Part shown: piece by piece, positions 1 to 64,000 of the stretch
Layout: each line of letters begins with the position of its first letter
How positions within the stretch are numbered: the first letter of the stretch is position 1
Source of the DNA: Chitinophagales bacterium
GTDB taxonomy: Bacteria > Bacteroidota > Bacteroidia > Chitinophagales > JADIYW01
Assembly: GCA_023957215.1 (NCBI GenBank)
Contig: JAMLHH010000012.1
Span: forward strand, 1-64,000
Length of the DNA: 64,000 nt
Direction of reading: 5' to 3'
Notes under the pieces: model-generated
The model's database searches: none
What the model was told of the DNA's origin: nothing
Seen by the model: only the letters and a program-made list of their open reading frames with translations
Translations under genes and position numbers: made by a program

Positions 1-718
1 TCCGTTGCATAGTAGCATTTCTCGGACTCAAATAGATGTAACCTTCTTGGTCAAAATCAGGATCAACGTTTTCATTTAATGCTGTGAGAGAGTCGTAGTC
101 AATGTCTCCCATTCTTATCTCATCTAATAGGCGGATAAAGGATCGATCTGTTTGGCGATATACCTTGGAGAGGTTGATATATCTCATGTTGTTCAGTTGT
201 TGCCATATTTCCGATGCAAAGAAATAGGCTGAGGTATAATTATTTTGAAAAAAATGTCTTTCTTCAGCACTGCTTACAATGGGTGGAAGCTGGTATATAT
301 CACCAAAAGCAACAAGTCGGATACCTCCAAATGGTTTGTTGTTATTTCGATGTAGCTGAAGGATTTTGTTTATACCGTCTAAAATATCCGCCCGTACCAT
401 AGATATTTCGTCCAAAATCAAAATTTCCAGCTTGTTGACAATTCTTTTTAATGACGGCGTATATTTTATATCACTTGGTAGTATGAGACGAGGAGGAAAT
501 TTGAAAAAGCTATGAATAGTCTGTCCATGGACTTTAAGCGCAGCAATACCAGTAGGAGCAAGGATAACAACATTTTTAGAAGTTGTGCGCCGGAATAAGT
601 CGAGCAGGGTAGATTTACCAGTTCCTGCTTTGCCGGTAATAAAGAGATGTTCCCTGCTGTATTCTATTTCATCTAAGCAATCAATATATTCTTGTGATAA
701 TTTAAATATTTTTTCCAT
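1..718 (-). CDS. PIF1-like DNA helicase, C-terminus cut by window edge
   Basis: Reading down from the ATG at 718 gives about 239 residues without a stop before the window ends. The N-terminus has a Walker A (FITGKAGTGKST), then APTGIAALKVHG, a Walker B-like LILDEISMVRADILDGI and GDIYQLPP. These are the ordered motifs of the PIF1/RecD-like superfamily 1B helicases, which unwind DNA 5' to 3' using ATP. Many Bacteroidota PIF1 proteins carry extra C-terminal domains that cannot be seen here. The ATG overlaps the stop of the upstream symporter gene as TAATG, so the two are probably translated together although their functions are unrelated. The family call is secure; the physiological role is not. 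Confidence 0.85.
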   Translation of the reverse strand, partial: MEKIFKLSQEYIDCLDEIEYSREHLFITGKAGTGKSTLLDLFRRTTSKNVVILAPTGIAALKVHGQTIHSFFKFPPRLILPSDIKYTPSLKRIVNKLEILILDEISMVRADILDGINKILQLHRNNNKPFGGIRLVAFGDIYQLPPIVSSAEERHFFQNNYTSAYFFASEIWQQLNNMRYINLSKVYRQTDRSFIRLLDEIRMGDIDYDSLTALNENVDPDFDQEGYIYLSPRNATMQR

Positions 719-2220
719 TATATGGAATGACTTACTTTTCCTACCGAAACAATTCTAAGTCCAATAAAGATTAATAGCCCATTGAGCGCCAAATTTAAGA
801 ATCCAAATTGAAATCCTCCAAACAGCCATGCTGAGTTATAGTCAAGAGCCCACGTAATTAGTGGACATAAAATGCATATCCAAGGAACCCATTTGTTATT
901 GGGAATATGCTTGGTAAATATGGCAAATGAAAACAAGCCGAGCAGTGGTCCATAAGTCAATCCGGCTATTTTGAAGACGAGATTGATGACGGCACTATTG
1001 TTGGTGTAATAGAATACCATGATGATCATAAATAGCACAACAGAGATGCCTAGATGCACCATTGATCTTATTCTTTTGTTTTTTCTTTCCGGGTAATTCT
1101 TTTTTTCTAAATCCAGAAAGTCAATGCAGATGGAGGTTGTCAGTGCCGTCAATGCAGAATCTGAACTTGAATATGTGCTCGCTATAAGTCCCACAAAAAA
1201 TAAAATACATACTGTAACACCAAGATATTGCATGGCCAACATAGGGAAAAGCTCGTCAGATAATTCAGGTAATGGTATATTTTGCTTTGCTGCGTAGAGG
1301 TAAAGTGAGGCGCCAAGGGTTAGGAATAAAGTGACTACAATGACCAAATTAATGCAAAAAATAAACATATTTTTTTGGGAATCTTTCAAGGTACGACAGG
1401 ATAAGTTTTTTTGCATCATATCCTGATCCAGTCCGGTCATTACAATGGCAATCAATGCACCGCTTAAGAATTGTTTGAAGAAATTATTGGGATCTGACCA
1501 CCCATCTTGAAAGAAGAAGATTTGACTGTATTCGCTATGATATACCTGTTGAGCCATTTCTATGACATTGTTGCCAAGGGACTTACTTATGATAACAATA
1601 CACATAACTAAGGCGCTTAACATACTAAAAGTCAAAAGTACATCTGTATATAAAATAGTGTTAATGCCACCCTTTGCTGTGTATAAATAAATTAATCCTA
1701 TGGTCAAGAAAACGGTTGCTCCAAATGGAAGTCCCAATGGCGCTGTACAGAAATTGTGTAACACGATAGCGGCAAGGTAAAGGCGTAATGCAGAACCTAC
1801 ACCTCGGCTTATCAGGAAGAATGTTGCTCCGGTCTTATAAGATGAAAAACCAAGCCTTTTCTCCAAATAGCCGTATATAGATGTCAGATTATGCTTGTAA
1901 TAAAGGGGTAACAATACCGAACCGATGACGAGGTAGCCGGCAAGGTTGCCCATTACAAATTGTAGGTAGGAGAAAAATTTATTGGCACCATCAACACCAA
2001 CCTTCCCCGGTACACTGATAAATGTTACTCCGGACAATGAAGCACCTATCATGCCAATGGATACTAAGATCCAGGGTGCATTTCTACCTGCTAAGAAGAA
2101 TTTACTATTGCTTGAGTTTTTTCCGGTGAAATACGATATGGCAATTAAAACACTGAAATATATACCGATGATAGCAAGAATAGCATAAGGCGATAAAAGA
2201 GAATGGTAATTACCTAACAT
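718..2220 (-). CDS. Sodium:solute symporter (SSS family)
   Basis: This 500-residue polytopic inner-membrane protein has about 13 hydrophobic segments. The N-terminal region (YFTGKNSSNSKFFLAGRNAPW, then GASLSGVTFISVPG) is typical of the sodium/solute symporter family, and LDQDMMQKNLSC matches the conserved mid-protein region of its Bacteroidota members. It should couple inward sodium flow to uptake of a small organic solute; the substrate cannot be read from sequence. The gene lies upstream of the PIF1-like helicase with a one-base stop/start overlap (TAATG at 716-720). About 220 bp separate it from upp, so it probably has its own promoter, but no exact TAnnTTTG box was found there. Confidence 0.88.
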   Translation of the reverse strand: MLGNYHSLLSPYAILAIIGIYFSVLIAISYFTGKNSSNSKFFLAGRNAPWILVSIGMIGASLSGVTFISVPGKVGVDGANKFFSYLQFVMGNLAGYLVIGSVLLPLYYKHNLTSIYGYLEKRLGFSSYKTGATFFLISRGVGSALRLYLAAIVLHNFCTAPLGLPFGATVFLTIGLIYLYTAKGGINTILYTDVLLTFSMLSALVMCIVIISKSLGNNVIEMAQQVYHSEYSQIFFFQDGWSDPNNFFKQFLSGALIAIVMTGLDQDMMQKNLSCRTLKDSQKNMFIFCINLVIVVTLFLTLGASLYLYAAKQNIPLPELSDELFPMLAMQYLGVTVCILFFVGLIASTYSSSDSALTALTTSICIDFLDLEKKNYPERKNKRIRSMVHLGISVVLFMIIMVFYYTNNSAVINLVFKIAGLTYGPLLGLFSFAIFTKHIPNNKWVPWICILCPLITWALDYNSAWLFGGFQFGFLNLALNGLLIFIGLRIVSVGKVSHSI

Positions 2221-2440
2221 ATTTTCTGTTTAAAAAGACAAAGAAAATGAATATTTGTGAATACTGATGTCTTATGCTAAGATTATTATATTTAACCCAA
2301 AATTCGTATAAAAAAATATTGAATCTATAAAAAAACGATAATCAGTATGTAATAAAATTGTTGAAACAATTAGCGTATCGGAATTTCTTTCAAAATCAGT
2401 ACACTTTGGTGTTGGAAAATCTAGATAGTGGAATTCGCAA

Positions 2441-3112
2441 TTATCCCTGAAGTTTCTCACCATAAGCTAAATCCCCTGCATCACCCAAACCCGGAACAAT
2501 ATATGACTTGGCCGTAAGTTCCTCATCAATGGCGCCGACCCATATTTTTATAGCAGGGTAGAGGCGTCTTACCTGGTCAATAGCGTATTCTGATGCGATA
2601 ACCGAAATGAGGTGTATCTCTTTGGGTGTGCCATAGTTTTCAATCATTTTCATTGCGTTATCCAAAGAAGAGCCGGTAGCGAGCATTGAATCAGTAAAGA
2701 TGACAACTTTGTTATTTAGGTTGGGGCAAGTGATATAATCCATTTTTATATCAAAGCTACCATCGGGTTTTTCTTTTCGATAGGCAGCGATAAAGCCGGT
2801 CTCTGCTTGATCCATTAATTTGAGGACACCATATTGTAAGGGAATTCCTGCTCTTAAAATAGAAAGTAGAACTATGGAATCGTCAATTGTTTCAATGAAA
2901 GTGGAACCTAATGAAGTTTGAACTTCTTCTGCAGAATAGTTGAGAGATTTAGAAACTTCGTATGCTGCCAGAATGCCAAATTTTTCTAAGTTATTTCTAA
3001 ATTTAGCTCTATCCTTTTGGATATGGACGTGCCGCAACTCATAAACAATTTGGTTGATAAATGAATTGGTTTCTGAAAGATTAATAACTATTTTAGAAGT
3101 TTGTTTCTCCAT
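2441..3112 (-). CDS. upp: Uracil phosphoribosyltransferase
   Basis: This 223-residue cytosolic enzyme converts uracil and PRPP to UMP in pyrimidine salvage. The PRPP-binding loop is visible as VVIFTDSMLATGSSLDNA. The C-terminal uracil-recognition region is YIVPGLGDAGDLAYG. The LLSILRAGIPLQYGV segment is also typical. Length fits the family (about 210-220). It is the last gene of a tight minus-strand run cmk-marC-upp: marC ends 12 bp upstream. Co-transcription with cmk makes sense because both act in pyrimidine nucleotide supply. Confidence 0.93.
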   Translation of the reverse strand: MEKQTSKIVINLSETNSFINQIVYELRHVHIQKDRAKFRNNLEKFGILAAYEVSKSLNYSAEEVQTSLGSTFIETIDDSIVLLSILRAGIPLQYGVLKLMDQAETGFIAAYRKEKPDGSFDIKMDYITCPNLNNKVVIFTDSMLATGSSLDNAMKMIENYGTPKEIHLISVIASEYAIDQVRRLYPAIKIWVGAIDEELTAKSYIVPGLGDAGDLAYGEKLQG

Positions 3113-3124
3113 AAGTTGACCTTG

Positions 3125-3748
3125 TTAATGTTTGTTGATGAGGTTCATGGCACCACTTACGATATATTCACATGCTATTGCCATGACAATAAAACCCATT
3201 ATCCTTGTTACAGCTTTCATACCTGCTTCGCCAAGGAGGCGGGCAATATAAGGTGCACTCAAAAGCATGATATAGATTATTAATCCTAATGTAAACAATA
3301 CCCCAATGATGATACCTCTTTTGTCCCAACTATCGTGTATGGCGTATAAGCTAATTAAAAGAGATATGGAGCCGGGTCCTGACAGTAAGGGCATGGCTAA
3401 TGGACTGAAACTGATATCTTCTTTGGTCTTTGCTTCGGCTTTTACTTTATCATTGATGGCTTCTGAGCGAATTACTTTACCGTTCAAAAGGCTATAACCA
3501 CTATTGAGGATGACAAGACCTCCGGCAAGTCTTAATGCCGGAACAGAAATGCCAAAGAAACTTAGTATAAATGAGCCTCCAAGGAAAAAAACAAGACATA
3601 TCATCGTGAAATAAAGACTGGTGTGGAGCGCAGTCCTATTTCTCTCTTTGGTAGTGTAGCTATCCGTCATAGAGGTGTAAACCGGTAGTGCACCGATAGG
3701 ATTAACTACAGAAAACAAAGAAGCCAGTACTGCAATAAATAGACTCAT
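3125..3748 (-). CDS. MarC family integral membrane protein
   Basis: This 207-residue protein has six predicted membrane segments and matches the MarC/UPF0056 family: an N-terminal LFSVVNPIGALPVYTSMT and a central LAMPLLSGPGSISLLI, both with the family's conserved Asn-Pro and Pro-Gly turns. The family was once linked to multiple antibiotic resistance, but that was not upheld and its true function is unsettled. The start lies 2 bp after the cmk stop and the stop lies 12 bp before upp, so it is the middle gene of one transcription unit. Confidence 0.88.
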   Translation of the reverse strand: MSLFIAVLASLFSVVNPIGALPVYTSMTDSYTTKERNRTALHTSLYFTMICLVFFLGGSFILSFFGISVPALRLAGGLVILNSGYSLLNGKVIRSEAINDKVKAEAKTKEDISFSPLAMPLLSGPGSISLLISLYAIHDSWDKRGIIIGVLFTLGLIIYIMLLSAPYIARLLGEAGMKAVTRIMGFIVMAIACEYIVSGAMNLINKH

Positions 3749-3750
3749 AA

Positions 3751-4428
3751 TTATCTTGCCATGGTTATATATGCCAAGTCAAGTGCTTTTTTCAAGAGTT
3801 CTTCCTGACTCAAAAATGAGTTGTCCAGTAGGATTGCATCTGATGCTTGAATCAACGGACTATCTGCCCTTGTTGAATCTATCCGATCTCTTTCTATAAA
3901 GTTTTTCTTGACAGATTCAAATGTACTAAAAATTTCTTTCTCGTCCAATTCTTTTTTTCGACGTGCAGTTCTTATGTCTAAATCACAGATTAAAAATAGT
4001 TTCAATTCGGCATCTTTTAATACCACAGTCCCAATGTCTCTACCGTCCATAACACAGCCTTTGTGGATAGCTTGTTCTTTTTGTATTTGGACCAATCTGG
4101 TTCTAATAGCTGAAATTGTAGCATAAAGGCTAACCTGGCCGGTGACTTCGACACTTCTTAATTCGTCTTCAAGCTGTTGGCCATTGAGATAAAGTTGGTC
4201 GGAGTTCCCTTTTCTTTTAAAGTGTATGTCTATGGTAGCCATTTCATGGTCAATTGCCGCCATATTGTCAGGAGAAATCCCTTTTTGCAAAAACATATAG
4301 GTGACAGCACGGTACATAGCACCGGAGTCGATGTAAATATAGTCTAATTCGTTTGCTAATGACTTAGCAAGTGTGCTTTTTCCACAACCTGAGAAGCCGT
4401 CTATAGCAATGTTGATTTTCTTTTGCAA
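3751..4428 (-). CDS. cmk: Cytidylate kinase
   Basis: This 225-residue cytosolic kinase phosphorylates CMP/dCMP with ATP. The N-terminal P-loop is IAIDGFSGCGKSTLAKSLA, followed by YIDSGAMYRAVTY (substrate binding) and the CMP-recognition stretch VMDGRDIGTVVLKDAELKLFL. The ERDRIDSTRADSPL segment near residue 185 is the lid/NMP region typical of bacterial Cmk. It is first in the cmk-marC-upp unit. A strong intrinsic terminator (4439-4470) sits just upstream and separates it from DUF2795/queA, so a promoter should lie in the short gap near 4430, though none is obvious. Confidence 0.94.
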   Translation of the reverse strand: MQKKINIAIDGFSGCGKSTLAKSLANELDYIYIDSGAMYRAVTYMFLQKGISPDNMAAIDHEMATIDIHFKRKGNSDQLYLNGQQLEDELRSVEVTGQVSLYATISAIRTRLVQIQKEQAIHKGCVMDGRDIGTVVLKDAELKLFLICDLDIRTARRKKELDEKEIFSTFESVKKNFIERDRIDSTRADSPLIQASDAILLDNSFLSQEELLKKALDLAYITMAR

Positions 4429-4438
4429 AACGGTAGAA

Positions 4439-4470
4439 TAAAAAAATAAGCTGATTGGCGGTCAGCTTAT
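4439..4470 (-). terminator. Rho-independent terminator after the queA-DUF2795 unit
   Basis: A perfect 9-bp stem (ATAAGCTGA / TCAGCTTAT, 4446-4454 with 4462-4470) with a 7-base loop is followed on the minus strand by a run of six U. It lies 10 bp past the stop of the DUF2795 gene. Confidence 0.8.
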
Positions 4471-4479
4471 ATGTTTTAA

Positions 4480-4701
4480 TTAATATTCGTCTTCATTAAA
4501 TAAGAAGTCATCTCTTCGTGGATAATCAGGCCAAACGTCTTCAATCCCTTCAAACATTTCGCCTTCTTCTTCCATTTCTTGCAAATTTTCAATTACTTCC
4601 AAAGGCGCACCTGAACGAATTGCAAAGTCTATTAACTCGTCGCGTGTTGCAGGCCAAGGAGCATCTTCAAGATGGTGAGCCAATTCTAGTGTCCAATACA
4701 T
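4480..4701 (-). CDS. DUF2795 family small acidic protein
   Basis: This 73-residue, strongly acidic protein has the sequence pattern MYWTLELAHHLEDAPWPATRDELIDFAIRSG, followed by APLEVIENLQE. It matches short Bacteroidota proteins grouped under DUF2795, which are usually about 70-75 residues. Their function is unknown. It lies 38 bp after queA on the same strand and is closed by a terminator at 4439-4470, so it is probably the second gene of a queA operon. Confidence 0.8.
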   Translation of the reverse strand: MYWTLELAHHLEDAPWPATRDELIDFAIRSGAPLEVIENLQEMEEEGEMFEGIEDVWPDYPRRDDFLFNEDEY

Positions 4702-4739
4702 ATTTAAGGTTTTACTAGTTGAGGTTAATTATATTTTAT

Positions 4740-5804
4740 TTAGATTATTAACATTGCGTCTCCGTATGAATAGAAGTTGTAATCATTCTTGATAGCTTCT
4801 TGATATGCATCCATGATTAATTCATAGCCTCCGAAGGCACAAATCATTATGATAAGGCTTGATTTCGGCAGGTGAAAGTTGGTAAGCATTGAATCTGCGA
4901 TGCTAAAAGGATAGGGTGGAAAAATAAATTTATTGGTCCATCCTTCGGCGGCTTTTAGCATACCTTCAGCGGAGACTGCTGATTCAATTGAGCGCATCGA
5001 TGTGGTGCCAATTGCACATACACGATGTTTTTCAAGTTTTGCCTTATTGACTTTGTCTGCAGCAATATCGGATATTTTAAAATATTCAGCTTCCATCTTA
5101 TGTTTGCTGAGATCTTCTACATCAATGCTTCTAAAGGTTCCCAAGCCAATGTGTAAGGTCAATTCAGCGAAGTCCACACCTTTTATTTCTAAGCGTTTTA
5201 ATAGGTCTTTACTAAAGTGAAGTCCGGCCGTAGGGGCTGCAACAGCTCCTATAGACTTGGCATAGACTGTTTGATACCTCTCTTTATCCAAGTCATTGGC
5301 ATTGCGGTTGATATATTTTGGAAGTGGCGTATTCCCCAATTGATCCAAAATTTTCATAAAAGCTTCTGAATCACCGTCGTAGAAAAATCGTATGGTTCTT
5401 CCGCGAGATGTCGTATTGTCAACAACTTCGGCAACCAATACTTCATTTCCCTTGGCATCATTGAAATAAAGCTTATTACCTACTCTTATTTTTCTGGCGG
5501 GATCTACCAAGACATCCCATAATTTCATTTCACTGTTTAACTCGCGAAGTAAAAAGACTTCAATGGTAGCTCCTGTTTTTTCTTTCTTTCCATATAATCG
5601 AGCCGGGAAGACTTTCGTGTCATTTCTAATCATGACATCGCCAGCATCAAAATAATCAAGAATATCTTTGAATACTTTATGCTCAATCTTTCCGGTATCT
5701 TTGTGAACAACCATTAATTTAGCTAATTCACGTTGTTCAGAAGGAAACTGAGCAATTTTATTTTTTGGTAGATCAAAATTGAAGTTTGAAAGTTTGTATC
5801 TCAT
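4740..5804 (-). CDS. queA: S-adenosylmethionine:tRNA ribosyltransferase-isomerase
   Basis: This 354-residue cytosolic enzyme transfers and isomerises the ribosyl part of SAM onto 7-aminomethyl-7-deazaguanine in tRNA, giving epoxyqueuosine. Family landmarks are the N-terminal [63 protein letters not shown] and the C-terminal [19 protein letters not shown]. Length is normal. The start at 5804 gives the canonical N-terminus ([13 protein letters not shown]). The 285 bp upstream are AT-rich with no gene. Confidence 0.95.
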
Positions 5805-6085
5805 AATTAATAATTTCTATCAGCCTATTTTGAGCGCAAAAATAATTTTTTTAAACAATTCATTTGTTTTATTTTTTCCCGCACCCCATTTTAGCACTTT
5901 TTTTAATGGTTAAATAATAACTAAGGTGAATAACACAAATTGGACTCAAACTGTTGCATTTTCATTATAAATTATCTTTTATTGCACAATTAACAGTCAT
6001 TATAATGATTAAAAATGATGTTTTTTGCATCAATAAGTCAGGTCGATGTCCTTGTAAATATGATATTTCATATAGTTTATTATTT

Positions 6086-6093
6086 TACATTTG
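6086..6093 (+). promoter_or_regulatory. Bacteroidota -7 box upstream of the TonB receptor
   Basis: TACATTTG fits TAnnTTTG exactly. It ends 9 bp before the receptor ATG at 6103, so the transcript would be leaderless or nearly so. Confidence 0.5.
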
Positions 6094-6102
6094 TGCACTT
6101 AT

Positions 6103-7998
6103 ATGAAAAAGGTTGTTTTTATTACATGCTTGTTTTTTTTTATTCAAATTTTCGGCTTTACCCAAACTATGAATTTGGAGTTGGCTGAATTTACCATTAC
6201 ATCTTCATTTAATAAGCCGCCGTCATCTTCCTCATTTATCATAAAACACCAAGCGGATTCTAACAATCTACTTGTCGAAAAGTCTGTGGCTGAGGTCTTG
6301 CAAAATGATGGTGTTTACCTGAAGGCCTATAATAGTGGTGGATTAGTTACCATGGGTAATAGAGGATTTGGCGCAAGCAGTACCAAGATATTTTGGAACG
6401 GTTTTCTATTGAATAGTCCGCTGAATGGAACTTTTGACCTTAACTTACAAGGCATATATCCCACTTCCACAGAGGTTATCTTTAATAAATCCAATAGTCC
6501 CGTAGAAGGGAATATTTCCGGAGCCGGAGGGAGTGTATGGATTAATGAAGTTATCCCTTCGGGTAATGAGACTTTACGAGGAGCCTTCTCAATCGGTTCT
6601 TTTTCTGCATATAAGGGTAACGCCGGCTATACATTAAAGAGAAATAAATTTACCAATAACTTTCAAATTGGATACATATCGGCTAAGAATGATTATTGGT
6701 ATAGACCTGTAACCGGCTTTAATCCAAATAAAGAGAGACTCCAAAACGCCGATATTAGACAGTTTAATGTTTCTAATGCGACAGATATACGCTTAAATAA
6801 GTCTAAATTTGAGGTGCGCCTTCATTACAGCAATTCAGCTCGAGGCATCCCCCCTCCAATTACCGCCAATGGCCCGGTATCCTTCCAAACTGACCAGTCA
6901 TTCAAAGGTGGCCTGGCTTGGATTACTTATATAAATGCCCAAAGTGTAGTTTCCTTCAATACAGCTGTGTTGTACGATATTTTGAACTATTTTCCGGTAA
7001 GGAGTATTGCCTCTTCTTTGAATTATCACGTTACTTCATTACCATTTTCTTTCCGATGGGAGTATCGACGTTGGAATCACAAATTAAATGTTCACCTTAA
7101 TCAGACATACTATCATGTACAGAGCTCTGAAGTTACAGCACCCGATGAATTTTTGCATATTGGAACGATTGAATTTCAAAAAGACGAGCCAGGTTGGCTT
7201 GATTATGGATTTAATGTTCAACAAATGATTCGAAATGGCAATAGCATAAAGCCTTCATTCCGGCTTTTTGGCGGAACAAAGCTTGGTACTGACTTGAAGT
7301 GGACACTTTCCTATGCCGAAACCCGCCAAATGCCTACCATAAATGATCGTTATTGGCCGCTATCAGGAAACCCGCAATTAAAATATGAAACGAATAAGTC
7401 TATTGAGTTGGGAATTTATTTTAAAAAGAAAATACATAGTTATTGGAATTTATCATCTTCTCTGGCTTTATTTAACAATGTAGTAGATGATTGGATAGGA
7501 TGGATACAGGTGAATGGAGACTTTTGGAGACCATTTAATGTGCAAAAAGTTCGTTCTCAGGGTATTGACTTTTACAATACATGGAAATGGAATATTCGAC
7601 CTGATTTGGCAATTGAATTGAACTATAATCTAAATATTGCCAATCCACTTGTTTTGAAAAAATATTTAGGCAATCCGGCTCAGGTCGGAAAACGATTGAT
7701 TTATGTTCCTTTAAGCCAACAAGCCATTACGCTTCCTATAATTTTTCGGTCATTTACTTTGAAACCTTCTTGGAGACATGTTTCATCCAGATATACTACT
7801 GCTGATAATTCGGAGGATTATGCGTTAGAATCCTTTGTTTTGTTTGATGTTGAAGGACGTTATCGCCTTGGATTTAAGCAAATTAAAACCAATATGATGG
7901 TAAAAATTGAAAATGTATTCAACCGACCTTATGAAATGATTGCATATAGACCTATGCCGGGAAGATACGTAGAAATCGGATTTGGATTTGGACTATAA
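6103..7998 (+). CDS. TonB-dependent outer-membrane receptor
   Basis: This protein of about 631 residues starts with a clear signal peptide (KKVVFITCLFFFIQIFGFTQ). It has a plug domain without a carboxypeptidase-regulatory-like N-domain: SVAEVLQNDGVYLKAYNSGG, then GNRGFGASSTKIFWNGFLLN and GAGGSVWIN. The rest alternates amphipathic beta strands ending in VEIGFGFGL at the outer-membrane C-terminus. I chose the ATG at 6103 over an upstream in-frame TTG at 6091 because the signal peptide begins there. Size and lack of the N-domain resemble BtuB-like receptors, but the ligand is not determinable and no cobalamin riboswitch was recognised upstream. bshC follows after 77 bp. Confidence 0.85.
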   Translation: MKKVVFITCLFFFIQIFGFTQTMNLELAEFTITSSFNKPPSSSSFIIKHQADSNNLLVEKSVAEVLQNDGVYLKAYNSGGLVTMGNRGFGASSTKIFWNGFLLNSPLNGTFDLNLQGIYPTSTEVIFNKSNSPVEGNISGAGGSVWINEVIPSGNETLRGAFSIGSFSAYKGNAGYTLKRNKFTNNFQIGYISAKNDYWYRPVTGFNPNKERLQNADIRQFNVSNATDIRLNKSKFEVRLHYSNSARGIPPPITANGPVSFQTDQSFKGGLAWITYINAQSVVSFNTAVLYDILNYFPVRSIASSLNYHVTSLPFSFRWEYRRWNHKLNVHLNQTYYHVQSSEVTAPDEFLHIGTIEFQKDEPGWLDYGFNVQQMIRNGNSIKPSFRLFGGTKLGTDLKWTLSYAETRQMPTINDRYWPLSGNPQLKYETNKSIELGIYFKKKIHSYWNLSSSLALFNNVVDDWIGWIQVNGDFWRPFNVQKVRSQGIDFYNTWKWNIRPDLAIELNYNLNIANPLVLKKYLGNPAQVGKRLIYVPLSQQAITLPIIFRSFTLKPSWRHVSSRYTTADNSEDYALESFVLFDVEGRYRLGFKQIKTNMMVKIENVFNRPYEMIAYRPMPGRYVEIGFGFGL

Positions 7999-8075
7999 CC
8001 GATAAATAGAGTTAAAAGCAATCAGTTAAACTATTTCTATTCTTCCTTGTTCCCGTTGCGTATAAAAGAGATATT

Positions 8076-9662
8076 ATGTGTTGTCAAAAATTGCCATTTG
8101 AAAAAGTACAACAATTAAGCACTTTTGATAAGTTGTTTGCTAATAATCAATCCCTCTTTGAAGAATTAATTCCATGGAAAACTGAAATGAAATCTATTAA
8201 AATGGTTATCTCCGATCGACAGAAAAAGCCATTTGACAGAAAGTTAATACACGAAATTCTAACAAGACAATATAATAGTTTGAATATAAATGGACGCAAT
8301 GATTTGATTGATAGTTTGTTAGATGATAATACTTATGCAATGGTAACTGCTCATCAACCATACTTATTTGGTGGACCATTGTATTTTATAACGAAGATAA
8401 TATCGGCAATCAAGCTGGCGCAGCAGGCAAAGGATGCCTTTCCTGATAATAATTTCGTACCCATATTTTATATTGGAGGCGAAGATCATGATTTGGAAGA
8501 ATGCAATAATACAACCATTTTTCAGAAAAAAATTCTTTGGAATACTCAACAATCAGGTCCAATAGGTAGGATGACAACAGACGATATGGATGCTGCAATT
8601 GAAGAGTTATGTGGTATAATGGGAAAAAATGAACATGCAGAGAAATTGAGCAAATTAATTCGCACCGCATATCGCCCGGGACGAACGCTTAATGAAGCAA
8701 TGACCCATTTTATCAATGAATTTTTAGAAGATTATCCACTTCTTATTCTGAATGCTGACGACGTAAATGGAAAAAAAGCTTTTAGAAAGATAATCCATCA
8801 GGAAGTTTTGGAAGGTATTGCGGAACCGCTTATTGTGCGGCAACAAGAGAAGATGAAAGAGCTTGGGTTAAAGCCTCAGGCTTTTGTAAGGCCAATCAAC
8901 TTTTTTTATCTATCTAAGTATGGTCGGAATCGTATTGAAAGGAAAGGTGATAGATATGAAATCGTTCAGACGGATATTTCATTTTCAGCAGTTCAAATGG
9001 AGAAGGAAATTGAAGATTATCCCGATAGATTTAGTCCCAATGTCATTATGAGGCCAATCTATCAAGACTTTTTACTCCCAACAGTGGCTTATATCGGAGG
9101 GGGAGGAGAGTTGGCGTATTGGGCGGATCGGAAGCTGTTGTTCGAGGTATTTGACATTACGATGCCTTTGCTGGTAAGAAGGGATAGCTTTGTAATAGTG
9201 GATCAGACATCGTTAAAAAAGTTGGAAAAAATCAATATTTCAATCAAAGAACTATTTAAAGATGAAAATGAACTAAAGTCAGGGTTTTTAGCCTCTCAGA
9301 CAGAAGTTTCATTATCATTTGGCAGTGAAACTAAGGCTTTGGCAAAAGTTATTGCCGATATTCAAGATAAAGTGCAACAGGTAGATCCTACATTAAAGGG
9401 ATTTGTCGGGTCAGAGACGGCTACGTTTTTTAAAACACTTTCCCATATTGAAGCGAGAGTCCGTAAAGCATTGTCCGGAAAACATGAGATTGAACTGCAA
9501 CAACTACATAGTCTTCATCAAAGGTTTTTTCCTAATAATGGACTCCAGGAAAGAGTCGAAAGTTTTTTAAGTTTTTATGTTATGAATGGAAAAGAAATAA
9601 TTGAAAAACTGATAGAGTGCAGTGATCCATTGGATTTTAATTTTAAAATAGTCGAATCATAA
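8076..9662 (+). CDS. bshC: Bacillithiol biosynthesis cysteine-adding enzyme BshC
   Basis: This 528-residue protein belongs to BshC, which adds cysteine to glucosaminyl-malate in the last step of bacillithiol synthesis, the low-molecular-weight thiol of many Firmicutes and Bacteroidota. Landmarks are MVTAHQPYLFGGPLYFITK followed by ISAIKLA, VPIFYIGGEDHDLEECN, MRPIYQDFLLPTVAYIGGGGE, LLVRRDSF and the C-terminal ERVESFLSFYVMNGKE. Length matches the family (about 520-540). bshA and bshB are not in the window. The gene is followed by about 100 bp and then the convergent accD. Confidence 0.92.
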   Translation: MCCQKLPFEKVQQLSTFDKLFANNQSLFEELIPWKTEMKSIKMVISDRQKKPFDRKLIHEILTRQYNSLNINGRNDLIDSLLDDNTYAMVTAHQPYLFGGPLYFITKIISAIKLAQQAKDAFPDNNFVPIFYIGGEDHDLEECNNTTIFQKKILWNTQQSGPIGRMTTDDMDAAIEELCGIMGKNEHAEKLSKLIRTAYRPGRTLNEAMTHFINEFLEDYPLLILNADDVNGKKAFRKIIHQEVLEGIAEPLIVRQQEKMKELGLKPQAFVRPINFFYLSKYGRNRIERKGDRYEIVQTDISFSAVQMEKEIEDYPDRFSPNVIMRPIYQDFLLPTVAYIGGGGELAYWADRKLLFEVFDITMPLLVRRDSFVIVDQTSLKKLEKINISIKELFKDENELKSGFLASQTEVSLSFGSETKALAKVIADIQDKVQQVDPTLKGFVGSETATFFKTLSHIEARVRKALSGKHEIELQQLHSLHQRFFPNNGLQERVESFLSFYVMNGKEIIEKLIECSDPLDFNFKIVES

Positions 9663-9770
9663 GGACTCCATTTCAAAAGCAGAAGTCATTCAACCATAAT
9701 ATTTTGAAAATTAGTTAAGGAGTTGATAAATATTTATATTATATATAAATTAAATCAATAATGTGTAAAA

Positions 9771-10622
9771 TTATTTCACTCCAAGAATACTCAGCATATT
9801 TTCCAAAGTAGCTTTCAGGTCTTTTCTATTGACGATGGTATCTAAGAAGCCATTTTCAAGGGTTGACTCAGCTGTTTGAAAGCCTTCGGGCAGGTCTCTT
9901 TTTATAGTTTCTCTAATTACACGTGGGCCGGCAAAGCCAATCAATGCTTTAGGTTCGGCAATATTTAGGTCTCCTAACATAGCGAAAGAAGCCGTAACGC
10001 CACCTGTAGTTGGGTCAGTCATGAGTGAGATATAAGGGAGTCCTTCATTGGAGAGCATTGTTAGCATAGCGGAAGTTTTAGCGAGCTGCATTAGGGAGAA
10101 AGCAGATTCCATCATACGTGCTCCACCGCTTTTGGAGATAATCAACAACGCGGTTCGGTGTTTTATGCTGTATTCAATGGCTAAAGCTATTTTTTCTCCT
10201 ACCACAGAACCCATAGACCCGCCAATAAAGGCAAAGTCCATACATGCTATGGTTAAAGGTATATTAAATTCGCCTACATGCCCTGTTGCTACAGATAAGG
10301 CGTCAATAAGTTTGGTTTTTTTCTGAGCTTCAACAAGGCGGTCTTTATAAGGTTTTAAGTCAACAAAGTTTAGAAAATCTTCCGATTCTATATTGTTAAA
10401 GAGGATAGAATAGCCCGGGTTGAGAATAATTGAAAAGTACTCTTTAGAGCCAATACGGGCGTGATAGTCGCATTTCGGACATTTGTAGAAGTTTTCCCTA
10501 AACTCCTTCATAGTACTCGCCTCCTTGCATTCTTTACACTTGTACCATAAGCCGTCGGGAGCTTCTTTTTTGTTTTTGGTCGTGGTTTGAATACCTTCTT
10601 TTAATCTCTTGAACCAGCTCAT
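9771..10622 (-). CDS. accD: Acetyl-CoA carboxylase carboxyltransferase subunit beta
   Basis: This 283-residue protein moves the carboxyl group from biotin to acetyl-CoA, giving malonyl-CoA for fatty acid synthesis. The N-terminal zinc ribbon is visible as four cysteines, C29-x2-C32 and C48-x2-C51. The crotonase-like carboxyltransferase body contains MDFAFIGGSMGSVVGEK, SGGARMMES, TDPTTGGVTASFAMLGD and EPKALIGFAGPRVI. accA is not in the window, which is usual in Bacteroidota. It is transcribed away from dapB; a TAnnTTTG box on the minus strand lies at 10704-10711. Confidence 0.95.
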   Translation of the reverse strand: MSWFKRLKEGIQTTTKNKKEAPDGLWYKCKECKEASTMKEFRENFYKCPKCDYHARIGSKEYFSIILNPGYSILFNNIESEDFLNFVDLKPYKDRLVEAQKKTKLIDALSVATGHVGEFNIPLTIACMDFAFIGGSMGSVVGEKIALAIEYSIKHRTALLIISKSGGARMMESAFSLMQLAKTSAMLTMLSNEGLPYISLMTDPTTGGVTASFAMLGDLNIAEPKALIGFAGPRVIRETIKRDLPEGFQTAESTLENGFLDTIVNRKDLKATLENMLSILGVK

Positions 10623-10703
10623 ATCCTTTTAATCGTAATACAGTAGTTAGGTTTAATGTGTTGCCTTAGGACGAATAATTAATTATTTAATCCTTTTAAT
10701 GGG

Positions 10704-10711
10704 CAAAAATA
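10704..10711 (-). promoter_or_regulatory. accD: Putative accD -7 promoter box
   Basis: On the minus strand this reads TATTTTTG, an exact TAnnTTTG match, about 80 bp upstream of the accD ATG. A well-spaced -33 element is not clear. Confidence 0.4.
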
Positions 10712-10874
10712 CGATTATTTTAACAAAACCCGATGATTGTATTTTAGATAGCAGATATTGTTGTAAAAAATTGTTCTATGCTATACGTCCGTTTTTTTGT
10801 TGTAGGTGTATCAGTGTGCATGTGGATGTTCGTGTATTTTTCTAAATAAATGAGAATTAGATTATATTTACAGC

Positions 10875-11597
10875 ATGAGAGTTGCATTAATTGGTTACGG
10901 AAAAATGGGTCACACTATTGAGTCTATATTGCTTGAAAGAGGGCATACGATATCTTACAAAGTATCGATTGACAACACAGAGACAATTCATCAAATCAAT
11001 TTAGATAATACAGATGTTTGTATCGAATTTACTCATCCTGGTGTGGCGTTTGATAATATCAGGCTTTTATCAGATAGTGGGCTGCCAGTGGTATGTGGCA
11101 CGACAGGATGGTATGATCGGCTGGAAGAGGCTAAAGCAATTGTATTAAAGAATAATACGGCTCTTGTTGTAGCATCTAATTTTAGTATTGGAGTTAATTT
11201 ATTTTTTGAAGCAGCTAGAGATTTAGCAAGGTTAATGCATGGACAGGATTATACCATTCGTATCAATGAATCCCATCATACTGAGAAGAAAGATGCACCC
11301 AGTGGGACAGCTATTACGCTGAGTGAAGAGGTCAGGAGTGTATATAATGAGTATTCCGGTTATCAGTTGAATAGGGATAGTGATCCATCCTTGTTGCCGA
11401 TTTTTGCCTCCAGGATAGCGGATGTACCGGGCACACATGAACTCATCTTTAAAAGTGGAGTCGATGCAATAGTGTTGCAGCATGTCGCTTTCAATCGACA
11501 GGGATTTGCTCTCGGAGCCGTTGTTGCAGCTGAATATATTTGGGATAAAAAGGGAATATTTTCCATCAGAGATATTTTGATGTCTGTGAAAGCTTGA
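10875..11597 (+). CDS. dapB: 4-Hydroxy-tetrahydrodipicolinate reductase
   Basis: This 240-residue cytosolic enzyme reduces the dihydrodipicolinate precursor in the lysine/diaminopimelate pathway with NAD(P)H. The Rossmann start MRVALIGYGKMGHTIE, the CIEFTHPG and VVCGTTGWYD segments, NFSIGVNLFFE, the catalytic ESHHTEKKDAPSGTA (His and Lys, substrate binding GT) and the C-terminal NRQGFALGAVVAAEY are all present. It is slightly short, as in other Bacteroidota DapB. It ends in TGA. The gene is divergent from accD and followed by rnpB after about 95 bp. Confidence 0.95.
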   Translation: MRVALIGYGKMGHTIESILLERGHTISYKVSIDNTETIHQINLDNTDVCIEFTHPGVAFDNIRLLSDSGLPVVCGTTGWYDRLEEAKAIVLKNNTALVVASNFSIGVNLFFEAARDLARLMHGQDYTIRINESHHTEKKDAPSGTAITLSEEVRSVYNEYSGYQLNRDSDPSLLPIFASRIADVPGTHELIFKSGVDAIVLQHVAFNRQGFALGAVVAAEYIWDKKGIFSIRDILMSVKA

Positions 11598-11693
11598 TTT
11601 TTTAGTTTTTACGATTATGGCTGATAGCCTCGATTAACTTGTTTTTTAGACAGCAAGAACTTTTTTTGAGAATTAATTGTTGTAAGCACTATT

Positions 11694-12065
11694 CCGACAA
11701 TGTATTTCGTCGCGCACCATAATGATGGTGTGAGGAAAGTCCGGGCAACATAGAGCAGCGTACCACCTAACAGGTGGATTCCGATGTATTTCGGAAATAG
11801 AAAGTGTCACAGAAAAGATACCGCCTCATTCATTTGAATTGGGGTAAGGGTGAAAATGTGCGGTAAGAGCGCACACGATGGTATAGTAATATATCATTGC
11901 GACAAACCTTACGTGTTGAAATGTCAAGTATATCCAACCGCCTTAGTAAAGAGGCTAAATGTTGCTCGCATGAGTTGGAGGGGTAGGCAGTAAAGAACCG
12001 CTTGGTGACAATCGGTCAAGATAAATGACGAACTAAGTACAGAATCCGGCTTATTGCATTGTTGG
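11694..12065 (+). ncRNA. rnpB: RNase P RNA, bacterial type A
   Basis: This is the catalytic RNA that trims the 5' ends of pre-tRNAs. The universally conserved GAGGAAAGTCCGGGC lies near 11751-11765, ACAGAAAAGATACCGCC near 11810, GGTAAGGGTGAAAA near 11843, AAGAGCGCAC near 11865 and the 3' conserved ACAGAATCCGGCTTA near 12039. The ends pair to form P1 (CCGACAATG at 11694 with CATTGTTGG ending at 12065, one G-U). The 3' strand of P1 is followed by a T run, so the 3' end is probably made by termination there. Ends are approximate by a few bases. Confidence 0.95.
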
Positions 12066-12114
12066 TTTTTTTGAAATATTGATAGAAACGAGATTATCTG
12101 TTTCTACAATTAAA

Positions 12115-12151
12115 AAAAGAGAAACACTCAATATTACAGTGTTTCTCTTTT
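12115..12151. terminator. Strong bidirectional hairpin downstream of rnpB
   Basis: A perfect 14-bp stem (AAAAGAGAAACACT with AGTGTTTCTCTTTT) with a 9-base loop has A-rich and T-rich sides, so it can end transcription from either direction: rnpB from the left and the HigBA-like pair from the right. The 200 bp between it and the antitoxin gene hold no gene I can support. Confidence 0.75.
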
Positions 12152-12353
12152 AATTTTAAGAATAAAATTCTAATACCGGTTTGCAAATTGGAGATGAAGC
12201 CGCTTTTTATCATCCCGAATTATCAGGATTGAATAGAATTACAACTCTTCAACCTTGCATCCCTAAAAATATCGGGACTCAATATAAGCACTTCACCGGC
12301 TCTATTGCCAATTTGTTTGTAGGCAGAAGTAGCTCTCCTCAAGTGATTTGTAT

Positions 12354-12671
12354 TCAGTTGGTCATTAATTCTACATTGAAATTTACTTTGGCTTTTAATG
12401 CTCCAAAAACTTTCAATATGGTTTCCATTGTTACATTAGTTGTGTTGTTTTCAAGTTTTGAAATTTGTGCACGTTGCACTCCAACCAACTTTCCAAGTTC
12501 TTCTTGAGTTAAATTTCGTTCAAGTCGGACTTTTCTTATCATTTCACCCAATACTTCTAATTGAAGCTCTTGTTCGTATTGAGTTCTCTTTTCAGTGCCA
12601 ATCTCACCAATAAATTCGTCTTTTATTTGGTCGAAACTAAACATTTCTAATTCTTCATTTTTTGTTGCCAT
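12354..12671 (-). CDS. XRE-family antitoxin (HigA-like)
   Basis: This protein of 105 residues has a C-terminal helix-turn-helix of the Xre/HTH_3 type: RKVRLERNLTQEELGKLVG, then VQRAQISKLENNTTNVTMET and LKVFGALKAKV. It probably neutralises the upstream toxin and represses the operon. I chose the ATG at 12671 (MATKNEELEM); a TTG eight codons earlier is in frame. It overlaps the end of the toxin gene by 17 bp, giving the toxin-first order that is typical of HigBA pairs and unlike most other type II systems. Confidence 0.85.
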   Translation of the reverse strand: MATKNEELEMFSFDQIKDEFIGEIGTEKRTQYEQELQLEVLGEMIRKVRLERNLTQEELGKLVGVQRAQISKLENNTTNVTMETILKVFGALKAKVNFNVELMTN

Positions 12672-13014
12672 TTTTTCTAAAATTTTTAAGTTCAAAATAT
12701 TTCATTCTGATTTGTCCAGCTTTTTCAATTTCCTTTTCAGGTGTTTTTCCTGTTTTCTTTATGATTCCATGAGTCGCTAATACCAAGGTTTCTTGCTTGT
12801 CTTCTTTATCCCAAAAAGAAAATATTCGGAAATGTGTTTTGTTGAATAATGTTCTAAACTCCCAAATTTCTCCTTTCAGCTTCTTAAATAACTCATTATC
12901 ATTTTTAATTTTTGCTTTGTCAATATTGAAAATGATTTTGTCCCGACTTTTTTCGTCAAGTTGTAATAAAAACTCCCTTGCTTCGGTCAAAAAAATCACT
13001 TCAAATTTATTCAT
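12655..13014 (-). CDS. RelE/ParE-superfamily toxin (HigB, Gp49-like)
   Basis: This 119-residue basic protein matches the phage Gp49-like HigB group: EVIFLTEAREFLLQLDEKSR, KKLKGEIWEFRTLFNKTHFR, then IFSFWDKEDKQETLVLATHG and a Lys-rich tail (IIKKTGKTPEKEIEKA). Members are ribosome-dependent mRNA endonucleases. The tail is typical and includes the segment that spans the antitoxin start. A minus-strand TATCTTTG box lies 22 bp upstream of the ATG. The pair sits between rnpB and a palindromic element, in a stretch of accessory genes. Confidence 0.87.
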   Translation of the reverse strand: MNKFEVIFLTEAREFLLQLDEKSRDKIIFNIDKAKIKNDNELFKKLKGEIWEFRTLFNKTHFRIFSFWDKEDKQETLVLATHGIIKKTGKTPEKEIEKAGQIRMKYFELKNFRKNGNKK

Positions 13015-13036
13015 TTAACCTGTCATTGTTTCCATA

Positions 13037-13044
13037 CAAAGATA
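13037..13044 (-). promoter_or_regulatory. Promoter -7 box of the toxin-antitoxin operon
   Basis: Reads TATCTTTG on the minus strand, an exact TAnnTTTG match, 22 bp upstream of the toxin ATG. A TTG lies 17 bp further upstream. Confidence 0.55.
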
Positions 13045-13108
13045 CAAAATCTTTCTAATGACAAAATATTTTGACAAATTTTATTTCGGAGACGAATTTT
13101 GTTGCTAT

Positions 13109-13250
13109 TTCTGCCAACGTTTTCGGCTTTGCGTTCGGGCGGGATTTTCAGCAGAAAATTCCAAGCGAGCGACAAAGTTGAAATTTACAAATAAATTTCA
13201 AACGGAAACACTTTTCCCGCCTGACGGCAATATGTTTGTTGTAGGGCGTT
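13109..13250. repeat. Palindromic intergenic element, attC-like in form
   Basis: About 140 bp fold into nested inverted repeats: GGCGGGA near 13139 pairs with TCCCGCC near 13216, and a central TTGAAATTT/AAATTTCAA hairpin lies at about 13178-13201. The outer ends carry GCCAACG and CGTT-type bases. Imperfect palindromes of this kind between toxin-antitoxin and small membrane-protein genes resemble integron attC sites, but no canonical RYYYAAC/GTTRRRY pair is seen and no integrase is in the window. The element overlaps the 3' end of the next gene. Confidence 0.35.
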
Positions 13251-13506
13251 TTCGTAATCTTTTTATGATTTGATATATTATAAATCCAACTGCAATTAGG
13301 TTTAATATGTTCCAAATTTCAAATGCGATATAATACAATTTTTCAGTTGAAGTCATACTTTCTAAACTCCAATATTCACCTTTGCTTTCGTCATAAAAAT
13401 CATCATAACTCATTAACATTAAACCAAATAAAATATACACGAAAATATCAAGTAAGATGATCCCAAATGCAATTAGAATATTTTTTAATATTAAAGCTTT
13501 TTTCAT
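13198..13506 (-). CDS. Small membrane protein of unknown function
   Basis: About 102 residues with two hydrophobic segments (ILIAFGIILLDIFVYILFGL and IWNILNLIAVGFIIYQII), separated by an acidic loop rich in Asp, Glu and Tyr, and a basic tail (KRLRKRPTT). I prefer the ATG at 13506 (MKKALILKN); an upstream in-frame start at 13551 would lengthen it by 15 residues. The last codons lie inside the palindromic element. I do not recognise a family. It may be a cassette-borne gene, given its neighbours. Confidence 0.5.
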   Translation of the reverse strand: MKKALILKNILIAFGIILLDIFVYILFGLMLMSYDDFYDESKGEYWSLESMTSTEKLYYIAFEIWNILNLIAVGFIIYQIIKRLRKRPTTNILPSGGKSVSV

Positions 13507-13558
13507 ATTACCCTTGCCACACTTTGTAATCAATGACTTTATTGTTTTCAAATCTTAT

Positions 13559-13651
13559 GGTGAGACTACCCGTATTTATACCACTGTATCGTCCTCACAT
13601 TCTCCAATTTTCAAATTAACTTGGGGTGAGACTACCCGTATTTATACCACT
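13559..13651. repeat. Two direct copies of a 27-bp repeat
   Basis: The same 27 bases, beginning GGTGAGACTACCCGTA, occur at 13559-13585 and 13625-13651, 66 bp apart. The second copy abuts the truncated IS1380 remnant. Origin unknown; it could mark the ends of a lost element. Confidence 0.7.
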
Positions 13652-14017
13652 TTCATGTTTTGTGCAATTTGTTCTTTTAGGTGCTTTAGATCCGAAACAA
13701 ATTCACCGTTGCAAAGTGAATTTTTAAGTAGAGAAAGAATGATGTCCGAATACGCATATTTTGCTCTATAATTGCGAAAACCCAATGTTCTGTCGATATA
13801 ACTATGAACATTACTTTGTTTCAACAAAGAATTGATGAAATTTAAACCTCCAAAAGGAGTGGTGTTTTGAGAAGAATGTCTAAGTTTATCCACGGTATAT
13901 ATTTTTGGTGTAGTAACTTTAAATATACACCTTTTAGGTGAAACCTAAAAGCCTCGCAGTCCTTTTATTTTAAAGGGATTGCAGAGGTTTTTGTTTTTCT
14001 GTTGCGATTATTGGGTT
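13650..14017 (-). mobile_element. Truncated IS1380-family copy
   Basis: These about 370 bp are nearly identical to the upstream end of the complete element at 60110-61680: the same transposase N-terminus, the same TTTTAGGTGAAACCTAAAA hairpin, the same GC-richer hairpin with T run, and the same terminal inverted repeat (GTTGCGATTATTGGG, ending near 14015). About 1.2 kb encoding the rest of the transposase and the other end are missing. The break coincides with the second 27-bp repeat. Confidence 0.85.
13654..13893 (-). pseudogene. IS1380 transposase N-terminal fragment
   Basis: About 80 residues (MDKLRHSSQNTTPFGGLNFI, then NSLLKQSNVHSYIDR and NGEFVSDLKHLKEQIAQNMK) match the first 80 residues of the intact transposase at 60275-61558 with only a few changes. 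The frame then runs into unrelated sequence and stops. All three catalytic acidic residues are missing, so it cannot transpose. It may be a source of homology with the intact copy 47 kb away. Confidence 0.88.
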
Positions 14018-14095
14018 TTATCAAATATAAAAGATTCATTTGAGTAATACAAGGGGGAATTAGGTATTGAATTTTAGTAAGTGTGTGACTGTCCC

Positions 14096-14482
14096 TTACG
14101 CCTTCTTTCTCAAACTATAAGCAGACGAGATAGTGAAAAACAAGGTGAGTAAAGTCCTGAAAGCCATGGCACCGACAGTTTTAGTTTCATAAATACCACC
14201 GGTGTAGATATGAATACCCAATCCGATAAATGCCATGATTAAAATGACAAGTGCAAGTTTTAAAATAGTGACAGTCCAAACTTTATATGTGGCTAAACCA
14301 TAACCTGCAAACAAATAAATAAAAGCACAAATAAAATTTGCTGCCACAACAAAACTGACATAATTGCCTTCTTTTGCCCGAAGGTCAAACAAATTTAAAA
14401 AGATGGAAGTAGTCATAAACAGGCTTACTAAGCCGATTAAGGTCATTAGACCGATGGTGAAAACCCTTAAAACCTTTTTCAT
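14096..14482 (-). CDS. Four-helix membrane protein of unknown function
   Basis: This 128-residue protein has four hydrophobic segments: VFTIGLMTLIGLVSLFMTTS, FVVAANFICAFIYLFAGYGL, ILKLALVILIMAFIGLGI and a last one ending TISSAYSLRKKA. The spacing and short loops resemble small DoxX- or DUF4149-like membrane proteins, but I cannot assign a family. It stands alone between the IS fragment and ychF, divergent from ychF. No TAnnTTTG box is evident upstream. Confidence 0.7.
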   Translation of the reverse strand: MKKVLRVFTIGLMTLIGLVSLFMTTSIFLNLFDLRAKEGNYVSFVVAANFICAFIYLFAGYGLATYKVWTVTILKLALVILIMAFIGLGIHIYTGGIYETKTVGAMAFRTLLTLFFTISSAYSLRKKA

Positions 14483-14602
14483 CGTATTCTTTATTTGAAT
14501 GTGAAGTTAATCATTCAATATACAGTTTCACGTCATGGACATGTAATAGATACACTGAAAAATTGATTCTATTATTTAATCACTGTACAATCTTAAAAGT
14601 AT

Positions 14603-14610
14603 TATCTTTG
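14603..14610 (+). promoter_or_regulatory. ychF: ychF promoter -7 box
   Basis: TATCTTTG, an exact TAnnTTTG match, 15 bp upstream of the ychF ATG, giving a very short leader. Confidence 0.6.
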
Positions 14611-14625
14611 CACAAAATTTGAATT

Positions 14626-15726
14626 ATGCCTTTGAGAGCGGGTATTGTCGGTCTTCCCAATGTAGGTAAATCTACACTTTTTAATGCAGTGAGTAACAAC
14701 GCAAAAGCACAAGCTGCCAATTACCGTTTCTGTACTATCGAACCGAATACCGGTTTGGTGGATGTACCTGATTTGCGTATTGACAAATTGGTAGAGTTAG
14801 TCAGGACCGAAAAGGCGATTCCCGCCCAGATAGAATTGGTGGATATTGCCGGACTTGTCAAAGGTGCCAGCAAAGGTGAAGGTCTCGGCAATAAGTTTTT
14901 GGGAAATATCCGTGAAGTAGATGCAATTATTCATGTTATCAGGTGTTTTGAAGACGAAAATGTTTTGCGTGAGGAGGGAGAAATCAATCCCGTGGGTGAC
15001 AAAGAAATTATCGAAACCGAATTACAATTCAAAGATTTGGAGAGTGTAGAGAAAAAAATACAAAAAACAGAAAGAGCTGCTAAATCCGGTGATGCAAAAG
15101 TCAAAGCTGAATATGATGTTTTAGTTAGAGTGAAAACGCATTTGTTAGAAGGACAAAATGTCAAAACATTGGGCTTGTCTGAAGAAGAGAGATTAGCGAT
15201 TGCAGATTTGTTTTTACTGACAGAAAAGCCTGTACTCTATGTGGCCAATGTAGATGAGACCTCTATGAAAACCGGCAACAAATATTCTGAAATGCTTAAA
15301 AAGGTGGTCGAATCAGAAGGAGCGGAGATGTTGGTACTCAATAACTCTATCGAAGAACAAATTTCTGATTTGGATAATCCGGAAGATAAGCAAATGTTTT
15401 TGGAGGAATATAATTTGGACGAACCGGGATTACACCGATTGATACGTTCTACTTATAGACTACTCAATCTGATTACTTATTTTACTGCGGGAGTTCAAGA
15501 AGTAAGAGCTTGGACAATACAAAAGGGTTGGAGAGCACCACAGGCCGCAGGTGTAATACACTCCGATTTTGAAAAAGGTTTTATCAAAGCTGAAACGATT
15601 TCTTACGATGATTATGTTAAGTACGGTTCTGAAGCTGCTTGTCGTGAGAATGGTCGATTAAGAATAGAGGGCAAGGAATACGTCGTCCAAGATGGAGATG
15701 TAATGCACTTCAGATTTAATGTATAG
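14626..15726 (+). CDS. ychF: Redox-regulated ATPase YchF (Obg family)
   Basis: This 366-residue ribosome-associated P-loop protein binds ATP rather than GTP. It has the G1 motif GIVGLPNVGKSTLFNAVS at the very N-terminus, DIAGLVKGASKGEGLGNKFL (G3 and switch), the altered base-recognition stretch LYVANVDE, an alpha-helical insert, and the C-terminal TGS domain (YFTAGVQEVRAWTIQKGWRA, HSDFEKGFIKAETISYDD, ending VMHFRFNV). Length is exactly typical. A convergent, broken gene on the other strand overlaps its last 69 bp. Confidence 0.96.
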   Translation: MPLRAGIVGLPNVGKSTLFNAVSNNAKAQAANYRFCTIEPNTGLVDVPDLRIDKLVELVRTEKAIPAQIELVDIAGLVKGASKGEGLGNKFLGNIREVDAIIHVIRCFEDENVLREEGEINPVGDKEIIETELQFKDLESVEKKIQKTERAAKSGDAKVKAEYDVLVRVKTHLLEGQNVKTLGLSEEERLAIADLFLLTEKPVLYVANVDETSMKTGNKYSEMLKKVVESEGAEMLVLNNSIEEQISDLDNPEDKQMFLEEYNLDEPGLHRLIRSTYRLLNLITYFTAGVQEVRAWTIQKGWRAPQAAGVIHSDFEKGFIKAETISYDDYVKYGSEAACRENGRLRIEGKEYVVQDGDVMHFRFNV

Positions 15727-16263
15727 GGGTTTTGTTTGCTTTTTAATAACAAGGTACCATAGTTCTTGCGAATCCATTTCGTCATCTTCAGGGTCATGAT
15801 AAATAGCTTCCAATTTTTTTATTACCGGTCCATTAATATTTTCTTTGCCTGTAATAATTTTTGTTCCTTTTTCCGGAATGCCCTTCCTGTAATAGTTCAC
15901 ATTAATTAGTTTGTCAAAAATATCATTATATGAAATGGTAGCCGCACTGCCTGTGACAAGCCATATATAGCCGTCATCATCTTTTGGTTTTATTGTAAGC
16001 ATATAGCTAGGGAAATAACCTTTTCATGTGGAAGTTTCCCATACTGAATCCTTCCATGTAGCAATCTTGTCATGTTCCGGACTATCACCTTTTTTTGAAA
16101 GCTTCCAACTGGCATCATAGCTGATTGAAAGAAATTCGTTTTCATAGGTCATTTTGCTATTAGGAAATGGACGGGCAACTTTAAAATTTGCGTTATTTGG
16201 GGTTTGTGCGTTTAATGAAACCATCACGAGGCACATCGTCAATGTTGTCATAATTTTTTTCAT
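15658..16263 (-). pseudogene. Secreted protein gene interrupted by in-frame TGA
   Basis: Two open stretches on the minus strand share one frame. The first (16263 down to a TGA at 16024-16026) encodes a signal peptide (KKIMTTLTMCLVMVSLNAQ) and about 60 more residues ending VWETST. After the TGA the frame stays open for 129 more codons (KGYFPSYMLTIKPKDDDGYI, then WLVTGSAATISYND), ending inside the antisense of ychF. Together they look like one secreted protein of about 200 residues broken by a nonsense codon. The last 22 or so codons are antisense to conserved ychF sequence, so the natural stop may also have been lost. Family unknown. It lies 17 bp downstream of the WG-repeat gene array. Confidence 0.65.
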
Positions 16264-16280
16264 TGTTTTTGATTTTTAAA

Positions 16281-17489
16281 TTACTTCACTTCTTTCCCTG
16301 TTTTGTCGATGTAAAAATCTCTGTCGTTTAATTCGACATAGGCTTTTCCGTTTTTAAACCGACCATACACATAATCATATCTAAATGGAATCACTTCTTT
16401 TCCTGTCTTATCTATTATCCCCCATTTTCCGTTAAGGTTAACTCCTGCCAACCCTTCGGAAAAACCTCCTAAATCATCGTACTTGAATGGTATAACCACT
16501 TTTCCGGTTTTGTCTATAAACCCCCATTTTCCGTTAAGGTTAACTGCTACCAATCCTTCGGAAAATTTGGAATCATATTCGCCCTCATCGTATTTGAGTG
16601 GAATGATTTCTCTTCCTGTTTTATCTATAAACCCCCATTTCCCGTTAAGGTTAACTGCTGCCAACCCTTCGGAAAACTCGATTACATTATCGTATTGCAC
16701 CGGGGTGATTTCTTTTCCGGTTTTGTCTATGAAACCCAGTTTGCCTTTGAGGACAACTATTGCCATTCCTTCGTAAAAGTTAAATTTGCCGTCATCATTA
16801 TCGTATTTGATGGGTGTAACTTCTTTTCCGGTTTTGTCCACAAGCCCCCATTTATCATTGAGACTTACACCTATCAATCCTTCGGAAAACCCGGAAATCC
16901 AGTTTATGTCATTGTATTTCATCGGGGTGATTTCTTTTCCCGTTTTATCTATAAGACCCCATTTGTGGTAGCGTTCAACTACTGCCAGCCCTTCTGAAAA
17001 ATCTCTTGCACCGGAATATTTGAGCGGAATTATTATTTTTCCTGTCCGGTCAATATAACCATAGTCATAGCCATCGTCAAATTCCCCACCTCCACCAATT
17101 ATTGCCAAGCCTTCGGAAAAGCCACCCATACCTATAGTTTCGTATATAATAGGAATTACTTCTTTCCCTGTTTTGTCTATAAAACCCCATTTATCATTGA
17201 GACTTACACCTGCCAAACCTTCAGAAAAATATCTGGCATCATCATATTTTAGTGGAATTACTTCTTTACCCTTTTTGTCTATAAAGCCCATCTTGTCGTT
17301 AAGTGCAACTACTGCCAGTCCTTCGAAAAATTCTTCATTGATAGGTTCATCATATTTACCAGGCAGGATCACTTTTCCTGCTTGATCTTTCAATCCCCAT
17401 TTCCCATTAGTGTCTTCAAAAAATGTTTGTGCCTGCGTTGTTGTCATCGCTACTAGGCATACAAAAGCGGTTGTTAATAATTTTTTCAT
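16281..17489 (-). CDS. Secreted WG-repeat protein (402 aa)
   Basis: After a signal peptide ending TTTQAQ the protein consists of about ten copies of the WG beta-repeat (PF14903-like), each roughly 35-40 residues with the pattern FSEGLAxVxLNxKWGFIDKTGKE followed by VIPxKYD. Such repeats form small beta units of unknown binding role, common in Bacteroidota. It is the third gene of a four-gene minus-strand array; each is separated by the same 17-bp spacer (TTTAAAAATCAAAAACA), which shows the array arose by tandem duplication. Long antisense open frames over it are by-products of the repeat. Confidence 0.9.
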   Translation of the reverse strand: MKKLLTTAFVCLVAMTTTQAQTFFEDTNGKWGLKDQAGKVILPGKYDEPINEEFFEGLAVVALNDKMGFIDKKGKEVIPLKYDDARYFSEGLAGVSLNDKWGFIDKTGKEVIPIIYETIGMGGFSEGLAIIGGGGEFDDGYDYGYIDRTGKIIIPLKYSGARDFSEGLAVVERYHKWGLIDKTGKEITPMKYNDINWISGFSEGLIGVSLNDKWGLVDKTGKEVTPIKYDNDDGKFNFYEGMAIVVLKGKLGFIDKTGKEITPVQYDNVIEFSEGLAAVNLNGKWGFIDKTGREIIPLKYDEGEYDSKFSEGLVAVNLNGKWGFIDKTGKVVIPFKYDDLGGFSEGLAGVNLNGKWGIIDKTGKEVIPFRYDYVYGRFKNGKAYVELNDRDFYIDKTGKEVK

Positions 17490-17506
17490 TGTTTTTGATT
17501 TTTAAA

Positions 17507-17965
17507 TTACTTCACTTCTTTTCCGGTTTTGTCAATGTAAAATTCTCTACCGTTTAATGAAACTTTGGCTTTTCCATTCTTGAAGGCGTTAGTAACATCA
17601 TATTTAAGAGGTATGACTTCTCTACCGGTTTTGTCTAAATACCCCCTATTCTTAGCAGAAGCCCCCTTCTCCTTAAATATTCCAACTACCACAAGCCCTT
17701 CAGAAAAATTTCCTGCATCGTCATATTTAAGGGGTATTACTTCTTTTCCGGTTGTGTCTATAAATCCCCATTTGCCGTTAAGGCTAACTGATGCCAATCC
17801 TTCGGAAAATTCACCCCAAAATTTATCATACTTACCGGGCAGAATTACATTCCCTGCTTTATCTTTCAATCCCCATTTACCGTTGGCATCTTTGAAAAAT
17901 GTTTGTGCCTGTGTTGTTGTCATCGCTACCAGGCATAAAAGAGCGGTTGTTAATAATTTTTTCAT
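17507..17965 (-). CDS. Secreted WG-repeat protein, short paralogue (152 aa)
   Basis: This 152-residue protein has nearly the same N-terminus as the next gene (MKKLLTTALLCLVAMTTT then QAQTFFKDANGKWGLKD) and only three to four WG repeats, then the same C-terminal ending (FYIDKTGKEVK). It looks like a contracted copy of the 402-residue neighbour, with repeats lost by recombination. One repeat carries an insertion (VVVGIFKEKGASAKNRGYLD) in place of the usual LNGKWGFID. Confidence 0.88.
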   Translation of the reverse strand: MKKLLTTALLCLVAMTTTQAQTFFKDANGKWGLKDKAGNVILPGKYDKFWGEFSEGLASVSLNGKWGFIDTTGKEVIPLKYDDAGNFSEGLVVVGIFKEKGASAKNRGYLDKTGREVIPLKYDVTNAFKNGKAKVSLNGREFYIDKTGKEVK

Positions 17966-17982
17966 TGTTTTTGATTTTTAAA

Positions 17983-19365
17983 TTACTTCACTTCTTTCCC
18001 CGTTTTGTCGATGTATAATTCCCTGCCGTTTAATCCTACTTTGGCTTTGCCGTTTTTAAAATTTTCTACCCAATCGTATTTCAGCGGGATTATCTCTTTT
18101 CCGGTTTTATCTACAAATCCCCATTTGCCACCATACCAATCTCCGTCGAACTTCATCTCTCCGATTGCTACCCTTAAAAGGCCTTCGGAAAACGGCTTGA
18201 AATCCACAACGCCGCTTTGGAAATCGGTATAACTGTATTTGAAAGGGATGATTGTTTTGCCTGTCTGGTCTATCACTCCCCATTTGCCATCCAGTTAAGC
18301 ATCGGTGAGCCCTTGTTTGAAGCTGCTTACAGCGTCATATTTTAAAGGAATAATTTCTTTGCCGGTTTTATCTATAAAACCACATTTATGATTCAGCACA
18401 ACCATTGCCGGAAACCCTTTGTAAATCTCTATCTCATCATATTTTGGCACAACAATCTCTTTGCCCGTTTGGTCTATTAAACCCCATTTACCGTTGAGCT
18501 TAACATCTGCAAGCCCGTAAAAAAAAGTACCTGCCCGCTCATATTTACAGGGGATGATTTCTTTTCCCGTTTTATCAATAAACCCAACTTTTCCGTTTAA
18601 TTTAACTTTGGCAAGCCCTTCGGAAAACCCGTATGCATCTTCATAAATAAAGGGAATAACCTCTTTACCGGTTTTGTCTATAAAGCCCCATTTTTCGTTG
18701 AGTCTGACGTTAGCCAGCCCTTCTTCAAAATTAGTTGCCATATCATATATTAATGGGATAATTACTTTATCAGAGCTGTCTATAAATCCCCTTTTCCGAT
18801 TGCTTTCCACTGTAAAAAGTCCTTCACCTGAACTAAACTTTAAATTATACTTTGGCTGTTCATTATTTTTTGTAGGTTTTGTTAACTTGACCACATAATA
18901 ATTACACTTATCATCATTGTCATAAAATTCTTCTGTTCGAAGTGTGTATTTTTCGTATTTTTTTGACTTATATGAAGAAAATGTAGTGCCACCATCTGTT
19001 TGATTTAAAGCAATATTTTCAAAATCACCCCATACAAGCAGTTCACCTATTAATTTGCTTTGATATTCTATGTTTTTGCTACGCAAAAAGAGTGTTGTGA
19101 ATTCATCTTTAAATGTTATACCTACTGAGTAAACCTCTATATTAGGGAGTTCATAGTTAGGGTTAAATACAATTTGGTGCTTTCCTCCAAAGGCATCATT
19201 GTATGGATTTTCTTTTTGACTAATTCCTTTTGATAATACGCTACTTGCAAAGCAATCAAAATCTGTGCATGATGCTAATTCTAAAAGGTCTTTTTGAGAA
19301 AGGGTTTGCCCAAAGAGTGATAGACAATTTAAAACTGCCATTAAGAATAATATAAATATTTTCAT
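17983..19365 (-). pseudogene. WG-repeat protein gene with in-frame TAA
   Basis: From the ATG at 19365 (signal peptide MKIFILFLMAVLNCLSLFGQ) the frame codes a unique N-terminal domain of about 180 residues, then WG repeats. A TAA at 18295-18297 follows FKQGLTDA; the same frame then continues LDGKWGVIDQTGKTIIPFKY to the usual end FYIDKTGKEVK-like YIDKTGKEVK at 17983. In the other repeats this position is a Lys codon (DVKLNGKWG), so one base change, AAA to TAA, explains the break. Without it the protein would have about 460 residues. It is the first gene of the array. Confidence 0.82.
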
Positions 19366-19744
19366 AGTTTGTAATTTTTTAGTCCCACTCGTATGGCTTT
19401 TCGGTTTCGCCCCGTTTTTATAGTGGTCGCTGGTCTCCACATTTTGTTTGTCAATCGTAACAATCAAGAACTGTCAAACCAGAAGAACGGTGGTTCTCGT
19501 GTTTGTCTGTGTCCGTTGTAGTGTCGTTTAAACTTCTGACTAACGTTAAAGTCAAGCAGTTATGATCAGTTAGTTACAATTACAAGTTTTTCATTAACCA
19601 AGTCAAATTTAGCAATTTGTTTTTTAATTCTTTTCCACTATTCCCAACTTTACTCACTTTTTATTGTTTTTTTTCAAGTGGTGTTCGTGATATCGCTTCG
19701 CTAAGTTCTTTTTGCTACCAAATGCGTGGGCTGTCCTGTCGTTG
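19366..19744. other. Gene-free stretch upstream of the WG array
   Basis: About 380 bp between the WG array start and the decayed AlbA_2 gene. I see no open frame worth calling, no exact TAnnTTTG box and no clear repeat; base composition is less AT-rich near 19390-19550. Confidence 0.5.
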
Positions 19745-20280
19745 TTACCCGACTATTTTATAGTAAATTCCTGCTCCCGAAGTTCCTGCTTTTGTCAGGA
19801 TTTTAAACTTGTCTGCCAATTCAGTTAGTTCGGTTGTTGCCGTTCGTTTAGAGATGTCGTTCAATGTCTGGTAATCGCGGTTCGTAATCTTTCCTTTGTC
19901 TTTTGCGTATAAAACGACTTTCCTTTGTCTGTCGTTTAGTCCAAGCGACTACAAATATTCTGTATGATAAATATCTTTTCTGAATTCTATCCAAAAGTCT
20001 GAACTTTCGGCAATGTATGTTGGTTTTGGAAGTCTTGCTTCTGTGTACAACGTTGTCATTTTTGAAATTCCTCGGCCCCAAGATTCTACATAATCGCTAC
20101 GGAAAAATGCGTTTGCAATGTCAGGATTGAAAGGTCGTGATGAATGGCTTTTCAAAAGGTTGCTTACTGTCCAACTTTCGGGTAAATGTCCTTCGTTCCA
20201 AATCATTATTTTATCTTTATAAACTCTGATTTGAATAGGTGTCAATTTTGTTTGTATTCTATGTTTTGAGATTCGGACAT
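19745..20280 (-). pseudogene. Decayed AlbA_2/HATPase transcription-regulator-like gene
   Basis: Three scars are readable. The ATG at 20280 begins MSESQNIEYKQN, the typical start of Schlafen AlbA_2 proteins, then hits TGA at 20242-20244. In another frame from 20245 comes the HATPase_c_4 C-domain (IQIRVYKDKIMIWNEGHLPE, SRPFNPDIANAFFRSDYVES, WGRGISKM). Its frame stops at a TAG (19949-19951) but continues in frame as SLGLNDRQRKVVLYAKDKGK and a winged-helix tail ending YYKIVG at 19745. So the AlbA_2 body is deleted and a Lys-type codon has become TAG. The start lies 3 bp after the jetD stop, so the intact gene was probably part of the Wadjet operon. Confidence 0.8.
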
Positions 20281-20282
20281 TC

Positions 20283-21134
20283 TTATTTTCTGATTAGAAT
20301 TTCTTGGTCTAAACCTTTCTTATATTTGTGAATGACGTTTATGAGCTGCAACAAATTTTCTTCTTGAATTGTTTCAACTACGAAATTGATTTTTTGTTGA
20401 TCGTAACGTGCTTTGTTGCCGTTTTCTGAAATTAAGTTTTTAATATTTTCGGGAATAAAAAATGATGCTTTTTCAGAAAGATATTTTTTAAACTCGTTTA
20501 AATAAATTCCTATTCCTGCAAAATCAAAATCGCCAAAATGCAAGTAATTATTTGGAATAGATTGAAGCCATTTGATTAAATCTTTACTTTGATTTTGCGG
20601 ATAACGGCTTACAAAAAGCGGTTGAATTTCTTTGAAAAGATATTTTTGCTTTTCTATGAAACGAAAATTTTCAGGATTTTCAATTCCGACAATCGTAATA
20701 TTTTTATCGGGAACAAAATTTTCAAAGTCGTAAATGAATTGAAATGTTCCATTAGTAAAATTTAGTGTAATTGCTTTTCCGTTTAGTGTTGCTTGAACAG
20801 GAACATAACTGTTTATCAAGAAACCTTTGAATGTTCTTACTTTTTTTAATTTTGAATCAGAAGAAATAGCAACTAATTCATTTCGCTGTACATTCTCTTT
20901 TTGACAGACTTCAATGTATTTTTTCAGGTCGTTTATTCCGTATTTGTTTTGTAAATAGAGGAATAAAGCGTTACTGTTTGTGAGTTGTAGTTTTTTCTGT
21001 ATTCTTCCTGTCCTTTCAATTATTCTTTCAGTAACCAATTCTTCTATCAATGCGTGTTTTGCCGAACCTGACGGAATTATTTCGCCCTGTGAAAGTTGTA
21101 ATAGTTTTTCTGCTATGTGAAAAGGTATCTTCAT
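20283..21134 (-). CDS. jetD: Wadjet JetD / MksG-like TOPRIM nuclease
   Basis: This 283-residue protein ends in a TOPRIM-like fold: the first acidic residue in VGIENPENF (E152) and the paired aspartates in HFGDFDFAGIGIYL (D202, D204). An N-terminal winged-helix-like part (residues 1-70) precedes it. In Wadjet/MksBEFG systems the TOPRIM subunit cuts DNA that the SMC complex has extruded, so small circular plasmids are linearised. It lies just after the SMC gene on the same strand, as expected. Assignment rests on the motif and on context; it is diverged from classical JetD (DUF2220). Confidence 0.7.
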   Translation of the reverse strand: MKIPFHIAEKLLQLSQGEIIPSGSAKHALIEELVTERIIERTGRIQKKLQLTNSNALFLYLQNKYGINDLKKYIEVCQKENVQRNELVAISSDSKLKKVRTFKGFLINSYVPVQATLNGKAITLNFTNGTFQFIYDFENFVPDKNITIVGIENPENFRFIEKQKYLFKEIQPLFVSRYPQNQSKDLIKWLQSIPNNYLHFGDFDFAGIGIYLNEFKKYLSEKASFFIPENIKNLISENGNKARYDQQKINFVVETIQEENLLQLINVIHKYKKGLDQEILIRK

Positions 21135-21145
21135 TTCTTATTTTA

Positions 21146-21204
21146 TGCCACGAATGCACAAATTTTCACTAATTTCTATTCGTGTCCATTCGTATATTCG
21201 TGGC
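21146..21204. repeat. 59-bp palindromic repeat, copy A
   Basis: Begins TGCCACGAATGCACAAATTT and ends ATATTCGTGGC; the two ends are an imperfect inverted repeat of about 17 bp. Copies B (25431-25490) and C (25889-25946) have the same orientation. This copy overlaps the 3' end of jetC and provides its last ten codons or so and its TAG stop. Confidence 0.9.
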
Positions 21205-24200
21205 TTTTTATCGCTGTAATTTTCCTTACCAAACGCTTTATGCTCGTTACGTTTTTGCTGTCTTTTGACAATAAGTATGTGTAACGGTAATCAGTCGCAT
21301 TCAAGGAAGTTGGCGAACTATTGATGAGCAAAATATTTCTGTCGTTGGCAAATTTCAAAATACCTTTTACGTTGTTTGGATGCAATTTTCCGATTTCGTC
21401 CATCATACAATGTAAACGGAAATCATCTTTTTGTTTCTTAGATGCCTTTTCTTTGAATACATTCAAGAGCAAAATATTTATCATTGCTTTTACCAAAACG
21501 TCTGTTCCTTCTGAACCAACATTAGTCAGCTTTTCAACCCAACCTGTATCGTTGTCGTTTTCTACAATTTTAAATAACAATTCAAACGAATCGGAAAGTG
21601 TAATTTCTTTTTCTCTTGAAGTTGCCATTTCTTTGATGAGTTGTATCAGTAATGAAATAGCTTTTTCGTTTTTGTTGGTTTGCCCGCTTGTAGAAAACAA
21701 ATCGGGTTTCCCTAAATCAAAAACATTTTCATCATTAAAATGCTTGATTTCGACTAATAAAGTGAAAATTCTATTTTTACTTTCTATGGTTTTTAATTCC
21801 ATACTTTTGATTGCACCAACAAAATTTCTTGCAATAAAATCGTTGTTTATTTCTGATATTATTTTGCTGATTTCTCCTTCTTTTTCAATCAAAGAATTGG
21901 TTTCTCTACCAATTTGTCGAATGATATGGGCAAAACGTTCTTCAACACGTTGTTTGTATTCTGTAATTTTATTTTCATCAACAAATTCTTTTAGCATTTC
22001 TGCAAACTCAAAGAATTCCGACTTTTCGGCAAATTTTACTTTAAAGCTAAACAGATTATTTTCTTGAAAATTGCCTGTGAATTTGTTGATAGCTTCCTGT
22101 AATTCCACATAACGCCTTGTAATCGTATTGTCAGTTGTGTGTAATTCCCCAATCAAATGAACACAATTTTGTTCAGTTCTATGTTCATTACTGAATGATG
22201 AAATAAATTGCTCAATGGATTGATAAATTTCTGTTTTTACAAAACTTTCAAAAGTATTCAAATCGCTTTGAAATGCTGAAAGTGTTTGTGTTATCGCTTC
22301 AATATCTGCTTTGTGTTTGCCAAGTTCCTGAATGAATTTGTCTTTTTGCTGATTGTGTTTTTCAGCTTCGTTTTCTAATTGTTTGTCCAATAAAGTTTTT
22401 TTGTTTTTAAACTCGTCTTCTTTGTCAAACAGTTGTTCTTTATCATATTTGTAGCGTTCGGTAACGGATATATTATTTTCTATAAACGATAATTCTTTTC
22501 CGATTTCAGAAAGCCGTAAATCAATTTTTTCAATTGTATCTGTATCCGCACCTTTTGTGTCTAATTCTTTATTTTGATTGGCTTTAATTATGTCAGATTT
22601 TGCATTTATAGTTGTCTTTTCTTCTTGAATTTGTTCGTCAAGTTGTTTTGAAATATCAGCTAATTTTTGTTGTTCTGTTTTTATTTTTGCTTCTTTTTCT
22701 TTCTTCTTTGTGTCAATCGTTTTTGTAATTCCGTTTTCTATTTTCTGAACTTGTTCGTCCGCTTTTGTTTTTTCTTCGCTTAGTTTAGAAATGGCAATTT
22801 CAATTTTTTCTATTGCCGCTTTTTGTTCTGCTTTTGCTTTCGTTTCCCATTCTGAAAGGCGAACATTTAATTCATCTAATTTTATTTTGCCGTTTGTTTT
22901 TGTGTATTCACTTTGTTGAATAATTTCTTTTTGCTCTTTAATTTTTGGTTGAAACCTGCGTTTTAGTTTTTCCAACTCGTCATTGGATTTAGCGTTGAGA
23001 TTTGCAATAGCTTGTTTAGTTTCTTCAATTTTGTTTTTTAAATCTTCTTGCTCTTTCTGTAAATCAGCAACCGTTTTTACGCTCTTGTTGATTTCGTTTG
23101 TATCAATGCTAATTCCATAAAAACTCAAATCAGCGTTGGAAACTTTTTTAGGATTTAATCCTTGTTGAAACAACACATTGTCTTCGTCAATTACCTTTCC
23201 AATGGTCTTATCCCAATCAGAAATATGTTCGTTGAGCCAACCGTAGAGCGAATTTTTGCTGTTTATTATTTTAGTATCAATCTCTACAATTTGTTTATTG
23301 AGTTTTTCTTGTTCTTCTGTTTTTCGTTCAACTTTTCTACTTGTGTCAGCCTTGAAATTCTTTTCCTCAAATTCCCATTCTTTTTGAATGGTTTTGATTT
23401 TATTATCCGCTTGTTGAAATTCCATTTCAGCTTTTGAAACGGCAGATTTTACGTTTGCAATTTCAGTTTTACAGTTTGCAATTTCACTTTCATAAAACCG
23501 TTTATGTTTGGCTTCGGAAAGTTTAATTTTATTGTCGGTAATTGCATTTGCTTTCTCTTTTACATTGGCATTGGCAGTTTCTAATTCCTCTTTGTGTTGT
23601 TTACGGATTTCTTCATAAATCAATTCATATTGTTTATTTAATTCGTCTTTGAAATGAATAAAATTGCAGTTGGCATTATTCTTTTCGGTCTGTTTGCTGT
23701 TCTCAAATGCTGAAAGTTGATTTTCTAATTGTCTTAACTGTGCTTCGTAGCGTTGCTGAATTTCAAGAAACTTTGAGGTGAGAATTTCTTTTTCTTCCGT
23801 TAAATTTTTCTTTTCTAAATCCAACGTTGGTTTCTTGGCAACACGTTCAAGAATAGTTTCAATTTTTAATGCTTCGTACTCTTTTTTCTTGGTTGAAATT
23901 TCTTTTAGCCTGTCTGAAACTACACCGATTTGCTTTTGTATTTCGCCTTTCTTTTTGTCAAAAACAGCATCAAGGTCATTGAGTTTTTCTTTTACTCTAT
24001 CTCGTTTTAATTCTTCTATATTTAATTGTTCCTGAACTTTCGGTTGTTTTTCTTTTACATTGTTTAAAGCGTAACCTAACTGAAACGCCAATTCTTTTTT
24101 CTTTTGTTCTAAAAATTTCAAAGATGAATAAGTCGTAGAAACTTTTTCTGCTTGTTTGTCAATATTGCCGTCCGTCCATTTTTTAATGTCGTTCAGATTG

Positions 24201-24868
24201 GTTTCAAAGTCTCGTAAATGTGTTTGAGAATAAGTAGTTAAGTCAATTTTTATTTCATCTTCATTCAGCGATTTGATAATGGTTTCCTTTACAAATTCAG
24301 CGTCCAATTTTGCATTTAAAAACACATTCGCTATCGTTCTCGGAATGTTTTGATATTGCTTACTTTCCATCAAAGCATATTTTCTAAACTCGCTTGATAA
24401 GCCTTTGTTGTTTCCGTATAAAATATTTCTGTATTCTTCGTAATTGCTGATAATTCTTGTAGCATCAATTTTTTCTAATCGCTCTCTGATTTTGTCAAAA
24501 GTTTCAAACGCCTTTCCTTCGCTGTCAATAAAATAATTTTTGTCATAACCTGAATTGATAAATCGAAATGCAGCTCTGCCTTGTGATCTGAAACTCAATA
24601 CACAATATTTTCCTGTTTCGGTCTGAACTTCGTAAACGATGTAAGAGTTTTGATAAGGGAAATAATATTCATTGTAGTTTTTCTTTTCTCTCGGAATGCC
24701 CAATTTTTGAGTATCTGCGTTGTAGAAAAACAAAATTGCTCTTAGCAATGTACTTTTTCCAACACCTTGCGTACCGATGAAATGCACGTTTCCGTCCAAA
24801 TCAACTTCGGCATATTTCAGCGACTTATCGGCACTGTTTATAAATACTATTTTATTCAGGTATCTCAT
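21176..24868 (-). CDS. jetC: Wadjet JetC / MksB-like SMC ATPase
   Basis: This 1230-residue protein has an N-terminal Walker A (FIGTQGVGKST, residues 30-40), very long coiled-coil arms rich in Lys, Glu and Gln (about residues 260-900, with a possible hinge near 540-590), and a C-terminal Walker B (LHCMMDEIGKL, Asp1157/Glu1158) followed by ILLINSSPTSL. This is the architecture of MukB/JetC-type SMC proteins, the DNA-extruding motors of Wadjet and Mks complexes. It overlaps the jetB end by 17 bp. The last residues (SHEYTNGHE) are encoded by repeat copy A, so the native C-terminus was replaced when the repeat entered. Confidence 0.8.
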   Translation of the reverse strand: MRYLNKIVFINSADKSLKYAEVDLDGNVHFIGTQGVGKSTLLRAILFFYNADTQKLGIPREKKNYNEYYFPYQNSYIVYEVQTETGKYCVLSFRSQGRAAFRFINSGYDKNYFIDSEGKAFETFDKIRERLEKIDATRIISNYEEYRNILYGNNKGLSSEFRKYALMESKQYQNIPRTIANVFLNAKLDAEFVKETIIKSLNEDEIKIDLTTYSQTHLRDFETNLNDIKKWTDGNIDKQAEKVSTTYSSLKFLEQKKKELAFQLGYALNNVKEKQPKVQEQLNIEELKRDRVKEKLNDLDAVFDKKKGEIQKQIGVVSDRLKEISTKKKEYEALKIETILERVAKKPTLDLEKKNLTEEKEILTSKFLEIQQRYEAQLRQLENQLSAFENSKQTEKNNANCNFIHFKDELNKQYELIYEEIRKQHKEELETANANVKEKANAITDNKIKLSEAKHKRFYESEIANCKTEIANVKSAVSKAEMEFQQADNKIKTIQKEWEFEEKNFKADTSRKVERKTEEQEKLNKQIVEIDTKIINSKNSLYGWLNEHISDWDKTIGKVIDEDNVLFQQGLNPKKVSNADLSFYGISIDTNEINKSVKTVADLQKEQEDLKNKIEETKQAIANLNAKSNDELEKLKRRFQPKIKEQKEIIQQSEYTKTNGKIKLDELNVRLSEWETKAKAEQKAAIEKIEIAISKLSEEKTKADEQVQKIENGITKTIDTKKKEKEAKIKTEQQKLADISKQLDEQIQEEKTTINAKSDIIKANQNKELDTKGADTDTIEKIDLRLSEIGKELSFIENNISVTERYKYDKEQLFDKEDEFKNKKTLLDKQLENEAEKHNQQKDKFIQELGKHKADIEAITQTLSAFQSDLNTFESFVKTEIYQSIEQFISSFSNEHRTEQNCVHLIGELHTTDNTITRRYVELQEAINKFTGNFQENNLFSFKVKFAEKSEFFEFAEMLKEFVDENKITEYKQRVEERFAHIIRQIGRETNSLIEKEGEISKIISEINNDFIARNFVGAIKSMELKTIESKNRIFTLLVEIKHFNDENVFDLGKPDLFSTSGQTNKNEKAISLLIQLIKEMATSREKEITLSDSFELLFKIVENDNDTGWVEKLTNVGSEGTDVLVKAMINILLLNVFKEKASKKQKDDFRLHCMMDEIGKLHPNNVKGILKFANDRNILLINSSPTSLNATDYRYTYLLSKDSKNVTSIKRLVRKITAIKSHEYTNGHE

Positions 24869-25421
24869 TTCTTACTTCATCGGGAATATTTATGGTTAAA
24901 ATCAAGTTTTCAAGATATTTGAAGGAAGCCAATGCTTTGTATTGATGTGTAATTTCATTCTCTAATTCAATAAACGTATCGTTTATCAACATTTTCAAAA
25001 TCCTGTCTAAAATATCTTGGTGTTTTTCTTTGTCTGCAGTATGTTTCTTTAGGCCTTCTAATTTCGTTTCTAATTCCGCATCGGTTTTTAGCCTCACCAA
25101 AATATCAGAAGGAGAAAAACGATACCCAGAACTAAAAGCGTTGTCAAAAGTTTTCAGAAAATCAATAATATCAATCCAACGAAAGGCACTTTCAATTTTG
25201 TTTTCAATGTCTATCTTAGTTTCTGGTCGGCTGAAATAAAAATATTCATCGCCTTTTTCTAAAACAAAGTTGATATTCAAAAAATATTCGTACAGATTTT
25301 CAAAATTCTGTTCATCATCAATCACGTTGTACAAATTGCTAATCGTTTTATCAGAACTGTTGGAACTGATAAATTGCCCTTTGCTTAGGATTTTGAATAT
25401 TTCGGCTGTTTGTGGTATCAT
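24852..25421 (-). CDS. jetB: Wadjet JetB / MksE-like subunit
   Basis: About 189 residues, largely helical, with segments such as AEIFKILSKGQFISSNSSDK, DEQNFENLYEYFLNINFVLE and DEYFYFSRPE: a winged-helix layout fitting the MukE/MksE/DUF4194 group, which binds the kleisin and regulates the SMC motor. The chosen ATG (25421, MIPQTAEIF) lies after repeat copy B; an upstream in-frame GTG at 25454 would put repeat-encoded residues in the protein. It overlaps jetC by 17 bp. Identification relies on size, fold pattern and position. Confidence 0.68.
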   Translation of the reverse strand: MIPQTAEIFKILSKGQFISSNSSDKTISNLYNVIDDEQNFENLYEYFLNINFVLEKGDEYFYFSRPETKIDIENKIESAFRWIDIIDFLKTFDNAFSSGYRFSPSDILVRLKTDAELETKLEGLKKHTADKEKHQDILDRILKMLINDTFIELENEITHQYKALASFKYLENLILTINIPDEVRNEIPE

Positions 25422-25430
25422 ATTGTTCTT

Positions 25431-25490
25431 TGCCACGAATGCACGAATTTTCACTAATTATCTATTCGTGTTCATTCGTGTATTCGTGGC
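25431..25490. repeat. 59-bp palindromic repeat, copy B
   Basis: Begins TGCCACGAATGCACGAATTT and ends GTATTCGTGGC. It fills the junction between the GxxExxY stop (25498) and the jetB ATG (25421). Its ends can pair over about 17 bp. Confidence 0.9.
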
Positions 25491-25497
25491 TTTTTAT

Positions 25498-25875
25498 TTA
25501 ATAAACTAATCTTTTATATTCTAATTTTCCTCGGCCAAAATTTACCAAAAGTCCCAACTTGTTTCCTGACACTTTCAGGTAATTGATTGTCTGTGCTATA
25601 TGCTCATCAGTTAACATTGTTACACATTTTACTTCAAGAATAATCTTGTCCATCACCACAAAATCCGCATAAAACTTATGTGGCAATAGAATATTTCTAA
25701 AATATACTTCATACGGTTTCTCTCTTTCATAAAATATTGAATCTTGTCTAAAAATCAGTTCTAATGCGTCTTTATATACTATCTCTAAAAATCCGTGTCC
25801 TAATTCGTTGTGTACTTCCATACACTTGCCTATAATTTGGTAGGATTCTTCTTTATATATAATTTCTTTTCCCAT
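25498..25875 (-). CDS. GxxExxY protein (PD-(D/E)XK nuclease superfamily)
   Basis: About 125 residues with the name-giving motif GFLEIVY in HNELGHGFLEIVYKDAL, and a nuclease-like core FYADFVVMDKIILEVKC (Asp, then Glu-x-Lys), followed by QTINYLKVSGNKLGLLVNFG. Members of this family are small PD-(D/E)XK-fold proteins of unknown function, frequent in Bacteroidota. The ATG at 25875 fits the family start (MGKEIIYKEESY). The gene lies between jetA and jetB with repeat copies C just upstream and B just downstream, as if inserted as a cassette. A second family member is at 42341-42769. Confidence 0.9.
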   Translation of the reverse strand: MGKEIIYKEESYQIIGKCMEVHNELGHGFLEIVYKDALELIFRQDSIFYEREKPYEVYFRNILLPHKFYADFVVMDKIILEVKCVTMLTDEHIAQTINYLKVSGNKLGLLVNFGRGKLEYKRLVY

Positions 25876-25888
25876 TCTGTCATTTTTT

Positions 25889-25946
25889 TGCCACAAATGC
25901 ACGAATTTTCACTAATTGCTATTCGTGGTTATTTGTGTATTGTGGC
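25889..25946. repeat. 59-bp palindromic repeat, copy C
   Basis: Begins TGCCACAAATGCACGAATTT and ends GTATTGTGGC. It fills the junction between the jetA stop (25950) and the GxxExxY ATG (25875). It is more diverged than copies A and B, and its centre is shorter. Confidence 0.88.
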
Positions 25947-25949
25947 TAT

Positions 25950-27146
25950 TTATTTCGGATAAATTATTGCAAATTCAATTTCTTCTTTTTCTGCAAATTG
26001 CTCGGTTATTTCAAAAACAGTTTCATATTGAGAAACCATTTGACAATAAATTGTAACCCGCTCGTCAAATGTGACCTTTTTCCCAAATTTGTAATTCATT
26101 ACAAAGTCAAAAAGATTATAGCTTCCGGCTACAAATCCGTTTTTCACTTCCTCTAAATTGATTTGAATTTCTTCTTCTATTTTGGTTTCTAAATATTCGT
26201 CAGAAATTTTGTCTGCAACTGGTTGGATTAACTTGATACCTGATTTTTGTCGTTGTGCAATTTTCTTTATACTCGCAAATGCTTCTTCACTAGTTTGTAA
26301 GTATTCAAGAGAAAGTTTTAGCGGATAACTTGGGTTAGGTTCAAAAATTACTGAATTGTTTATTGATATAACTTGTTTGATGTCTGTTTCTGCTTCAAGT
26401 CTAAATTGGTCTTTTAGATATTTGATTTGTCGCAACTTTTCAACTACACCGCTTTGTTGTTGAATTTGATTTAAGAAGTCAATTACTTGTCGTTCTATTT
26501 CAATTAAGTTGTGCGTACATTTTTGTAATTGCAATTTTAATTGAACAATTATTTTATTCAATTCTTCGTCTGTTGCTGTCTTAAAAAATGTAATGTCATC
26601 TTCTGAAATTAAAGATTCAGTTTGTTCAATGAGTTTGGTAATGTCTTTACGCTTGCCGTCAAGGTTAATGAGTTTCGCTCTTTTGTTTTTAAAAGTGGGT
26701 TCGCTTTTGAAAGTGTTGTCAATATTGCGTTTTAAATCAACCACATTTCTTAGTGTGATAATACCAATTTTTCTAAGTGTATTTTTAATTATTCGCAAAT
26801 ACTCATACTTTCTTTGTTCGTTTTGCTCGTTGAAATAATAGTCAATATTTTGTTTTACTTTTTCAATATTTTCGTTGATATACGAAGTGTTGATTTCTTC
26901 GTTTGCTTCCAAAACCTGTTCAAAAAAGCGTAAATACAAATCGTCTATTTCAAGGTTGTTTGCGTTTTGCCTTATAACGGAACGGTCAATTAAATATTGA
27001 AGTTTATTATCATTGTTTTCAAGCAATTCAAGAGCATACTCGTACTTATAGTCCGTAGTTTTCCGCTTCTTAAACATTTCTGTAAGAAGTTTTTCCTCTC
27101 TGTATAGGGCAGATACAAGATCTTTTATATTTGAAAAAGTATTCAT
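25950..27146 (-). CDS. jetA: Wadjet JetA / MksF-like kleisin subunit
   Basis: This 398-residue helical protein is first in the SMC operon. Its N-terminal half (LVSALYREEKLLTEMFKKRK, DDLYLRFFEQVLEANEEINT, KNTLRKIGIITLRNVVDLKR) is followed by a coiled region (DKRKDITKLIEQTE-like, EELNKIIVQLKLQLQKC) and a C-terminal part after residue 290. Kleisins of the MukF/MksF/JetA type have this winged-helix plus coiled-coil layout and bridge the two SMC heads. I did not find a single diagnostic motif; the call comes from gene order (A-B-C-D) and size. A TAAATTTG box lies 46 bp upstream. Confidence 0.6.
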   Translation of the reverse strand: MNTFSNIKDLVSALYREEKLLTEMFKKRKTTDYKYEYALELLENNDNKLQYLIDRSVIRQNANNLEIDDLYLRFFEQVLEANEEINTSYINENIEKVKQNIDYYFNEQNEQRKYEYLRIIKNTLRKIGIITLRNVVDLKRNIDNTFKSEPTFKNKRAKLINLDGKRKDITKLIEQTESLISEDDITFFKTATDEELNKIIVQLKLQLQKCTHNLIEIERQVIDFLNQIQQQSGVVEKLRQIKYLKDQFRLEAETDIKQVISINNSVIFEPNPSYPLKLSLEYLQTSEEAFASIKKIAQRQKSGIKLIQPVADKISDEYLETKIEEEIQINLEEVKNGFVAGSYNLFDFVMNYKFGKKVTFDERVTIYCQMVSQYETVFEITEQFAEKEEIEFAIIYPK

Positions 27147-27192
27147 TAGCCCCCCCCAAATTTAATAACATTTTTAACGTGGCTACAAACTA

Positions 27193-27200
27193 CAAATTTA
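27193..27200 (-). promoter_or_regulatory. Promoter -7 box of the Wadjet operon
   Basis: Reads TAAATTTG on the minus strand (TAnnTTTG), 46 bp upstream of the jetA ATG. The leader contains a run of eight C on the plus strand directly before the gene. Confidence 0.45.
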
Positions 27201-27260
27201 GTAAAAATCTTCAAATCGAAGCAGTTATTGCCACTTTTGGCAAACCGTTTGTTGAACTAG

Positions 27261-27276
27261 ACCCGCCGTGGCGGGT
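27261..27276. repeat. Short GC-rich palindrome
   Basis: ACCCGCC-GT-GGCGGGT, a perfect 7-bp stem with a 2-base centre in otherwise AT-rich sequence, between the Wadjet promoter and the integrase fossil. Possibly a recombination or end-structure remnant. Confidence 0.5.
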
Positions 27277-27409
27277 AGCCATGCTGTAAATTTACACACT
27301 AAATTTTTTATTATGACAAAAAATCACCGGAGGCATTAAGATCGAACAGGATCTTAAACTGCGCCAGCAATGAAGTTCCGGGCTTTGAATCGGTACCCAT
27401 TCGTTTTCA

Positions 27410-27705
27410 ATGCAACATTTTGCTTTTGGCAGAAGCCCCGGGACGTTTGAGAACTATGCTCGTCATGTGGCAGCTATGACCTGCATTTTAAGGCATTGTC
27501 CACGGAGTTGAATCCCGAACAGGTGAAGGACTACCAGTATCTGCTATAACAAAAGAGTAAAGCCCCTTCTTTGACCTATTTCAAACACACGGTGTATGGG
27601 TTGCGCTTTCTGTTAAAAACGGAAGGGCTGTCTTATGAGCATTTACATTTTCCGGTAATTTCCAAGTACGAAGTTAAAAGTACGGAGTACGAGTTTCCTT
27701 TGTGA
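27410..27705 (+). pseudogene. Fossil of a tyrosine recombinase N-terminus
   Basis: Frames combined give FAFGRSPGTFENYARHVAAM, then after a frameshift near 27480 LHFKALSTELNPEQVKDYQY, then LL, a TAA at 27547-27549, and QKSKAPSLTYFKHTVYGLRF and LLKTEGLSYEHLHFPVI. This is the N-terminal SAM-like core-binding domain of a XerC/D-type integrase as found with Bacteroidota mobile elements. The catalytic domain is absent. It marks a former integration next to the defence operon. Confidence 0.72.
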
Positions 27706-27764
27706 ACTTTGTAGTTAAGAGACAAGTATATAAGTAATCACAATATCATTAAAGGTGACACGCT

Positions 27765-28187
27765 CTATAAAATATCAAGAAACTTTTGGGGCCAATTTTT
27801 TATTTTCCGAGATCCATAGTCAAAGCACACCAAGCCGGTACGCAAGTGTATCAAATCGACATTTTCTTTGAGCTTACGCATACGCAAAAACATATCTAAA
27901 GAACATTCTGTGACATTGCCTACTGTTAATTCTATACCTATTTTGTCTCCTAAAAAACCTTCAGATTTGTAAATGATACTGTGATTAGCGACGATAATTC
28001 CGAGATCTTTAAACCATTCATATTTATCCCAACCTATGCCAGTAAAATAAGCCTTTCGAATTTCATCTCCCCAAACCAAAATTCTATCATTGCCCATGTG
28101 GGCGGCTATATTGATATCTTGTTGTGCTATTTCTTTTTCTGTTTTCCAAAGGACTTTATCGGGAAAATCTATGTGTATTCTTTTCAT
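27765..28187 (-). CDS. Hot-dog fold acyl-CoA thioesterase family protein
   Basis: This 140-residue protein has the 4HBT-type layout: a start region INIAAHMGNDRILVWGDEIR (in place of the usual DxxGHVNN), the WFKDLGIIVANHSIIYKSEG strand, FLGDKIGIELTVGNVTECSL and a final LIHLRTGLVCFDYGSRKI. Such enzymes hydrolyse acyl-CoA or related thioesters. The catalytic Asp of the Asp-x3-Gly-His form is replaced by an AAHMGND version, so activity and substrate are uncertain. It is divergent from acs (28314), which suggests a link to acyl-CoA use. Confidence 0.75.
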   Translation of the reverse strand: MKRIHIDFPDKVLWKTEKEIAQQDINIAAHMGNDRILVWGDEIRKAYFTGIGWDKYEWFKDLGIIVANHSIIYKSEGFLGDKIGIELTVGNVTECSLDMFLRMRKLKENVDLIHLRTGLVCFDYGSRKIKNWPQKFLDIL

Positions 28188-28313
28188 TGATAATAAGCGT
28201 TAAATTAAAGCTACAACTTCAAATTTATACTGCTAATACTTTCGTACTTAGATAATATTTTATTAAACTTGGGCATTATATTTTAAATAGCACTTTAAAT
28301 ACAGTTAACTATT

Positions 28314-30218
28314 ATGAAAACTTCTGATATTCATTCTTTTGCTGAATATGAAAAAACGTACCAAATTTCAATTGCACAGCCTGAAGCTTTTTGGGCAGAG
28401 CAGGCTGAAAAATTGACTTGGCAGAAGAAATGGGACAAAGTCTTGGAATGGGATTTTGTGGAACCGAATATCCAATGGTTTGTAAATGGTAAAATCAATA
28501 TCACTGAAAATTGTCTCGATAGGCATTTGGATAAAAAAGGAGATAAAGTAGCATTGATTTGGGAGCCGAATGATCCTGATGAAAAATGTATCCAATATAC
28601 TTTTAAGGAATTGCATGCAGAAGTGGGCAAAATGGCAAATGTACTTAAAAATAATGGTGTCAAAAAAGGTGACAGGGTCTGTCTTTATATGCCGATGATA
28701 CCGGAATTAGCCATCTCCATTATGGCTTGCGCTAGGATAGGTGCTCCACATTCGGTTGTTTTTGCAGGGTTTTCCTCTCAAGCTTTGGTCGGTAGAGTAG
28801 AAGATACCAAGGCAAAAGTTGTATTGACAAGTGATGGTGCTTACAGAGGTACTAAAACAATACCTATCAAAACAGTTGTAGATGAAGCGGTCTTATCATG
28901 TCCATTAGTAGATAAAATAATTGTTGTCCAAAGGACCGGAGAAGATGTTAATATGCAACCGGATAGAGATGTATATCTACATGACGAATTGAAAAAAGTG
29001 AATGCAATCTGCCCGCCTGAAGCAATGGATGCCGAAGATGCCTTGTTTATTTTATATACTTCAGGTTCTACCGGAAAACCGAAAGGTGTCGTACATACAA
29101 CCGGGGGCTATTCAGTATTTGTAGATTATACCTTCAGGAATGTATTTCAAATGGAGGAAGACGACATCTACTGGTGTACTGCCGACATAGGTTGGGTGAC
29201 GGGACATAGTTATTTGGTGTACGGGCCACTGATAGCCGGTGCAACAACAGTCATGTTTGAAGGTGTGCCGACCTATCCGAATAGTGGCAGATTTTGGGAT
29301 GTAATAGATAAGTATAAAATTACTCACTTTTATACTGCACCTACTGCAATTAGAGCTTTAATGGCTGCCGGCGAGGAGATTGTAAAGCCATATAGCTTAG
29401 CGTCACTCAGAGTATTAGGTTCAGTCGGAGAACCAATAAATGAGGAGGCATGGCAGTGGTACAATAAAAACATAGGCAAGGAAAAATGTCCGATTGTCGA
29501 TACTTGGTGGCAAACGGAAACCGGTGGAATAATGATATCTTCTTTGGCTGGCGTGACACCTTGTTTTCCAACAATGGCAGCATATCCATTGCCGGGCATA
29601 CAACCGGTCTTAATGGATAAAGATGGCAATGAAATTACTGATAATGAAGTAGAAGGATATCTATGTATCAAGTTTCCTTGGCCGGGCATGTTGCGAACTA
29701 CTTATGGAGACCATGAGCGATTTAAAAAAACGTACTTTTCAGCGTATAAAGGAAAATATTTCTCCGGTGATGGAGCAAGAAGAGATAGCAGGGGTTTATA
29801 TAGAATTATCGGTAGAGTAGATGATGTCATCAATGTTTCAGGTCACAGATTTGGCACTGCCGAGATAGAAAATGCCATCAATCAAAATATCAAAATAGTG
29901 GAATCTGCCGTAGTGGGTTATCCGCATGATATCAAAGGACAGGGGATTTATGCCTATGTGATTTTAACCCATGATGCTGAGAATGAAAGTATAGAAAATG
30001 TAAAAACGATGATTAATGAGACAATTATCAAAGAAATTGGTCATATCGCCAAACCTGATAAGGTACAAATCGTAAAAGATTTGCCTAAGACTCGTTCAGG
30101 AAAAATCATGCGTAGAATTTTGCGTAAAATTGCTGAAAATGAGATCAGCAATGTAGGAGACACTTCCAGCTTGTTAAATCCGCAAGTAGTGGAAGATATT
30201 ATACAGGGAAGAGTATAG
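28314..30218 (+). CDS. acs: Acetyl-CoA synthetase
   Basis: This 634-residue cytosolic AMP-forming ligase makes acetyl-CoA from acetate, ATP and CoA. The ATP loop YTSGSTGKPKGVVHTTGG, DTWWQTETGG, GDGARRDSRGLYRIIGRVDD, VSGHRFGTAEIENA and the acetylatable lysine in KTRSGKIMRRILRK are intact. The N-terminal ACAS domain (FAEYEKTYQISIAQPEAFWA) begins at the chosen ATG. Length is slightly below the usual 645-650. It stands alone; its neighbour is an IS630 copy after 80 bp. Confidence 0.96.
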   Translation: MKTSDIHSFAEYEKTYQISIAQPEAFWAEQAEKLTWQKKWDKVLEWDFVEPNIQWFVNGKINITENCLDRHLDKKGDKVALIWEPNDPDEKCIQYTFKELHAEVGKMANVLKNNGVKKGDRVCLYMPMIPELAISIMACARIGAPHSVVFAGFSSQALVGRVEDTKAKVVLTSDGAYRGTKTIPIKTVVDEAVLSCPLVDKIIVVQRTGEDVNMQPDRDVYLHDELKKVNAICPPEAMDAEDALFILYTSGSTGKPKGVVHTTGGYSVFVDYTFRNVFQMEEDDIYWCTADIGWVTGHSYLVYGPLIAGATTVMFEGVPTYPNSGRFWDVIDKYKITHFYTAPTAIRALMAAGEEIVKPYSLASLRVLGSVGEPINEEAWQWYNKNIGKEKCPIVDTWWQTETGGIMISSLAGVTPCFPTMAAYPLPGIQPVLMDKDGNEITDNEVEGYLCIKFPWPGMLRTTYGDHERFKKTYFSAYKGKYFSGDGARRDSRGLYRIIGRVDDVINVSGHRFGTAEIENAINQNIKIVESAVVGYPHDIKGQGIYAYVILTHDAENESIENVKTMINETIIKEIGHIAKPDKVQIVKDLPKTRSGKIMRRILRKIAENEISNVGDTSSLLNPQVVEDIIQGRV

Positions 30219-30313
30219 GGAAATTAACAAATTAGCTAATTGGAGAATGTGACAATGAGTATTTATTGTTGGGTATTTGATACATTATTTATTATATGTA
30301 ATACCAAAATGAT

Positions 30314-30892
30314 TTATATAGTAGTCCAAAACTGAGATAAAAAAATATAAGGATAGCCACAGATTGACATTATTTCTTCCTTTGTGTTTGCTTTAATCTG
30401 TACTGCAATGTAATTTTCAACCTCCTCGATTGTTTTGAAAAGTTTGTTGGTGAATTTTCTTTTAAATTTCTGCCACATCTTCTCGGCTGGATTGAGTTCC
30501 GGACTATATGGAGGAAGGAATATTAAGATTATATTTTTGGGTATTTCTAATTTCTTTGCCTTGTGAAATGCTCCATTGTCTACTACCATGACTTTTAGTT
30601 CGTTCGGTTCTTCTTTACTAAACTCATTTAAAAACAACTGAAAGCAATCAGCGTTAGAATAAGGTAGATTCAGCAGAAAGCTATTACCATCCAATGGTGA
30701 GAATGCTCCAAAAAGATAACTATTTTTAAATACTTGCTGAAATCTACATATCGGCTTGACACCTATAGCCGTCAGAGCTTTACCGTTTCTTGTAAACAAA
30801 CCGAATCTACTCTCGTCTTGAAAATAGAGATTGATACTCTCGAAAGCAAAGTCTGATAGGGTTATGACTTCTGAACAGATACGACCAAAGTT
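30314..30892 (-). CDS. IS630 transposase, catalytic part (orfB frame)
   Basis: From the A7 slip site the frame reads NFGRICSEVITLSDFAFESI, YFQDESRFGLF (first catalytic Asp), VMVVDNGAFHKAK (second Asp) and FLPPYSPELNPAEKMWQKFK (catalytic Glu). The frame has no ATG before the first Asp, so an active enzyme requires fusion with the upstream frame. Together the parts give about 360 residues, the normal length of IS630 transposases. Confidence 0.85.
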   Translation of the reverse strand, partial: NFGRICSEVITLSDFAFESINLYFQDESRFGLFTRNGKALTAIGVKPICRFQQVFKNSYLFGAFSPLDGNSFLLNLPYSNADCFQLFLNEFSKEEPNELKVMVVDNGAFHKAKKLEIPKNIILIFLPPYSPELNPAEKMWQKFKRKFTNKLFKTIEEVENYIAVQIKANTKEEIMSICGYPYIFLSQFWTTI

Positions 30893-31380
30893 TTTTTAAA
30901 AGCCTCAACAGCCTGATCGTCCTTGTTGATATGAGACTTCCTAGCTACTTTGGCTTTAGCTCCAAAGTGTCTGATACAGTATTTCAAGATTGTATTGTAT
31001 TTGATATCCTTTCCCAAGTTCTCAAAAATCCATTCCTTGAGTTCTGAAAACCCTGCTAAACCATTCTCCGGATTGTGGAGCAGGTCGGAAATCTTCTGAT
31101 GGTCTTCTTTTGTGAACACAGATGGCTTGAAGCCTTTCATAGCGTGAGAGAGCAGCTTTTCAATGCCACCATCTCTATACATCTTACGCCAATCGGTAAC
31201 AGACTGACCGCTCAAACCTAGTCTTTTCATGAGTTCACGTTTGGAGATTCCCTTTTCTCCCTCTTTTTTCATTTCGATGAGCATATTTATCCGAGGGACA
31301 AACATGGGACGTGCATTTCTAACCAACTTTTTAAGTTCAGCTTCGCTCTCTTTTACTTCAATAAATAACGCTTTCGCCAT
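30862..31380 (-). CDS. IS630 transposase, DNA-binding part (orfA frame)
   Basis: This 172-residue product carries the N-terminal helix-turn-helix domains (GISKRELMKRLGLSGQSVTD, WRKMYRDGGIEKLLSH and a winged-helix region LAGFSELKEWIFENLGKDIK). Near its end, GCT TTT AAA AAA ACT (A7 at 30891-30897 on the plus strand as T7) offers a -1 ribosomal or transcriptional slip into the catalytic frame; without it translation stops after VVSVQKS. Confidence 0.85.
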   Translation of the reverse strand: MAKALFIEVKESEAELKKLVRNARPMFVPRINMLIEMKKEGEKGISKRELMKRLGLSGQSVTDWRKMYRDGGIEKLLSHAMKGFKPSVFTKEDHQKISDLLHNPENGLAGFSELKEWIFENLGKDIKYNTILKYCIRHFGAKAKVARKSHINKDDQAVEAFKKTLVVSVQKS

Positions 31381-31598
31381 AGTGAATTAATTTACAGTCC
31401 AAAGATAAATCAAAAATAATAATTTACAAAACATAGGGCTATTTATTATTTCACTTTGGTATAAAAGGTGATAGTACAAAAGTATTATCTTGAATATTAC
31501 CTTTATAGTTTAGGTATTTATTAGGTATTTCATCTAACTAAAACCTATAATTCTAAGGAAAGTAGTTTCTTTGTGTTCTTATTTAGACTTAATAAAGA

Positions 31599-34058
31599 TT
31601 GAAGAAACTCTTATTTTTCATATTCCTTTGTATAACCATCTTCAACTCCTTGAATGGTGCAGAGTCCAAGCAGCATATCAAAGGTGAAATTTTCAATGAA
31701 GATGGACAAGCTATTATTGAAGCTTTAGTTATCGACACACAAAACCCGGATAATCCTGTATTTACAGATAAAGAAGGAAAGTTTGAACTTATCTCTTCAG
31801 GATACTCTACTTCGCTTTATATAACAAAGGAAGGATATGAGCAACAAAAAGTAGATGTCAATTTTTATATGAATGAAAATCGGACAACTTATGTCAAAGT
31901 GGTGATGAAGCCGTCAGATGCTATACTTTTGGATGAAGTAGTGGTGAGTGACAATCCAAGTTTGGTTTCCAACTCTTATCGTGTTTTGAAAAATCAAATC
32001 GAACAAATACCCGGAGGAGTCAATTTACTGAATTTGTCAAAACTGAAAACTCAAAAATCACAGACGCTGAAAGATGCTTTGGGAAAAGTCCCGGGTGTAT
32101 TAATACAAGAGTTTTTTGGCGGAAACGACCAACCGCGTTTAAATATTAGAGGTTCAGGCATACAGAGCAATCCGCAAGCGCGAGGTGTGATGTTGTTGCA
32201 GGATGGTATTCCTATCAATTTGAGTGATGGCTCATATATTTTAGGTGTTTTAGAGCCACAAGCTTCTTATTTGGTGGAAGTGTATAAAGGGTCTAATGCT
32301 TTGCAATATGGCAGTACAACTTTGGGTGGAGCGATTAATTTTATTACAAAAAATGGTTACAATGCTTCACCTTTTTCATTCAAGTTTGAAAGTGGAAGTT
32401 ATAAGTACTATAATGCAAGTGTATCTTCCGGTTTTTCAAAAAATAAAACAGACGGATTTTTATCCTTGTCATATAATCAAAGCAAAGGTTTTAGAGAATT
32501 AAATGAATCAAATCGCTTTAATGCTTTGGCTAATATTGGTCAAAGGTTTAACCAGCATTTTGAATCTCGCTTACTCGTCAGTTATACCAATATGGGTTTT
32601 GATGTACCCGGTCCGTTGACCAAAGCGCAGTATGAAAGTAATCCTAAGCAAATCAATACAAAAATATCTCCACAAAGCATCGGTCCTTTGGTGTTGAGAG
32701 ACAAACCCAAGCGTGATAGCAAAATCTTTAGAATTGCGAATAAGTCGGTTTGGCAAATCAATGACAAATCGAAATTGCAAACCTCATTGAACTATCAATA
32801 TATTGATGATGAATTTGTTTTTCCCATTCCTGAAGGTATTCGTAATCATCAAAGCCACAATGGTGGATTGAATATTTTATATCAAAATACAAGACCTAAA
32901 AATAATCTGACAGTAGGAGTGGATGTGCAATTGGGAAGGATACATGCAAGAAATTATGTCAACTATAAGGGTGAAAAACATGGACTTTTTGCTGATAATC
33001 TCTTGAATGCATATAAAGGAATGGCTTATATTAATGATGTGTGGAATGTGCATTCTAAATTGAAACTCAATTTATCTGTACAGCTCAACAAAGATATTCG
33101 GAAAGGAAAAGCGGCGGCTGACGACCCGGTAGAACGTCCTGTTTATAGTTTTCTCAATATAGGTAATAAGCAAGGTCTCACTTATACAAAAAGTGCGGGT
33201 ATTCCATCTAAAACTTTCCAATATCTTGGATTCAACCCCAAAGCAGGTCTGATTTATGAGCCGAATAAGGATATCCAAGTGTTTGGTAACTTTAGTCGAA
33301 GCTATGAACCTCCTACATTTTTGGAATTAGTCAATTTGGAAGGTGGCACACCAATGTCAGGACCGACCGCTAATAAGTTTAGATATTTGAAGGCACAGGC
33401 CGCTTCTACAATAGAAATGGGTTCTCGTGGTCAGGCTTTGGATAAAAGATTGTACTGGGATGTTTCATTGTATCGTTCTTGGGTACAAAATGAACTGCTG
33501 ACATTGACAGATTTAAGTGGCTTTTTAGGTCAAAGTATCAATTCTCCTTACGCTACTATTCATCAGGGTGCTGAAATAGGTTTGGATATCATTGCGGTAC
33601 AAAATATATCTAAGAAAAAAGATATCATTCGTCTAAAGACAGCTTATACTTATAGCGACTTCTACTTTACAGAAGGTGATTACAAAGGTTTGCAAATTGC
33701 GGGTATTCCTACCCATTATTTGATTGCAGAAGTAGAGTATTCTCATCCTGTCGGATTGACAGCTAACTTTAATATCGAATCTTTACCGGTCAAAACTCCA
33801 ATTGATCATAGAAACGAGTTATTTCAAGATCCTTATACGTTGTATAATTTCAAAGTGTCTTTCCAAAAAAGTAGTTGGAGTGTCTATTCGGAAATTCGCA
33901 ATCTAAGTAATAAACGGTATGCTTCAAGTTATTTGATACGAGATGCCACGGAATTGCCGGATTTGATGCAAGTTGTAGGTGCTACAAAAGAGAGTGCTAC
34001 TAACTACATTCCGGGTATTGGTAGAAATTTTGTTGTAGGTATGAGTTATACTTTTTAG
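31599..34058 (+). CDS. TonB-dependent receptor with carboxypeptidase-like N-domain
   Basis: This 819-residue outer-membrane transporter begins at a TTG (KKLLFFIFLCITIFNSLNG signal peptide; no ATG fits). Residues about 25-110 form a CarboxypepD_reg-like beta-sandwich (IKGEIFNEDGQAIIEALVID). The plug has LKDALGKVPGVLIQEFFGGN, PRLNIRGSGIQSNPQARGVM and SNALQYGSTTLGGAINFI; a 22-strand barrel follows to FVVGMSYTF with the terminal aromatic residue. The plug resembles FecA/PiuA-type iron receptors. It converges with the di-heme peroxidase gene 16 bp away. Confidence 0.88.
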   Translation: MKKLLFFIFLCITIFNSLNGAESKQHIKGEIFNEDGQAIIEALVIDTQNPDNPVFTDKEGKFELISSGYSTSLYITKEGYEQQKVDVNFYMNENRTTYVKVVMKPSDAILLDEVVVSDNPSLVSNSYRVLKNQIEQIPGGVNLLNLSKLKTQKSQTLKDALGKVPGVLIQEFFGGNDQPRLNIRGSGIQSNPQARGVMLLQDGIPINLSDGSYILGVLEPQASYLVEVYKGSNALQYGSTTLGGAINFITKNGYNASPFSFKFESGSYKYYNASVSSGFSKNKTDGFLSLSYNQSKGFRELNESNRFNALANIGQRFNQHFESRLLVSYTNMGFDVPGPLTKAQYESNPKQINTKISPQSIGPLVLRDKPKRDSKIFRIANKSVWQINDKSKLQTSLNYQYIDDEFVFPIPEGIRNHQSHNGGLNILYQNTRPKNNLTVGVDVQLGRIHARNYVNYKGEKHGLFADNLLNAYKGMAYINDVWNVHSKLKLNLSVQLNKDIRKGKAAADDPVERPVYSFLNIGNKQGLTYTKSAGIPSKTFQYLGFNPKAGLIYEPNKDIQVFGNFSRSYEPPTFLELVNLEGGTPMSGPTANKFRYLKAQAASTIEMGSRGQALDKRLYWDVSLYRSWVQNELLTLTDLSGFLGQSINSPYATIHQGAEIGLDIIAVQNISKKKDIIRLKTAYTYSDFYFTEGDYKGLQIAGIPTHYLIAEVEYSHPVGLTANFNIESLPVKTPIDHRNELFQDPYTLYNFKVSFQKSSWSVYSEIRNLSNKRYASSYLIRDATELPDLMQVVGATKESATNYIPGIGRNFVVGMSYTF

Positions 34059-34074
34059 AACTCGTTGTTACTTT

Positions 34075-35970
34075 CTACTGCATCTTTAAAAATTGTCTGT
34101 CTGTCAGACTTTTCATGAAAGCAATTATATCACTGATTTCATCTTTGGTCAAATTGAGTGGTTGGGAATCTAAGGTTTGGTTAGGAACGTGTAAACCCAT
34201 GCCTGCACCTCCACCGCGATTATAAAAGTCCATCACGGATTCCAAATCGGGAAATCCACCGTTACTCATGTAAGGAGCAGTTAAAGCTATATTTCTGACT
34301 GTTGTGGTTTTGATAGAACCGATATAAACCGGATTCTTCTGAGTATTATATCTTCCCGAATCTAAAGATAAAGTCGGATGTATGGTATCGTATTTTTCTA
34401 AAAGACCTACCACGTCAGATTCCGTTTCTCCATATAAAGGAGGAAGAAGACCTGAATAAATAGGAGCGAAGTGACAAGTACCACAGTTAGCTTTTCCCAT
34501 GAATAAATTAAAGCCTCTTTTTACTTCAGGTGCAATATCCTTTATTTCTCCACGCATATAAGCATCAAATTCACTGTTAAAAGTAGCCAAACTTCTTACA
34601 TATTGTCCCAAGGCCTTACGGATGGTAGATTCTTTGATCGGTTTCTTCCAATCTTTTGGAAATACTTCCGTAAATTCTTGCACCAAAGTAGAATCTTGGA
34701 TAAGCTTACTGACAATTTCCGTATAAGTGGTATTAAATTCTTTGGGATTATGGACGACTTGTCTTGATTGATCTTCTACGCTGTAGGAACGCAAATCATA
34801 AAAAAATCTTTCATCATAAGCTGAATAAACGATGGTAGGAGAGTTTCTCGTTTGAAAGACACCTACTTGGTTGGTTTTAGCAGTTTTCAATCCGTCTGTA
34901 AAAGCTAATTTTGGTTCGTGACAAGATTGGCAAGAGAAGATATTGTCATGTGACAATCTGTTGTCAAAGAAAAGTTTTTCACCTAAAGCAACCACTTTAG
35001 GATCTAATTTTTCATATTTTTCTATTTCATAATAACCCTTTTCCCCTTTGGCCAAAATATTTAAAAAATCAGGATTATAGATATTTTTTGATTTGCCGTT
35101 GATTTGGGTGATAAATTTGAAAATCCTCATTAAAATAGGTTGCTCCACTTTCAGTTTTTCAAAAATATCAACGATATGAGAATTAAGTGGTTGTAGATAT
35201 TTTTTTATAAACATCAGCTTATCGACTTCCTCAAAACCTAAGAATTTCCCTTTTTGAGGTTCTAAATATTTTTGTGCGGATTGAATGGTCTTTAACGCCA
35301 TCTCGATATCGTTGGTGACATCTTTATCTTTATTGGTACTTTTATATAAATGGAGTACCGAAGAAATGGCATCTAAGCTTGAATTAATTTCAGGTGATAT
35401 TTGTTTTGTAATTTGGCAGTCATAGGCCGGAAGACTCAAAGCTTCAATTCTGATGAGGCTGTATTTGATTCCCAAAAAAATACTTGCATCGCTCGTAGGA
35501 TTGACCTCAGTAATGCTTTTATATTTCATCAATTCGCTATAAAAGAAACCTGTTTCAAATTTTAGTTGTTTGTAATCTACACTATCGGCGTATATCAATT
35601 CTTCAATATATTGGAGGCCGTGGGGATTGATGGCTTCTAAATTTCCGGTGTCAAACGAAATCCAAGACGTAGGTTCTCCGTTTAAATACTTGATGTACTC
35701 ACTTTCATAAGATTCTAAGTAAAACTCTACCTTTTTATACTGTATCCTCAACTGACCAAATAAAGATTGGATATTGTCCAAATCTTTTGTTTCTATTGCG
35801 TGATAAAAATCTGTGGTTTTATCTATCAGATTTTGCAATTCTGTCAGTGCATATCTTTTACTGAGATAGGAGGCAGAAAGTTGGTCTTCCTCTTCATCTA
35901 TATCTAAAGCAGAAATAAATAAGATACAAAAAAATACGGAAAAGAGGGCAAAAATGGTCTTCTTTTTCAT
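34075..35970 (-). CDS. Di-heme cytochrome c peroxidase family protein
   Basis: This protein of about 631 residues has an N-terminal membrane/signal segment (KKKTIFALFSVFFCILFISA), a helical region of about 300 residues that resembles imelysin-like domains, and a C-terminal MauG/CcpA-type part with two heme sites: FSCQSCHEPKLAFTDG and NCGTCHFAPIYSG. The LRSYSVEDQSRQVV segment and the C-terminal GGFPDLESVMDFYNRGGG are typical. It acts in the periplasm, reducing H2O2 or oxidising another protein. The ATG at 35970 was preferred over a start 15 codons upstream because the signal begins there. The fusion with an imelysin-like half is frequent in Bacteroidota. Confidence 0.85.
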   Translation of the reverse strand: MKKKTIFALFSVFFCILFISALDIDEEEDQLSASYLSKRYALTELQNLIDKTTDFYHAIETKDLDNIQSLFGQLRIQYKKVEFYLESYESEYIKYLNGEPTSWISFDTGNLEAINPHGLQYIEELIYADSVDYKQLKFETGFFYSELMKYKSITEVNPTSDASIFLGIKYSLIRIEALSLPAYDCQITKQISPEINSSLDAISSVLHLYKSTNKDKDVTNDIEMALKTIQSAQKYLEPQKGKFLGFEEVDKLMFIKKYLQPLNSHIVDIFEKLKVEQPILMRIFKFITQINGKSKNIYNPDFLNILAKGEKGYYEIEKYEKLDPKVVALGEKLFFDNRLSHDNIFSCQSCHEPKLAFTDGLKTAKTNQVGVFQTRNSPTIVYSAYDERFFYDLRSYSVEDQSRQVVHNPKEFNTTYTEIVSKLIQDSTLVQEFTEVFPKDWKKPIKESTIRKALGQYVRSLATFNSEFDAYMRGEIKDIAPEVKRGFNLFMGKANCGTCHFAPIYSGLLPPLYGETESDVVGLLEKYDTIHPTLSLDSGRYNTQKNPVYIGSIKTTTVRNIALTAPYMSNGGFPDLESVMDFYNRGGGAGMGLHVPNQTLDSQPLNLTKDEISDIIAFMKSLTDRQFLKMQ

Positions 35971-36239
35971 CGCAAAAAGTGTTTGTTTAAGTTTATACAA
36001 GATAAATAAATTCAAAAGGAAAAATTATTCATTTTGAGTAACTTAATGTTTTAGAAACATAGAAAACAAGTCTTTTTTTTCAATAATATGAATAGCTACT
36101 TATAAAATGGGATATTTTGGTATTCCTTTTTTAGATAAAATGCAAGTTCACATTAAGTTAACTATGTATTTATAATTAATAGCAATTTTGTTTATTCTTT
36201 AATAATCGGAAAAATAACTGTCAAAGCATAGTCTCTACG

Positions 36240-36247
36240 TAACTTTG
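36240..36247 (+). promoter_or_regulatory. Promoter of the phasin-like gene
   Basis: TAACTTTG, an exact TAnnTTTG box, 39 bp upstream of the ATG at 36287. A CTG in place of the usual TTG -33 element lies 19 bp upstream of it. Confidence 0.6.
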
Positions 36248-36286
36248 TAGCATAAAATATTTATTTATCTTTTAAAAAAAAGAACT

Positions 36287-36763
36287 ATGAAAATACAAGA
36301 GAAATTACAAGCAAGTGTGAACGAAATTGTTAAAAACGCACAAGAAGGATTTTCTACGGTGAAAGATCAATTTAACGGTGTTGCACAAGAATTGACAGAG
36401 GCTGGTAAAAAAGAATTAAATGCACAAAAAGAGGCTTTTGAAGGCTACAAAGAAAGATTTAATACTTTAAAAGACAAAGGTCTTAACAGAGCTGAAATCA
36501 TCAATACACTTAAAGAAGAATCTTCTTTCTTTGGTAATGAAGTAACTACCACTATCCGCAGAAATGTAAACACATTGAAATCTATTTTGAATCCTAAAGT
36601 AAGTGAAGTCAAAAATACTTTTGCCAAGTTTACTTCAAAGGCTGAAAAAGCAGGTAAAGAAGCTACTAAAAATGTGAAAAATGCTACAAAAACTACAAAA
36701 ACAAAAGCTACAAAAGCCGCTAAAAAAGTAGAAGATAAAGTAGAAGAAGTAGTTGCTGAATAA
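36287..36763 (+). CDS. Lys/Ala-rich phasin-like protein
   Basis: This 158-residue soluble protein is amphipathic and helical (SVNEIVKNAQEGFSTVKDQF, LTEAGKKELNAQKEAFEGYK), like phasins or apolipoprotein-like proteins. From about residue 110 it becomes a histone H1-like tail of Lys, Ala and Thr (KNATKTTKTKATKAAKK). Phasin PhaF has the same two-part form, helical granule-binding plus KAAP-type DNA-binding tail. No PHA synthase is in the window. It has its own promoter (36240) and a strong terminator (36801-36835), so it is a well-expressed single gene. The function is inferred only from the layout. Confidence 0.65.
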   Translation: MKIQEKLQASVNEIVKNAQEGFSTVKDQFNGVAQELTEAGKKELNAQKEAFEGYKERFNTLKDKGLNRAEIINTLKEESSFFGNEVTTTIRRNVNTLKSILNPKVSEVKNTFAKFTSKAEKAGKEATKNVKNATKTTKTKATKAAKKVEDKVEEVVAE

Positions 36764-36800
36764 TCAAGCAATTCAGTTAGTTAAAGTTTTGTTTAGTTTA

Positions 36801-36835
36801 AAAGAGGTTGTTCGGAAGAATAGCCTCTTTTTTTT
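36801..36835 (+). terminator. Intrinsic terminator after the phasin-like gene
   Basis: A 13-bp stem (AAAGAGGTTGTTC with GAATAGCCTCTTT, two G-U pairs), a GGAA tetraloop and a T8 run. Confidence 0.9.
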
Positions 36836-36919
36836 AAATATATTAACGGTAAAAAAGGTATCTGCTAAAATAAAGGGTCTTGAAAAGAACAAAAACAATT
36901 TAATTCTAAAATATAAGAT

Positions 36920-37423
36920 TTACAACCAGCCACTTCTTATCATTTGAGCTACCTCTATATAAGTCATATCGCCGGCATGGATTTTGGCTCGGGAATAAAA
37001 AGGTTCTCTTTCGGCCAATTTGAAATCGTAATATTGTGAAATTTCTTCTTCGGTTTTATTTTTTAACAGAGGTCGTTTGTGAGTACTTTTGAATAATTGT
37101 CGCAAGACAGTTTCTTTGCTCCTGTTGAGATAAATGGTCAATCCTTTCTGATTCATAATTTCCATATTGTCAAAGAAACAAGGCGCTCCGCCACCGGTAG
37201 AAATGATTTTATTTTCATCATTATTAAGAGATAATAGAAATTCTCTTTCGAGATTTCGGAAATAATTTTCTCCTTTGACTTCAAAGATTTCTTTGATACT
37301 GATACCTTCTTGTAACTCTATCTGCTCATCCATATCTATACAGGAAATCTCTAATTCTTTGGATAAATTTCTACCCATATAAGACTTGCCACTCCCCATA
37401 AAACCTATCAGAAAGTACAACAT
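36920..37423 (-). CDS. aroK: Shikimate kinase
   Basis: This 167-residue cytosolic enzyme phosphorylates shikimate in the aromatic amino acid pathway. The P-loop FLIGFMGSGKSYMGRNL, the DMDEQIELQEG motif (shikimate and Mg binding), FRNLEREFLL, ISTGGGAPCF and LNRSKETVLRQL with the lid KRPLL are present. The ATG at 37423 overlaps the stop of the upstream permease gene as TGATG, so it is translationally coupled to it and is the last gene of the DUF1599-DoxX-oppB-aroK run. Confidence 0.93.
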   Translation of the reverse strand: MLYFLIGFMGSGKSYMGRNLSKELEISCIDMDEQIELQEGISIKEIFEVKGENYFRNLEREFLLSLNNDENKIISTGGGAPCFFDNMEIMNQKGLTIYLNRSKETVLRQLFKSTHKRPLLKNKTEEEISQYYDFKLAEREPFYSRAKIHAGDMTYIEVAQMIRSGWL

Positions 37424-38487
37424 CAATTTCCTACTTTAATACGTGGATCCAATACGGTATAAAGCAAATCTACAAACATGTTGACGAGAATAAAGACCAA
37501 TGCTGTAAACAATACTGTTCCCGATGCAACCGGAAAATCAAAGTTGAGCAAGGCATCCACGGCCGTGAAACCTAAACCGTTGATACCAAAAATCACTTCT
37601 ACAAAAAAAGCGCCTGCTAACAGTTCGGCAAACCATCCGGAGACGGCTGTCACCACAGGATTGAGTGCATTTCGTAAAGCATGTTTGAAAAGAATAGTGA
37701 CAAAATTAAGCCCTTTCGCTTTTGCGGTACGGATGTAGTCCTGACTCAAAACGTCCAACATGGAGCTTCGCGTTAATTGAAAAATAGTAGCGACCGGTCT
37801 TGTACCCAATGCAATGGCGGGAAGTATTAAATTTTTCCATTCTATGATTTCATTGCCAAAATCATCTATCACAAAAAGTCCGCTGATGTGGTTTAATCCT
37901 GTCCAACTGTGCCAAAGTATCCCGAAAAAGTAACCTAATACCAATGCGGAAAAATAGGAGGGAACAGATATTCCCAAAACCGAGACGGACATCGCTATAT
38001 TATCAAACCAGCTGTGTTGTCGCACAGCTGCGACCACACCGAGTGGAATACCGAGCATACAAGCTAACACCATAGACGCTATTGCCAATAAAATGGTTTG
38101 AGGAAGTGCAGCCATTAAGATATCCCAAACATCTCTTTTGGTCTGAAAGGATCTACGGAGATAAGGTCTTTTGAGTACCAAAACCTTTTCGCCCTGACTT
38201 AATTTCATCAAAGGGACATATTTGAATTTTACTTTGGCTTCGGTAGTATTCGCTTCAATTGAGATGGGTGAAACTTCTTTGAAATACAGAGTGAGTTGTT
38301 GCCATTTGGGCAAGTCCAAACCTAATTCTTTTCTGATGGCATCCACGGATTCGATATCTGCTCTTTGACCGACAGTCAATCTTGCCGCATCGACTGGTAA
38401 TAAGTTGAATAGTGAAAAGACAATCACTATGACACCTATCATCACTAAGATTCCATAAAATATTTTAGATATAAAAAACTTCGCCAA
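37423..38487 (-). CDS. Peptide/nickel-type ABC transporter permease (OppB/DppB family)
   Basis: This 354-residue inner-membrane protein has six segments. The N-terminus (MVIGVIVIVFSLFNLLPVDA-like, GILVMIGVIVIVFSLFNLLP) and C-terminal EVIFGINGLGFTAVDALLNF and VDLLYTVLDPRIKVGN match DppB/OppB permeases; YIRTAKAKGLNFVTILFKHA is the EAA-type loop that contacts the ATPase. A periplasmic stretch after the first helix is longer than in E. coli DppB. No partner DppC, ATPase or binding protein is adjacent, so it may work with subunits encoded elsewhere, such as those at 48-52 kb. Confidence 0.88.
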   Translation of the reverse strand: MAKFFISKIFYGILVMIGVIVIVFSLFNLLPVDAARLTVGQRADIESVDAIRKELGLDLPKWQQLTLYFKEVSPISIEANTTEAKVKFKYVPLMKLSQGEKVLVLKRPYLRRSFQTKRDVWDILMAALPQTILLAIASMVLACMLGIPLGVVAAVRQHSWFDNIAMSVSVLGISVPSYFSALVLGYFFGILWHSWTGLNHISGLFVIDDFGNEIIEWKNLILPAIALGTRPVATIFQLTRSSMLDVLSQDYIRTAKAKGLNFVTILFKHALRNALNPVVTAVSGWFAELLAGAFFVEVIFGINGLGFTAVDALLNFDFPVASGTVLFTALVFILVNMFVDLLYTVLDPRIKVGN

Positions 38488-38498
38488 AATCTTTTGGA

Positions 38499-39731
38499 TT
38501 AAAGTTCTAAATCATCTTTTATATTCTTGTAAGTGACTTCATCATTGTGATGATACTTACCTAAAATTGTTCCTTTTTTCAACACCAAAATCCCCGGATT
38601 AGAACGCATAATGGTTTTTAACGGTACTTCATCAGTATTAAAAACATCAATGGAAAGACCGTTTGTTTTCAGCATAGAAGATACTTCTTGTATATCAGTG
38701 CCTGTCAGTGCGACAATATCTTTGTGGTCTTTTTTGGCATCAGTAAAAATTTCGATGATATGTTCCAAATTTTTATGACTCATCTTTTTCAAAGTAGGAA
38801 TGACCATGACAAATAGTACATTGCTATCTTCCATGTAAATATTGGTCAAATCATTGCCGTCAGCATCATTAATAGCAAAATCCTTACATTTGGGATCGTC
38901 TCCTTTTTGTATCAATTTATCCTTTCTATCTACAAAAGTCCAATTGTTCAAGTCAGCAGGGAGATTGTCAATCTTAAACTCTTGAGTCTCACCGGTTTCA
39001 TTATTTTTATAGGTAAAAATATTTTCATAAATATAAGGTTTTGCATCAGGAGGCAATTGTAAACACTCTACGATATTTGTACCCGGTGTATAAGCTCTAA
39101 AATCAACTATCGGCTCGTATTGTACATTTCTAAGCGTAAAAACGACTGATAAAATTCCCAAAATCAATAAAGCCAAATTGCGGGGCTTTGTGGAAAAAAG
39201 TGGCGTAAGTTGTTTCCAAAATATCACCAATGGAATGATTAACGCCGTCAAAAAGATATCTTTAAAGAAAGATACTTTGGGTGTCAAAAGTAAAAAATCT
39301 CCAAAACAACCACAATCTGTCACTTTTCCTGTGATATGTGAAAATCCGGTCAAAAAGGTGAAAAACACAATGGTTAAAAATATAAGATAAGTAGTCAGTC
39401 TTCTATATGCTCCAAAAATCATAAAGAGACCCAAAGTAATTTCTAAGAGGATGGTGAAGACTGAAAATCCCAATGAAATAGGCTCTAAAGCACTCCATAG
39501 ACCGCTGAACCAAGGGAAATATTCGTGAAAAATCTCAAAATACTCCTCCATTTTGATGCTGGTGCCGACGGGATCGACAGCTTTTACAATCCCGGAAAAA
39601 ACGAAGTATGCACCAATAAAATTTTTGAGTATGTCAAGTATAAAGCTTTTGGGCTTTCTTACTTGTGCAAACAGAAATGTGATGATTGCTGCTGCAATAA
39701 ATATGTATATGTTGATTGTCCAAATTGTCAT
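38499..39731 (-). CDS. BT_3928-type membrane protein with DoxX/MauE-like domain
   Basis: This 410-residue protein has an N-terminal four-helix DoxX/MauE-like membrane domain (LKNFIGAYFVFSGIVKAVDP, LLEITLGLFMIFGAYRRLTT) with the paired-cysteine signature VTDCGCFGDF, and a C-terminal periplasmic half with thioredoxin-like features (YMEDSNVLFVMVIPTLKKMS, NPGILVLKKGTILGKYHHND). Such proteins are thought to handle thiol-disulfide electron flow at the membrane, but the function of the BT_3928 group is not established. It overlaps the DUF1599 gene as ATGA and lies 11 bp before oppB. Confidence 0.82.
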   Translation of the reverse strand: MTIWTINIYIFIAAAIITFLFAQVRKPKSFILDILKNFIGAYFVFSGIVKAVDPVGTSIKMEEYFEIFHEYFPWFSGLWSALEPISLGFSVFTILLEITLGLFMIFGAYRRLTTYLIFLTIVFFTFLTGFSHITGKVTDCGCFGDFLLLTPKVSFFKDIFLTALIIPLVIFWKQLTPLFSTKPRNLALLILGILSVVFTLRNVQYEPIVDFRAYTPGTNIVECLQLPPDAKPYIYENIFTYKNNETGETQEFKIDNLPADLNNWTFVDRKDKLIQKGDDPKCKDFAINDADGNDLTNIYMEDSNVLFVMVIPTLKKMSHKNLEHIIEIFTDAKKDHKDIVALTGTDIQEVSSMLKTNGLSIDVFNTDEVPLKTIMRSNPGILVLKKGTILGKYHHNDEVTYKNIKDDLEL

Positions 39732-40282
39732 AGTTCTTGTTTATTGTTGATTTGAATCAGTGCAAAAATACTATAGTTGATGATATCTTTGTAGTTGTTT
39801 TCCACTCCTTCGGAAATTAGGGTATTTCCTTGATTGCTTTCTATTTGTTTGATGCGGTGAAGCTTGACCAATATCATATCCGAGAAAGAAGAGATTCTCA
39901 TCTCGCGCCATGCCTCTCCGTAATCGGTATTTTTTGCTATCATCAGTGTTCTGACATCTTTTACCATCGCATCATAAAGTTGGGAGACTTTGTCAACAGA
40001 TAAGTCTATATCCCAATCACTTTTTGCAGAAAGTTGTATGAGAGCCATATAACCATAATTGACCAAAGCGATAAATTCGGAACTGATACTGTCTTCCACT
40101 TTTTGCTCGCCACTCTCATCTATCGTTCTAATACGCTTAGCTTTTATATACATTTGGTCAGTCAGGCTTTTGGGACGCATCACACGCCAAGATGTGCCGT
40201 AATCCTTCGTTTTCTTTACAAAAATATCTCTACATTCCTTGACTATTGCATCATATTCTGCCAAAGTCTTTTCAAGTGCCAT
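39728..40282 (-). CDS. DUF1599 domain protein, two repeats
   Basis: This 184-residue cytosolic protein has two similar halves, each with a K(T/N)xDYGxxWRxMR motif: KKTKDYGTSWRVMRPKSLTD and KNTDYGEAWREMRISSFSDM, followed by KxxRI(K/R)xIE. DUF1599 is widespread in Bacteroidota with no known function; the repeated pattern resembles MazG-type all-helical folds. It is first in the operon, with a TATCTTTG box 5 bp upstream of the ATG, and overlaps the next gene by 4 bp (ATGA). Confidence 0.85.
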   Translation of the reverse strand: MALEKTLAEYDAIVKECRDIFVKKTKDYGTSWRVMRPKSLTDQMYIKAKRIRTIDESGEQKVEDSISSEFIALVNYGYMALIQLSAKSDWDIDLSVDKVSQLYDAMVKDVRTLMIAKNTDYGEAWREMRISSFSDMILVKLHRIKQIESNQGNTLISEGVENNYKDIINYSIFALIQINNKQEL

Positions 40283-40286
40283 ACTA

Positions 40287-40294
40287 CAAAGATA
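40287..40294 (-). promoter_or_regulatory. DUF1599 operon -7 box
   Basis: Reads TATCTTTG on the minus strand, ending 4 bp before the ATG at 40282, which implies a leaderless or nearly leaderless mRNA. Confidence 0.55.
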
Positions 40295-40691
40295 GTGGTT
40301 AATGTGATAATTAGATAATTAGATAATTTGAAAATAAGATGGTTAGATGAAGTTATTGGTCGTTTACTTTTTCGATAATTTGAATGAACGTTTTAGTTTT
40401 ATAACCATAGTATAAGGTTACTTAATCTAAATACCGGCTTTACCCAATTTATATTGTTATCGGTAATAGCAAAACTTTGTCAAACATCACAAAAAAATCT
40501 ATCACATCGTACAAATGAGTAAAGCAAATCACGAGTCCCAAAATCATAAAAACTTCATTTGTATATAACCTGTTTTTTAAGACACGATCCAACGCTCAAA
40601 AAACCAAAAGAGCCATTCTTTAGCTAACACACGGACAGAAAACTAACAAAAAGACGTATTTTAGCAAACTAGCAAAAATAGAGAATTTCAA
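40295..40691. other. Gene-free stretch upstream of hsdM
   Basis: About 400 bp, AT-rich, with a few short tandem TTAGATAAT-type words near 40310-40330. I see no gene, no exact TAnnTTTG box on the plus strand close to hsdM, and no clear terminator. The hsdM promoter should lie here. Confidence 0.5.
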
Positions 40692-42284
40692 ATGAGTGAA
40701 GACCAAAAACGAATATTAGAACAACAACTTTGGAATATAGCCAATACTTTGAGGGGCAAAATGAATGCGGATGAGTTCCGTGATTACATTTTGGGATTTA
40801 TTTTCTACAAGTATCTGAGTGAAAAGATGGAGTTGTTTGCCAACAACATCTTGCAACAAGACAAAATTAAGTTTCGTGAGATAATACCAAAAACAGCACA
40901 AGCCAACGATTTTTTAGAAGCCATCAAAGAAGAAGCTTTGGAGAAATTAGGCTACTTCCTTAGACCCGAAGAACTCTTTACCGAAGTGGCAAAAAGAGGG
41001 ATGGGTGAAAATGAAGACATTGACATTTTTGACGAAAGCAAAACAAATTTCATACTTGAAGACCTTCAAAAAATTCTGACCAATATCCAGATGAGCACAA
41101 TGGGCACTGAGAGCGAAGAGGATTTTGACAACCTCTTTGAAGACATGGATTTGAACAGCACTAAATTAGGAAAAACTCCCGAAGCAAGAAATGCAATCAT
41201 CGCAAAAGTGCTTTCACATCTTGACAAGATTGATTTCAAATTGGAGAAAACAGAATTAGATGTTTTGGGTGATGCTTACGAATATTTAATTGGTCAATTT
41301 GCCAGCGGTGCGGGTAAAAAAGCAGGTGAATTTTACACACCACAGGAAGTTTCTAAAATATTGGCAAAGGTTGTTACTACAGGCAAGCAAAAGCTAAAAT
41401 CGGTTTATGACCCTACTTGTGGTTCAGGTTCTTTGTTGTTGCGTGTAGCCCGAGAAGTGAAAGATGTAGCCATGTTTTACGGACAAGAAATGAACCGTAC
41501 CACCTACAACCTTGCCCGAATGAATATGATTCTGCACGATGTACATTACAGAAAATTTGATATTAAGCAGGAAGATACCTTAGAATATCCGCAACACCTA
41601 GATGATTTACCCTTTGAAGCCATTGTAGCCAACCCGCCTTTCTCTGCCAAGTGGAGTGCCAACCCTCTTTTTCTGAGTGATGACCGTTTTAGTCAATACG
41701 GAAAGTTAGCCCCGGCTAGCAAAGCCGATTGGGCATTTGTACAGCACATGATTTATCATTTGGCTGAAAATGGAACGATGGCAATAGTATTGCCACACGG
41801 GGCTTTGTTCAGAGGTGGAGCGGAACAACACATTCGCAAATTTTTGATTGAAAACAAAAACTATTTAGATGCCGTGATTGGATTGCCTGAAAAGATATTT
41901 TTTGGTACGGACATACCCACTTGTATTATGGTTTTCAAGAAATGTAGAGAAAACCCGAATGATGTCGTTTTTATTGATGCCAGCCAACACTATGCGAAAG
42001 CAACTCAAAACTATTTGAGACAAGAGGACATTGATAAAATCATCAACACCTATCAGAACAGGATAACAGAAGACAAGTACAGTTTTGTGGCTTCTCTTGA
42101 GCAGATTCGTGAAAACGATTACAACTTGAACATACCTCGCTATGTTGACACTTTTGAGGAAGAAGAGGAAATTGATTTAGATGCAGTTTCTAACCAATTG
42201 GTTGATTTGGACAAAGCCATTAAAACGACCGAAATCGAGATAGCTAGATTTTGTAAAGAATTGGGAATTGCCACACCTTTTTAA
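40692..42284 (+). CDS. hsdM: Type I restriction-modification methyltransferase HsdM
   Basis: This 530-residue protein is the N6-adenine methyltransferase subunit of a type I system. Residues about 1-130 are the HsdM N-domain (RILEQQLWNIANTLRGKMNA, YKYLSEKMELF). SAM binding follows at VYDPTCGSGSLLLRVARE (motif I), then the catalytic NPPF in IVANPPFSAKWSANP, and HGALFRGGAEQHIRKFLIEN. The C-terminus (DKAIKTTEIEIARFCKELGI) is a helix that packs on HsdS. It resembles type IC enzymes. The stop at 42284 directly touches the left inverted repeat of the inserted GxxExxY cassette. Confidence 0.94.
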   Translation: MSEDQKRILEQQLWNIANTLRGKMNADEFRDYILGFIFYKYLSEKMELFANNILQQDKIKFREIIPKTAQANDFLEAIKEEALEKLGYFLRPEELFTEVAKRGMGENEDIDIFDESKTNFILEDLQKILTNIQMSTMGTESEEDFDNLFEDMDLNSTKLGKTPEARNAIIAKVLSHLDKIDFKLEKTELDVLGDAYEYLIGQFASGAGKKAGEFYTPQEVSKILAKVVTTGKQKLKSVYDPTCGSGSLLLRVAREVKDVAMFYGQEMNRTTYNLARMNMILHDVHYRKFDIKQEDTLEYPQHLDDLPFEAIVANPPFSAKWSANPLFLSDDRFSQYGKLAPASKADWAFVQHMIYHLAENGTMAIVLPHGALFRGGAEQHIRKFLIENKNYLDAVIGLPEKIFFGTDIPTCIMVFKKCRENPNDVVFIDASQHYAKATQNYLRQEDIDKIINTYQNRITEDKYSFVASLEQIRENDYNLNIPRYVDTFEEEEEIDLDAVSNQLVDLDKAIKTTEIEIARFCKELGIATPF

Positions 42285-42778
42285 TTGTCTGAATTAGGAT
42301 TTTTAGGATGAAAAGATTAAAGGATTAAGTCAGCAAGATTATGAAATATGAAGAATTAACACATAAAATAATTGGCTGTGCAATGAAAGTGCACAACACA
42401 TTGGGTAATGGTTTTCAAGAAGTAATTTATCAAAGAGCTTTAGCCATTGAAATGAATAAGCTTGGAATAGAATTTCAGCGTGAAATGGAAATGACTATTT
42501 TCTATGATGGTTTTGATATTGGCACAAGAAGGGTTGATTTTTTTGTAGAGGAAAATATAATGGTGGAATTAAAAGCCTTAATTAGACTCGAAGAAGTTCA
42601 TTTAGCCCAGGCTATGAATTACTGTCAAGCATACAATTTACCAATAGGTTTGCTTATAAACTTTGGTGCAAAAAGTTTAGAATTTAAAAGAGTATATAAT
42701 CTTACACATCCCGAAAATAAAGATTACGTAAAAAATAATCCTATCATCCAAAAATCAAACAAATCCTAATTCAGACAA
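42285..42778. repeat. Cassette bounded by perfect 18-bp inverted repeats
   Basis: TTGTCTGAATTAGGATTT at 42285-42302 is matched by its exact reverse complement AAATCCTAATTCAGACAA at 42761-42778. The left copy begins at the base after the hsdM stop; the right copy ends at the base before the hsdS ATG. Inside the left end are further GGATT words (TAGGATG, AAGGATT). The 494-bp unit holds only the GxxExxY gene, whose last codons run into the right repeat. Confidence 0.93.
42341..42769 (+). CDS. GxxExxY protein (PD-(D/E)XK nuclease superfamily)
   Basis: This 142-residue protein has the family motif in HNTLGNGFQEVIYQRALAIE, the nuclease-like core RRVDFFVEENIMVELKALIR (Asp, Glu-x-Lys) and AQAMNYCQAYNLPIGLLINF ending GAKSLEFKRVY. 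It is homologous to the gene at 25498-25875 but clearly diverged from it, so the two are not a recent duplication. The C-terminal tail (NPIIQKSNKS) is encoded by sequence of the right repeat. It lies between hsdM and hsdS, in the same direction, and is not a known part of type I systems. Confidence 0.92.
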   Translation: MKYEELTHKIIGCAMKVHNTLGNGFQEVIYQRALAIEMNKLGIEFQREMEMTIFYDGFDIGTRRVDFFVEENIMVELKALIRLEEVHLAQAMNYCQAYNLPIGLLINFGAKSLEFKRVYNLTHPENKDYVKNNPIIQKSNKS

Positions 42779-43987
42779 ATGAGAAATACCAATACAAAAC
42801 CAGTTTTGCGATTTCCTGAATTTAAAGAGGATTGGAATTTCTTTTATGGGAATGAACTATTTGAACCAATTTCAAACAAAAACCATAATTCTGATTTGCC
42901 AATTTTGGCTATTTCTCAAGAATTTGGTGCAGTGCCAAGAGATTTAATTAATTATCAAATTTCAGTTACCGATAAAAGTGTATCAAGTTATAAGGTTGTC
43001 GAGAAGGGAGATTTCATTATTAGTTTAAGGTCGTTTCAAGGTGGAATTGAATATTCGGAGTATAAAGGAATTTGTAGTCCTGCATATATCATTCTTCGTC
43101 CAAAAAGAGATATTGAAGATTATTTTTTCAAATACTATTTAAAAACTTTCAGATACATCCAACATTTACAAAGTAAATTAGAAGGTATAAGAGATGGGAA
43201 AATGATTAGTTATAAATATTTTTCTGAGATAAAATTACCTTTCCCTTCCCTCACTGAACAGAAAAAAATTACAGATTTTTTAATTCAAATAGACAACCGA
43301 ATTGCTCAACTCACAGAGAAAAAAGAGCATTTAGAACTATACAAAAAAGGAATTACGCAAAAAATATTCTCCCAAAAACTTCGCTTTAAAGATGAAAATG
43401 GAAAGGATTTTCCTAAGTGGGAAGCAAAGAAATTTGAAAATATCTTTAAAAGAGTAACTACAAAAAATACCGAGAACAATGATAATGTTCTTACAATCTC
43501 TGCACAATACGGTCTAATTAATCAGCAAGATTTCTTCAACAAGTCTGTATCAGCAAATGATGTAACAGGTTATTATTTAATCAAAAAAGGTGATTTTGCT
43601 TACAACAAAAGCTATTCAAAAGGTTATCCAATGGGTGCGATTAAACCATTGAAGAAATATGAAAAAGGAGTTGTTTCAACTCTTTACATCTGTTTCAATA
43701 TAAAAGACAATAGCAATCCCGACTTCTATGAACATTATTTTGAAAGCGGAAAAATTAATAAGCAAATACACAAAATAGCTCAGGAAGGGGCGAGAAATCA
43801 CGGCTTATTAAATTTAAGTGTTGTTGAATTTTTCAAAGACATTGACATTTTAAAACCGCATATCAAGGAACAAGAAAAAATCGCCTCATTTTTAAATAAA
43901 ATCAGCCAGCAAATCAGTCTGGTCAATGAGCAATTGGAAGAAACCCGAACCTTTAAAAGGGCATTATTAAGTAAAATGTTCTGCTAG
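42779..43987 (+). CDS. hsdS: Type I restriction-modification specificity subunit HsdS
   Basis: This 402-residue subunit reads the two halves of the target site. Two target-recognition domains (about residues 12-150 and 215-350) are each followed by a conserved helix: LPFPSLTEQKKITDFLIQID with RIAQLTEKKEHLELYKKGIT, and HIKEQEKIASFLNKISQQIS ending KRALLSKMFC. The start ATG is one base after the right cassette repeat. The DNA sequence recognised cannot be predicted. Confidence 0.92.
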   Translation: MRNTNTKPVLRFPEFKEDWNFFYGNELFEPISNKNHNSDLPILAISQEFGAVPRDLINYQISVTDKSVSSYKVVEKGDFIISLRSFQGGIEYSEYKGICSPAYIILRPKRDIEDYFFKYYLKTFRYIQHLQSKLEGIRDGKMISYKYFSEIKLPFPSLTEQKKITDFLIQIDNRIAQLTEKKEHLELYKKGITQKIFSQKLRFKDENGKDFPKWEAKKFENIFKRVTTKNTENNDNVLTISAQYGLINQQDFFNKSVSANDVTGYYLIKKGDFAYNKSYSKGYPMGAIKPLKKYEKGVVSTLYICFNIKDNSNPDFYEHYFESGKINKQIHKIAQEGARNHGLLNLSVVEFFKDIDILKPHIKEQEKIASFLNKISQQISLVNEQLEETRTFKRALLSKMFC

Positions 43988-44056
43988 TTAAATGACTGAT
44001 ATGGAAACAAATAGAAAATATAGTTTGAAAATGTTTACAGAATTCAAAAATAGTTG

Positions 44057-44064
44057 TACCTTTG
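44057..44064 (+). promoter_or_regulatory. Promoter -7 box of the AbiF RNA/gene
   Basis: TACCTTTG, an exact TAnnTTTG box. Transcription would start near 44070, just before the hairpin leader, so the AbiF module has its own promoter inside the hsd locus. Confidence 0.65.
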
Positions 44065-44069
44065 CACCA

Positions 44070-44121
44070 ACAGTACCCGTTCAGCATACCGTAAGATCTG
44101 CTAGCGGGTCATTCTTTTTTT
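44070..44121 (+). ncRNA. Small hairpin leader RNA upstream of abiF (AbiF-type RNA)
   Basis: The leader folds with ACCCG (44075-44079) pairing to CGGGT (44105-44109) and AGCA (44083-44086) to TGCT (44099-44102), and ends in a T7 run at 44115-44121, like a terminator. It starts 6 bp after a promoter box and ends 6 bp before the abiF ATG. From memory, a conserved structured RNA is known directly upstream of AbiF/Abi_2 genes and acts as an RNA antitoxin; position, size and fold agree with that, but I could not run a covariance search. Confidence 0.7.
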
Positions 44122-44127
44122 ATAGCT

Positions 44128-45051
44128 ATGGCAAATAAGGTTCCACACTCCATAGCAGACCAAATTGCCTTGCTCAAACAGCGAGGAATGCTCTTCAAGG
44201 ATGAGCCTTCTGCACACCATTTTTTAGAAAACATCAGCTACTACCGTCTCAAAGGGTATTGGTGGGATATGCAAGCCGATTATACGCTTCATACGTTAAA
44301 ACCCAACACCTACTTTGAAGATATATTAGACCGCTATACTTTTGACAGGCACTTGCGTTTGATTCTATTTGATGCCATAGAACGCATAGAAATTGCCCTA
44401 CGCACCAAAATGATTTACCACCTTTCAATGTCGTATGGTGGTTTATGGTATTTGAACCCAAATCTATTTGAAACTACGCCTCTACCATCAGACCCAAACA
44501 TAACTATTTATCAAAACACCATCCTTGAACTCAAAAAGGAATTTTTCAGAAGTCAGGAAATTTTTATCAAAGACCAAAGACGAAGATATCCCAATCAGGA
44601 TGCTGATGCTTGGAAAATAATGGAAGTAGCTTCGATGGGTACATTATCAAAGCTTTACAAAAATTTGAAACACCAATTGCCCGAAAAAGCAACGATTGCA
44701 AATGAAATGGGATTGAACCTTCATAACGAACTTTCAAGTTGGTTAGAAGCTATTACTTATGTTAGAAACATTATTGCCCATCATTCCAGGTTGTGGAGTA
44801 GAAATATGGTAAAAGTACCAATTGCCAATTTGAATAACCCACTTTCCATTTGGTTAGACAAACCGCTAAACCCAGTTCAAAGCAAGAAACCATTTTTAAT
44901 CATAAGTACAATGGTTTACTTGTGTAACGAAGTAACGCCCAATCATCAAATAAAAAGTAAAATATTAACCCTTTTTGCCAATAACCCCAATATTCCTATT
45001 TACAAATTAGGATTCTTGAACAATTGGCAGAACCAAGGTTTATGGACATAA
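44128..45051 (+). CDS. Abi_2/AbiF family HEPN abortive-infection protein
   Basis: This 307-residue protein has the Abi_2 layout: SIADQIALLKQRGMLFKDEP, SAHHFLENISYYRLKGYWWD, YTFDRHLRLILFDAIERIEI followed by ALRTKMIYHLS, and the HEPN RNase motif RNIIAHH (Arg213, His218; R-x4-H) with SRLWSRNM. HEPN proteins of this group cleave RNA and stop growth on phage infection. It sits between hsdS and hsdR, with its own promoter and RNA leader, and its stop is 1 bp before the hsdR ATG, so readthrough from it should also express hsdR. AbiF proteins have been proposed as relatives of the Cas13 HEPN ancestor. Confidence 0.85.
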   Translation: MANKVPHSIADQIALLKQRGMLFKDEPSAHHFLENISYYRLKGYWWDMQADYTLHTLKPNTYFEDILDRYTFDRHLRLILFDAIERIEIALRTKMIYHLSMSYGGLWYLNPNLFETTPLPSDPNITIYQNTILELKKEFFRSQEIFIKDQRRRYPNQDADAWKIMEVASMGTLSKLYKNLKHQLPEKATIANEMGLNLHNELSSWLEAITYVRNIIAHHSRLWSRNMVKVPIANLNNPLSIWLDKPLNPVQSKKPFLIISTMVYLCNEVTPNHQIKSKILTLFANNPNIPIYKLGFLNNWQNQGLWT

Positions 45052-45052
45052 A

Positions 45053-47965
45053 ATGAGTAAACAAAGTGAACAAATATTAGAAGAACAGTTGATTGCCCAG
45101 TTACAAAAATTGGGTTACGGATATATTACACTCAACAATGAAGCAGCATTGTTGGGCAATCTTAAAAACCAATTAGAAAAGCATAATCAAATTTCGCTTT
45201 CAGATGCTGAATTTGACAAGATATTAAACCTCTTAAACAAAGGTTCGGTTTTTGAAAAATCAAAAACGCTTCGTCAAAAGCAACACATTATAAGAGATAA
45301 CGGTGATAATCTTTATTTTGAATTTTTGAATACAGAACATTGGTGTCAAAACCAATATCAAGTAACCAACCAAGTAAGCCAAGAAGGAAAATACAAAAAC
45401 CGTTATGATGTTACGATTTTAATCAACGGTTTGCCTTTAGTTCAAATAGAATTGAAACGCAGAGGTTTAGAACTCAAAGAAGCATTTAATCAAATCAATC
45501 GCTATCAACGCCATTCTTTTGGAGCAAATTCCGCTTTGTATCAATACGTTCAAATTTTCGTCATTAGTAATGGCGTAAATACAAAGTATTACGCCAACAA
45601 TCGCAACCAAAGTTTCAAGCAAACTTTCTATTGGACAGATTTTGAAAATAAGCGACTGACCAATATTCTCAACGGTTTTACAGATGCTTTTTTAGAGCCT
45701 TGCCACATCAGTAAAATGATTTGCAAGTACATTGTTTTGAATGAGGCTTACAAAATACCAATGGTGCTTCGTCCTTATCAATTTTATGCGGTAGAAGCAT
45801 TGATTGACCGAGTAAAAAACTCCAACAAAAACGGTTATATATGGCATACCACAGGTTCGGGCAAGACCTTAACCAGTTTTAAAGCCAGTCAAATTTTGAT
45901 GAATTTCCCAGAAGTACACAAAGTTGTTTTTGTGGTGGACAGAAAAGATTTGGATTACCAAACCACCAAAGAGTTCAACAGTTTTAGTGATGGTTGCATT
46001 GACGGAACAGACAACACTGCCAATTTGGTAAAGCAGTTTATCGGTACATACAAAGACAAAAAAGGTGAAGCCAAAAACACAAAATTGATTGTTACTACTA
46101 TTCAGAAACTCAATACCGCTATCAGTAAGTTGAAGTACGAAAAGAAAATGGCAGATTTGAAAGACAAGCGAATCATTTTCATTTTTGACGAATGCCACCG
46201 AAGCCAATTTGGAGAAACACACAACAGAATAAAAGAGTATTTTAACAATGCTCAAATGTTTGGTTTTACAGGCACGCCCATTTTTGCCGACAATGCCAAT
46301 AAAAATGAATTGGGCAAACGAACAACCAAAGACCTTTTTGAAGACTGTTTGCACAAATACGTCATTACAGATGCCATCAAAGACGAAAACGTATTGAAGT
46401 TTTCAGTTGAATATGTAGGCAGATACAAGCAAAAAGATACTACAACCGAAATTGATATTGAGGTGGAAGACATTGACACGCAGGAGTTGATGGAAGATTC
46501 AACCCGATTAGAAAAAATTGTCGATTACATCATCAACAATCACAACCGAAAAACGCACAGCAAAGATTTTTCTGCCATGTTTTGTGTGGACAGCGTAAAG
46601 TCATTGATTCGTTATTACGATATTTTCAAACGCAAAAAATTAGCAGGAGAACACAACCTAAATATTGCCACCATTTTCAGTTATGCAGCCAACGAAGATG
46701 ATGCTGATGCCAACGGTTTTATACCCGAAGAAGTTTCTGTAGTGGAAGAACCAAGAGCTTTGTATGGCTTGCAAGCCCACAGCCGAGAGAAATTGGATGA
46801 ATATATTGAAGACTACAATCAATTGTATGATGTAAAATATTCCACCAAAACCAGCGAAGATTTTTACAACTACTACAACGACATTTCAAAGAAACTGAAA
46901 GATCGTGAACGCCAACCCGAAAATGTAAATAATCGCATTGATGTTTTATTGGTGGTGAATATGTTCCTGACAGGCTTTGATGCCAAGAAAGTGAACACGC
47001 TTTATGTGGACAAAAACTTAAAATATCACGGATTAATTCAAGCGTTCAGCCGAACCAATCGAATTTTAAACGAACAGAAATCACAGGGAAATATTGTTGT
47101 TTTCAGAAACCTTAAAAACCGAACAGACGAAGCCATTACCCTATTCAGCAACAAAGAAGCGATTGAGGTTATCATCATGAAACCTTATGAAGATTATGTT
47201 GCCAAGTTTGATGAAGCGTTTGAAAAATTGTTGGAAGTTACACCAACTACGGAAGCAGTAAATGACCTTGAAAGCGAAGAAGATGAACTGAATTTCATTA
47301 AGGCATTTCGTGACTTGATGAGAATTAAAAACATTCTCACAGCCTTTTCAGACTTCAAATGGGAAGACTTAGGAATGAACGAACAACTTTTTGAGGACTT
47401 TAAAAGCAAATATCTTGACCTTTACGACAAAGTAAAAAGCAACCATCAAAAGGAGAAAGTTTCCATTTTGGAAGATGTGGACTTTGAATTAGAGTTGATT
47501 CACCGTGATGAAATCAATGTTGCGTATATCATTCAGCTTTTAATCAAACTGAAATCTCAAACACAGAAAGACACCACCAAAGCAGAAAAGGAAATTTTTA
47601 ACCTATTAGGTACAGAAGCAACATTAAGGAGTAAACGAGAACTCATAGAGAAATTCATTTTAGAGAATCTTCCAGTCATAAGCGATTCCGACAACATTAC
47701 ACCTGCATTTGAGCAGTTTTGGAACGAAGAACAACAAAAGGCATTTTCTAAAATCGTACAAGAAGAAAATCTATCAGCCCCAAAAACAGAAAAATTGATT
47801 GAAGATTATCTGTTTGCAGAAAGAGAGCCACTCCGTGATGAAGTTTTGGAACTTATTGAGGGTGAAAAACCCAGTTTATTGCAACGTAAAAAATTAGGTG
47901 ATAGAATTTTGAAACGGATTGTTGATTTCGTGGAGACATTTATTAACGGAATGAATTTGAATTGA
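45053..47965 (+). CDS. hsdR: Type I restriction endonuclease subunit HsdR
   Basis: This 970-residue subunit translocates DNA and cuts it. The N-terminal nuclease domain has NRYDVTILINGLPLVQIELK (Asp, Glu-x-Lys). The SF2 motor follows: YIWHTTGSGKTLTSF (Walker A), IIFIFDECHRSQFGETHNRI (motif II, DECH), FGFTGTPIF (motif III), VVNMFLTGFDAKKVNTLYVD and HGLIQAFSRTNRIL (motif VI). The C-terminal helical domain contacts HsdM. Length is normal. The start is 1 bp after the abiF stop. With hsdM and hsdS it completes a type I system despite two inserted genes. Confidence 0.94.
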   Translation: MSKQSEQILEEQLIAQLQKLGYGYITLNNEAALLGNLKNQLEKHNQISLSDAEFDKILNLLNKGSVFEKSKTLRQKQHIIRDNGDNLYFEFLNTEHWCQNQYQVTNQVSQEGKYKNRYDVTILINGLPLVQIELKRRGLELKEAFNQINRYQRHSFGANSALYQYVQIFVISNGVNTKYYANNRNQSFKQTFYWTDFENKRLTNILNGFTDAFLEPCHISKMICKYIVLNEAYKIPMVLRPYQFYAVEALIDRVKNSNKNGYIWHTTGSGKTLTSFKASQILMNFPEVHKVVFVVDRKDLDYQTTKEFNSFSDGCIDGTDNTANLVKQFIGTYKDKKGEAKNTKLIVTTIQKLNTAISKLKYEKKMADLKDKRIIFIFDECHRSQFGETHNRIKEYFNNAQMFGFTGTPIFADNANKNELGKRTTKDLFEDCLHKYVITDAIKDENVLKFSVEYVGRYKQKDTTTEIDIEVEDIDTQELMEDSTRLEKIVDYIINNHNRKTHSKDFSAMFCVDSVKSLIRYYDIFKRKKLAGEHNLNIATIFSYAANEDDADANGFIPEEVSVVEEPRALYGLQAHSREKLDEYIEDYNQLYDVKYSTKTSEDFYNYYNDISKKLKDRERQPENVNNRIDVLLVVNMFLTGFDAKKVNTLYVDKNLKYHGLIQAFSRTNRILNEQKSQGNIVVFRNLKNRTDEAITLFSNKEAIEVIIMKPYEDYVAKFDEAFEKLLEVTPTTEAVNDLESEEDELNFIKAFRDLMRIKNILTAFSDFKWEDLGMNEQLFEDFKSKYLDLYDKVKSNHQKEKVSILEDVDFELELIHRDEINVAYIIQLLIKLKSQTQKDTTKAEKEIFNLLGTEATLRSKRELIEKFILENLPVISDSDNITPAFEQFWNEEQQKAFSKIVQEENLSAPKTEKLIEDYLFAEREPLRDEVLELIEGEKPSLLQRKKLGDRILKRIVDFVETFINGMNLN

Positions 47966-48155
47966 TATGAACATAAAGAGTCTCTACATCATGGAGACAC
48001 AAGCTTAAAATCAAAATACAACTGTTTATAAGCGATAAATTTATTAATTGGTTGAAGCTTGTGAAATATTTATTAAAAATTGATACTTTAGACTTGTTAT
48101 GTAGTTTTGACTTCCAAAACCGTGTAATAAAAATTATAGAGCAAACTAAAGATTG

Positions 48156-49916
48156 ATGTTAAAAAGAATATGTTTTATAGGATATTTCATTGCGGTACTG
48201 ATAGCTTTTAACGCTTGTACGAGTGGTGGAGACAATGCTGTCACACGTGATACGGTCGTGATACATTCAATGTCAGAACCGGAACGCTTAAATCCTATTA
48301 CTTCGAGCGATGCACAGGCTACTCAAATGGAAATGAATATATTTCAAAGTATGTTAAAATATGATTTTACAACTTTGAAATTAATACCCGTTTTGGCAGC
48401 AGATATGCCGGAAATTGAAGAAAATGATCATGGTATGAGCTTGAGCTTTACCCTCAGACCGGAAGCGAGGTGGGACAATGGCAATCCGGTTACTGCCGAA
48501 GATGTACTTTTCTCATTCAAAGCGATTATGTGTCCGAGAGTGCAATCCGACCAATTAAGAAATTCATTTGATTTTGTTTCAGATGCCAAAATTGATGGGG
48601 AAAATCCACTTAAAATTACTTTTTACACGAGTGTACCCAATATGTTGGCGAAAGATATTTTAGGAAGTGATATAGTCATCATTCCTGAATATATATTTGA
48701 TGAAAACCAATCACTTAGAAAATACGATGTTAAGAGGTTTTTAAAACCGGATGAAGAATTGATGGAAGATCAAACCATAAAAGATTTTGCCTCCCGTTTT
48801 AATTCGGAGGAATACAACAGAAGTCCTGAAAAAATTAACGGCTCGGGAGCATATATTTTAAAGAAATGGGAAACTCAGCAACGCGTTATTTTGGAACGTA
48901 AAACAAATTGGTGGGGCGATCAACTCAAAGATGTAAATATGTTCTTTGAAGCGAATCCATCAAAATTAATTTATGAAGTGATAAACGACCCTAATACGGC
49001 TATTACAGCTTTGAAATCAAGAAAGTTAGATGTAATGACAGTGACTTCCATCAAAGATTATTTAGACTTGGACAAATCGGAAAGATTTAAGGAAAACTTT
49101 GTAAAATCAGAACCGCCGATGTTGGCTTTTTCCTATATCGGATTGAATGTGAGAGATAAAATGCTCAATGATAAAAGAGTAAGACAGGCACTTGCACATT
49201 TGGTCAATGTCGATCAAATTAATGAAAAAATCTTGTACGGAAAAGGAAAAAGAATCATTGGCACTATTTCTCCCACTAACAAAGAAGCTTATGCCTCAGA
49301 ATTAACTCCTTACGATTACAATTTGGAAAAAGCAAAACAACTTTTGGCTGATGCAGGTTGGAAAGATACAGACGGTGATGGTATTTTGGACAAAGTAATA
49401 GATGGTCAGAAAACACCTTTTAAATTGACCTATTCATACAACCAAGGGAATCCTGTAAGAGAAACAGTGGGTTTGATGATACAAAGTACATTTAAAGAAG
49501 CCGGTATTACTTTGGATGTCAGGTCAATAGACTGGTCTAAATATTTGGAAGATTTAAAACAACAAAAAATACAAATGTTTTACGGCGCTTGGGTGACTAA
49601 TCCAAGAGATGAGGACCCCATGCAATTGTGGCACACCGAATCAAGAAACGGAGGCTCTAACTATACCGGTTTTGGTGACAGTAAATCTGATGAAATGATT
49701 ATGAAAATCAGGGCAGAATTGGATGTTAACAAACGCAATCAACTCTATCACCAGTGGCAGGCACTTTTATACGATGAAGTCCCTTATATTTTCTTGTTTA
49801 ATACTCCATATCAAAATGTCATCAGCAATCGCTTTGAAAACTTCCATGCATCTTCTATTTATCCGGGGTATTATGAAGCAGGTTTTATTTTAAAAGATAA
49901 AAAAGAGTCTGAGTAA
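48156..49916 (+). CDS. Peptide ABC transporter substrate-binding lipoprotein
   Basis: This 586-residue lipoprotein starts LKRICFIGYFIAVLIAFNAC, with the lipid-modified Cys after the FNA motif. It is a family 5 solute-binding protein: MSEPERLNPITSSDAQATQM, WDNGNPVTAEDVLFSFKAIM, KSRKLDVMTVTSIKDYLD and AHLVNVDQINEKILYGKGKR. It delivers peptides or similar solutes to the permeases at 49922 and 51339. I chose the ATG at 48156; an in-frame TTG is one codon upstream. The gene is the first of a three-gene operon that lacks ATPase genes. Confidence 0.9.
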   Translation: MLKRICFIGYFIAVLIAFNACTSGGDNAVTRDTVVIHSMSEPERLNPITSSDAQATQMEMNIFQSMLKYDFTTLKLIPVLAADMPEIEENDHGMSLSFTLRPEARWDNGNPVTAEDVLFSFKAIMCPRVQSDQLRNSFDFVSDAKIDGENPLKITFYTSVPNMLAKDILGSDIVIIPEYIFDENQSLRKYDVKRFLKPDEELMEDQTIKDFASRFNSEEYNRSPEKINGSGAYILKKWETQQRVILERKTNWWGDQLKDVNMFFEANPSKLIYEVINDPNTAITALKSRKLDVMTVTSIKDYLDLDKSERFKENFVKSEPPMLAFSYIGLNVRDKMLNDKRVRQALAHLVNVDQINEKILYGKGKRIIGTISPTNKEAYASELTPYDYNLEKAKQLLADAGWKDTDGDGILDKVIDGQKTPFKLTYSYNQGNPVRETVGLMIQSTFKEAGITLDVRSIDWSKYLEDLKQQKIQMFYGAWVTNPRDEDPMQLWHTESRNGGSNYTGFGDSKSDEMIMKIRAELDVNKRNQLYHQWQALLYDEVPYIFLFNTPYQNVISNRFENFHASSIYPGYYEAGFILKDKKESE

Positions 49917-49921
49917 AAGTT

Positions 49922-51337
49922 ATGTTTCGATATGTTTTAAAAAGGATACTTATTTTTATACCGACACTTTTCGTCATATCACTTCTGACATTTGTGTTGA
50001 GTGTAAACGTTCCCGGTGATCCTGTGGAGCAGATGTTGGGAGGGGGTATTAATGCGGCAGAGATGGGACAATCTTCTTCCAGATTGGCATCAGAGAAGGC
50101 GTATATTGAAAAAAGAAAGGAACTCGGATTGAATCTTCCCGTGTTTTATTTCAGCCTAAGTTCTGTTGCAGAACCGGATACTTTGTACCGTGTATATAAA
50201 AAATCCCATAAAGAAAACTTGGATCATCTGATACAGATGTATGGAAATTGGTCGCAAATACAAGCTTACTACCATGCGACTCAAAACTTGGAAAACGCGG
50301 TTTTGGAATTAAAAACAGACTCTTCCAATGCTGAAGCCAAAATCGGTCTGAGAGATCAGATTTTTGTTCTATATAATCAGTCTAATAGTAGCCGGATACA
50401 AAATAGTCTGAATGTCATTTCGGATGTTTTCAAAAAAACTCCTTCTATTGCAAATATTTATCCTCAATATGAAGCAGTGTCTCTGGCATATCAAGACATG
50501 ACTACTCAAGCGACCACTTACAAAAACTATATTCCTACCTTTCATTTTTATGGTACAAAAAATCAATACCACCAATGGGTTACCAAATTCTTAGTAGGTG
50601 ATTTTGGCATTTCATATCAAGATGGAAGACCTGTGAAGGATGCAGTTTGGCAAGCAACAGGCAAAACGATGATGATTAGTATTTTATCTATCATACTGAC
50701 TTATCTGATAGCTGTGCCGATAGGAGTTTGGAGTGCAAAAAATAAAAATTCGACCAGTGATCAAATTGTGACTACGGCTTTGTTTATTCTATATTCACTT
50801 CCAAGTTTTTGGGTGGCTACACTTTTAATTACTTTTTTTGGAGGTGGTGACTTTTTTGAATGGTTTCCGACTTATGGATTGGGAAATGATTACGATAGTC
50901 TTTTGATAAAAGCACATCACTTGGTATTACCGTTGTTTTGTTGGACTTATGCAGGTTTGGCTTTTGTCTCAAGACAGATGCGGGGTGCGATGATTAATTC
51001 CCTATCACAAGATTATGTTCGTACTTCTCGTGCAAAAGGTGTATCTGAAAGGATGGTATTATGGAAACATGCTTTTAAAAACTCACTTTTACCGATTATT
51101 ACTTTATTTGCAAGTGTATTCCCGATGGCCATCAGTGGTTCGATTGTATTGGAAATTATCTTCTCGATTCCGGGTATGGGAAAATTAGCTTTTGATGTAC
51201 TCAATGCGAGAAATTATCCGATGGTTTATACGGTGGTGATGTTTTCGGCTGTCGTCACGATGTTAGGATATTTGGTAGCCGATATTTGTTATGCTTTGGT
51301 CGATCCGAGAATTTCTTATTCAAATAAAAAAAGTTAA
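49922..51337 (+). CDS. Peptide ABC transporter permease, DppB type with large insertion
   Basis: This 471-residue permease starts FRYVLKRILIFIPTLFVISL and ends with DVLNARNYPMVYTVVMFSAV and ICYALVDPRISYSNKKS. The EAA-type loop is YVRTSRAKGVSERMVLWKHA. About 150 residues between helix 1 and the core (from KSHKENLDHLIQMYGNW to about YQDMTTQATTYKNYI) are not found in E. coli DppB and should fold in the periplasm. It follows the binding protein after 5 bp. Confidence 0.9.
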   Translation: MFRYVLKRILIFIPTLFVISLLTFVLSVNVPGDPVEQMLGGGINAAEMGQSSSRLASEKAYIEKRKELGLNLPVFYFSLSSVAEPDTLYRVYKKSHKENLDHLIQMYGNWSQIQAYYHATQNLENAVLELKTDSSNAEAKIGLRDQIFVLYNQSNSSRIQNSLNVISDVFKKTPSIANIYPQYEAVSLAYQDMTTQATTYKNYIPTFHFYGTKNQYHQWVTKFLVGDFGISYQDGRPVKDAVWQATGKTMMISILSIILTYLIAVPIGVWSAKNKNSTSDQIVTTALFILYSLPSFWVATLLITFFGGGDFFEWFPTYGLGNDYDSLLIKAHHLVLPLFCWTYAGLAFVSRQMRGAMINSLSQDYVRTSRAKGVSERMVLWKHAFKNSLLPIITLFASVFPMAISGSIVLEIIFSIPGMGKLAFDVLNARNYPMVYTVVMFSAVVTMLGYLVADICYALVDPRISYSNKKS

Positions 51338-51338
51338 C

Positions 51339-52616
51339 ATGAGTACAGTAGAAAATAAGCAAGATTACTGGTCTTATGTGAAACGCCAGTTTAAGAAAAA
51401 CAAACGAGCGGTTTTCTCCGCTTGGTTAGTAACGATATTGCTTTTAATAGCCATCTTCGCTGATTTTATCGCCAATGAAAAACCTTTGGTATTTAAAAAT
51501 GAAACCGGTTGGCATTTCCCCATTATTAAAAACTACGGTGTACAATTGGGTATTGCAAAATGGCCGACAGACTGGCCATCCGGAAGATGGAATTCTAATG
51601 ATTACGACCAAGCTTTCTTTGCTCCGATTCCATATTCACCGAATACACAAGATTTGAACAATGCGCAATATGCAAGCCCGTTTGAGACACAGGATGTCGC
51701 ATCTATTCGTTGGCGACATTGGTTAGGCACGGAAGTACTTGGCAGAGATATCCTTTCGACAATGATACACGGTACGAGAATTGCTTTTATGGTGGGTTTA
51801 GTCTCCATGACTTTGGCAACGATTATCGGAATACTTTTGGGTGCACTTGCAGGATATTTCGGAGATGATAGATTAAAGTTTAGTCGGGCGACACTTTTAT
51901 GGATCATTCTTCTAATATTGCCGACCTACTTTTATGCTTTCCAATCGAGAATGCATTTATGGTCAAACGCTATTTCCGAGTCATTTTTAAAGTTCTTGTT
52001 TCAGCTATTTGTATCTGTTTTAATACTGTTTGGATTTATATTTTTAGCACGCACATTGAGTATTCCTTTTAAAAAGATACCTTGGCTTCAACCCAAAGTA
52101 AATATACCGGTAGATATCATTGTGCAACGTATGATAGAAATTTCTGTTTCAATACCAAGTTTGTTCTTAATCATTGCCATTGTTGCGATTGCAAAGCCGT
52201 CTATCTTCTTGGTGATGGCTGTCATCGGTCTGACTTCATGGACTGAAATTGCCCGATTTATCAGAGCTGAATTGCTCAAAGTTCGTAGTTTGGAATATAT
52301 AGAAGCAGCACGTGCACTCGGGTTTTCACAAACCAGGATTATCTTCAAACATGCCATTCCCAATGCTGTTTCACCTGTTTTGATTGCGGTGGCCTTTGGT
52401 ATTGCAAGTGCAATTTTGATAGAAAGTTTTCTCTCCTTTATCGGTATCGGTATTCCGCCGGAAGTACTGACATGGGGTAAATTATTGTCCTTGTCACGTA
52501 GTGCGCCTTGGTGGTTTGCCATCGCTCCGGGGTTTGCCATTTTCTTGTTAGTGACCTTGTTTAATCTATTAGGTGAAGGGCTGACGGATGCGATGGATCC
52601 GAGACAAAAGAAGTGA
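51339..52616 (+). CDS. Peptide ABC transporter permease, DppC type
   Basis: This 425-residue permease starts 1 bp after the previous stop. It has the N-terminal FKKNKRAVFSAWLVTILLLI, WLGTEVLGRDILSTMIHGTR, the coupling loop YIEAARALGFSQTRIIFKHA and the C-terminal GLTDAMDPRQKK. A middle stretch (about residues 190-265) adds two to three extra hydrophobic segments compared with standard DppC. With the preceding two genes it gives a peptide importer minus its ATPases. Confidence 0.9.
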   Translation: MSTVENKQDYWSYVKRQFKKNKRAVFSAWLVTILLLIAIFADFIANEKPLVFKNETGWHFPIIKNYGVQLGIAKWPTDWPSGRWNSNDYDQAFFAPIPYSPNTQDLNNAQYASPFETQDVASIRWRHWLGTEVLGRDILSTMIHGTRIAFMVGLVSMTLATIIGILLGALAGYFGDDRLKFSRATLLWIILLILPTYFYAFQSRMHLWSNAISESFLKFLFQLFVSVLILFGFIFLARTLSIPFKKIPWLQPKVNIPVDIIVQRMIEISVSIPSLFLIIAIVAIAKPSIFLVMAVIGLTSWTEIARFIRAELLKVRSLEYIEAARALGFSQTRIIFKHAIPNAVSPVLIAVAFGIASAILIESFLSFIGIGIPPEVLTWGKLLSLSRSAPWWFAIAPGFAIFLLVTLFNLLGEGLTDAMDPRQKK

Positions 52617-52753
52617 GGCAAATGAGCAAATTTGAGAATGAGATAGTGTGAGAATACTTTTGGGCGATAGAATTTGAAATAGAGATGAACTTTGATAACC
52701 CGAGTTCGATTATTAATAGTTGATAAGCAATAGATTATCTTATAAAAAGTAAA

Positions 52754-52786
52754 GTACATTAGATATATTTAGTATATTTAATGTAC
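52754..52786. repeat. Inverted repeat between convergent genes
   Basis: GTACATTA...TAATGTAC, with a second inner stem ATATA/TATAT, 33 bp in all. It lies between the convergent dppC-like and TlpA genes and could act as a two-way terminator, though a T run is missing. A second small stem (GGAATAT/ATATTCC) is near 52815-52834. Confidence 0.45.
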
Positions 52787-52876
52787 CGATTACTCATTTA
52801 TATTATAAATAAAGGAATATCCATTAATATTCCAATACTAAATGAATATCTATCTCACAATTGCCATGAGTACTCT

Positions 52877-54034
52877 TTATTGTGTGGTCGATTCTTCTTC
52901 AGGCTCTTTCAAAGTAGGCAATACCTGATCCAATGTAGAACTTAAAAGATTACCACGTAAATCTCTTGCTATAATATTTCCTTTGGGATCTAACAAGAAA
53001 TTTGCTGGAATCCCTACGATTTGGTACAATTTAATCAAAGGACTTCTCCATTTAAGCAAATCACTTACATGATTTTTCCAAACCAATCCATCCATATCTA
53101 TTCCTTTTTGCCACTGATCTTTTTTAGAATCCAATGAAACCGAAACGATGTCAAAATTTCTATCTTTAAACTGTTGATAAGCGGCTACAATATTAGGATT
53201 TTCTTGACGACACGGTTGACACCAAGATGCCCAAAAGTCTAATAAAACATATTTGCCTTGCATATCTTTCAACTGAAAGCTATCACCTTCAAAGTTAGGC
53301 AGTTCAAAGTTAGGTGCTTTCACTCCTGCCGGTAAACCATTTTTGGCTTGGCTAAGTATCTGATCCCGATAAGTATTTAACGAGATGTACCACATCGTCG
53401 CATAAGGTGCTTCAATATTTTTTTGATGAGCAATTTCTGACTGTTTGAGTAAAAAATCTATATTTTTAGGTGATGCATCCACATAGTTCAATGCAAAAGC
53501 TGCCACATCTGCATTAGCAACAGTGTCCATAAAAGTTTTTACAAACTGAGTCAACCTTTGTTTATTTTCAGTTTTAAGTTGTGTAGTTTTTTCGGCAGAC
53601 AAAGAATCTTTTATAGACAGTGAGTCTATCAATAGATATTCTTGTGTATTAGTAGTAATATACTTTTGTAAACCTTTTAACTGAATGGATTCTTTATTTC
53701 CTGAAATTTTATAATGACGGGTATCATTTTTATCCCAGTTGATTGAAATAGTTTTCCCGTCATTAGCATTGTAAAAAAATACCATTTCTTTAAGACTTTC
53801 CGTCCTCAACCGATAGAGTCCTTCATTCAAATAGAGTCTAAAAGTGACTTTTTCGTCTTTGACACGGGCAGTATCTACTATCGTTTTTTGCGGACTTGTG
53901 ACATCTTCCACATAAATAAGTTCGTTTTCAAAATTTTCAAAAGTCCCATCAATTTTTACACCATCAAACTGATGTTTACAACCAAACAAGTAGAGTGTAG
54001 CAAACAAAAAAAATATATATGATTTGATTTTCAT
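52877..54034 (-). CDS. TlpA-like thiol-disulfide lipoprotein with DUF4369-type N-domain
   Basis: This 385-residue lipoprotein has a lipobox LFGC (Cys19). Residues about 25-240 match the DUF4369 region (GTFENFENELIYVEDVTSPQ, NEGLYRLRTESLKEMVFFYN). The C-terminal thioredoxin fold has VLLDFWASWCQPCRQENPNI (CxxC) and IVGIPANFLLDPKGNIIARD (cis-Pro). It likely reduces or transfers disulfides in the periplasm. It starts 56 bp after the upstream glycosyltransferase gene stop. Confidence 0.9.
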   Translation of the reverse strand: MKIKSYIFFLFATLYLFGCKHQFDGVKIDGTFENFENELIYVEDVTSPQKTIVDTARVKDEKVTFRLYLNEGLYRLRTESLKEMVFFYNANDGKTISINWDKNDTRHYKISGNKESIQLKGLQKYITTNTQEYLLIDSLSIKDSLSAEKTTQLKTENKQRLTQFVKTFMDTVANADVAAFALNYVDASPKNIDFLLKQSEIAHQKNIEAPYATMWYISLNTYRDQILSQAKNGLPAGVKAPNFELPNFEGDSFQLKDMQGKYVLLDFWASWCQPCRQENPNIVAAYQQFKDRNFDIVSVSLDSKKDQWQKGIDMDGLVWKNHVSDLLKWRSPLIKLYQIVGIPANFLLDPKGNIIARDLRGNLLSSTLDQVLPTLKEPEEESTTQ

Positions 54035-54089
54035 TTTTTACGTTTAAAATTTAACAAGTGACAAATCTTGTAAAATTACAAGGTCAAAA

Positions 54090-55637
54090 TTAGTGATTTT
54101 CTAAATACAAGTCTATGATTTTAGTCACTTTTGCACCGTCTTGAATATAAAGTTTTCCTTTATATTGATGAAACTCTTTCATAAATGCAAAAGCTTCTTC
54201 TTCAGATGAAACAGGTTTGATAGAGCGTTTGGCATAATAAACGATTTGTGGATTACACGGATCAGATGAAGATTCGCCGCTTCTTTTCATAAAAACCATT
54301 CCATCATCTGCAATTGTAGCTTTAACTTCTTCGCCGATGTCTTTATAAATAGAATAGGCATCTCCGTTTCTACTGATTTTTCCCGGTCTGTTGATGTAAT
54401 AATAATGTCCGACTGACAAACACACAATTACTAATAAGCTAGCCAATACTTTTCCATTAGTAGTTTGTAAATCTCTAAAGGTATAATAGGTTAAAAAAGT
54501 GACTAAAAAACTTAAAAGCAAACCGTCATATAATACGGAATAATCATGTGCCAAAGTAAACTCCATAAACAAAAAGTGATACATCCATACCGGAAGAATC
54601 GACAGAATAAAAAGATACTTTTGATAAATTGAAATCTTAAACTTATCTTTTTTCGCAAGATATAATCCCAACAAACCCAAAATCATCACGAGCCAAACTC
54701 CATACCCCACAATATACCATTTCATCAATCCCCAAAACTGATGAAACAAAGTAAAAGAATGATTAGCCAAGGTAGATCGAACATTAAGACGATTAGCTTG
54801 ATATGCTATATAATTATCTAAGCCAATAAAAACGACGTATTGGTAATAAAAAATCAAAAGTACCGGAAGTCCTGATATAATCAGCGTGAATAGGATTTTT
54901 CGATATTTATCTTCTTTTAATTTAAGGACAAACAACAAAAAGATAGTTGCTCCTAACAATACTCCTATCCACTCAGTTAAAAGTAGAAGACAGAAGATAA
55001 ATCCAAATAAATACAGGGCATATTTTTTATGAATATTTAAATATAAGAATAGAAAATAAACCACAGCGACAAACAATGCTGTACCCAACACATGATGAGT
55101 ATAGCCATTCCCGAAAAACCACATTAAAACAGGTGAGAAAAGAAAAACGAGCGAACCAATTAAAGCTGACTTTTCATCAAAGCACATTTTCAAAAGACGA
55201 AAAAGCATCACAATCGTCAGAAAATGGATGATTAGATTGAAAACCTGTAAACTCAAAGGTGCAATAGGTATAAAAAACAATTTGAAAAGTAGATAAGGCA
55301 AGACATAGGAAAAACTGGGTAGTGATAGATAATAATAATCTCCATCTTTGTTACCATTTGGAATTCCTATCGGATGGCCAATTTCCTTGTCACTCGGATT
55401 TGAATAATTATATGAAGGTAAAAAGCCATGCTTGAATATGCCGTCATTATCCCAGACATCCATCGGAATTAAGAAAAAAGCAGTATTGAACTCATGATGT
55501 TTAGAAATAGGTCGATTGAGATTGGGTAAACGTATTAAAAGTGTACAAACAAAAAGAAATATGAGTACATTAAACATTTTTAATCTCATAAAAGCTATCA
55601 AAGTTTTCGTAAAATTAGAGAAATAATTTTTAGACAA
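54090..55637 (-). CDS. GT39-like membrane glycosyltransferase
   Basis: This 515-residue protein has about 12 membrane segments. The first helix is followed by RLPNLNRPISKHHEFNTAFF with an acidic residue where GT-C enzymes place the catalytic Asp/Glu. The last about 110 residues form a soluble periplasmic domain. It fits ArnT/PMT-like glycosyltransferases that use polyprenyl-phosphate sugars; donor and acceptor are unknown. An in-frame ATG 16 codons downstream (MRLKMFN) is an alternative start. It lies between TlpA and a GT2 gene. Confidence 0.75.
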   Translation of the reverse strand: MSKNYFSNFTKTLIAFMRLKMFNVLIFLFVCTLLIRLPNLNRPISKHHEFNTAFFLIPMDVWDNDGIFKHGFLPSYNYSNPSDKEIGHPIGIPNGNKDGDYYYLSLPSFSYVLPYLLFKLFFIPIAPLSLQVFNLIIHFLTIVMLFRLLKMCFDEKSALIGSLVFLFSPVLMWFFGNGYTHHVLGTALFVAVVYFLFLYLNIHKKYALYLFGFIFCLLLLTEWIGVLLGATIFLLFVLKLKEDKYRKILFTLIISGLPVLLIFYYQYVVFIGLDNYIAYQANRLNVRSTLANHSFTLFHQFWGLMKWYIVGYGVWLVMILGLLGLYLAKKDKFKISIYQKYLFILSILPVWMYHFLFMEFTLAHDYSVLYDGLLLSFLVTFLTYYTFRDLQTTNGKVLASLLVIVCLSVGHYYYINRPGKISRNGDAYSIYKDIGEEVKATIADDGMVFMKRSGESSSDPCNPQIVYYAKRSIKPVSSEEEAFAFMKEFHQYKGKLYIQDGAKVTKIIDLYLENH

Positions 55638-55807
55638 GCATAAATAGACATTTAGTTTGTCGGTAGATATCTATTCAGTCAATAGTTTATCAATGTTCGA
55701 AAAAATGATGATGAAATTTATTTTTACTACAAAGTATTTCACTAAGTACACAGAGACTATATTTTCTTTGTGTACTTAACATCTTTCGATGAGTTCTACG
55801 ATTAAAA

Positions 55808-56446
55808 TCAAAAATCCTTTGTAACTGAACTTTCATGTTCGCGGTGATAAATATATGTTGGCAAATCAGTTTTTGCAATATTATAATCTGATTGCTTTAC
55901 ACGTTCCAAAAATTGCGCATCACTCCCCATAGGAATATCTGCAAAAAGACCCAAAGTTTCTACTACGTCCTGACGGATAAAAAAAGTACCCCCGACTGCG
56001 CATTCTGAAATGTGTATTTTCTGATTAGGATAAAACATATCCGGCACATACTCATCACCGATTATCTTGATACCGCCATGTAAAAACTGCAACTGTGACT
56101 TACTCTGTAAAATCTCTTTCCGACTTGATAAATGTGTAGATTCATACTCATCATCTGAATCCAAAAAAGTGATGAATTGACCTTTTGATTTTTGAATCCC
56201 TCTATTTTTAGCAATATTAGGCCCGGCATTTTGATAGAAATAAGCTCTAATATTAGGATATTTCTCAGTGTATTCCTTTAATATTTTCTGCGTATCATCT
56301 GTACTGCCGTCATCAATGATAATAGCTTCCCAATCTTTTTCAACTTGTCTCAACAGTGATTCTAAAGCTCTTCTAAGTATAGCAGCCCGATTATATGTTG
56401 TAATAATAACAGAAAAAAAAGGGATAGTGCTTTGATTATTTTCCAC
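55808..56446 (-). CDS. Family 2 glycosyltransferase
   Basis: This 212-residue protein has a GT-A fold: FFSVIITTYNRAAILRRALE, IIIDDGSTDDTQKILKEY, NRGIQKSKGQFITFLDSDDE (DxD-type metal site) and a C-terminal SDAQFLERVKQSDYNIAKTD. It transfers a sugar from a nucleotide donor in surface-polysaccharide synthesis. It is short (family usually 250-330) and ends without a membrane helix, so the end may be truncated. 170 bp separate it from the GT39 gene. Confidence 0.85.
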   Translation of the reverse strand: MENNQSTIPFFSVIITTYNRAAILRRALESLLRQVEKDWEAIIIDDGSTDDTQKILKEYTEKYPNIRAYFYQNAGPNIAKNRGIQKSKGQFITFLDSDDEYESTHLSSRKEILQSKSQLQFLHGGIKIIGDEYVPDMFYPNQKIHISECAVGGTFFIRQDVVETLGLFADIPMGSDAQFLERVKQSDYNIAKTDLPTYIYHREHESSVTKDF

Positions 56447-56604
56447 AAAAATCTAAACTAAGAAATTTTATAAATTAAAACAATTTGACAAACTAATATT
56501 AGAGACACGCCCAAAATACATTAAAGAATTCGAGAATGGGAAATTTGAAAATGTACCCTCATAAACATTCGCCAATAAGTTTAGCCGTGAGATGATTACC
56601 AACA

Positions 56605-56632
56605 AAAAAGCTGTCCAAACGGACAGCTTTTT
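56605..56632 (-). terminator. Intrinsic terminator after the fadJ-like gene
   Basis: A perfect 12-bp stem (AAAAAGCTGTCC with GGACAGCTTTTT) with an AAAC loop and T-rich flanks, 21 bp after the fadJ-like stop on the minus strand. Confidence 0.88.
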
Positions 56633-56652
56633 TTATAATCAGAATTTACCGA

Positions 56653-58769
56653 CTACTTAAAGATTTCGCCCTTTGCAGCTTTATCTTTTAGTAATTGAGG
56701 TACAGCAAATCTATCACCGTACTTCGCTTGTAACTCTTCTGCTCTTTTGATAAACTTATCAAAACCATAAGCATTTACAAATTGGAGTGTACCACCTTGA
56801 TAAGGTGCAAAACCCCAACCGAAGATAGAACCGATATTAGCATCTGCGACACTTTCTATCACACCTTCTTCTACACATCTTACAGTTTCGATAGCTTGGA
56901 TAAACAATAATCTATCAATGATTTCTTGTTGAGCTAAAGGTTCTGCTTGTTCAAACAAGTTGTTCAAACCTGGCCATAAGAATTTTTTACTGCCTTCCGG
57001 ATATTCGTAGAAACCAGCACCTGCAGCTTTACCTTTTCTGTCAAGGTTGATTAATTTATCAATCACTACATAAGCCGGATGATCCGGAATAGATTTACCT
57101 TCTGCTTCAAAATCTTTGATAGTTTGCTTTCTAATGTGGTCAATAAGAGAAATACTGACTTCATCAGTCAAAGCTAACGGCCCTACCGGCATACCTGCTT
57201 GATGACCTGTATTTTCTACATATTGCGGATTTTGTCCTTCACCTATCATAGCGATACCTTCTAATACATAAGTAGAGAATACTCTGGAAGTATAGAATCC
57301 ACGGCTATCATTGACAACGATAGGAGTTTTTCCAATTTGTTTTACATAGTCAAAAGCTTTAGCTAAAGTCTCATCATCCGTTTTTTCGCCTTTGATAATC
57401 TCTACCAATGGCATTTTATCTACCGGTGAGAAAAAGTGAATACCGATGAATTTCTCCGGTCTTACAGATGCTTTTGCAAGTCCTGTAATCGGTAGGGTAG
57501 AAGTGTTAGAAGCATAAACTCCGGTAGAATCCATCACTGCTTCGCACTCTTTGGTTACATTACCTTTGATTTCACGATCTTCAAAAACAGCTTCAATAAT
57601 CAAGTCAGCTCCGGCTACTGCATTCGCATCATCCGTTGCAATAATTCTGTCAAGTACTTCTTGAGCTTTTTCTTTGGTCATTTTACCTTTCTTCACTCTC
57701 TTATTGACGAGCATTTCAGAATAAGCTTTTCCTTTTTCAGCTCTTTCCATCGTAGTATCTCTCAATATCACTTCGATACCTGCCATAGCAGAAACATAAG
57801 CGATACCACTTCCCATCATCCCAGCACCGATAACACCGAGTTTTTTAGTGACTTGTTTTTCTACACCTTTAGGACGGCTTCCTCCACCATTGATTTTATT
57901 GAGATTAAACCAAAATGCATTGGTCATATTTTTAGAAACTTGTCCGGTAGCTAAATATGTGAAATATCTAGATTCAATTCTAGAAGCAGTGTCGATATCT
58001 ACTACAGAACCTTCAGCTACAGATGCGATGATAGCAATAGGAGCAGGGTAGTTTCCATAAGTTTTCTTTCTAGCCATAGCCGGAACGATAGGAATCATTC
58101 CTGCAATTTTAGGGCTTCGGGTATTTCCACCCGGATATTTAAAACTTTTGTCATCCCAAGGATTTTTAGCATTCGGATTGGCTTTGATCCATTCTTTTGC
58201 TTTCGCTATCATTTCTTCCGGAGTTTCTGCTAAATCATCTACTAATTTAGCTCTCAAAGCAGCTTCAGCTTTTAACTTTTTACCTTCAGTCAAAAATGGC
58301 AAACTGTCTTGCAAACCTAACATTCTGGGTAATCTTACAGTACCACCGCCACCGGGCAGTAAACCGAGCATCACCTCCGGTAAACCAAATTCTGCTTTAG
58401 GGTTTTTCAGTGCAATTCTGTGATGACAAGCTAATGCTAATTCGTATCCTCCACCTAATGCAGCACCGTTTAAAGCAGCTACCACAGGTTTCCGATAGTT
58501 TAGCGTTCTTAAACCTCTTTGAGTTCTTCACTATATTGAAGATATATTCAGCGGTAGCATTTTTAAGCATTTTCTAAGTCAGCTCCAGCTAAAAATGTAG
58601 ATTTTGCAGAAGTGATCACCAATTCGGCAAGATTTTCTTCTTTTTGTAACTTTTCTATCGTTTCAGCAAGTAAGTTACCGAAATCTTCATTGATGACATT
58701 CGCAGAACGTCCCTGCATATCCATCGTTACAGTTACTATATTATCTTGATCTTTTTCGTATATAAACAT
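56653..58769 (-). pseudogene. FadJ/FadB-like enoyl-CoA hydratase/3-hydroxyacyl-CoA dehydrogenase, frameshifted
   Basis: The ATG at 58769 begins the hydratase part (FIYEKDQDNIVTVTMDMQGR, TSAKSTFLAGADLENA, then TAA). Between about 58575 and 58490 the reading jumps through other frames (MLKNATAEYIFNIV, EELKEV, LRTL), then continues from [20 protein letters not shown]. The rest (610 residues) is intact: [20 protein letters not shown] (NAD site), [28 protein letters not shown] and the C-terminal [13 protein letters not shown]. Repaired length about 705, normal for the trifunctional alpha subunit of beta-oxidation. The missing bases are mostly in homopolymers (GG, TTTT, AAA), so sequencing or assembly error is as likely as true decay. 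Confidence 0.85.
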
Positions 58770-58797
58770 GAATTTACTTTTTAGAATATTTTAAAAT

Positions 58798-60005
58798 TTA
58801 TACTCTTTCGATAATAGTAGTGACACCCATACCGCCACCTATACATAATGTAACAAGTGCAGTGTTTTGATCTCTACGTTCTATTTCATCCAAAGCGGTA
58901 CCTAAAATCATTGCGCCGGTAGCACCGAGTGGGTGACCCAAAGCAATCGCACCACCATTGACATTTAATTTATCCATAGGTACATTGATGTCTTTTTGTA
59001 GTCTCAAGACCGCTGCCGCAAAAGCTTCGTTCATTTCTACTACATCAATATCATTAATGGTCATACCTGCTTTTTTCAAAGCCAATTGTGAAGCTGGTCC
59101 AGGACCTACCAACATGATAGTAGGTTCAGCAGATGTGTGAGCTGCCATTCTGATTCTTGCTCTTGGTTTTAAACCTAATTCTTGACCTTTTTCTTTAGTC
59201 CCAATCAATACTAAAGCTGCACCATCTACAATACCAGATGAGTTGCCAGCGTGATGTACGTGATTGATTTTAGAAAGGTGTGGATATCTTTGAAGTGCTA
59301 CTGCATCAAATCCCATTTCTCCTGGCATTTGGAATGAAGGAGATAATTTAGCCAAATCTTCTAAAGTAGTACCTGGTCTATTAAATTCATCTTCTGCCAA
59401 AATAGTCAATCCATTGATGTCTTTAATTGGAATGATAGACTTGTCGAAATAGCCTTCTGCTTTAGCTTTTGCTGCTCTCTGTTGAGATAATACAGCGTAG
59501 CTATCTAAATCTTCACGAGAAAAACCTTCTAAGGTAGCTATCAAATCCGCACTTACACCTTGTGGTACAAAGTAAGAATTGTAATTCGTCATAGGGTCTA
59601 AAAACCATGCTCCACCGTCAGAACCCATTGGGATTCTAGACATAGATTCCACTCCACCTGCAACGATTAAATCATGCCAGCCTGAGCGTACTTTTTCTCG
59701 CAGCAGTATTTGCTGCTTCGGTGCGCAGATGCACAAAAACGATTGATTTGCATACCGCAGACACTATCATCCCAACCAGCTGCGCGTGCCGCTACTCTAG
59801 CGATATCTGCTCCCTGATCACCGATAGGAGTGACACATCCTAAGATGATATCTTCTACTTCTTTGGTGTCAAAATCATTTCTCTCTTGTAAAGCTTTCAA
59901 CAAGGTTGTAACCAAGTTGATAGGCTGTACTTCATGTAATGAGCCATTCTTTTTACCTTTTCCTCTAGGCGTCCTGATGGCATCGAAAATATAGGCTTCT
60001 GTCAT
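58798..60005 (-). pseudogene. Acetyl-CoA acyltransferase (thiolase), frameshifted
   Basis: From the ATG at 60005 the sequence is AYIFDAIRTPRGKGKKNGSL, GCVTPIGDQGADIARVAARA and MQINRFCAS (active-site Cys); near 59690-59735 the frame shifts, and the rest continues as [60 protein letters not shown] (His) and [17 protein letters not shown] (Cys/Gly). The shift falls on the FCASGxEA loop just after the nucleophile. Repaired length is about 402. It is upstream of the fadJ-like gene by 28 bp in a beta-oxidation operon. As with fadJ, an indel cluster suggests either decay or error. Confidence 0.85.
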
Positions 60006-60032
60006 AAATATTAAATTATTTTATTATTTGAA

Positions 60033-60055
60033 CAAACGTTTGGTAAACAAACTTA
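60033..60055 (-). promoter_or_regulatory. Promoter and palindromic operator of the beta-oxidation operon
   Basis: On the minus strand TAAGTTTG (60048-60055) is a TAnnTTTG box. Five bases downstream lies a perfect 10-bp palindrome CAAACGTTTG (60033-60042), extended as ACCAAACGTTTGTT. A palindrome over the start point of a fatty acid degradation operon fits a TetR/FadR-type repressor site. The IS1380 element ends 54 bp upstream. Confidence 0.5.
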
Positions 60056-60109
60056 AAGAATTTTTCACAAAAACATAATTCTCAAATATAAAACTAACAT
60101 TTCTATTAA

Positions 60110-61680
60110 ACCCAATAATCGCAACGGCAACATTAAGGATACAATTTCCCTTTACAACTCAAAAATACAGTAACGGAATGCCTTTTTCGGATTTTATATG
60201 CTGAAATCGTGATTTTTAAGCATAAAATCCCTTACCCGGATTGGGGGAAATTTCTTTTGCCCGTAAAAAGTTGTTTAGATAATGAGAGGGCGGTATTTTT
60301 TGGAACTGAACAGTACCAGAACCGTTTGCGTACGGCGTACAAACTTGGCACAGACGCAAATATATTTTGATAAAGACTCGTTTGGTACGATGTTGTATTT
60401 CAATGCCTCTACTCTGTTTTTCACTAAAACAGACTTTATCCATTCAAAAAAAATATTGCTGCAAACTACCATCAGACCGATAAACCGTGTTGGTGTCCAA
60501 GTCCATAAAGGCAAACGATGAATATTGAAGTCATTAAGAAGGTTTTTATTGTTGTTCTCGGAATCGTTTCCTTCTTGTTGTAAAATCCTTATCACGTCTA
60601 AGTTGCTCATTTCCATATTATTGGTGATTATTCCGTAATAAGTGTAGCTGTGTTCAGGAAAAAGATTGGGATGGCTTTCTGTTATCCTGCTTCTAGTTAC
60701 CACAACCCTGTACTCTTTCTCACCCTGAAATGGAGCGTATCTTATGTTTGCCACTTCTTTGTTTTCGTAATTTACTTCTACGTTTTCCCAGTTTTTCTCT
60801 TCAATGCAAATGCTTCTAAAACCTGCACTGGTGACGTTTCTGATGTAAAAATGTTCAACATTTTCTTCCAAAACAGCAATCACGCCTTTTTGGTAGGATG
60901 CTGCATCACCTCGGAAGGATTTAATACTGATACTATTGTCTTTCAAATTTTTAAAACAATTTTCCAGTGCTTGTTCTTGGGCATACTTTGCGGGTGTATT
61001 TCCGTTTCTGTTTTCAAAATAAACGGTGTTGCTTCCAATATTTGCAAAACAGGGATGATAGGCTTTGGTCATTTTGTACGAGGTTTTCGCATCTTGTTTA
61101 TTGTTGTTCAAGACGACGTTGTCAAAATCCAAAACATAGTCTTTTACATCCGGCTTTAACAATCCTAAATTCACACAAATACCTGCCAATAAGCTGTTTA
61201 TGTTTTTGTTATAATTGATTTGATGCGTAGTGTTGTTTTCTGTAACAACTATTTTATTCGGTACTTTTAATTTCTGAAAAGCATATTCCACCGTATCATG
61301 AGAAGGAATTGAATCTTTCATGTTTTGTGCAATTTGTTCTTTTAGGTGCTTTAGATCCGAAACAAATTCACCGTTGCAAAGTGAATTTTTAAGTAGAGAA
61401 AGAATGATGTCCGAATACGCATATTTTGCTCTATAATTGCGAAAACCCAATGTCCTGTCAATTAGACTATGAACATTACTTTGTTTCAACAAAGAATTGA
61501 TGAAATTTAAACCTCCAAAAGGAGTGATGTTTTGAGAAGAATGTCTAATTTTATCCACGGTACATATTTTTTGTGTAGTAACTTTAAATATACACCTTTT
61601 AGGTGAAACCTAAAAGCCTCGCAGTCCTTTTATTTTAAAGGGATTGCAGAGGTTTTTGTTTTTCTGTTGCGATTTTGGGG
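60110..61680 (-). mobile_element. Complete IS1380-family element
   Basis: Left end ACCCAATAATCGCAAC (60110) and right end, reversed, CCCCAAAATCGCAAC (61680) form an imperfect terminal inverted repeat of about 15 bp. TTAA stands directly outside each end (60106-60109 and 61681-61684), a likely 4-bp target duplication. Between the right end and the transposase are two hairpins: CTTTTAGGT/ACCTAAAAG at 61596-61616 and a GC-richer stem with T5 tail at about 61617-61657, which would block outside transcription from entering the transposase. A truncated copy is at 13650-14017. Confidence 0.88.
60275..61558 (-). CDS. IS1380-family transposase
   Basis: This 427-residue DDE transposase begins DKIRHSSQNITPFGGLNFIN. 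The catalytic residues fit VLDFDNVVLNNNKQD (Asp), SFRGDAASYQKGVI (Asp) and the acidic residue in EGNDSENNNKNLLNDFNIHR (Glu). The end KFVRRTQTVLVLFSSKKYRP matches the usual IS1380 C-terminus, so it is full length and probably active. Confidence 0.9.
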   Translation of the reverse strand: MDKIRHSSQNITPFGGLNFINSLLKQSNVHSLIDRTLGFRNYRAKYAYSDIILSLLKNSLCNGEFVSDLKHLKEQIAQNMKDSIPSHDTVEYAFQKLKVPNKIVVTENNTTHQINYNKNINSLLAGICVNLGLLKPDVKDYVLDFDNVVLNNNKQDAKTSYKMTKAYHPCFANIGSNTVYFENRNGNTPAKYAQEQALENCFKNLKDNSISIKSFRGDAASYQKGVIAVLEENVEHFYIRNVTSAGFRSICIEEKNWENVEVNYENKEVANIRYAPFQGEKEYRVVVTRSRITESHPNLFPEHSYTYYGIITNNMEMSNLDVIRILQQEGNDSENNNKNLLNDFNIHRLPLWTWTPTRFIGLMVVCSNIFFEWIKSVLVKNRVEALKYNIVPNESLSKYICVCAKFVRRTQTVLVLFSSKKYRPLII

Positions 61681-61832
61681 TTAAAAATAATTTGTTTTGA
61701 GTAGAGAGATTTTTGCAGTAAGTATTGTGATTATCTTTTGGTTTTGATGATAGTCTGACTAAAATTTTTACATTGGTATATTGATTCATTGGTACATCTC
61801 ATTACATTTTAATTAACATTTCTAAAACTCCG

Positions 61833-61862
61833 TTGGAAAACTATACTAATATTGTAACTTTG
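61833..61862 (+). promoter_or_regulatory. nusB operon promoter
   Basis: TTG at 61833-61835 and TAACTTTG at 61855-61862 are 19 bp apart, the best full match to the Bacteroidota TTG-N19-TAnnTTTG consensus in the window. The start codon at 61885 is 22 bp downstream. Confidence 0.75.
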
Positions 61863-61884
61863 CGCACCAAAGAGTTCTTCATAT

Positions 61885-62838
61885 ATGATTAGCAGACATA
61901 GTGTACGTGTAAAAGTAATGCAAGCAGTTTATGCTTATGAGAGAAGTGAAGATGCATTGCCGTCCACGTTTAAAAAACAATTGCAAAAGAGTATAGATTC
62001 TGCGGATGCCTTATATACTTATTTTCTTTATTGTATTAGAGAAGTCGTCAATAAAGTGGATAAAGTTTCAGGAATCAAAGCTTCCAAGTTTTTACCGACA
62101 GATGAAGACAAAAATTATAGTACTAAGATTTTATCAAACTACTTTATTCATCTACTCAACACGGATGAAGCTTACCAAAAGTCACTAAAAGCAACAGGTC
62201 TGAGTCATCAATTAGATGGAAATCCCATCGTCCACCAATTGTATAAACAAATGGTTGCAACAGATTTTTATCGGGAATATATTGATAATGAATCGACGAA
62301 TATAAAAGACGAGAAAAAAATTATAGAGCTGATTATCAATAATATATTATTGTCAAATGAATTATTTGAAGGACATTTAGATGAAGTTTTTCCGTCTTGG
62401 GAAGAAGATGCAGCATTTGTTTTAGATGAAATTAAAGAACTGATAAAAAAATCTAAGACAGAATTAAAACTTCATACCGATAAAGCTTCTACGAAAAATA
62501 AGATAGATGAATTGCTCGATTTTTCCACTAAACTTTTTGACAAAGTATTGTATTATAAAGAGATACATGTAGAAGAGATAGAACCCTATCTTAAAAATTG
62601 GGATATAGAAAGGATTTCGGTAGTAGATATGATAATTATTAGGATGGGGCTGACCGAATTTACGGATTTTCCTTCTATCCCTGTCAAAGTGACGATGAAT
62701 GAATATATAGAAATGGCTAAAAATTATAGCTCACCTAAAAGCAAAGACTTTATCAATGGAGTTTTGGATAGGATGATGAAAGATATGGAGAAAGAAGATA
62801 AGATAGTGAAAATAGGAAGAGGATTAATCAATAAATAA
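61885..62838 (+). CDS. nusB: Transcription antitermination factor NusB
   Basis: This 317-residue protein is the long Bacteroidota type of NusB, with a family N-terminus (SRHSVRVKVMQAVYAYERSE), a middle extension of about 160 residues, and the C-terminal helical NusB core (YLKNWDIERISVVDMIIIRM, GLTEFTDFPSIPVKVTMNEY, SSPKSKDFINGVLDRMM). It binds boxA RNA with S10 and helps rRNA transcription. It is the first of the nusB-yajC-coaE-trxB run. Confidence 0.92.
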   Translation: MISRHSVRVKVMQAVYAYERSEDALPSTFKKQLQKSIDSADALYTYFLYCIREVVNKVDKVSGIKASKFLPTDEDKNYSTKILSNYFIHLLNTDEAYQKSLKATGLSHQLDGNPIVHQLYKQMVATDFYREYIDNESTNIKDEKKIIELIINNILLSNELFEGHLDEVFPSWEEDAAFVLDEIKELIKKSKTELKLHTDKASTKNKIDELLDFSTKLFDKVLYYKEIHVEEIEPYLKNWDIERISVVDMIIIRMGLTEFTDFPSIPVKVTMNEYIEMAKNYSSPKSKDFINGVLDRMMKDMEKEDKIVKIGRGLINK

Positions 62839-62896
62839 TTTGAAAATTTGAATCGAATCATAAAGTAATTGTATTTTTAAAGACTAAAAACAAGGA

Positions 62897-63220
62897 ATGA
62901 AATCAATATTTTTTTTACAGGCCGCAGGTGCCGGAGGAGGTGCGATGACACCTTTAATTTTTATGGCGGGAATGTTTGCTGTGATGTATTTTTTTATGAT
63001 ACGTCCACAACAAAAGAAAGCCAAAGAACAAAGAAAATGGGTAGATGAGCTACAAAAAGGAGATAAAGTGGTGACAGCATCCGGTCTCCACGGTGTTATC
63101 AAACAAGTATCTCCGGATAATCCGGTAATAGTTTTGGAGATTGCTGTCAATACACAAGTGAAAATTGACAAATCAGCAGTTTCTTTGGACATGACAAAAT
63201 CATCTTATCCTACTGCATAA
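62897..63220 (+). CDS. yajC: Preprotein translocase subunit YajC
   Basis: This 107-residue inner-membrane protein has one helix (PLIFMAGMFAVMYFFMIRPQ) followed by QKKAKEQRKWVDELQKGDKV and the VTASGLHGVIKQV beta motif. It is an accessory part of the SecDF-YajC complex. An AGGA sits just before the ATG. It follows nusB after 58 bp, the usual Bacteroidota order. Confidence 0.93.
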   Translation: MKSIFFLQAAGAGGGAMTPLIFMAGMFAVMYFFMIRPQQKKAKEQRKWVDELQKGDKVVTASGLHGVIKQVSPDNPVIVLEIAVNTQVKIDKSAVSLDMTKSSYPTA

Positions 63221-63232
63221 AATTTTGATACT

Positions 63233-64000
<768 letters not shown>

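Follow-up and report, generated by a model that had tools for sequence, protein, structure and literature searches.

A small gene of the GxxExxY family stands inside a Wadjet defence operon of a Chitinophagales bacterium, enclosed by two copies of one imperfect palindrome, and the locus raises the question of why gene and repeats occur together and whether the encoded protein acts on the repeats. The locus was analysed within a window of 64,000 nucleotides (contig JAMLHH010000012.1, positions 1 to 64,000) and compared with GxxExxY loci of other genomes. A first-pass annotation of the window had described the palindromes as REP-like and had raised the possibility that the neighbouring PD-(D/E)XK gene acts on them.

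The GxxExxY gene and its palindromes in the Wadjet operon

The operon is read from the minus strand and comprises jetA (25950..27146, 398 aa), jetB (MksE; 24852..25421, 189 aa), jetC (DUF3584, SMC-like; 21176..24868), and jetD (Wadjet nuclease subunit; 20283..21134). JetB (PF21980, 147.5 bits; start taken from 189-aa homologues), JetC (PF12128, 199 bits), and JetD (PF23947, plus a weak PADLOC JetD match) were assigned by profile, and JetA, with no family hit of its own, by its position and by homologous operons, in agreement with the Wadjet setting originally annotated. The GxxExxY gene (25498..25875, minus strand) has jetA as its upstream and jetB as its downstream neighbour. Its mechanically called ORF extends to a GTG at 25902; this start, like another mechanical one at 25454, falls within a palindrome, and the ATG at 25875 is the likely start.

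Palindromes B (25431..25490) and C (25889..25946), neither assigned to a strand, form the outer ends of the unit facing jetB and jetA, respectively. They directly flank the gene, as had been claimed: C lies 3 bp from the jetA stop (25950), B lies 9 bp from the jetB start (ATG 25421), and together they fill the jetA-jetB gap around the intact GxxExxY gene. Both copies (88.7% alike) begin with TGCCAC and end with GTGGC, and the described pairing of their halves over about 17 bp was recovered without a break in B (−19 kcal/mol, z −7.8) and with one mismatch in C (z −3.8; DNA folds versus dinucleotide shuffles). The arm class of C, GCCAC(R)(R)AT, is common to the clade of the protein. A third copy, A (21146..21205, likewise without strand; 94% to B, z −3.6 by the same procedure), occupies the jetC-jetD junction without a gene, and the end of jetC falls within it. 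In a whole-genome search of the 2.88 Mb genome, A, B, and C were the only copies, all in this one operon and none outside it (next match, E 0.05). Because of this number of three, a dispersed, genome-wide REP was rejected for the window's genome, and the proposed REP likeness holds for other genomes, where up to 224 motif hits occur. No Rfam family was found at the palindromes. Near the operon, a DUF805 RNA motif (Rfam RF03081, 80 bits) lies on the minus strand at 19378-19445.

As intergenic hairpins between operon genes, the palindromes could also serve to terminate transcription or to stabilise mRNA, with an ordinary gene between them. The transcribed strand, however, carries no T-run at B or C, and termination there would cut off jetB to jetD. 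Nor would a terminator need what is observed, namely one sequence class kept within each protein clade in different genomes and phyla, so that this reading appears very improbable.

The identity of the gene as a GxxExxY member with a PD-(D/E)XK fold was borne out by matches to TIGR04256 (131.9 bits, cut-off 35) and PF13366 (120 bits). The motif residues G37, E40, and Y43 are conserved, the catalytic residues D80, E90, and K92 are invariant in 149/149 proteins, a figure slightly favoured by the partial selection of this set by the D..E-K pattern, and the QxxxY motif (Q104/Y108) is kept in 146/149. The AlphaFold model has a PD-(D/E)XK fold (pLDDT 93.6), and its best match among solved structures is the Cas4 protein SSO0001 (4ic1; Z 10.8, rmsd 3.3, 98 residues); since the remaining structures were tied below Z 8, just the superfamily and a leaning towards RecB/Cas4 are claimed. 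A profile sequence search of solved structures gave chance matches only. With Cas4/RecB-type nucleases, the protein shares the core fold, D..ExK, and the QxxxY motif; it differs in its length of about 125 aa and in its position here outside any CRISPR locus. Given the invariant D, E, and K and the modelled fold, the protein is expected to be an active nuclease. GxxExxY matches were found in 103/149 related genomes. The open-access literature yielded nothing relevant on a repeat partner of GxxExxY, PF13366, or the CACAGAG motif and no function of the family, to which the window gene clearly belongs; the name GxxExxY is used there by just two papers, each time in passing.

Five GxxExxY genes were found in this genome, two beside type I restriction hsdS (one of them exactly at the hsdM-hsdS junction), one in the Wadjet operon, and two elsewhere. 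The hsdM-hsdS gene (42341..42769, plus strand) is in the window and has a left arm of the TTGTCTGAATTAGG class (42278..42327, plus strand) immediately past the hsdM stop and a right arm (42736..42785, plus strand) that runs up to the hsdS start codon. Each of the five genes adjoins different repeats, which suggests that the palindrome association belongs to the GxxExxY family rather than to the Wadjet locus. The location between jetA and jetB, together with the presence of 3/5 of the genomic copies in defence operons, could indicate that the nuclease serves the defence operon as an additional functional subunit. GxxExxY is, however, not among the Wadjet subunits in homologous operons, which are without the gene, and its neighbours elsewhere are mostly housekeeping genes; a role as Wadjet subunit was therefore rejected and is regarded as extremely improbable. 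Nothing in the data points to a special tie of GxxExxY genes or palindromes to Wadjet.

Further repeats were observed in the window. Two 300-bp stretches (13650-13949 and 61315-61614) are 97% identical at a distance of 47.7 kb, and the first overlaps a weak match to an IS1380 transposase start. A long array of protein-coding repeat units of about 102-111 nt (18-19 copies) at 16244-18852 is possibly a repeat-protein gene broken into several ORFs.

Inverted arms and their coupling to protein clades

For a controlled flank test, the left flank of each gene was aligned to the reverse complement of its right flank and the score compared with that of control ORFs, with ORFs in the fetched loci called mechanically. 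In genomes of the same order, 52 GxxExxY genes exceeded 276 ORFs of the same loci (medians 35 vs 18.5, p 1.8e-19). The same was seen for 71 GxxExxY genes versus 367 control ORFs (p 7e-22) in a second set from several phyla, which consisted of named records found with one protein as query and included Chloroflexi, Armatimonadetes, Dojkabacteria, and Ignavibacteria, each with recognisable arms. After pooling and size-matching, the median arm score was 34 for 146 GxxExxY genes and 19 for 238 controls (p 1.7e-35), with 61% of the GxxExxY genes above the control 95th percentile and arms detectable at this threshold absent in about 39%; shuffled flanks gave a median of 18 and a maximum of 28. The genomes are non-independent, which was partly handled by family-level and shared-neighbour controls. 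Some top-scoring control ORFs are S23 genes or GIY-YIG nucleases or adjoin an extra gene-less palindrome. The self-hairpin score of each single flank was not above that of controls (p 0.99). What marks the genes in general is thus complementarity between the left and right sides, and full palindromes at both ends, as at the window locus and at three further loci (L242, L247, L250), are a sub-case of it. Direct palindrome repeats surround the gene at further loci.

Several observations were made beside these tests. A KdsC-like phosphatase gene (L222:4406-4918) has the GxxExxY-type arm on both sides, owing to one more gene-less palindrome at the following junction, which resembles copy A of the Wadjet operon. 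Many contigs (L052, L072, L085-L087, L089, L097) end no more than a few hundred bases from a GxxExxY gene, as expected if the repeats of the gene break assemblies. Single-domain GIY-YIG genes, some flanked by long palindromes (TTTCGACTCGAGCGCAGCGAAATGGAG, AGATTCCCACTTTCGTGGGAATGACA), were seen at L228:7736-8035, L063:6683-7033, and L355; as a third example of such a pairing they were rejected (weak enrichment, p 0.0085).

Within the arms, repeats recur with a period of 9-10 bp (z 15.5 at lag 9), and the arms fall into classes that include TTAACCACAGAGGCACAGAG, TTGTCTGAACC..GATT, and GCCACGAATnCACGAAT. Arm k-mer similarity tracks protein identity (Mantel rho 0.44, p 0.001, pairs with shared neighbours left out); such a coupling would also arise from plain co-inheritance, with the protein not reading the arms. 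In the clade of the window protein, arms were found at 20/25 readable loci, most of the 20, in other genomes, being of the GCCACGAAT type, and at L095/L147 (protein 64% identical) GCCACGAATTCACGAATTT on one flank faces its complement on the opposite flank.

S23 genes, nine of which occur in this genome, have inverted arms of the TTAGTAGTTAGTAG and GGTATCAAGTATCAGG types with a strict 7-bp period (L103-L132, from related genomes), and these loci have the layout of rRNA intervening sequences (IVS) located between ordinary genes. By nearest neighbour, 96/101 arms were assigned to the right family, S23 or GxxExxY; the arms thus differ, and two unrelated proteins each have their own arm type.

Operon junctions and gene-less palindromes

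The outer arm edges are usually a few bases from the adjacent stop and start codons. Units lie between co-oriented genes in 52/67 cases, compared with 122/236 for controls (p 1.4e-4), and where both neighbours are co-oriented the unit points along the operon in 52/55. Housekeeping genes predominate among the neighbours (acyl-CoA dehydrogenase, methionine synthase, RuvB, tRNA synthetases, thiG/thiH); some are Cas1 or restriction genes, and a special link to defence operons was rejected, as PADLOC tallies were without clear concentration.

Empty counterparts of the window's junctions were found in homologous Wadjet operons, with a 3-bp gap at jetA-jetB (L279/L280) and a 4-bp overlap at jetC-jetD (L280). 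At the thiG-thiH junction, several Flavobacterium loci carry the full unit, L326 of the same genus carries a gene-less palindrome, other loci are empty (gap −8 to 3 bp), and L353, from a different family, carries an independent unit with other arms. At L220/L221, similarity of the element ends at the arm ends and the neighbourhoods differ. No target duplication was found at the units in the loci examined.

The layout also invites an RNA-level explanation, by which the unit resembles the S23 intervening sequence of 23S rRNA: its arms would pair in the operon transcript, and cleavage of the resulting stem by RNase III would take the insertion out of the message, the protein being secondary. S23 four-helix-bundle genes of the same genomes show the same layout (24 vs 15, p 2.6e-5), in the Coxiella IVS RNase III cuts a 28-bp terminal stem (PMC4990558), and the GxxExxY units do lie within operons, although their orientation fits DNA and RNA views alike. 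Mismatches of the sense-strand arms, on the other hand, comprised 94 GU vs 124 AC, and the lack of a G-U excess speaks against selection for an RNA stem, which was rejected as sole explanation. In addition, each end is often a complete palindrome, as at the three loci named above, which makes pairing across the gene unnecessary, gene-less palindromes and tandem arrays exist, and insertions would not arise from RNA excision. Taken with both kinds of evidence, RNA-level removal is an unlikely account of the units.

At the genome level, the strict palindrome motif was found in 102/396 genomes and the reversed control in few. It was present in 32/38 clade-positive genomes compared with 70/358 others (p 1.7e-15), leaving six clade-positive genomes without the strict pattern. 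Within family f20, the motif occurred in 14/17 genomes with the clade protein and 12/88 without (p 5e-8), and within f18 in 3/5 and 23/103, respectively (p 0.09). The highest count, 224, was reached in genome G350, where a single GxxExxY gene has at least eight tandem palindrome copies on either side (contig C7, ~47,880-48,940; L282). Since 28/30 sampled motif loci have no GxxExxY gene within 1.5 kb, gene-less copies are common. In 15 re-examined genomes, mostly palindrome-rich and lacking the clade protein, GxxExxY genes of some clade were present in 14; the exception, G117 (86% complete, 740 contigs), has 72 GCCACRRAT hits and no GxxExxY gene was found in it, for which loss of the enzyme, a missing contig, or another mover are alternatives.

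With flank tests, arm classes that track the clade, and genome-level co-occurrence, a link of the palindromes to GxxExxY genes is supported well outside the window locus, and an even spread unrelated to these genes was not observed. The excess of gene-less copies over genes in many genomes and the absence of the cognate clade from some palindrome-rich genomes would nevertheless suit an independent REP/MITE palindrome family with another mover, between copies of which GxxExxY genes were caught as passengers. Against this stand the far more frequent bounding of one protein family than of other genes, the arm class that follows GxxExxY phylogeny, the other arm type and 7-bp period of S23 genes, with the nearest neighbour right for nearly all arms, and the invariant catalytic site of GxxExxY; a passenger role relative to the palindromes is likewise unlikely.

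A candidate mobile unit and its relatives

The explanation that we consider probable is that palindromes and GxxExxY gene form one small mobile unit, similar to REP-RAYT systems, whose nuclease spreads its own arms. Such a unit of ~0.4-1 kb would consist of a minimal RecB/Cas4-type PD-(D/E)XK nuclease bounded by two inverted arms, which are palindromes or half-palindromes made of 9-10-bp repeats, and gene-less palindromes such as copy A would be its non-autonomous copies. Kept at stop/start junctions in operon orientation, the unit would be transcribed and leave genes unbroken. From the recurrence of the gene-plus-repeat pairing in many bacteria we infer that the enzyme works on its own repeats: the nuclease would recognise and cut its own arm class as a hairpin, a cruciform, or paired binding sites, and subsequent repair or copying would spread arms and gene. 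The interpretation of the first-pass annotation is partly supported overall, and its suggestion that the protein acts on the palindromes has gained support, not proof.

In REP-RAYT systems, the palindrome copy number depends on the cognate enzyme (PMC3686654), and the link between motif and clade protein, overall and within f20, is a corresponding feature here; in both, class-specific palindromes flank a nuclease gene, the class follows the enzyme, and gene-less copies occur in the genome. The differences lie in the enzyme, which is an HUH/IS200-type tyrosine nuclease in RAYT and a RecB/Cas4-type PD-(D/E)XK protein in GxxExxY, in the arms, which are longer, lack the GTAG/GT(A/G)G tag, and have 9-10-bp internal repeats, and in the position of GxxExxY units within operons; the many dispersed copies were seen in other genomes and not in that of the window. 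Neither an HUH motif nor the catalytic tyrosine of IS200/IS605-like enzymes was found in the window enzyme, which gave PD-(D/E)XK family matches only. With IVS that encode an S23 protein (PMC4990558), the unit shares a short gene between complementary terminal arms, a size of ~0.4-0.6 kb, and silent insertion, and arm complementarity across the ORF was found at the window locus, the ORF being PF13366 and not S23. Protein fold, arm motif, and period (9-10 bp for GxxExxY vs 7 bp for S23) differ, and GxxExxY units lie in operon junctions rather than rRNA and give no sign of RNA pairing. With no HUH enzyme and no S23 protein, the GxxExxY unit is by membership neither REP-RAYT nor IVS.

A wider proposal, put forward tentatively, is that GxxExxY proteins might drive an unrecognised class of prokaryotic mobile elements by means of a RecB/Cas4-type PD-(D/E)XK nuclease, without a DDE, HUH, serine, or tyrosine recombinase, that this class might be a source of widespread unexplained intergenic repeats (of the ACCACAGAGGACACAGAG, GTCTGAACC-GATT, and GCCACGAAT types), and that S23 'intervening sequences' might be a sister type that has a different protein and arms of 7-bp period. 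GxxExxY is a large family of no known job, and its coupling to repeats that recur across phyla offers a testable substrate, namely each protein with its own arm. The coupling would explain a class of intergenic palindromes and would place another type of enzyme next to RAYT in units associated with palindromes. The Wadjet operon appears to be one host of many and its setting incidental, and annotators who meet a GxxExxY gene within an operon for defence or metabolism should treat it as a probable passenger rather than as a subunit of that operon.

Follow-up and report, generated by a model that had tools for sequence, protein, structure and literature searches.

An AbiF-type HEPN gene with its own conserved hairpin RNA, a probable RNA-antitoxin module, between hsdS and hsdR of a Bacteroidota type I restriction operon

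We analysed a 64,000-nucleotide stretch of DNA from a Chitinophagales bacterium (the window) and found a promoter, a hairpin RNA, a terminator and a HEPN gene, with joint conservation. These elements probably form a self-contained module of ~1.05 kb (promoter, terminated hairpin RNA and abiF), which occupies the slot between hsdS and hsdR of a type I restriction-modification (RM) operon and whose RNA would inhibit AbiF. The module is most likely a type III-like pair of RNA antitoxin and HEPN toxin. We infer binding of the RNA to AbiF, inhibition of the RNase, growth arrest and the trigger by analogy with RCd22 of C. difficile. The first-pass annotation had proposed an RNA-controlled toxin set off by loss or attack of the RM operon. 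The results support an AbiF-type HEPN protein that has its own conserved, structured RNA and is probably RNA-controlled, but not this trigger.

All genes of the locus lie on the plus strand. The methyltransferase HsdM (40692-42284) was assigned by Pfam and by TIGR00497 (446 bits, above the NCBIfam cut-off), the specificity subunit HsdS (42779-43987) by PF01420, and the restriction subunit HsdR (45053-47965) by TIGR00348 (475 bits, NCBIfam) together with HSDR_N and EcoR124_C (Pfam). The AbiF/Abi_2 HEPN protein of 307 aa is encoded at 44128-45051; hsdR starts 2 nt past the abiF stop, and the RNA terminator stands between hsdS and hsdR. The window sequence and Pfam confirmed every point of the arrangement first described, namely a promoter, a hairpin leader ending in seven T and an Abi_2 gene with an R-x4-H motif, placed between hsdS and hsdR. 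That description had passed over a gene between hsdM and hsdS (42341-42769) for a GxxExxY/PDDEXK_3 nuclease-like protein (PF13366, TIGR04256). Elsewhere, the minus strand of the window carries a DUF805 RNA (RF03081, 80 bits) at 19378-19445, and the genome holds a second type I RM operon (G000:C12, locus L152), whose HsdR is 36-44% identical.

The AbiF protein matched PF07751 (Abi_2) with E = 4e-55 and 187 bits against a gathering cut-off of 25.6, and PADLOC called it AbiD. Arg213 (44764-44766) and His218 (44779-44781), correctly placed in the first-pass annotation, form an R-x4-H motif that was invariant in 48 homologues. The sole PDB sequence match was 8vz6 (E = 2e-37), whose R210 and H215 align with R213 and H218. 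An AF2 model from 48 homologues reached a pLDDT of 94.8, and Foldseek matched it to 8vz6, 'PbAbiF dimer bound to ncRNA' (TM 0.86/0.89, E=6e-18), with nothing else below E = 1. Pfam and PADLOC detected no domain beside Abi_2 and no RM-sensing domain. An earlier structural study grouped AbiD/F with Cas13an HEPN domains (PMC12165695). The Pfam match, the invariant motif and the fold match of the model indicate that the protein is an AbiF-type HEPN protein and a predicted RNase.

The AbiF-associated, antitoxin-like hairpin RNA (44069-44121, plus strand, ~52 nt) carries a conserved 5' AACAGU and a 12-nt loop, UACCGUAAGAUC (44087-44098), and has a U7 terminator end. Folding and pair counts showed an outer stem of ACCCGTT (44075-44081) with AGCGGGT (44103-44109), and fold comparison across classes showed an inner stem of AGCA (44083-44086) with TGCT (44099-44102). 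The ACCCG/CGGGT stem of the first-pass annotation is present, but the actual stem is longer. A lone bulged C (C44082) lies on the 5' side, and there is no 3' bulge. Compared with dinucleotide shuffles, the hairpin's minimum free energy of -13.5 kcal/mol gave a z of -3.3. The run of seven T after the stem covers 44115-44121, and abiF begins 6 nt later.

We collected 80 AbiF homologues (42-100% identity) from genome contigs by tblastn, and built an RNA model, R1, from 54 distinct RNAs drawn from the 80 AbiF loci and L002. The window RNA scored 74.2 bits. R1 matched directly upstream of abiF, on the coding strand, in 79 of the 80 homologous loci, and the only locus with no match, L040, has just 128 nt of upstream sequence; recovery by R1 is partly by construction, and position, strand and covariation are the independent evidence. 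The results showed that 96.3% of cells were paired in this structure, with changes on both sides in 7 of 10 pairs. Double-change cells numbered 40 against 10.4 in shuffles, and shifting the partner by 1-3 columns left only 27-41% paired. The loop followed the consensus CCRUAAGAWC with linked R and W positions (A/A 30, G/T 19, G/A 5, A/T 0). Judged by these comparisons, the hairpin RNA is real and conserved across Bacteroidota. The near-constancy of the loop throughout the phylum led us to reject a Cas13-like guide role. Over 395 phylum genomes R1 matched in five, the window's included. A match at L156 looks like decay or chance.

The promoter (44034-44064, plus strand) is of the Bacteroidota type, with a weak -33-like TTTA at 44034-44037 and a -7 element, TACCTTTG, at 44057-44064, and was identified by its position relative to the RNA across loci. 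Across the 79 loci and the window (80 sequences), TAnnTTTG ended exactly 4 nt 5' of RNA nucleotide 1 in 45, lay 35-51 nt upstream in 28, and had no exact match in 6. The upstream position implies an RNA form with a 5' extension in those 28 sequences. Loci with this shifted promoter, for example L066 and L073, came from Prevotella, Porphyromonas and their relatives, and the extension of RNAs of this type may require processing to the common 5' end. Scans for sigma-70 promoters and simple terminators tell nothing in Bacteroidota.

Read from the sequence, the RNA, the U7 terminator and abiF lie in one transcription unit, which is the layout of a type III toxin-antitoxin system. An antitoxin role fits the RNA because both precedents, RCd22 (PMC12373285) and AbiFr with PbAbiF (PMC12737573), inhibit by RNA. 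RCd22 neutralises the C. difficile AbiF in cis and in trans by protein binding, and termination within its leader leaves the downstream abiF less expressed (PMC12373285). Inhibition of PbAbiF by AbiFr is mentioned in a review (PMC12737573, citing Zilberzwige-Tal 2025). By analogy, the promoter would constantly supply the ~52-nt RNA, which would bind AbiF dimers and block their RNase activity. Termination would restrict abiF mRNA to readthrough, and the RNA would act as antitoxin with a second role as attenuator. Were the RNA supply too small for the AbiF present, as might happen when a phage takes over transcription, free AbiF would cut host RNA and growth would stop. It is unlikely that the hairpin is only a cis attenuator of transcription, lowering abiF and hsdR without binding AbiF. 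The U7 run directly after the stem and the lowering of a downstream gene by leader termination (PMC12373285) agree with such a role, but the loop and the 5' AACAGU are constrained far beyond the needs of a terminator, the R and W positions of the loop are linked, and its known relatives work in trans, through binding to AbiF (PMC12373285).

A match to Rfam's abiF RNA family, whose absence the first-pass annotation had listed as part of a refutation, did not materialise. RF03085 was not matched in the window by cmscan, either at gathering (37 bits) or at E<=5, nor in the window's genome at E<=10; a search of 198 phylum genomes gave zero matches but had no responding control, so it is silent on absence. 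RF03085 has the layout CCCGCC-A-AGC-11-nt loop-GCU-CAAAUC-GGCGGG. The two RNAs share an outer stem, a short inner stem, a loop of 11-12 nt and a position directly upstream of an AbiF gene, whereas the window RNA lacks the 3' bulge CAAAUC, has another loop sequence and gave no covariance-model match. Beside more distant AbiFs (L002, L092, L108, L122, L125 and the second copy in L036), we found bulged intermediates with a window-like loop (CCRUAAGAWC or close) and an RF03085-like 3' bulge of 5-6 nt. R1 scores were 52-80 bits for the window class, 27-48 for most intermediates and 18-20 for RF03085-type RNAs. Because the homologues show these intermediate shapes, the window RNA is, on sequence and structure comparison, a diverged relative of the RF03085 abiF RNA. 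The novelty lies in an AbiF paired with a bulge-less RNA that the RF03085 model does not see; Zilberzwige-Tal 2025 (Cell 188:1925) may already cover this class.

The 3' bulge measures 0 nt in the window and the other folded members of its clade, 2 nt in L088 at the clade base, and 5-6 nt in the other classes. In the AbiF tree, L092, the second copy of L036 and L146, which are bulged rows, fell outside the clade of L088 and 56 further rows (support 100/95); L044b sits on a very long branch, and its placement was not used. Loss of the bulge once, at the base of the window's AbiF clade, is a reading and not a proof, since the root is a midpoint root and long branches meet there. In a review, the residues C32 and U38 of PbAbiFr, in a single-stranded bulge, are said to inhibit the nuclease (PMC12737573). 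The inhibition mode of PbAbiF is not simply transferable, because the window RNA is missing the 5-6-nt bulge and the review places the inhibitory C32 and U38 in a bulge. A bulge-less RNA would have to touch AbiF somewhat differently from the bulged RNAs.

DNA homology to near-identical copies of the module that lie outside RM operons (L016-L020, 82-88% DNA identity) starts between 43937 and 44012 and goes exactly as far as the abiF stop at 45051. These bounds mark promoter, RNA and abiF as the transfer unit. Near-identical modules (89-96%) are thus seen in other places than RM operons. L015 (Belliella filtrata) shares both the module and the RM operon with the window but has another HsdS (93% DNA identity over module and hsdR). 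RM genes of the window type flank 7 of the 80 loci (L015, L031, L032, L036, L044, L049 and L051), and L088 has an N6_Mtase gene upstream; RM-embedded homologues number at least 8 of 80, a lower bound because flanks are often short. In at least 70 of the 80 loci, the available flanking DNA had no match to the window RM genes, and the immediate neighbours of other abiF copies were mixed. The slot itself varies. Tandem AbiF copies of different lineage occupy it in L036 and L044; in G094 an AbiF 41-43% identical, accompanied by a bulged RNA, adjoins an HsdR that shares 78-80% identity with that of the window; in G057 the slot is empty, with hsdS and hsdR overlapping (TAATG); and in G021 and G024 it holds other genes. 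The AbiF tree needs six changes of RM location, four of them forced by well supported branches. These results mark the hsdS-hsdR junction as a slot that recurrently takes up cargo and indicate, as far as genome comparison tells, that RM embedding recurs while the module is independent of RM.

These observations also bear on the possibility that AbiF is tied to the RM operon as its guard and released on RM loss or inhibition. The module does lie between hsdS and hsdR, such embedding is recurrent, and Abi2 genes embedded in R-M operons were noted in 2013 (PMC3710099). We nevertheless consider a guard very unlikely, given the many loci whose available DNA had no match to the window RM genes, the near-identical copies outside RM, the module's own promoter and RNA, a tree on which RM location was gained or lost at least 4-6 times, and an AbiF with no RM-sensing domain. 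The trigger by RM loss or attack in the first-pass annotation is not supported, on similar grounds: most homologues stand outside RM, the promoter is the module's own, and homology to the non-RM copies ends at the abiF stop.

L017 contains attC-like imperfect inverted repeats at 4448-4622, 5922-6105, 10090-10264 and ~10713-10877, separated by genes, one of which repeats begins at the abiF stop. The repeats suggest that one way for the module to travel is in an integron-like cassette array. Integron carriage is not claimed, as no integrase match reaches the IntI cut-off and the highest-scoring match is on a different contig.

Readthrough past the hairpin could also raise hsdR, as first proposed, which fits the anatomy of the locus. 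Whether the module serves chiefly to control hsdR, with the terminator delaying or limiting restriction and abiF as a passenger, is a separate matter. The 2-nt spacing of hsdR from abiF and the terminator upstream would suit this role, as would L051, where a second, window-type RNA lies 9 nt before hsdR with no abiF. However, RNA-AbiF pairs mostly occur without hsdR. The L051 RNA has lost its TAnnTTTG promoter and has an A/T loop, a combination unseen in the AbiF-linked RNAs of A1, and is therefore probably a remnant. The promoter consensus also has a match within abiF (44314-44344), at chance level, which could serve hsdR as well; the window's count of such matches is ~2x chance. Control of hsdR as the main function is thus quite improbable, and the antitoxin reading is preferred. 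It has a broader version that we hold to be doubtful: that the RNA of this clade, after a single loss of the bulge at the clade base, inhibits AbiF through contacts unlike those of bulged RNAs, and that a module placed in an RM operon also links release of the toxin to raised HsdR expression, since both lie behind the antitoxin's own terminator.

Broken pairs were also found. L154 has an intact RNA (1501-1551, minus strand, 66.5 bits) followed by an abiF cut short at ~28 codons. RNAs with no AbiF downstream stand at 5958 in L049 and at 6097 and 7432 in L051; both loci hold bulged ones, and L051 also has the window-type copy before hsdR. RNA kept with toxin lost is as expected from an antitoxin model, with a harmless RNA and a toxic protein, although the cases are few. 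At L070, two RNA-AbiF modules (4939 and 6738) with equal RNA scores share one locus. DUF3800-VIII RNAs (RF03075) flank the AbiF module of L051 (4661-4725 and 5907-5972, minus strand) and occur in L049 (4817-4882, minus strand), one of them above the gathering score; a DUF3800 protein gene lies in the hsdS-hsdR slot of L036.

It has been proposed that Cas13 and its crRNA descend from AbiF and its RNA. The AbiF systems described here, whose RNA class is widespread in Bacteroidota and lacks the bulge typical of the known class, escape surveys that rely on RF03085. This class is a test, provided by nature, of the RNA features on which control of an AbiF nuclease depends, and the RM slot, where AbiF modules are found swapped, doubled or decayed, shows how modules enter restriction operons.

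PrrC guards a type I enzyme. A PrrC-type guard has a dedicated hsd association and an ATPase/sensor region fused to the HEPN nuclease, whereas at least 8 of the 80 homologous loci are in RM operons, at least 70 have no match to the window RM genes in the available DNA, and only Abi_2 was detected in the window AbiF. Classical type III systems such as ToxIN carry tandem RNA repeats; the window RNA has none and is a single motif, the one R1 match in its genome. The Abi2/AbiF/AbiD genes of R-M operons show the same kind of embedding, but the part of that paper concerned with them describes neither an RNA nor repeated insertion into one slot (PMC3710099). AbiFr/PbAbiF (8vz6) shares the AbiF HEPN fold, the R-x4-H motif and an associated non-coding RNA, and differs in ~30% protein identity and in the RM context of the window; the closest PbAbiF relatives found (L103-L105) have RF03085-type RNAs with a 6-nt 3' bulge, which the window RNA lacks. 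RCd22-AbiF of C. difficile has two RF03085 motifs per RNA and lies in a prophage lysis module, in contrast to the single, differently shaped motif in an RM operon here, but it shares the order promoter, RNA, terminator and abiF and is the direct RNA-antitoxin precedent (PMC12373285).
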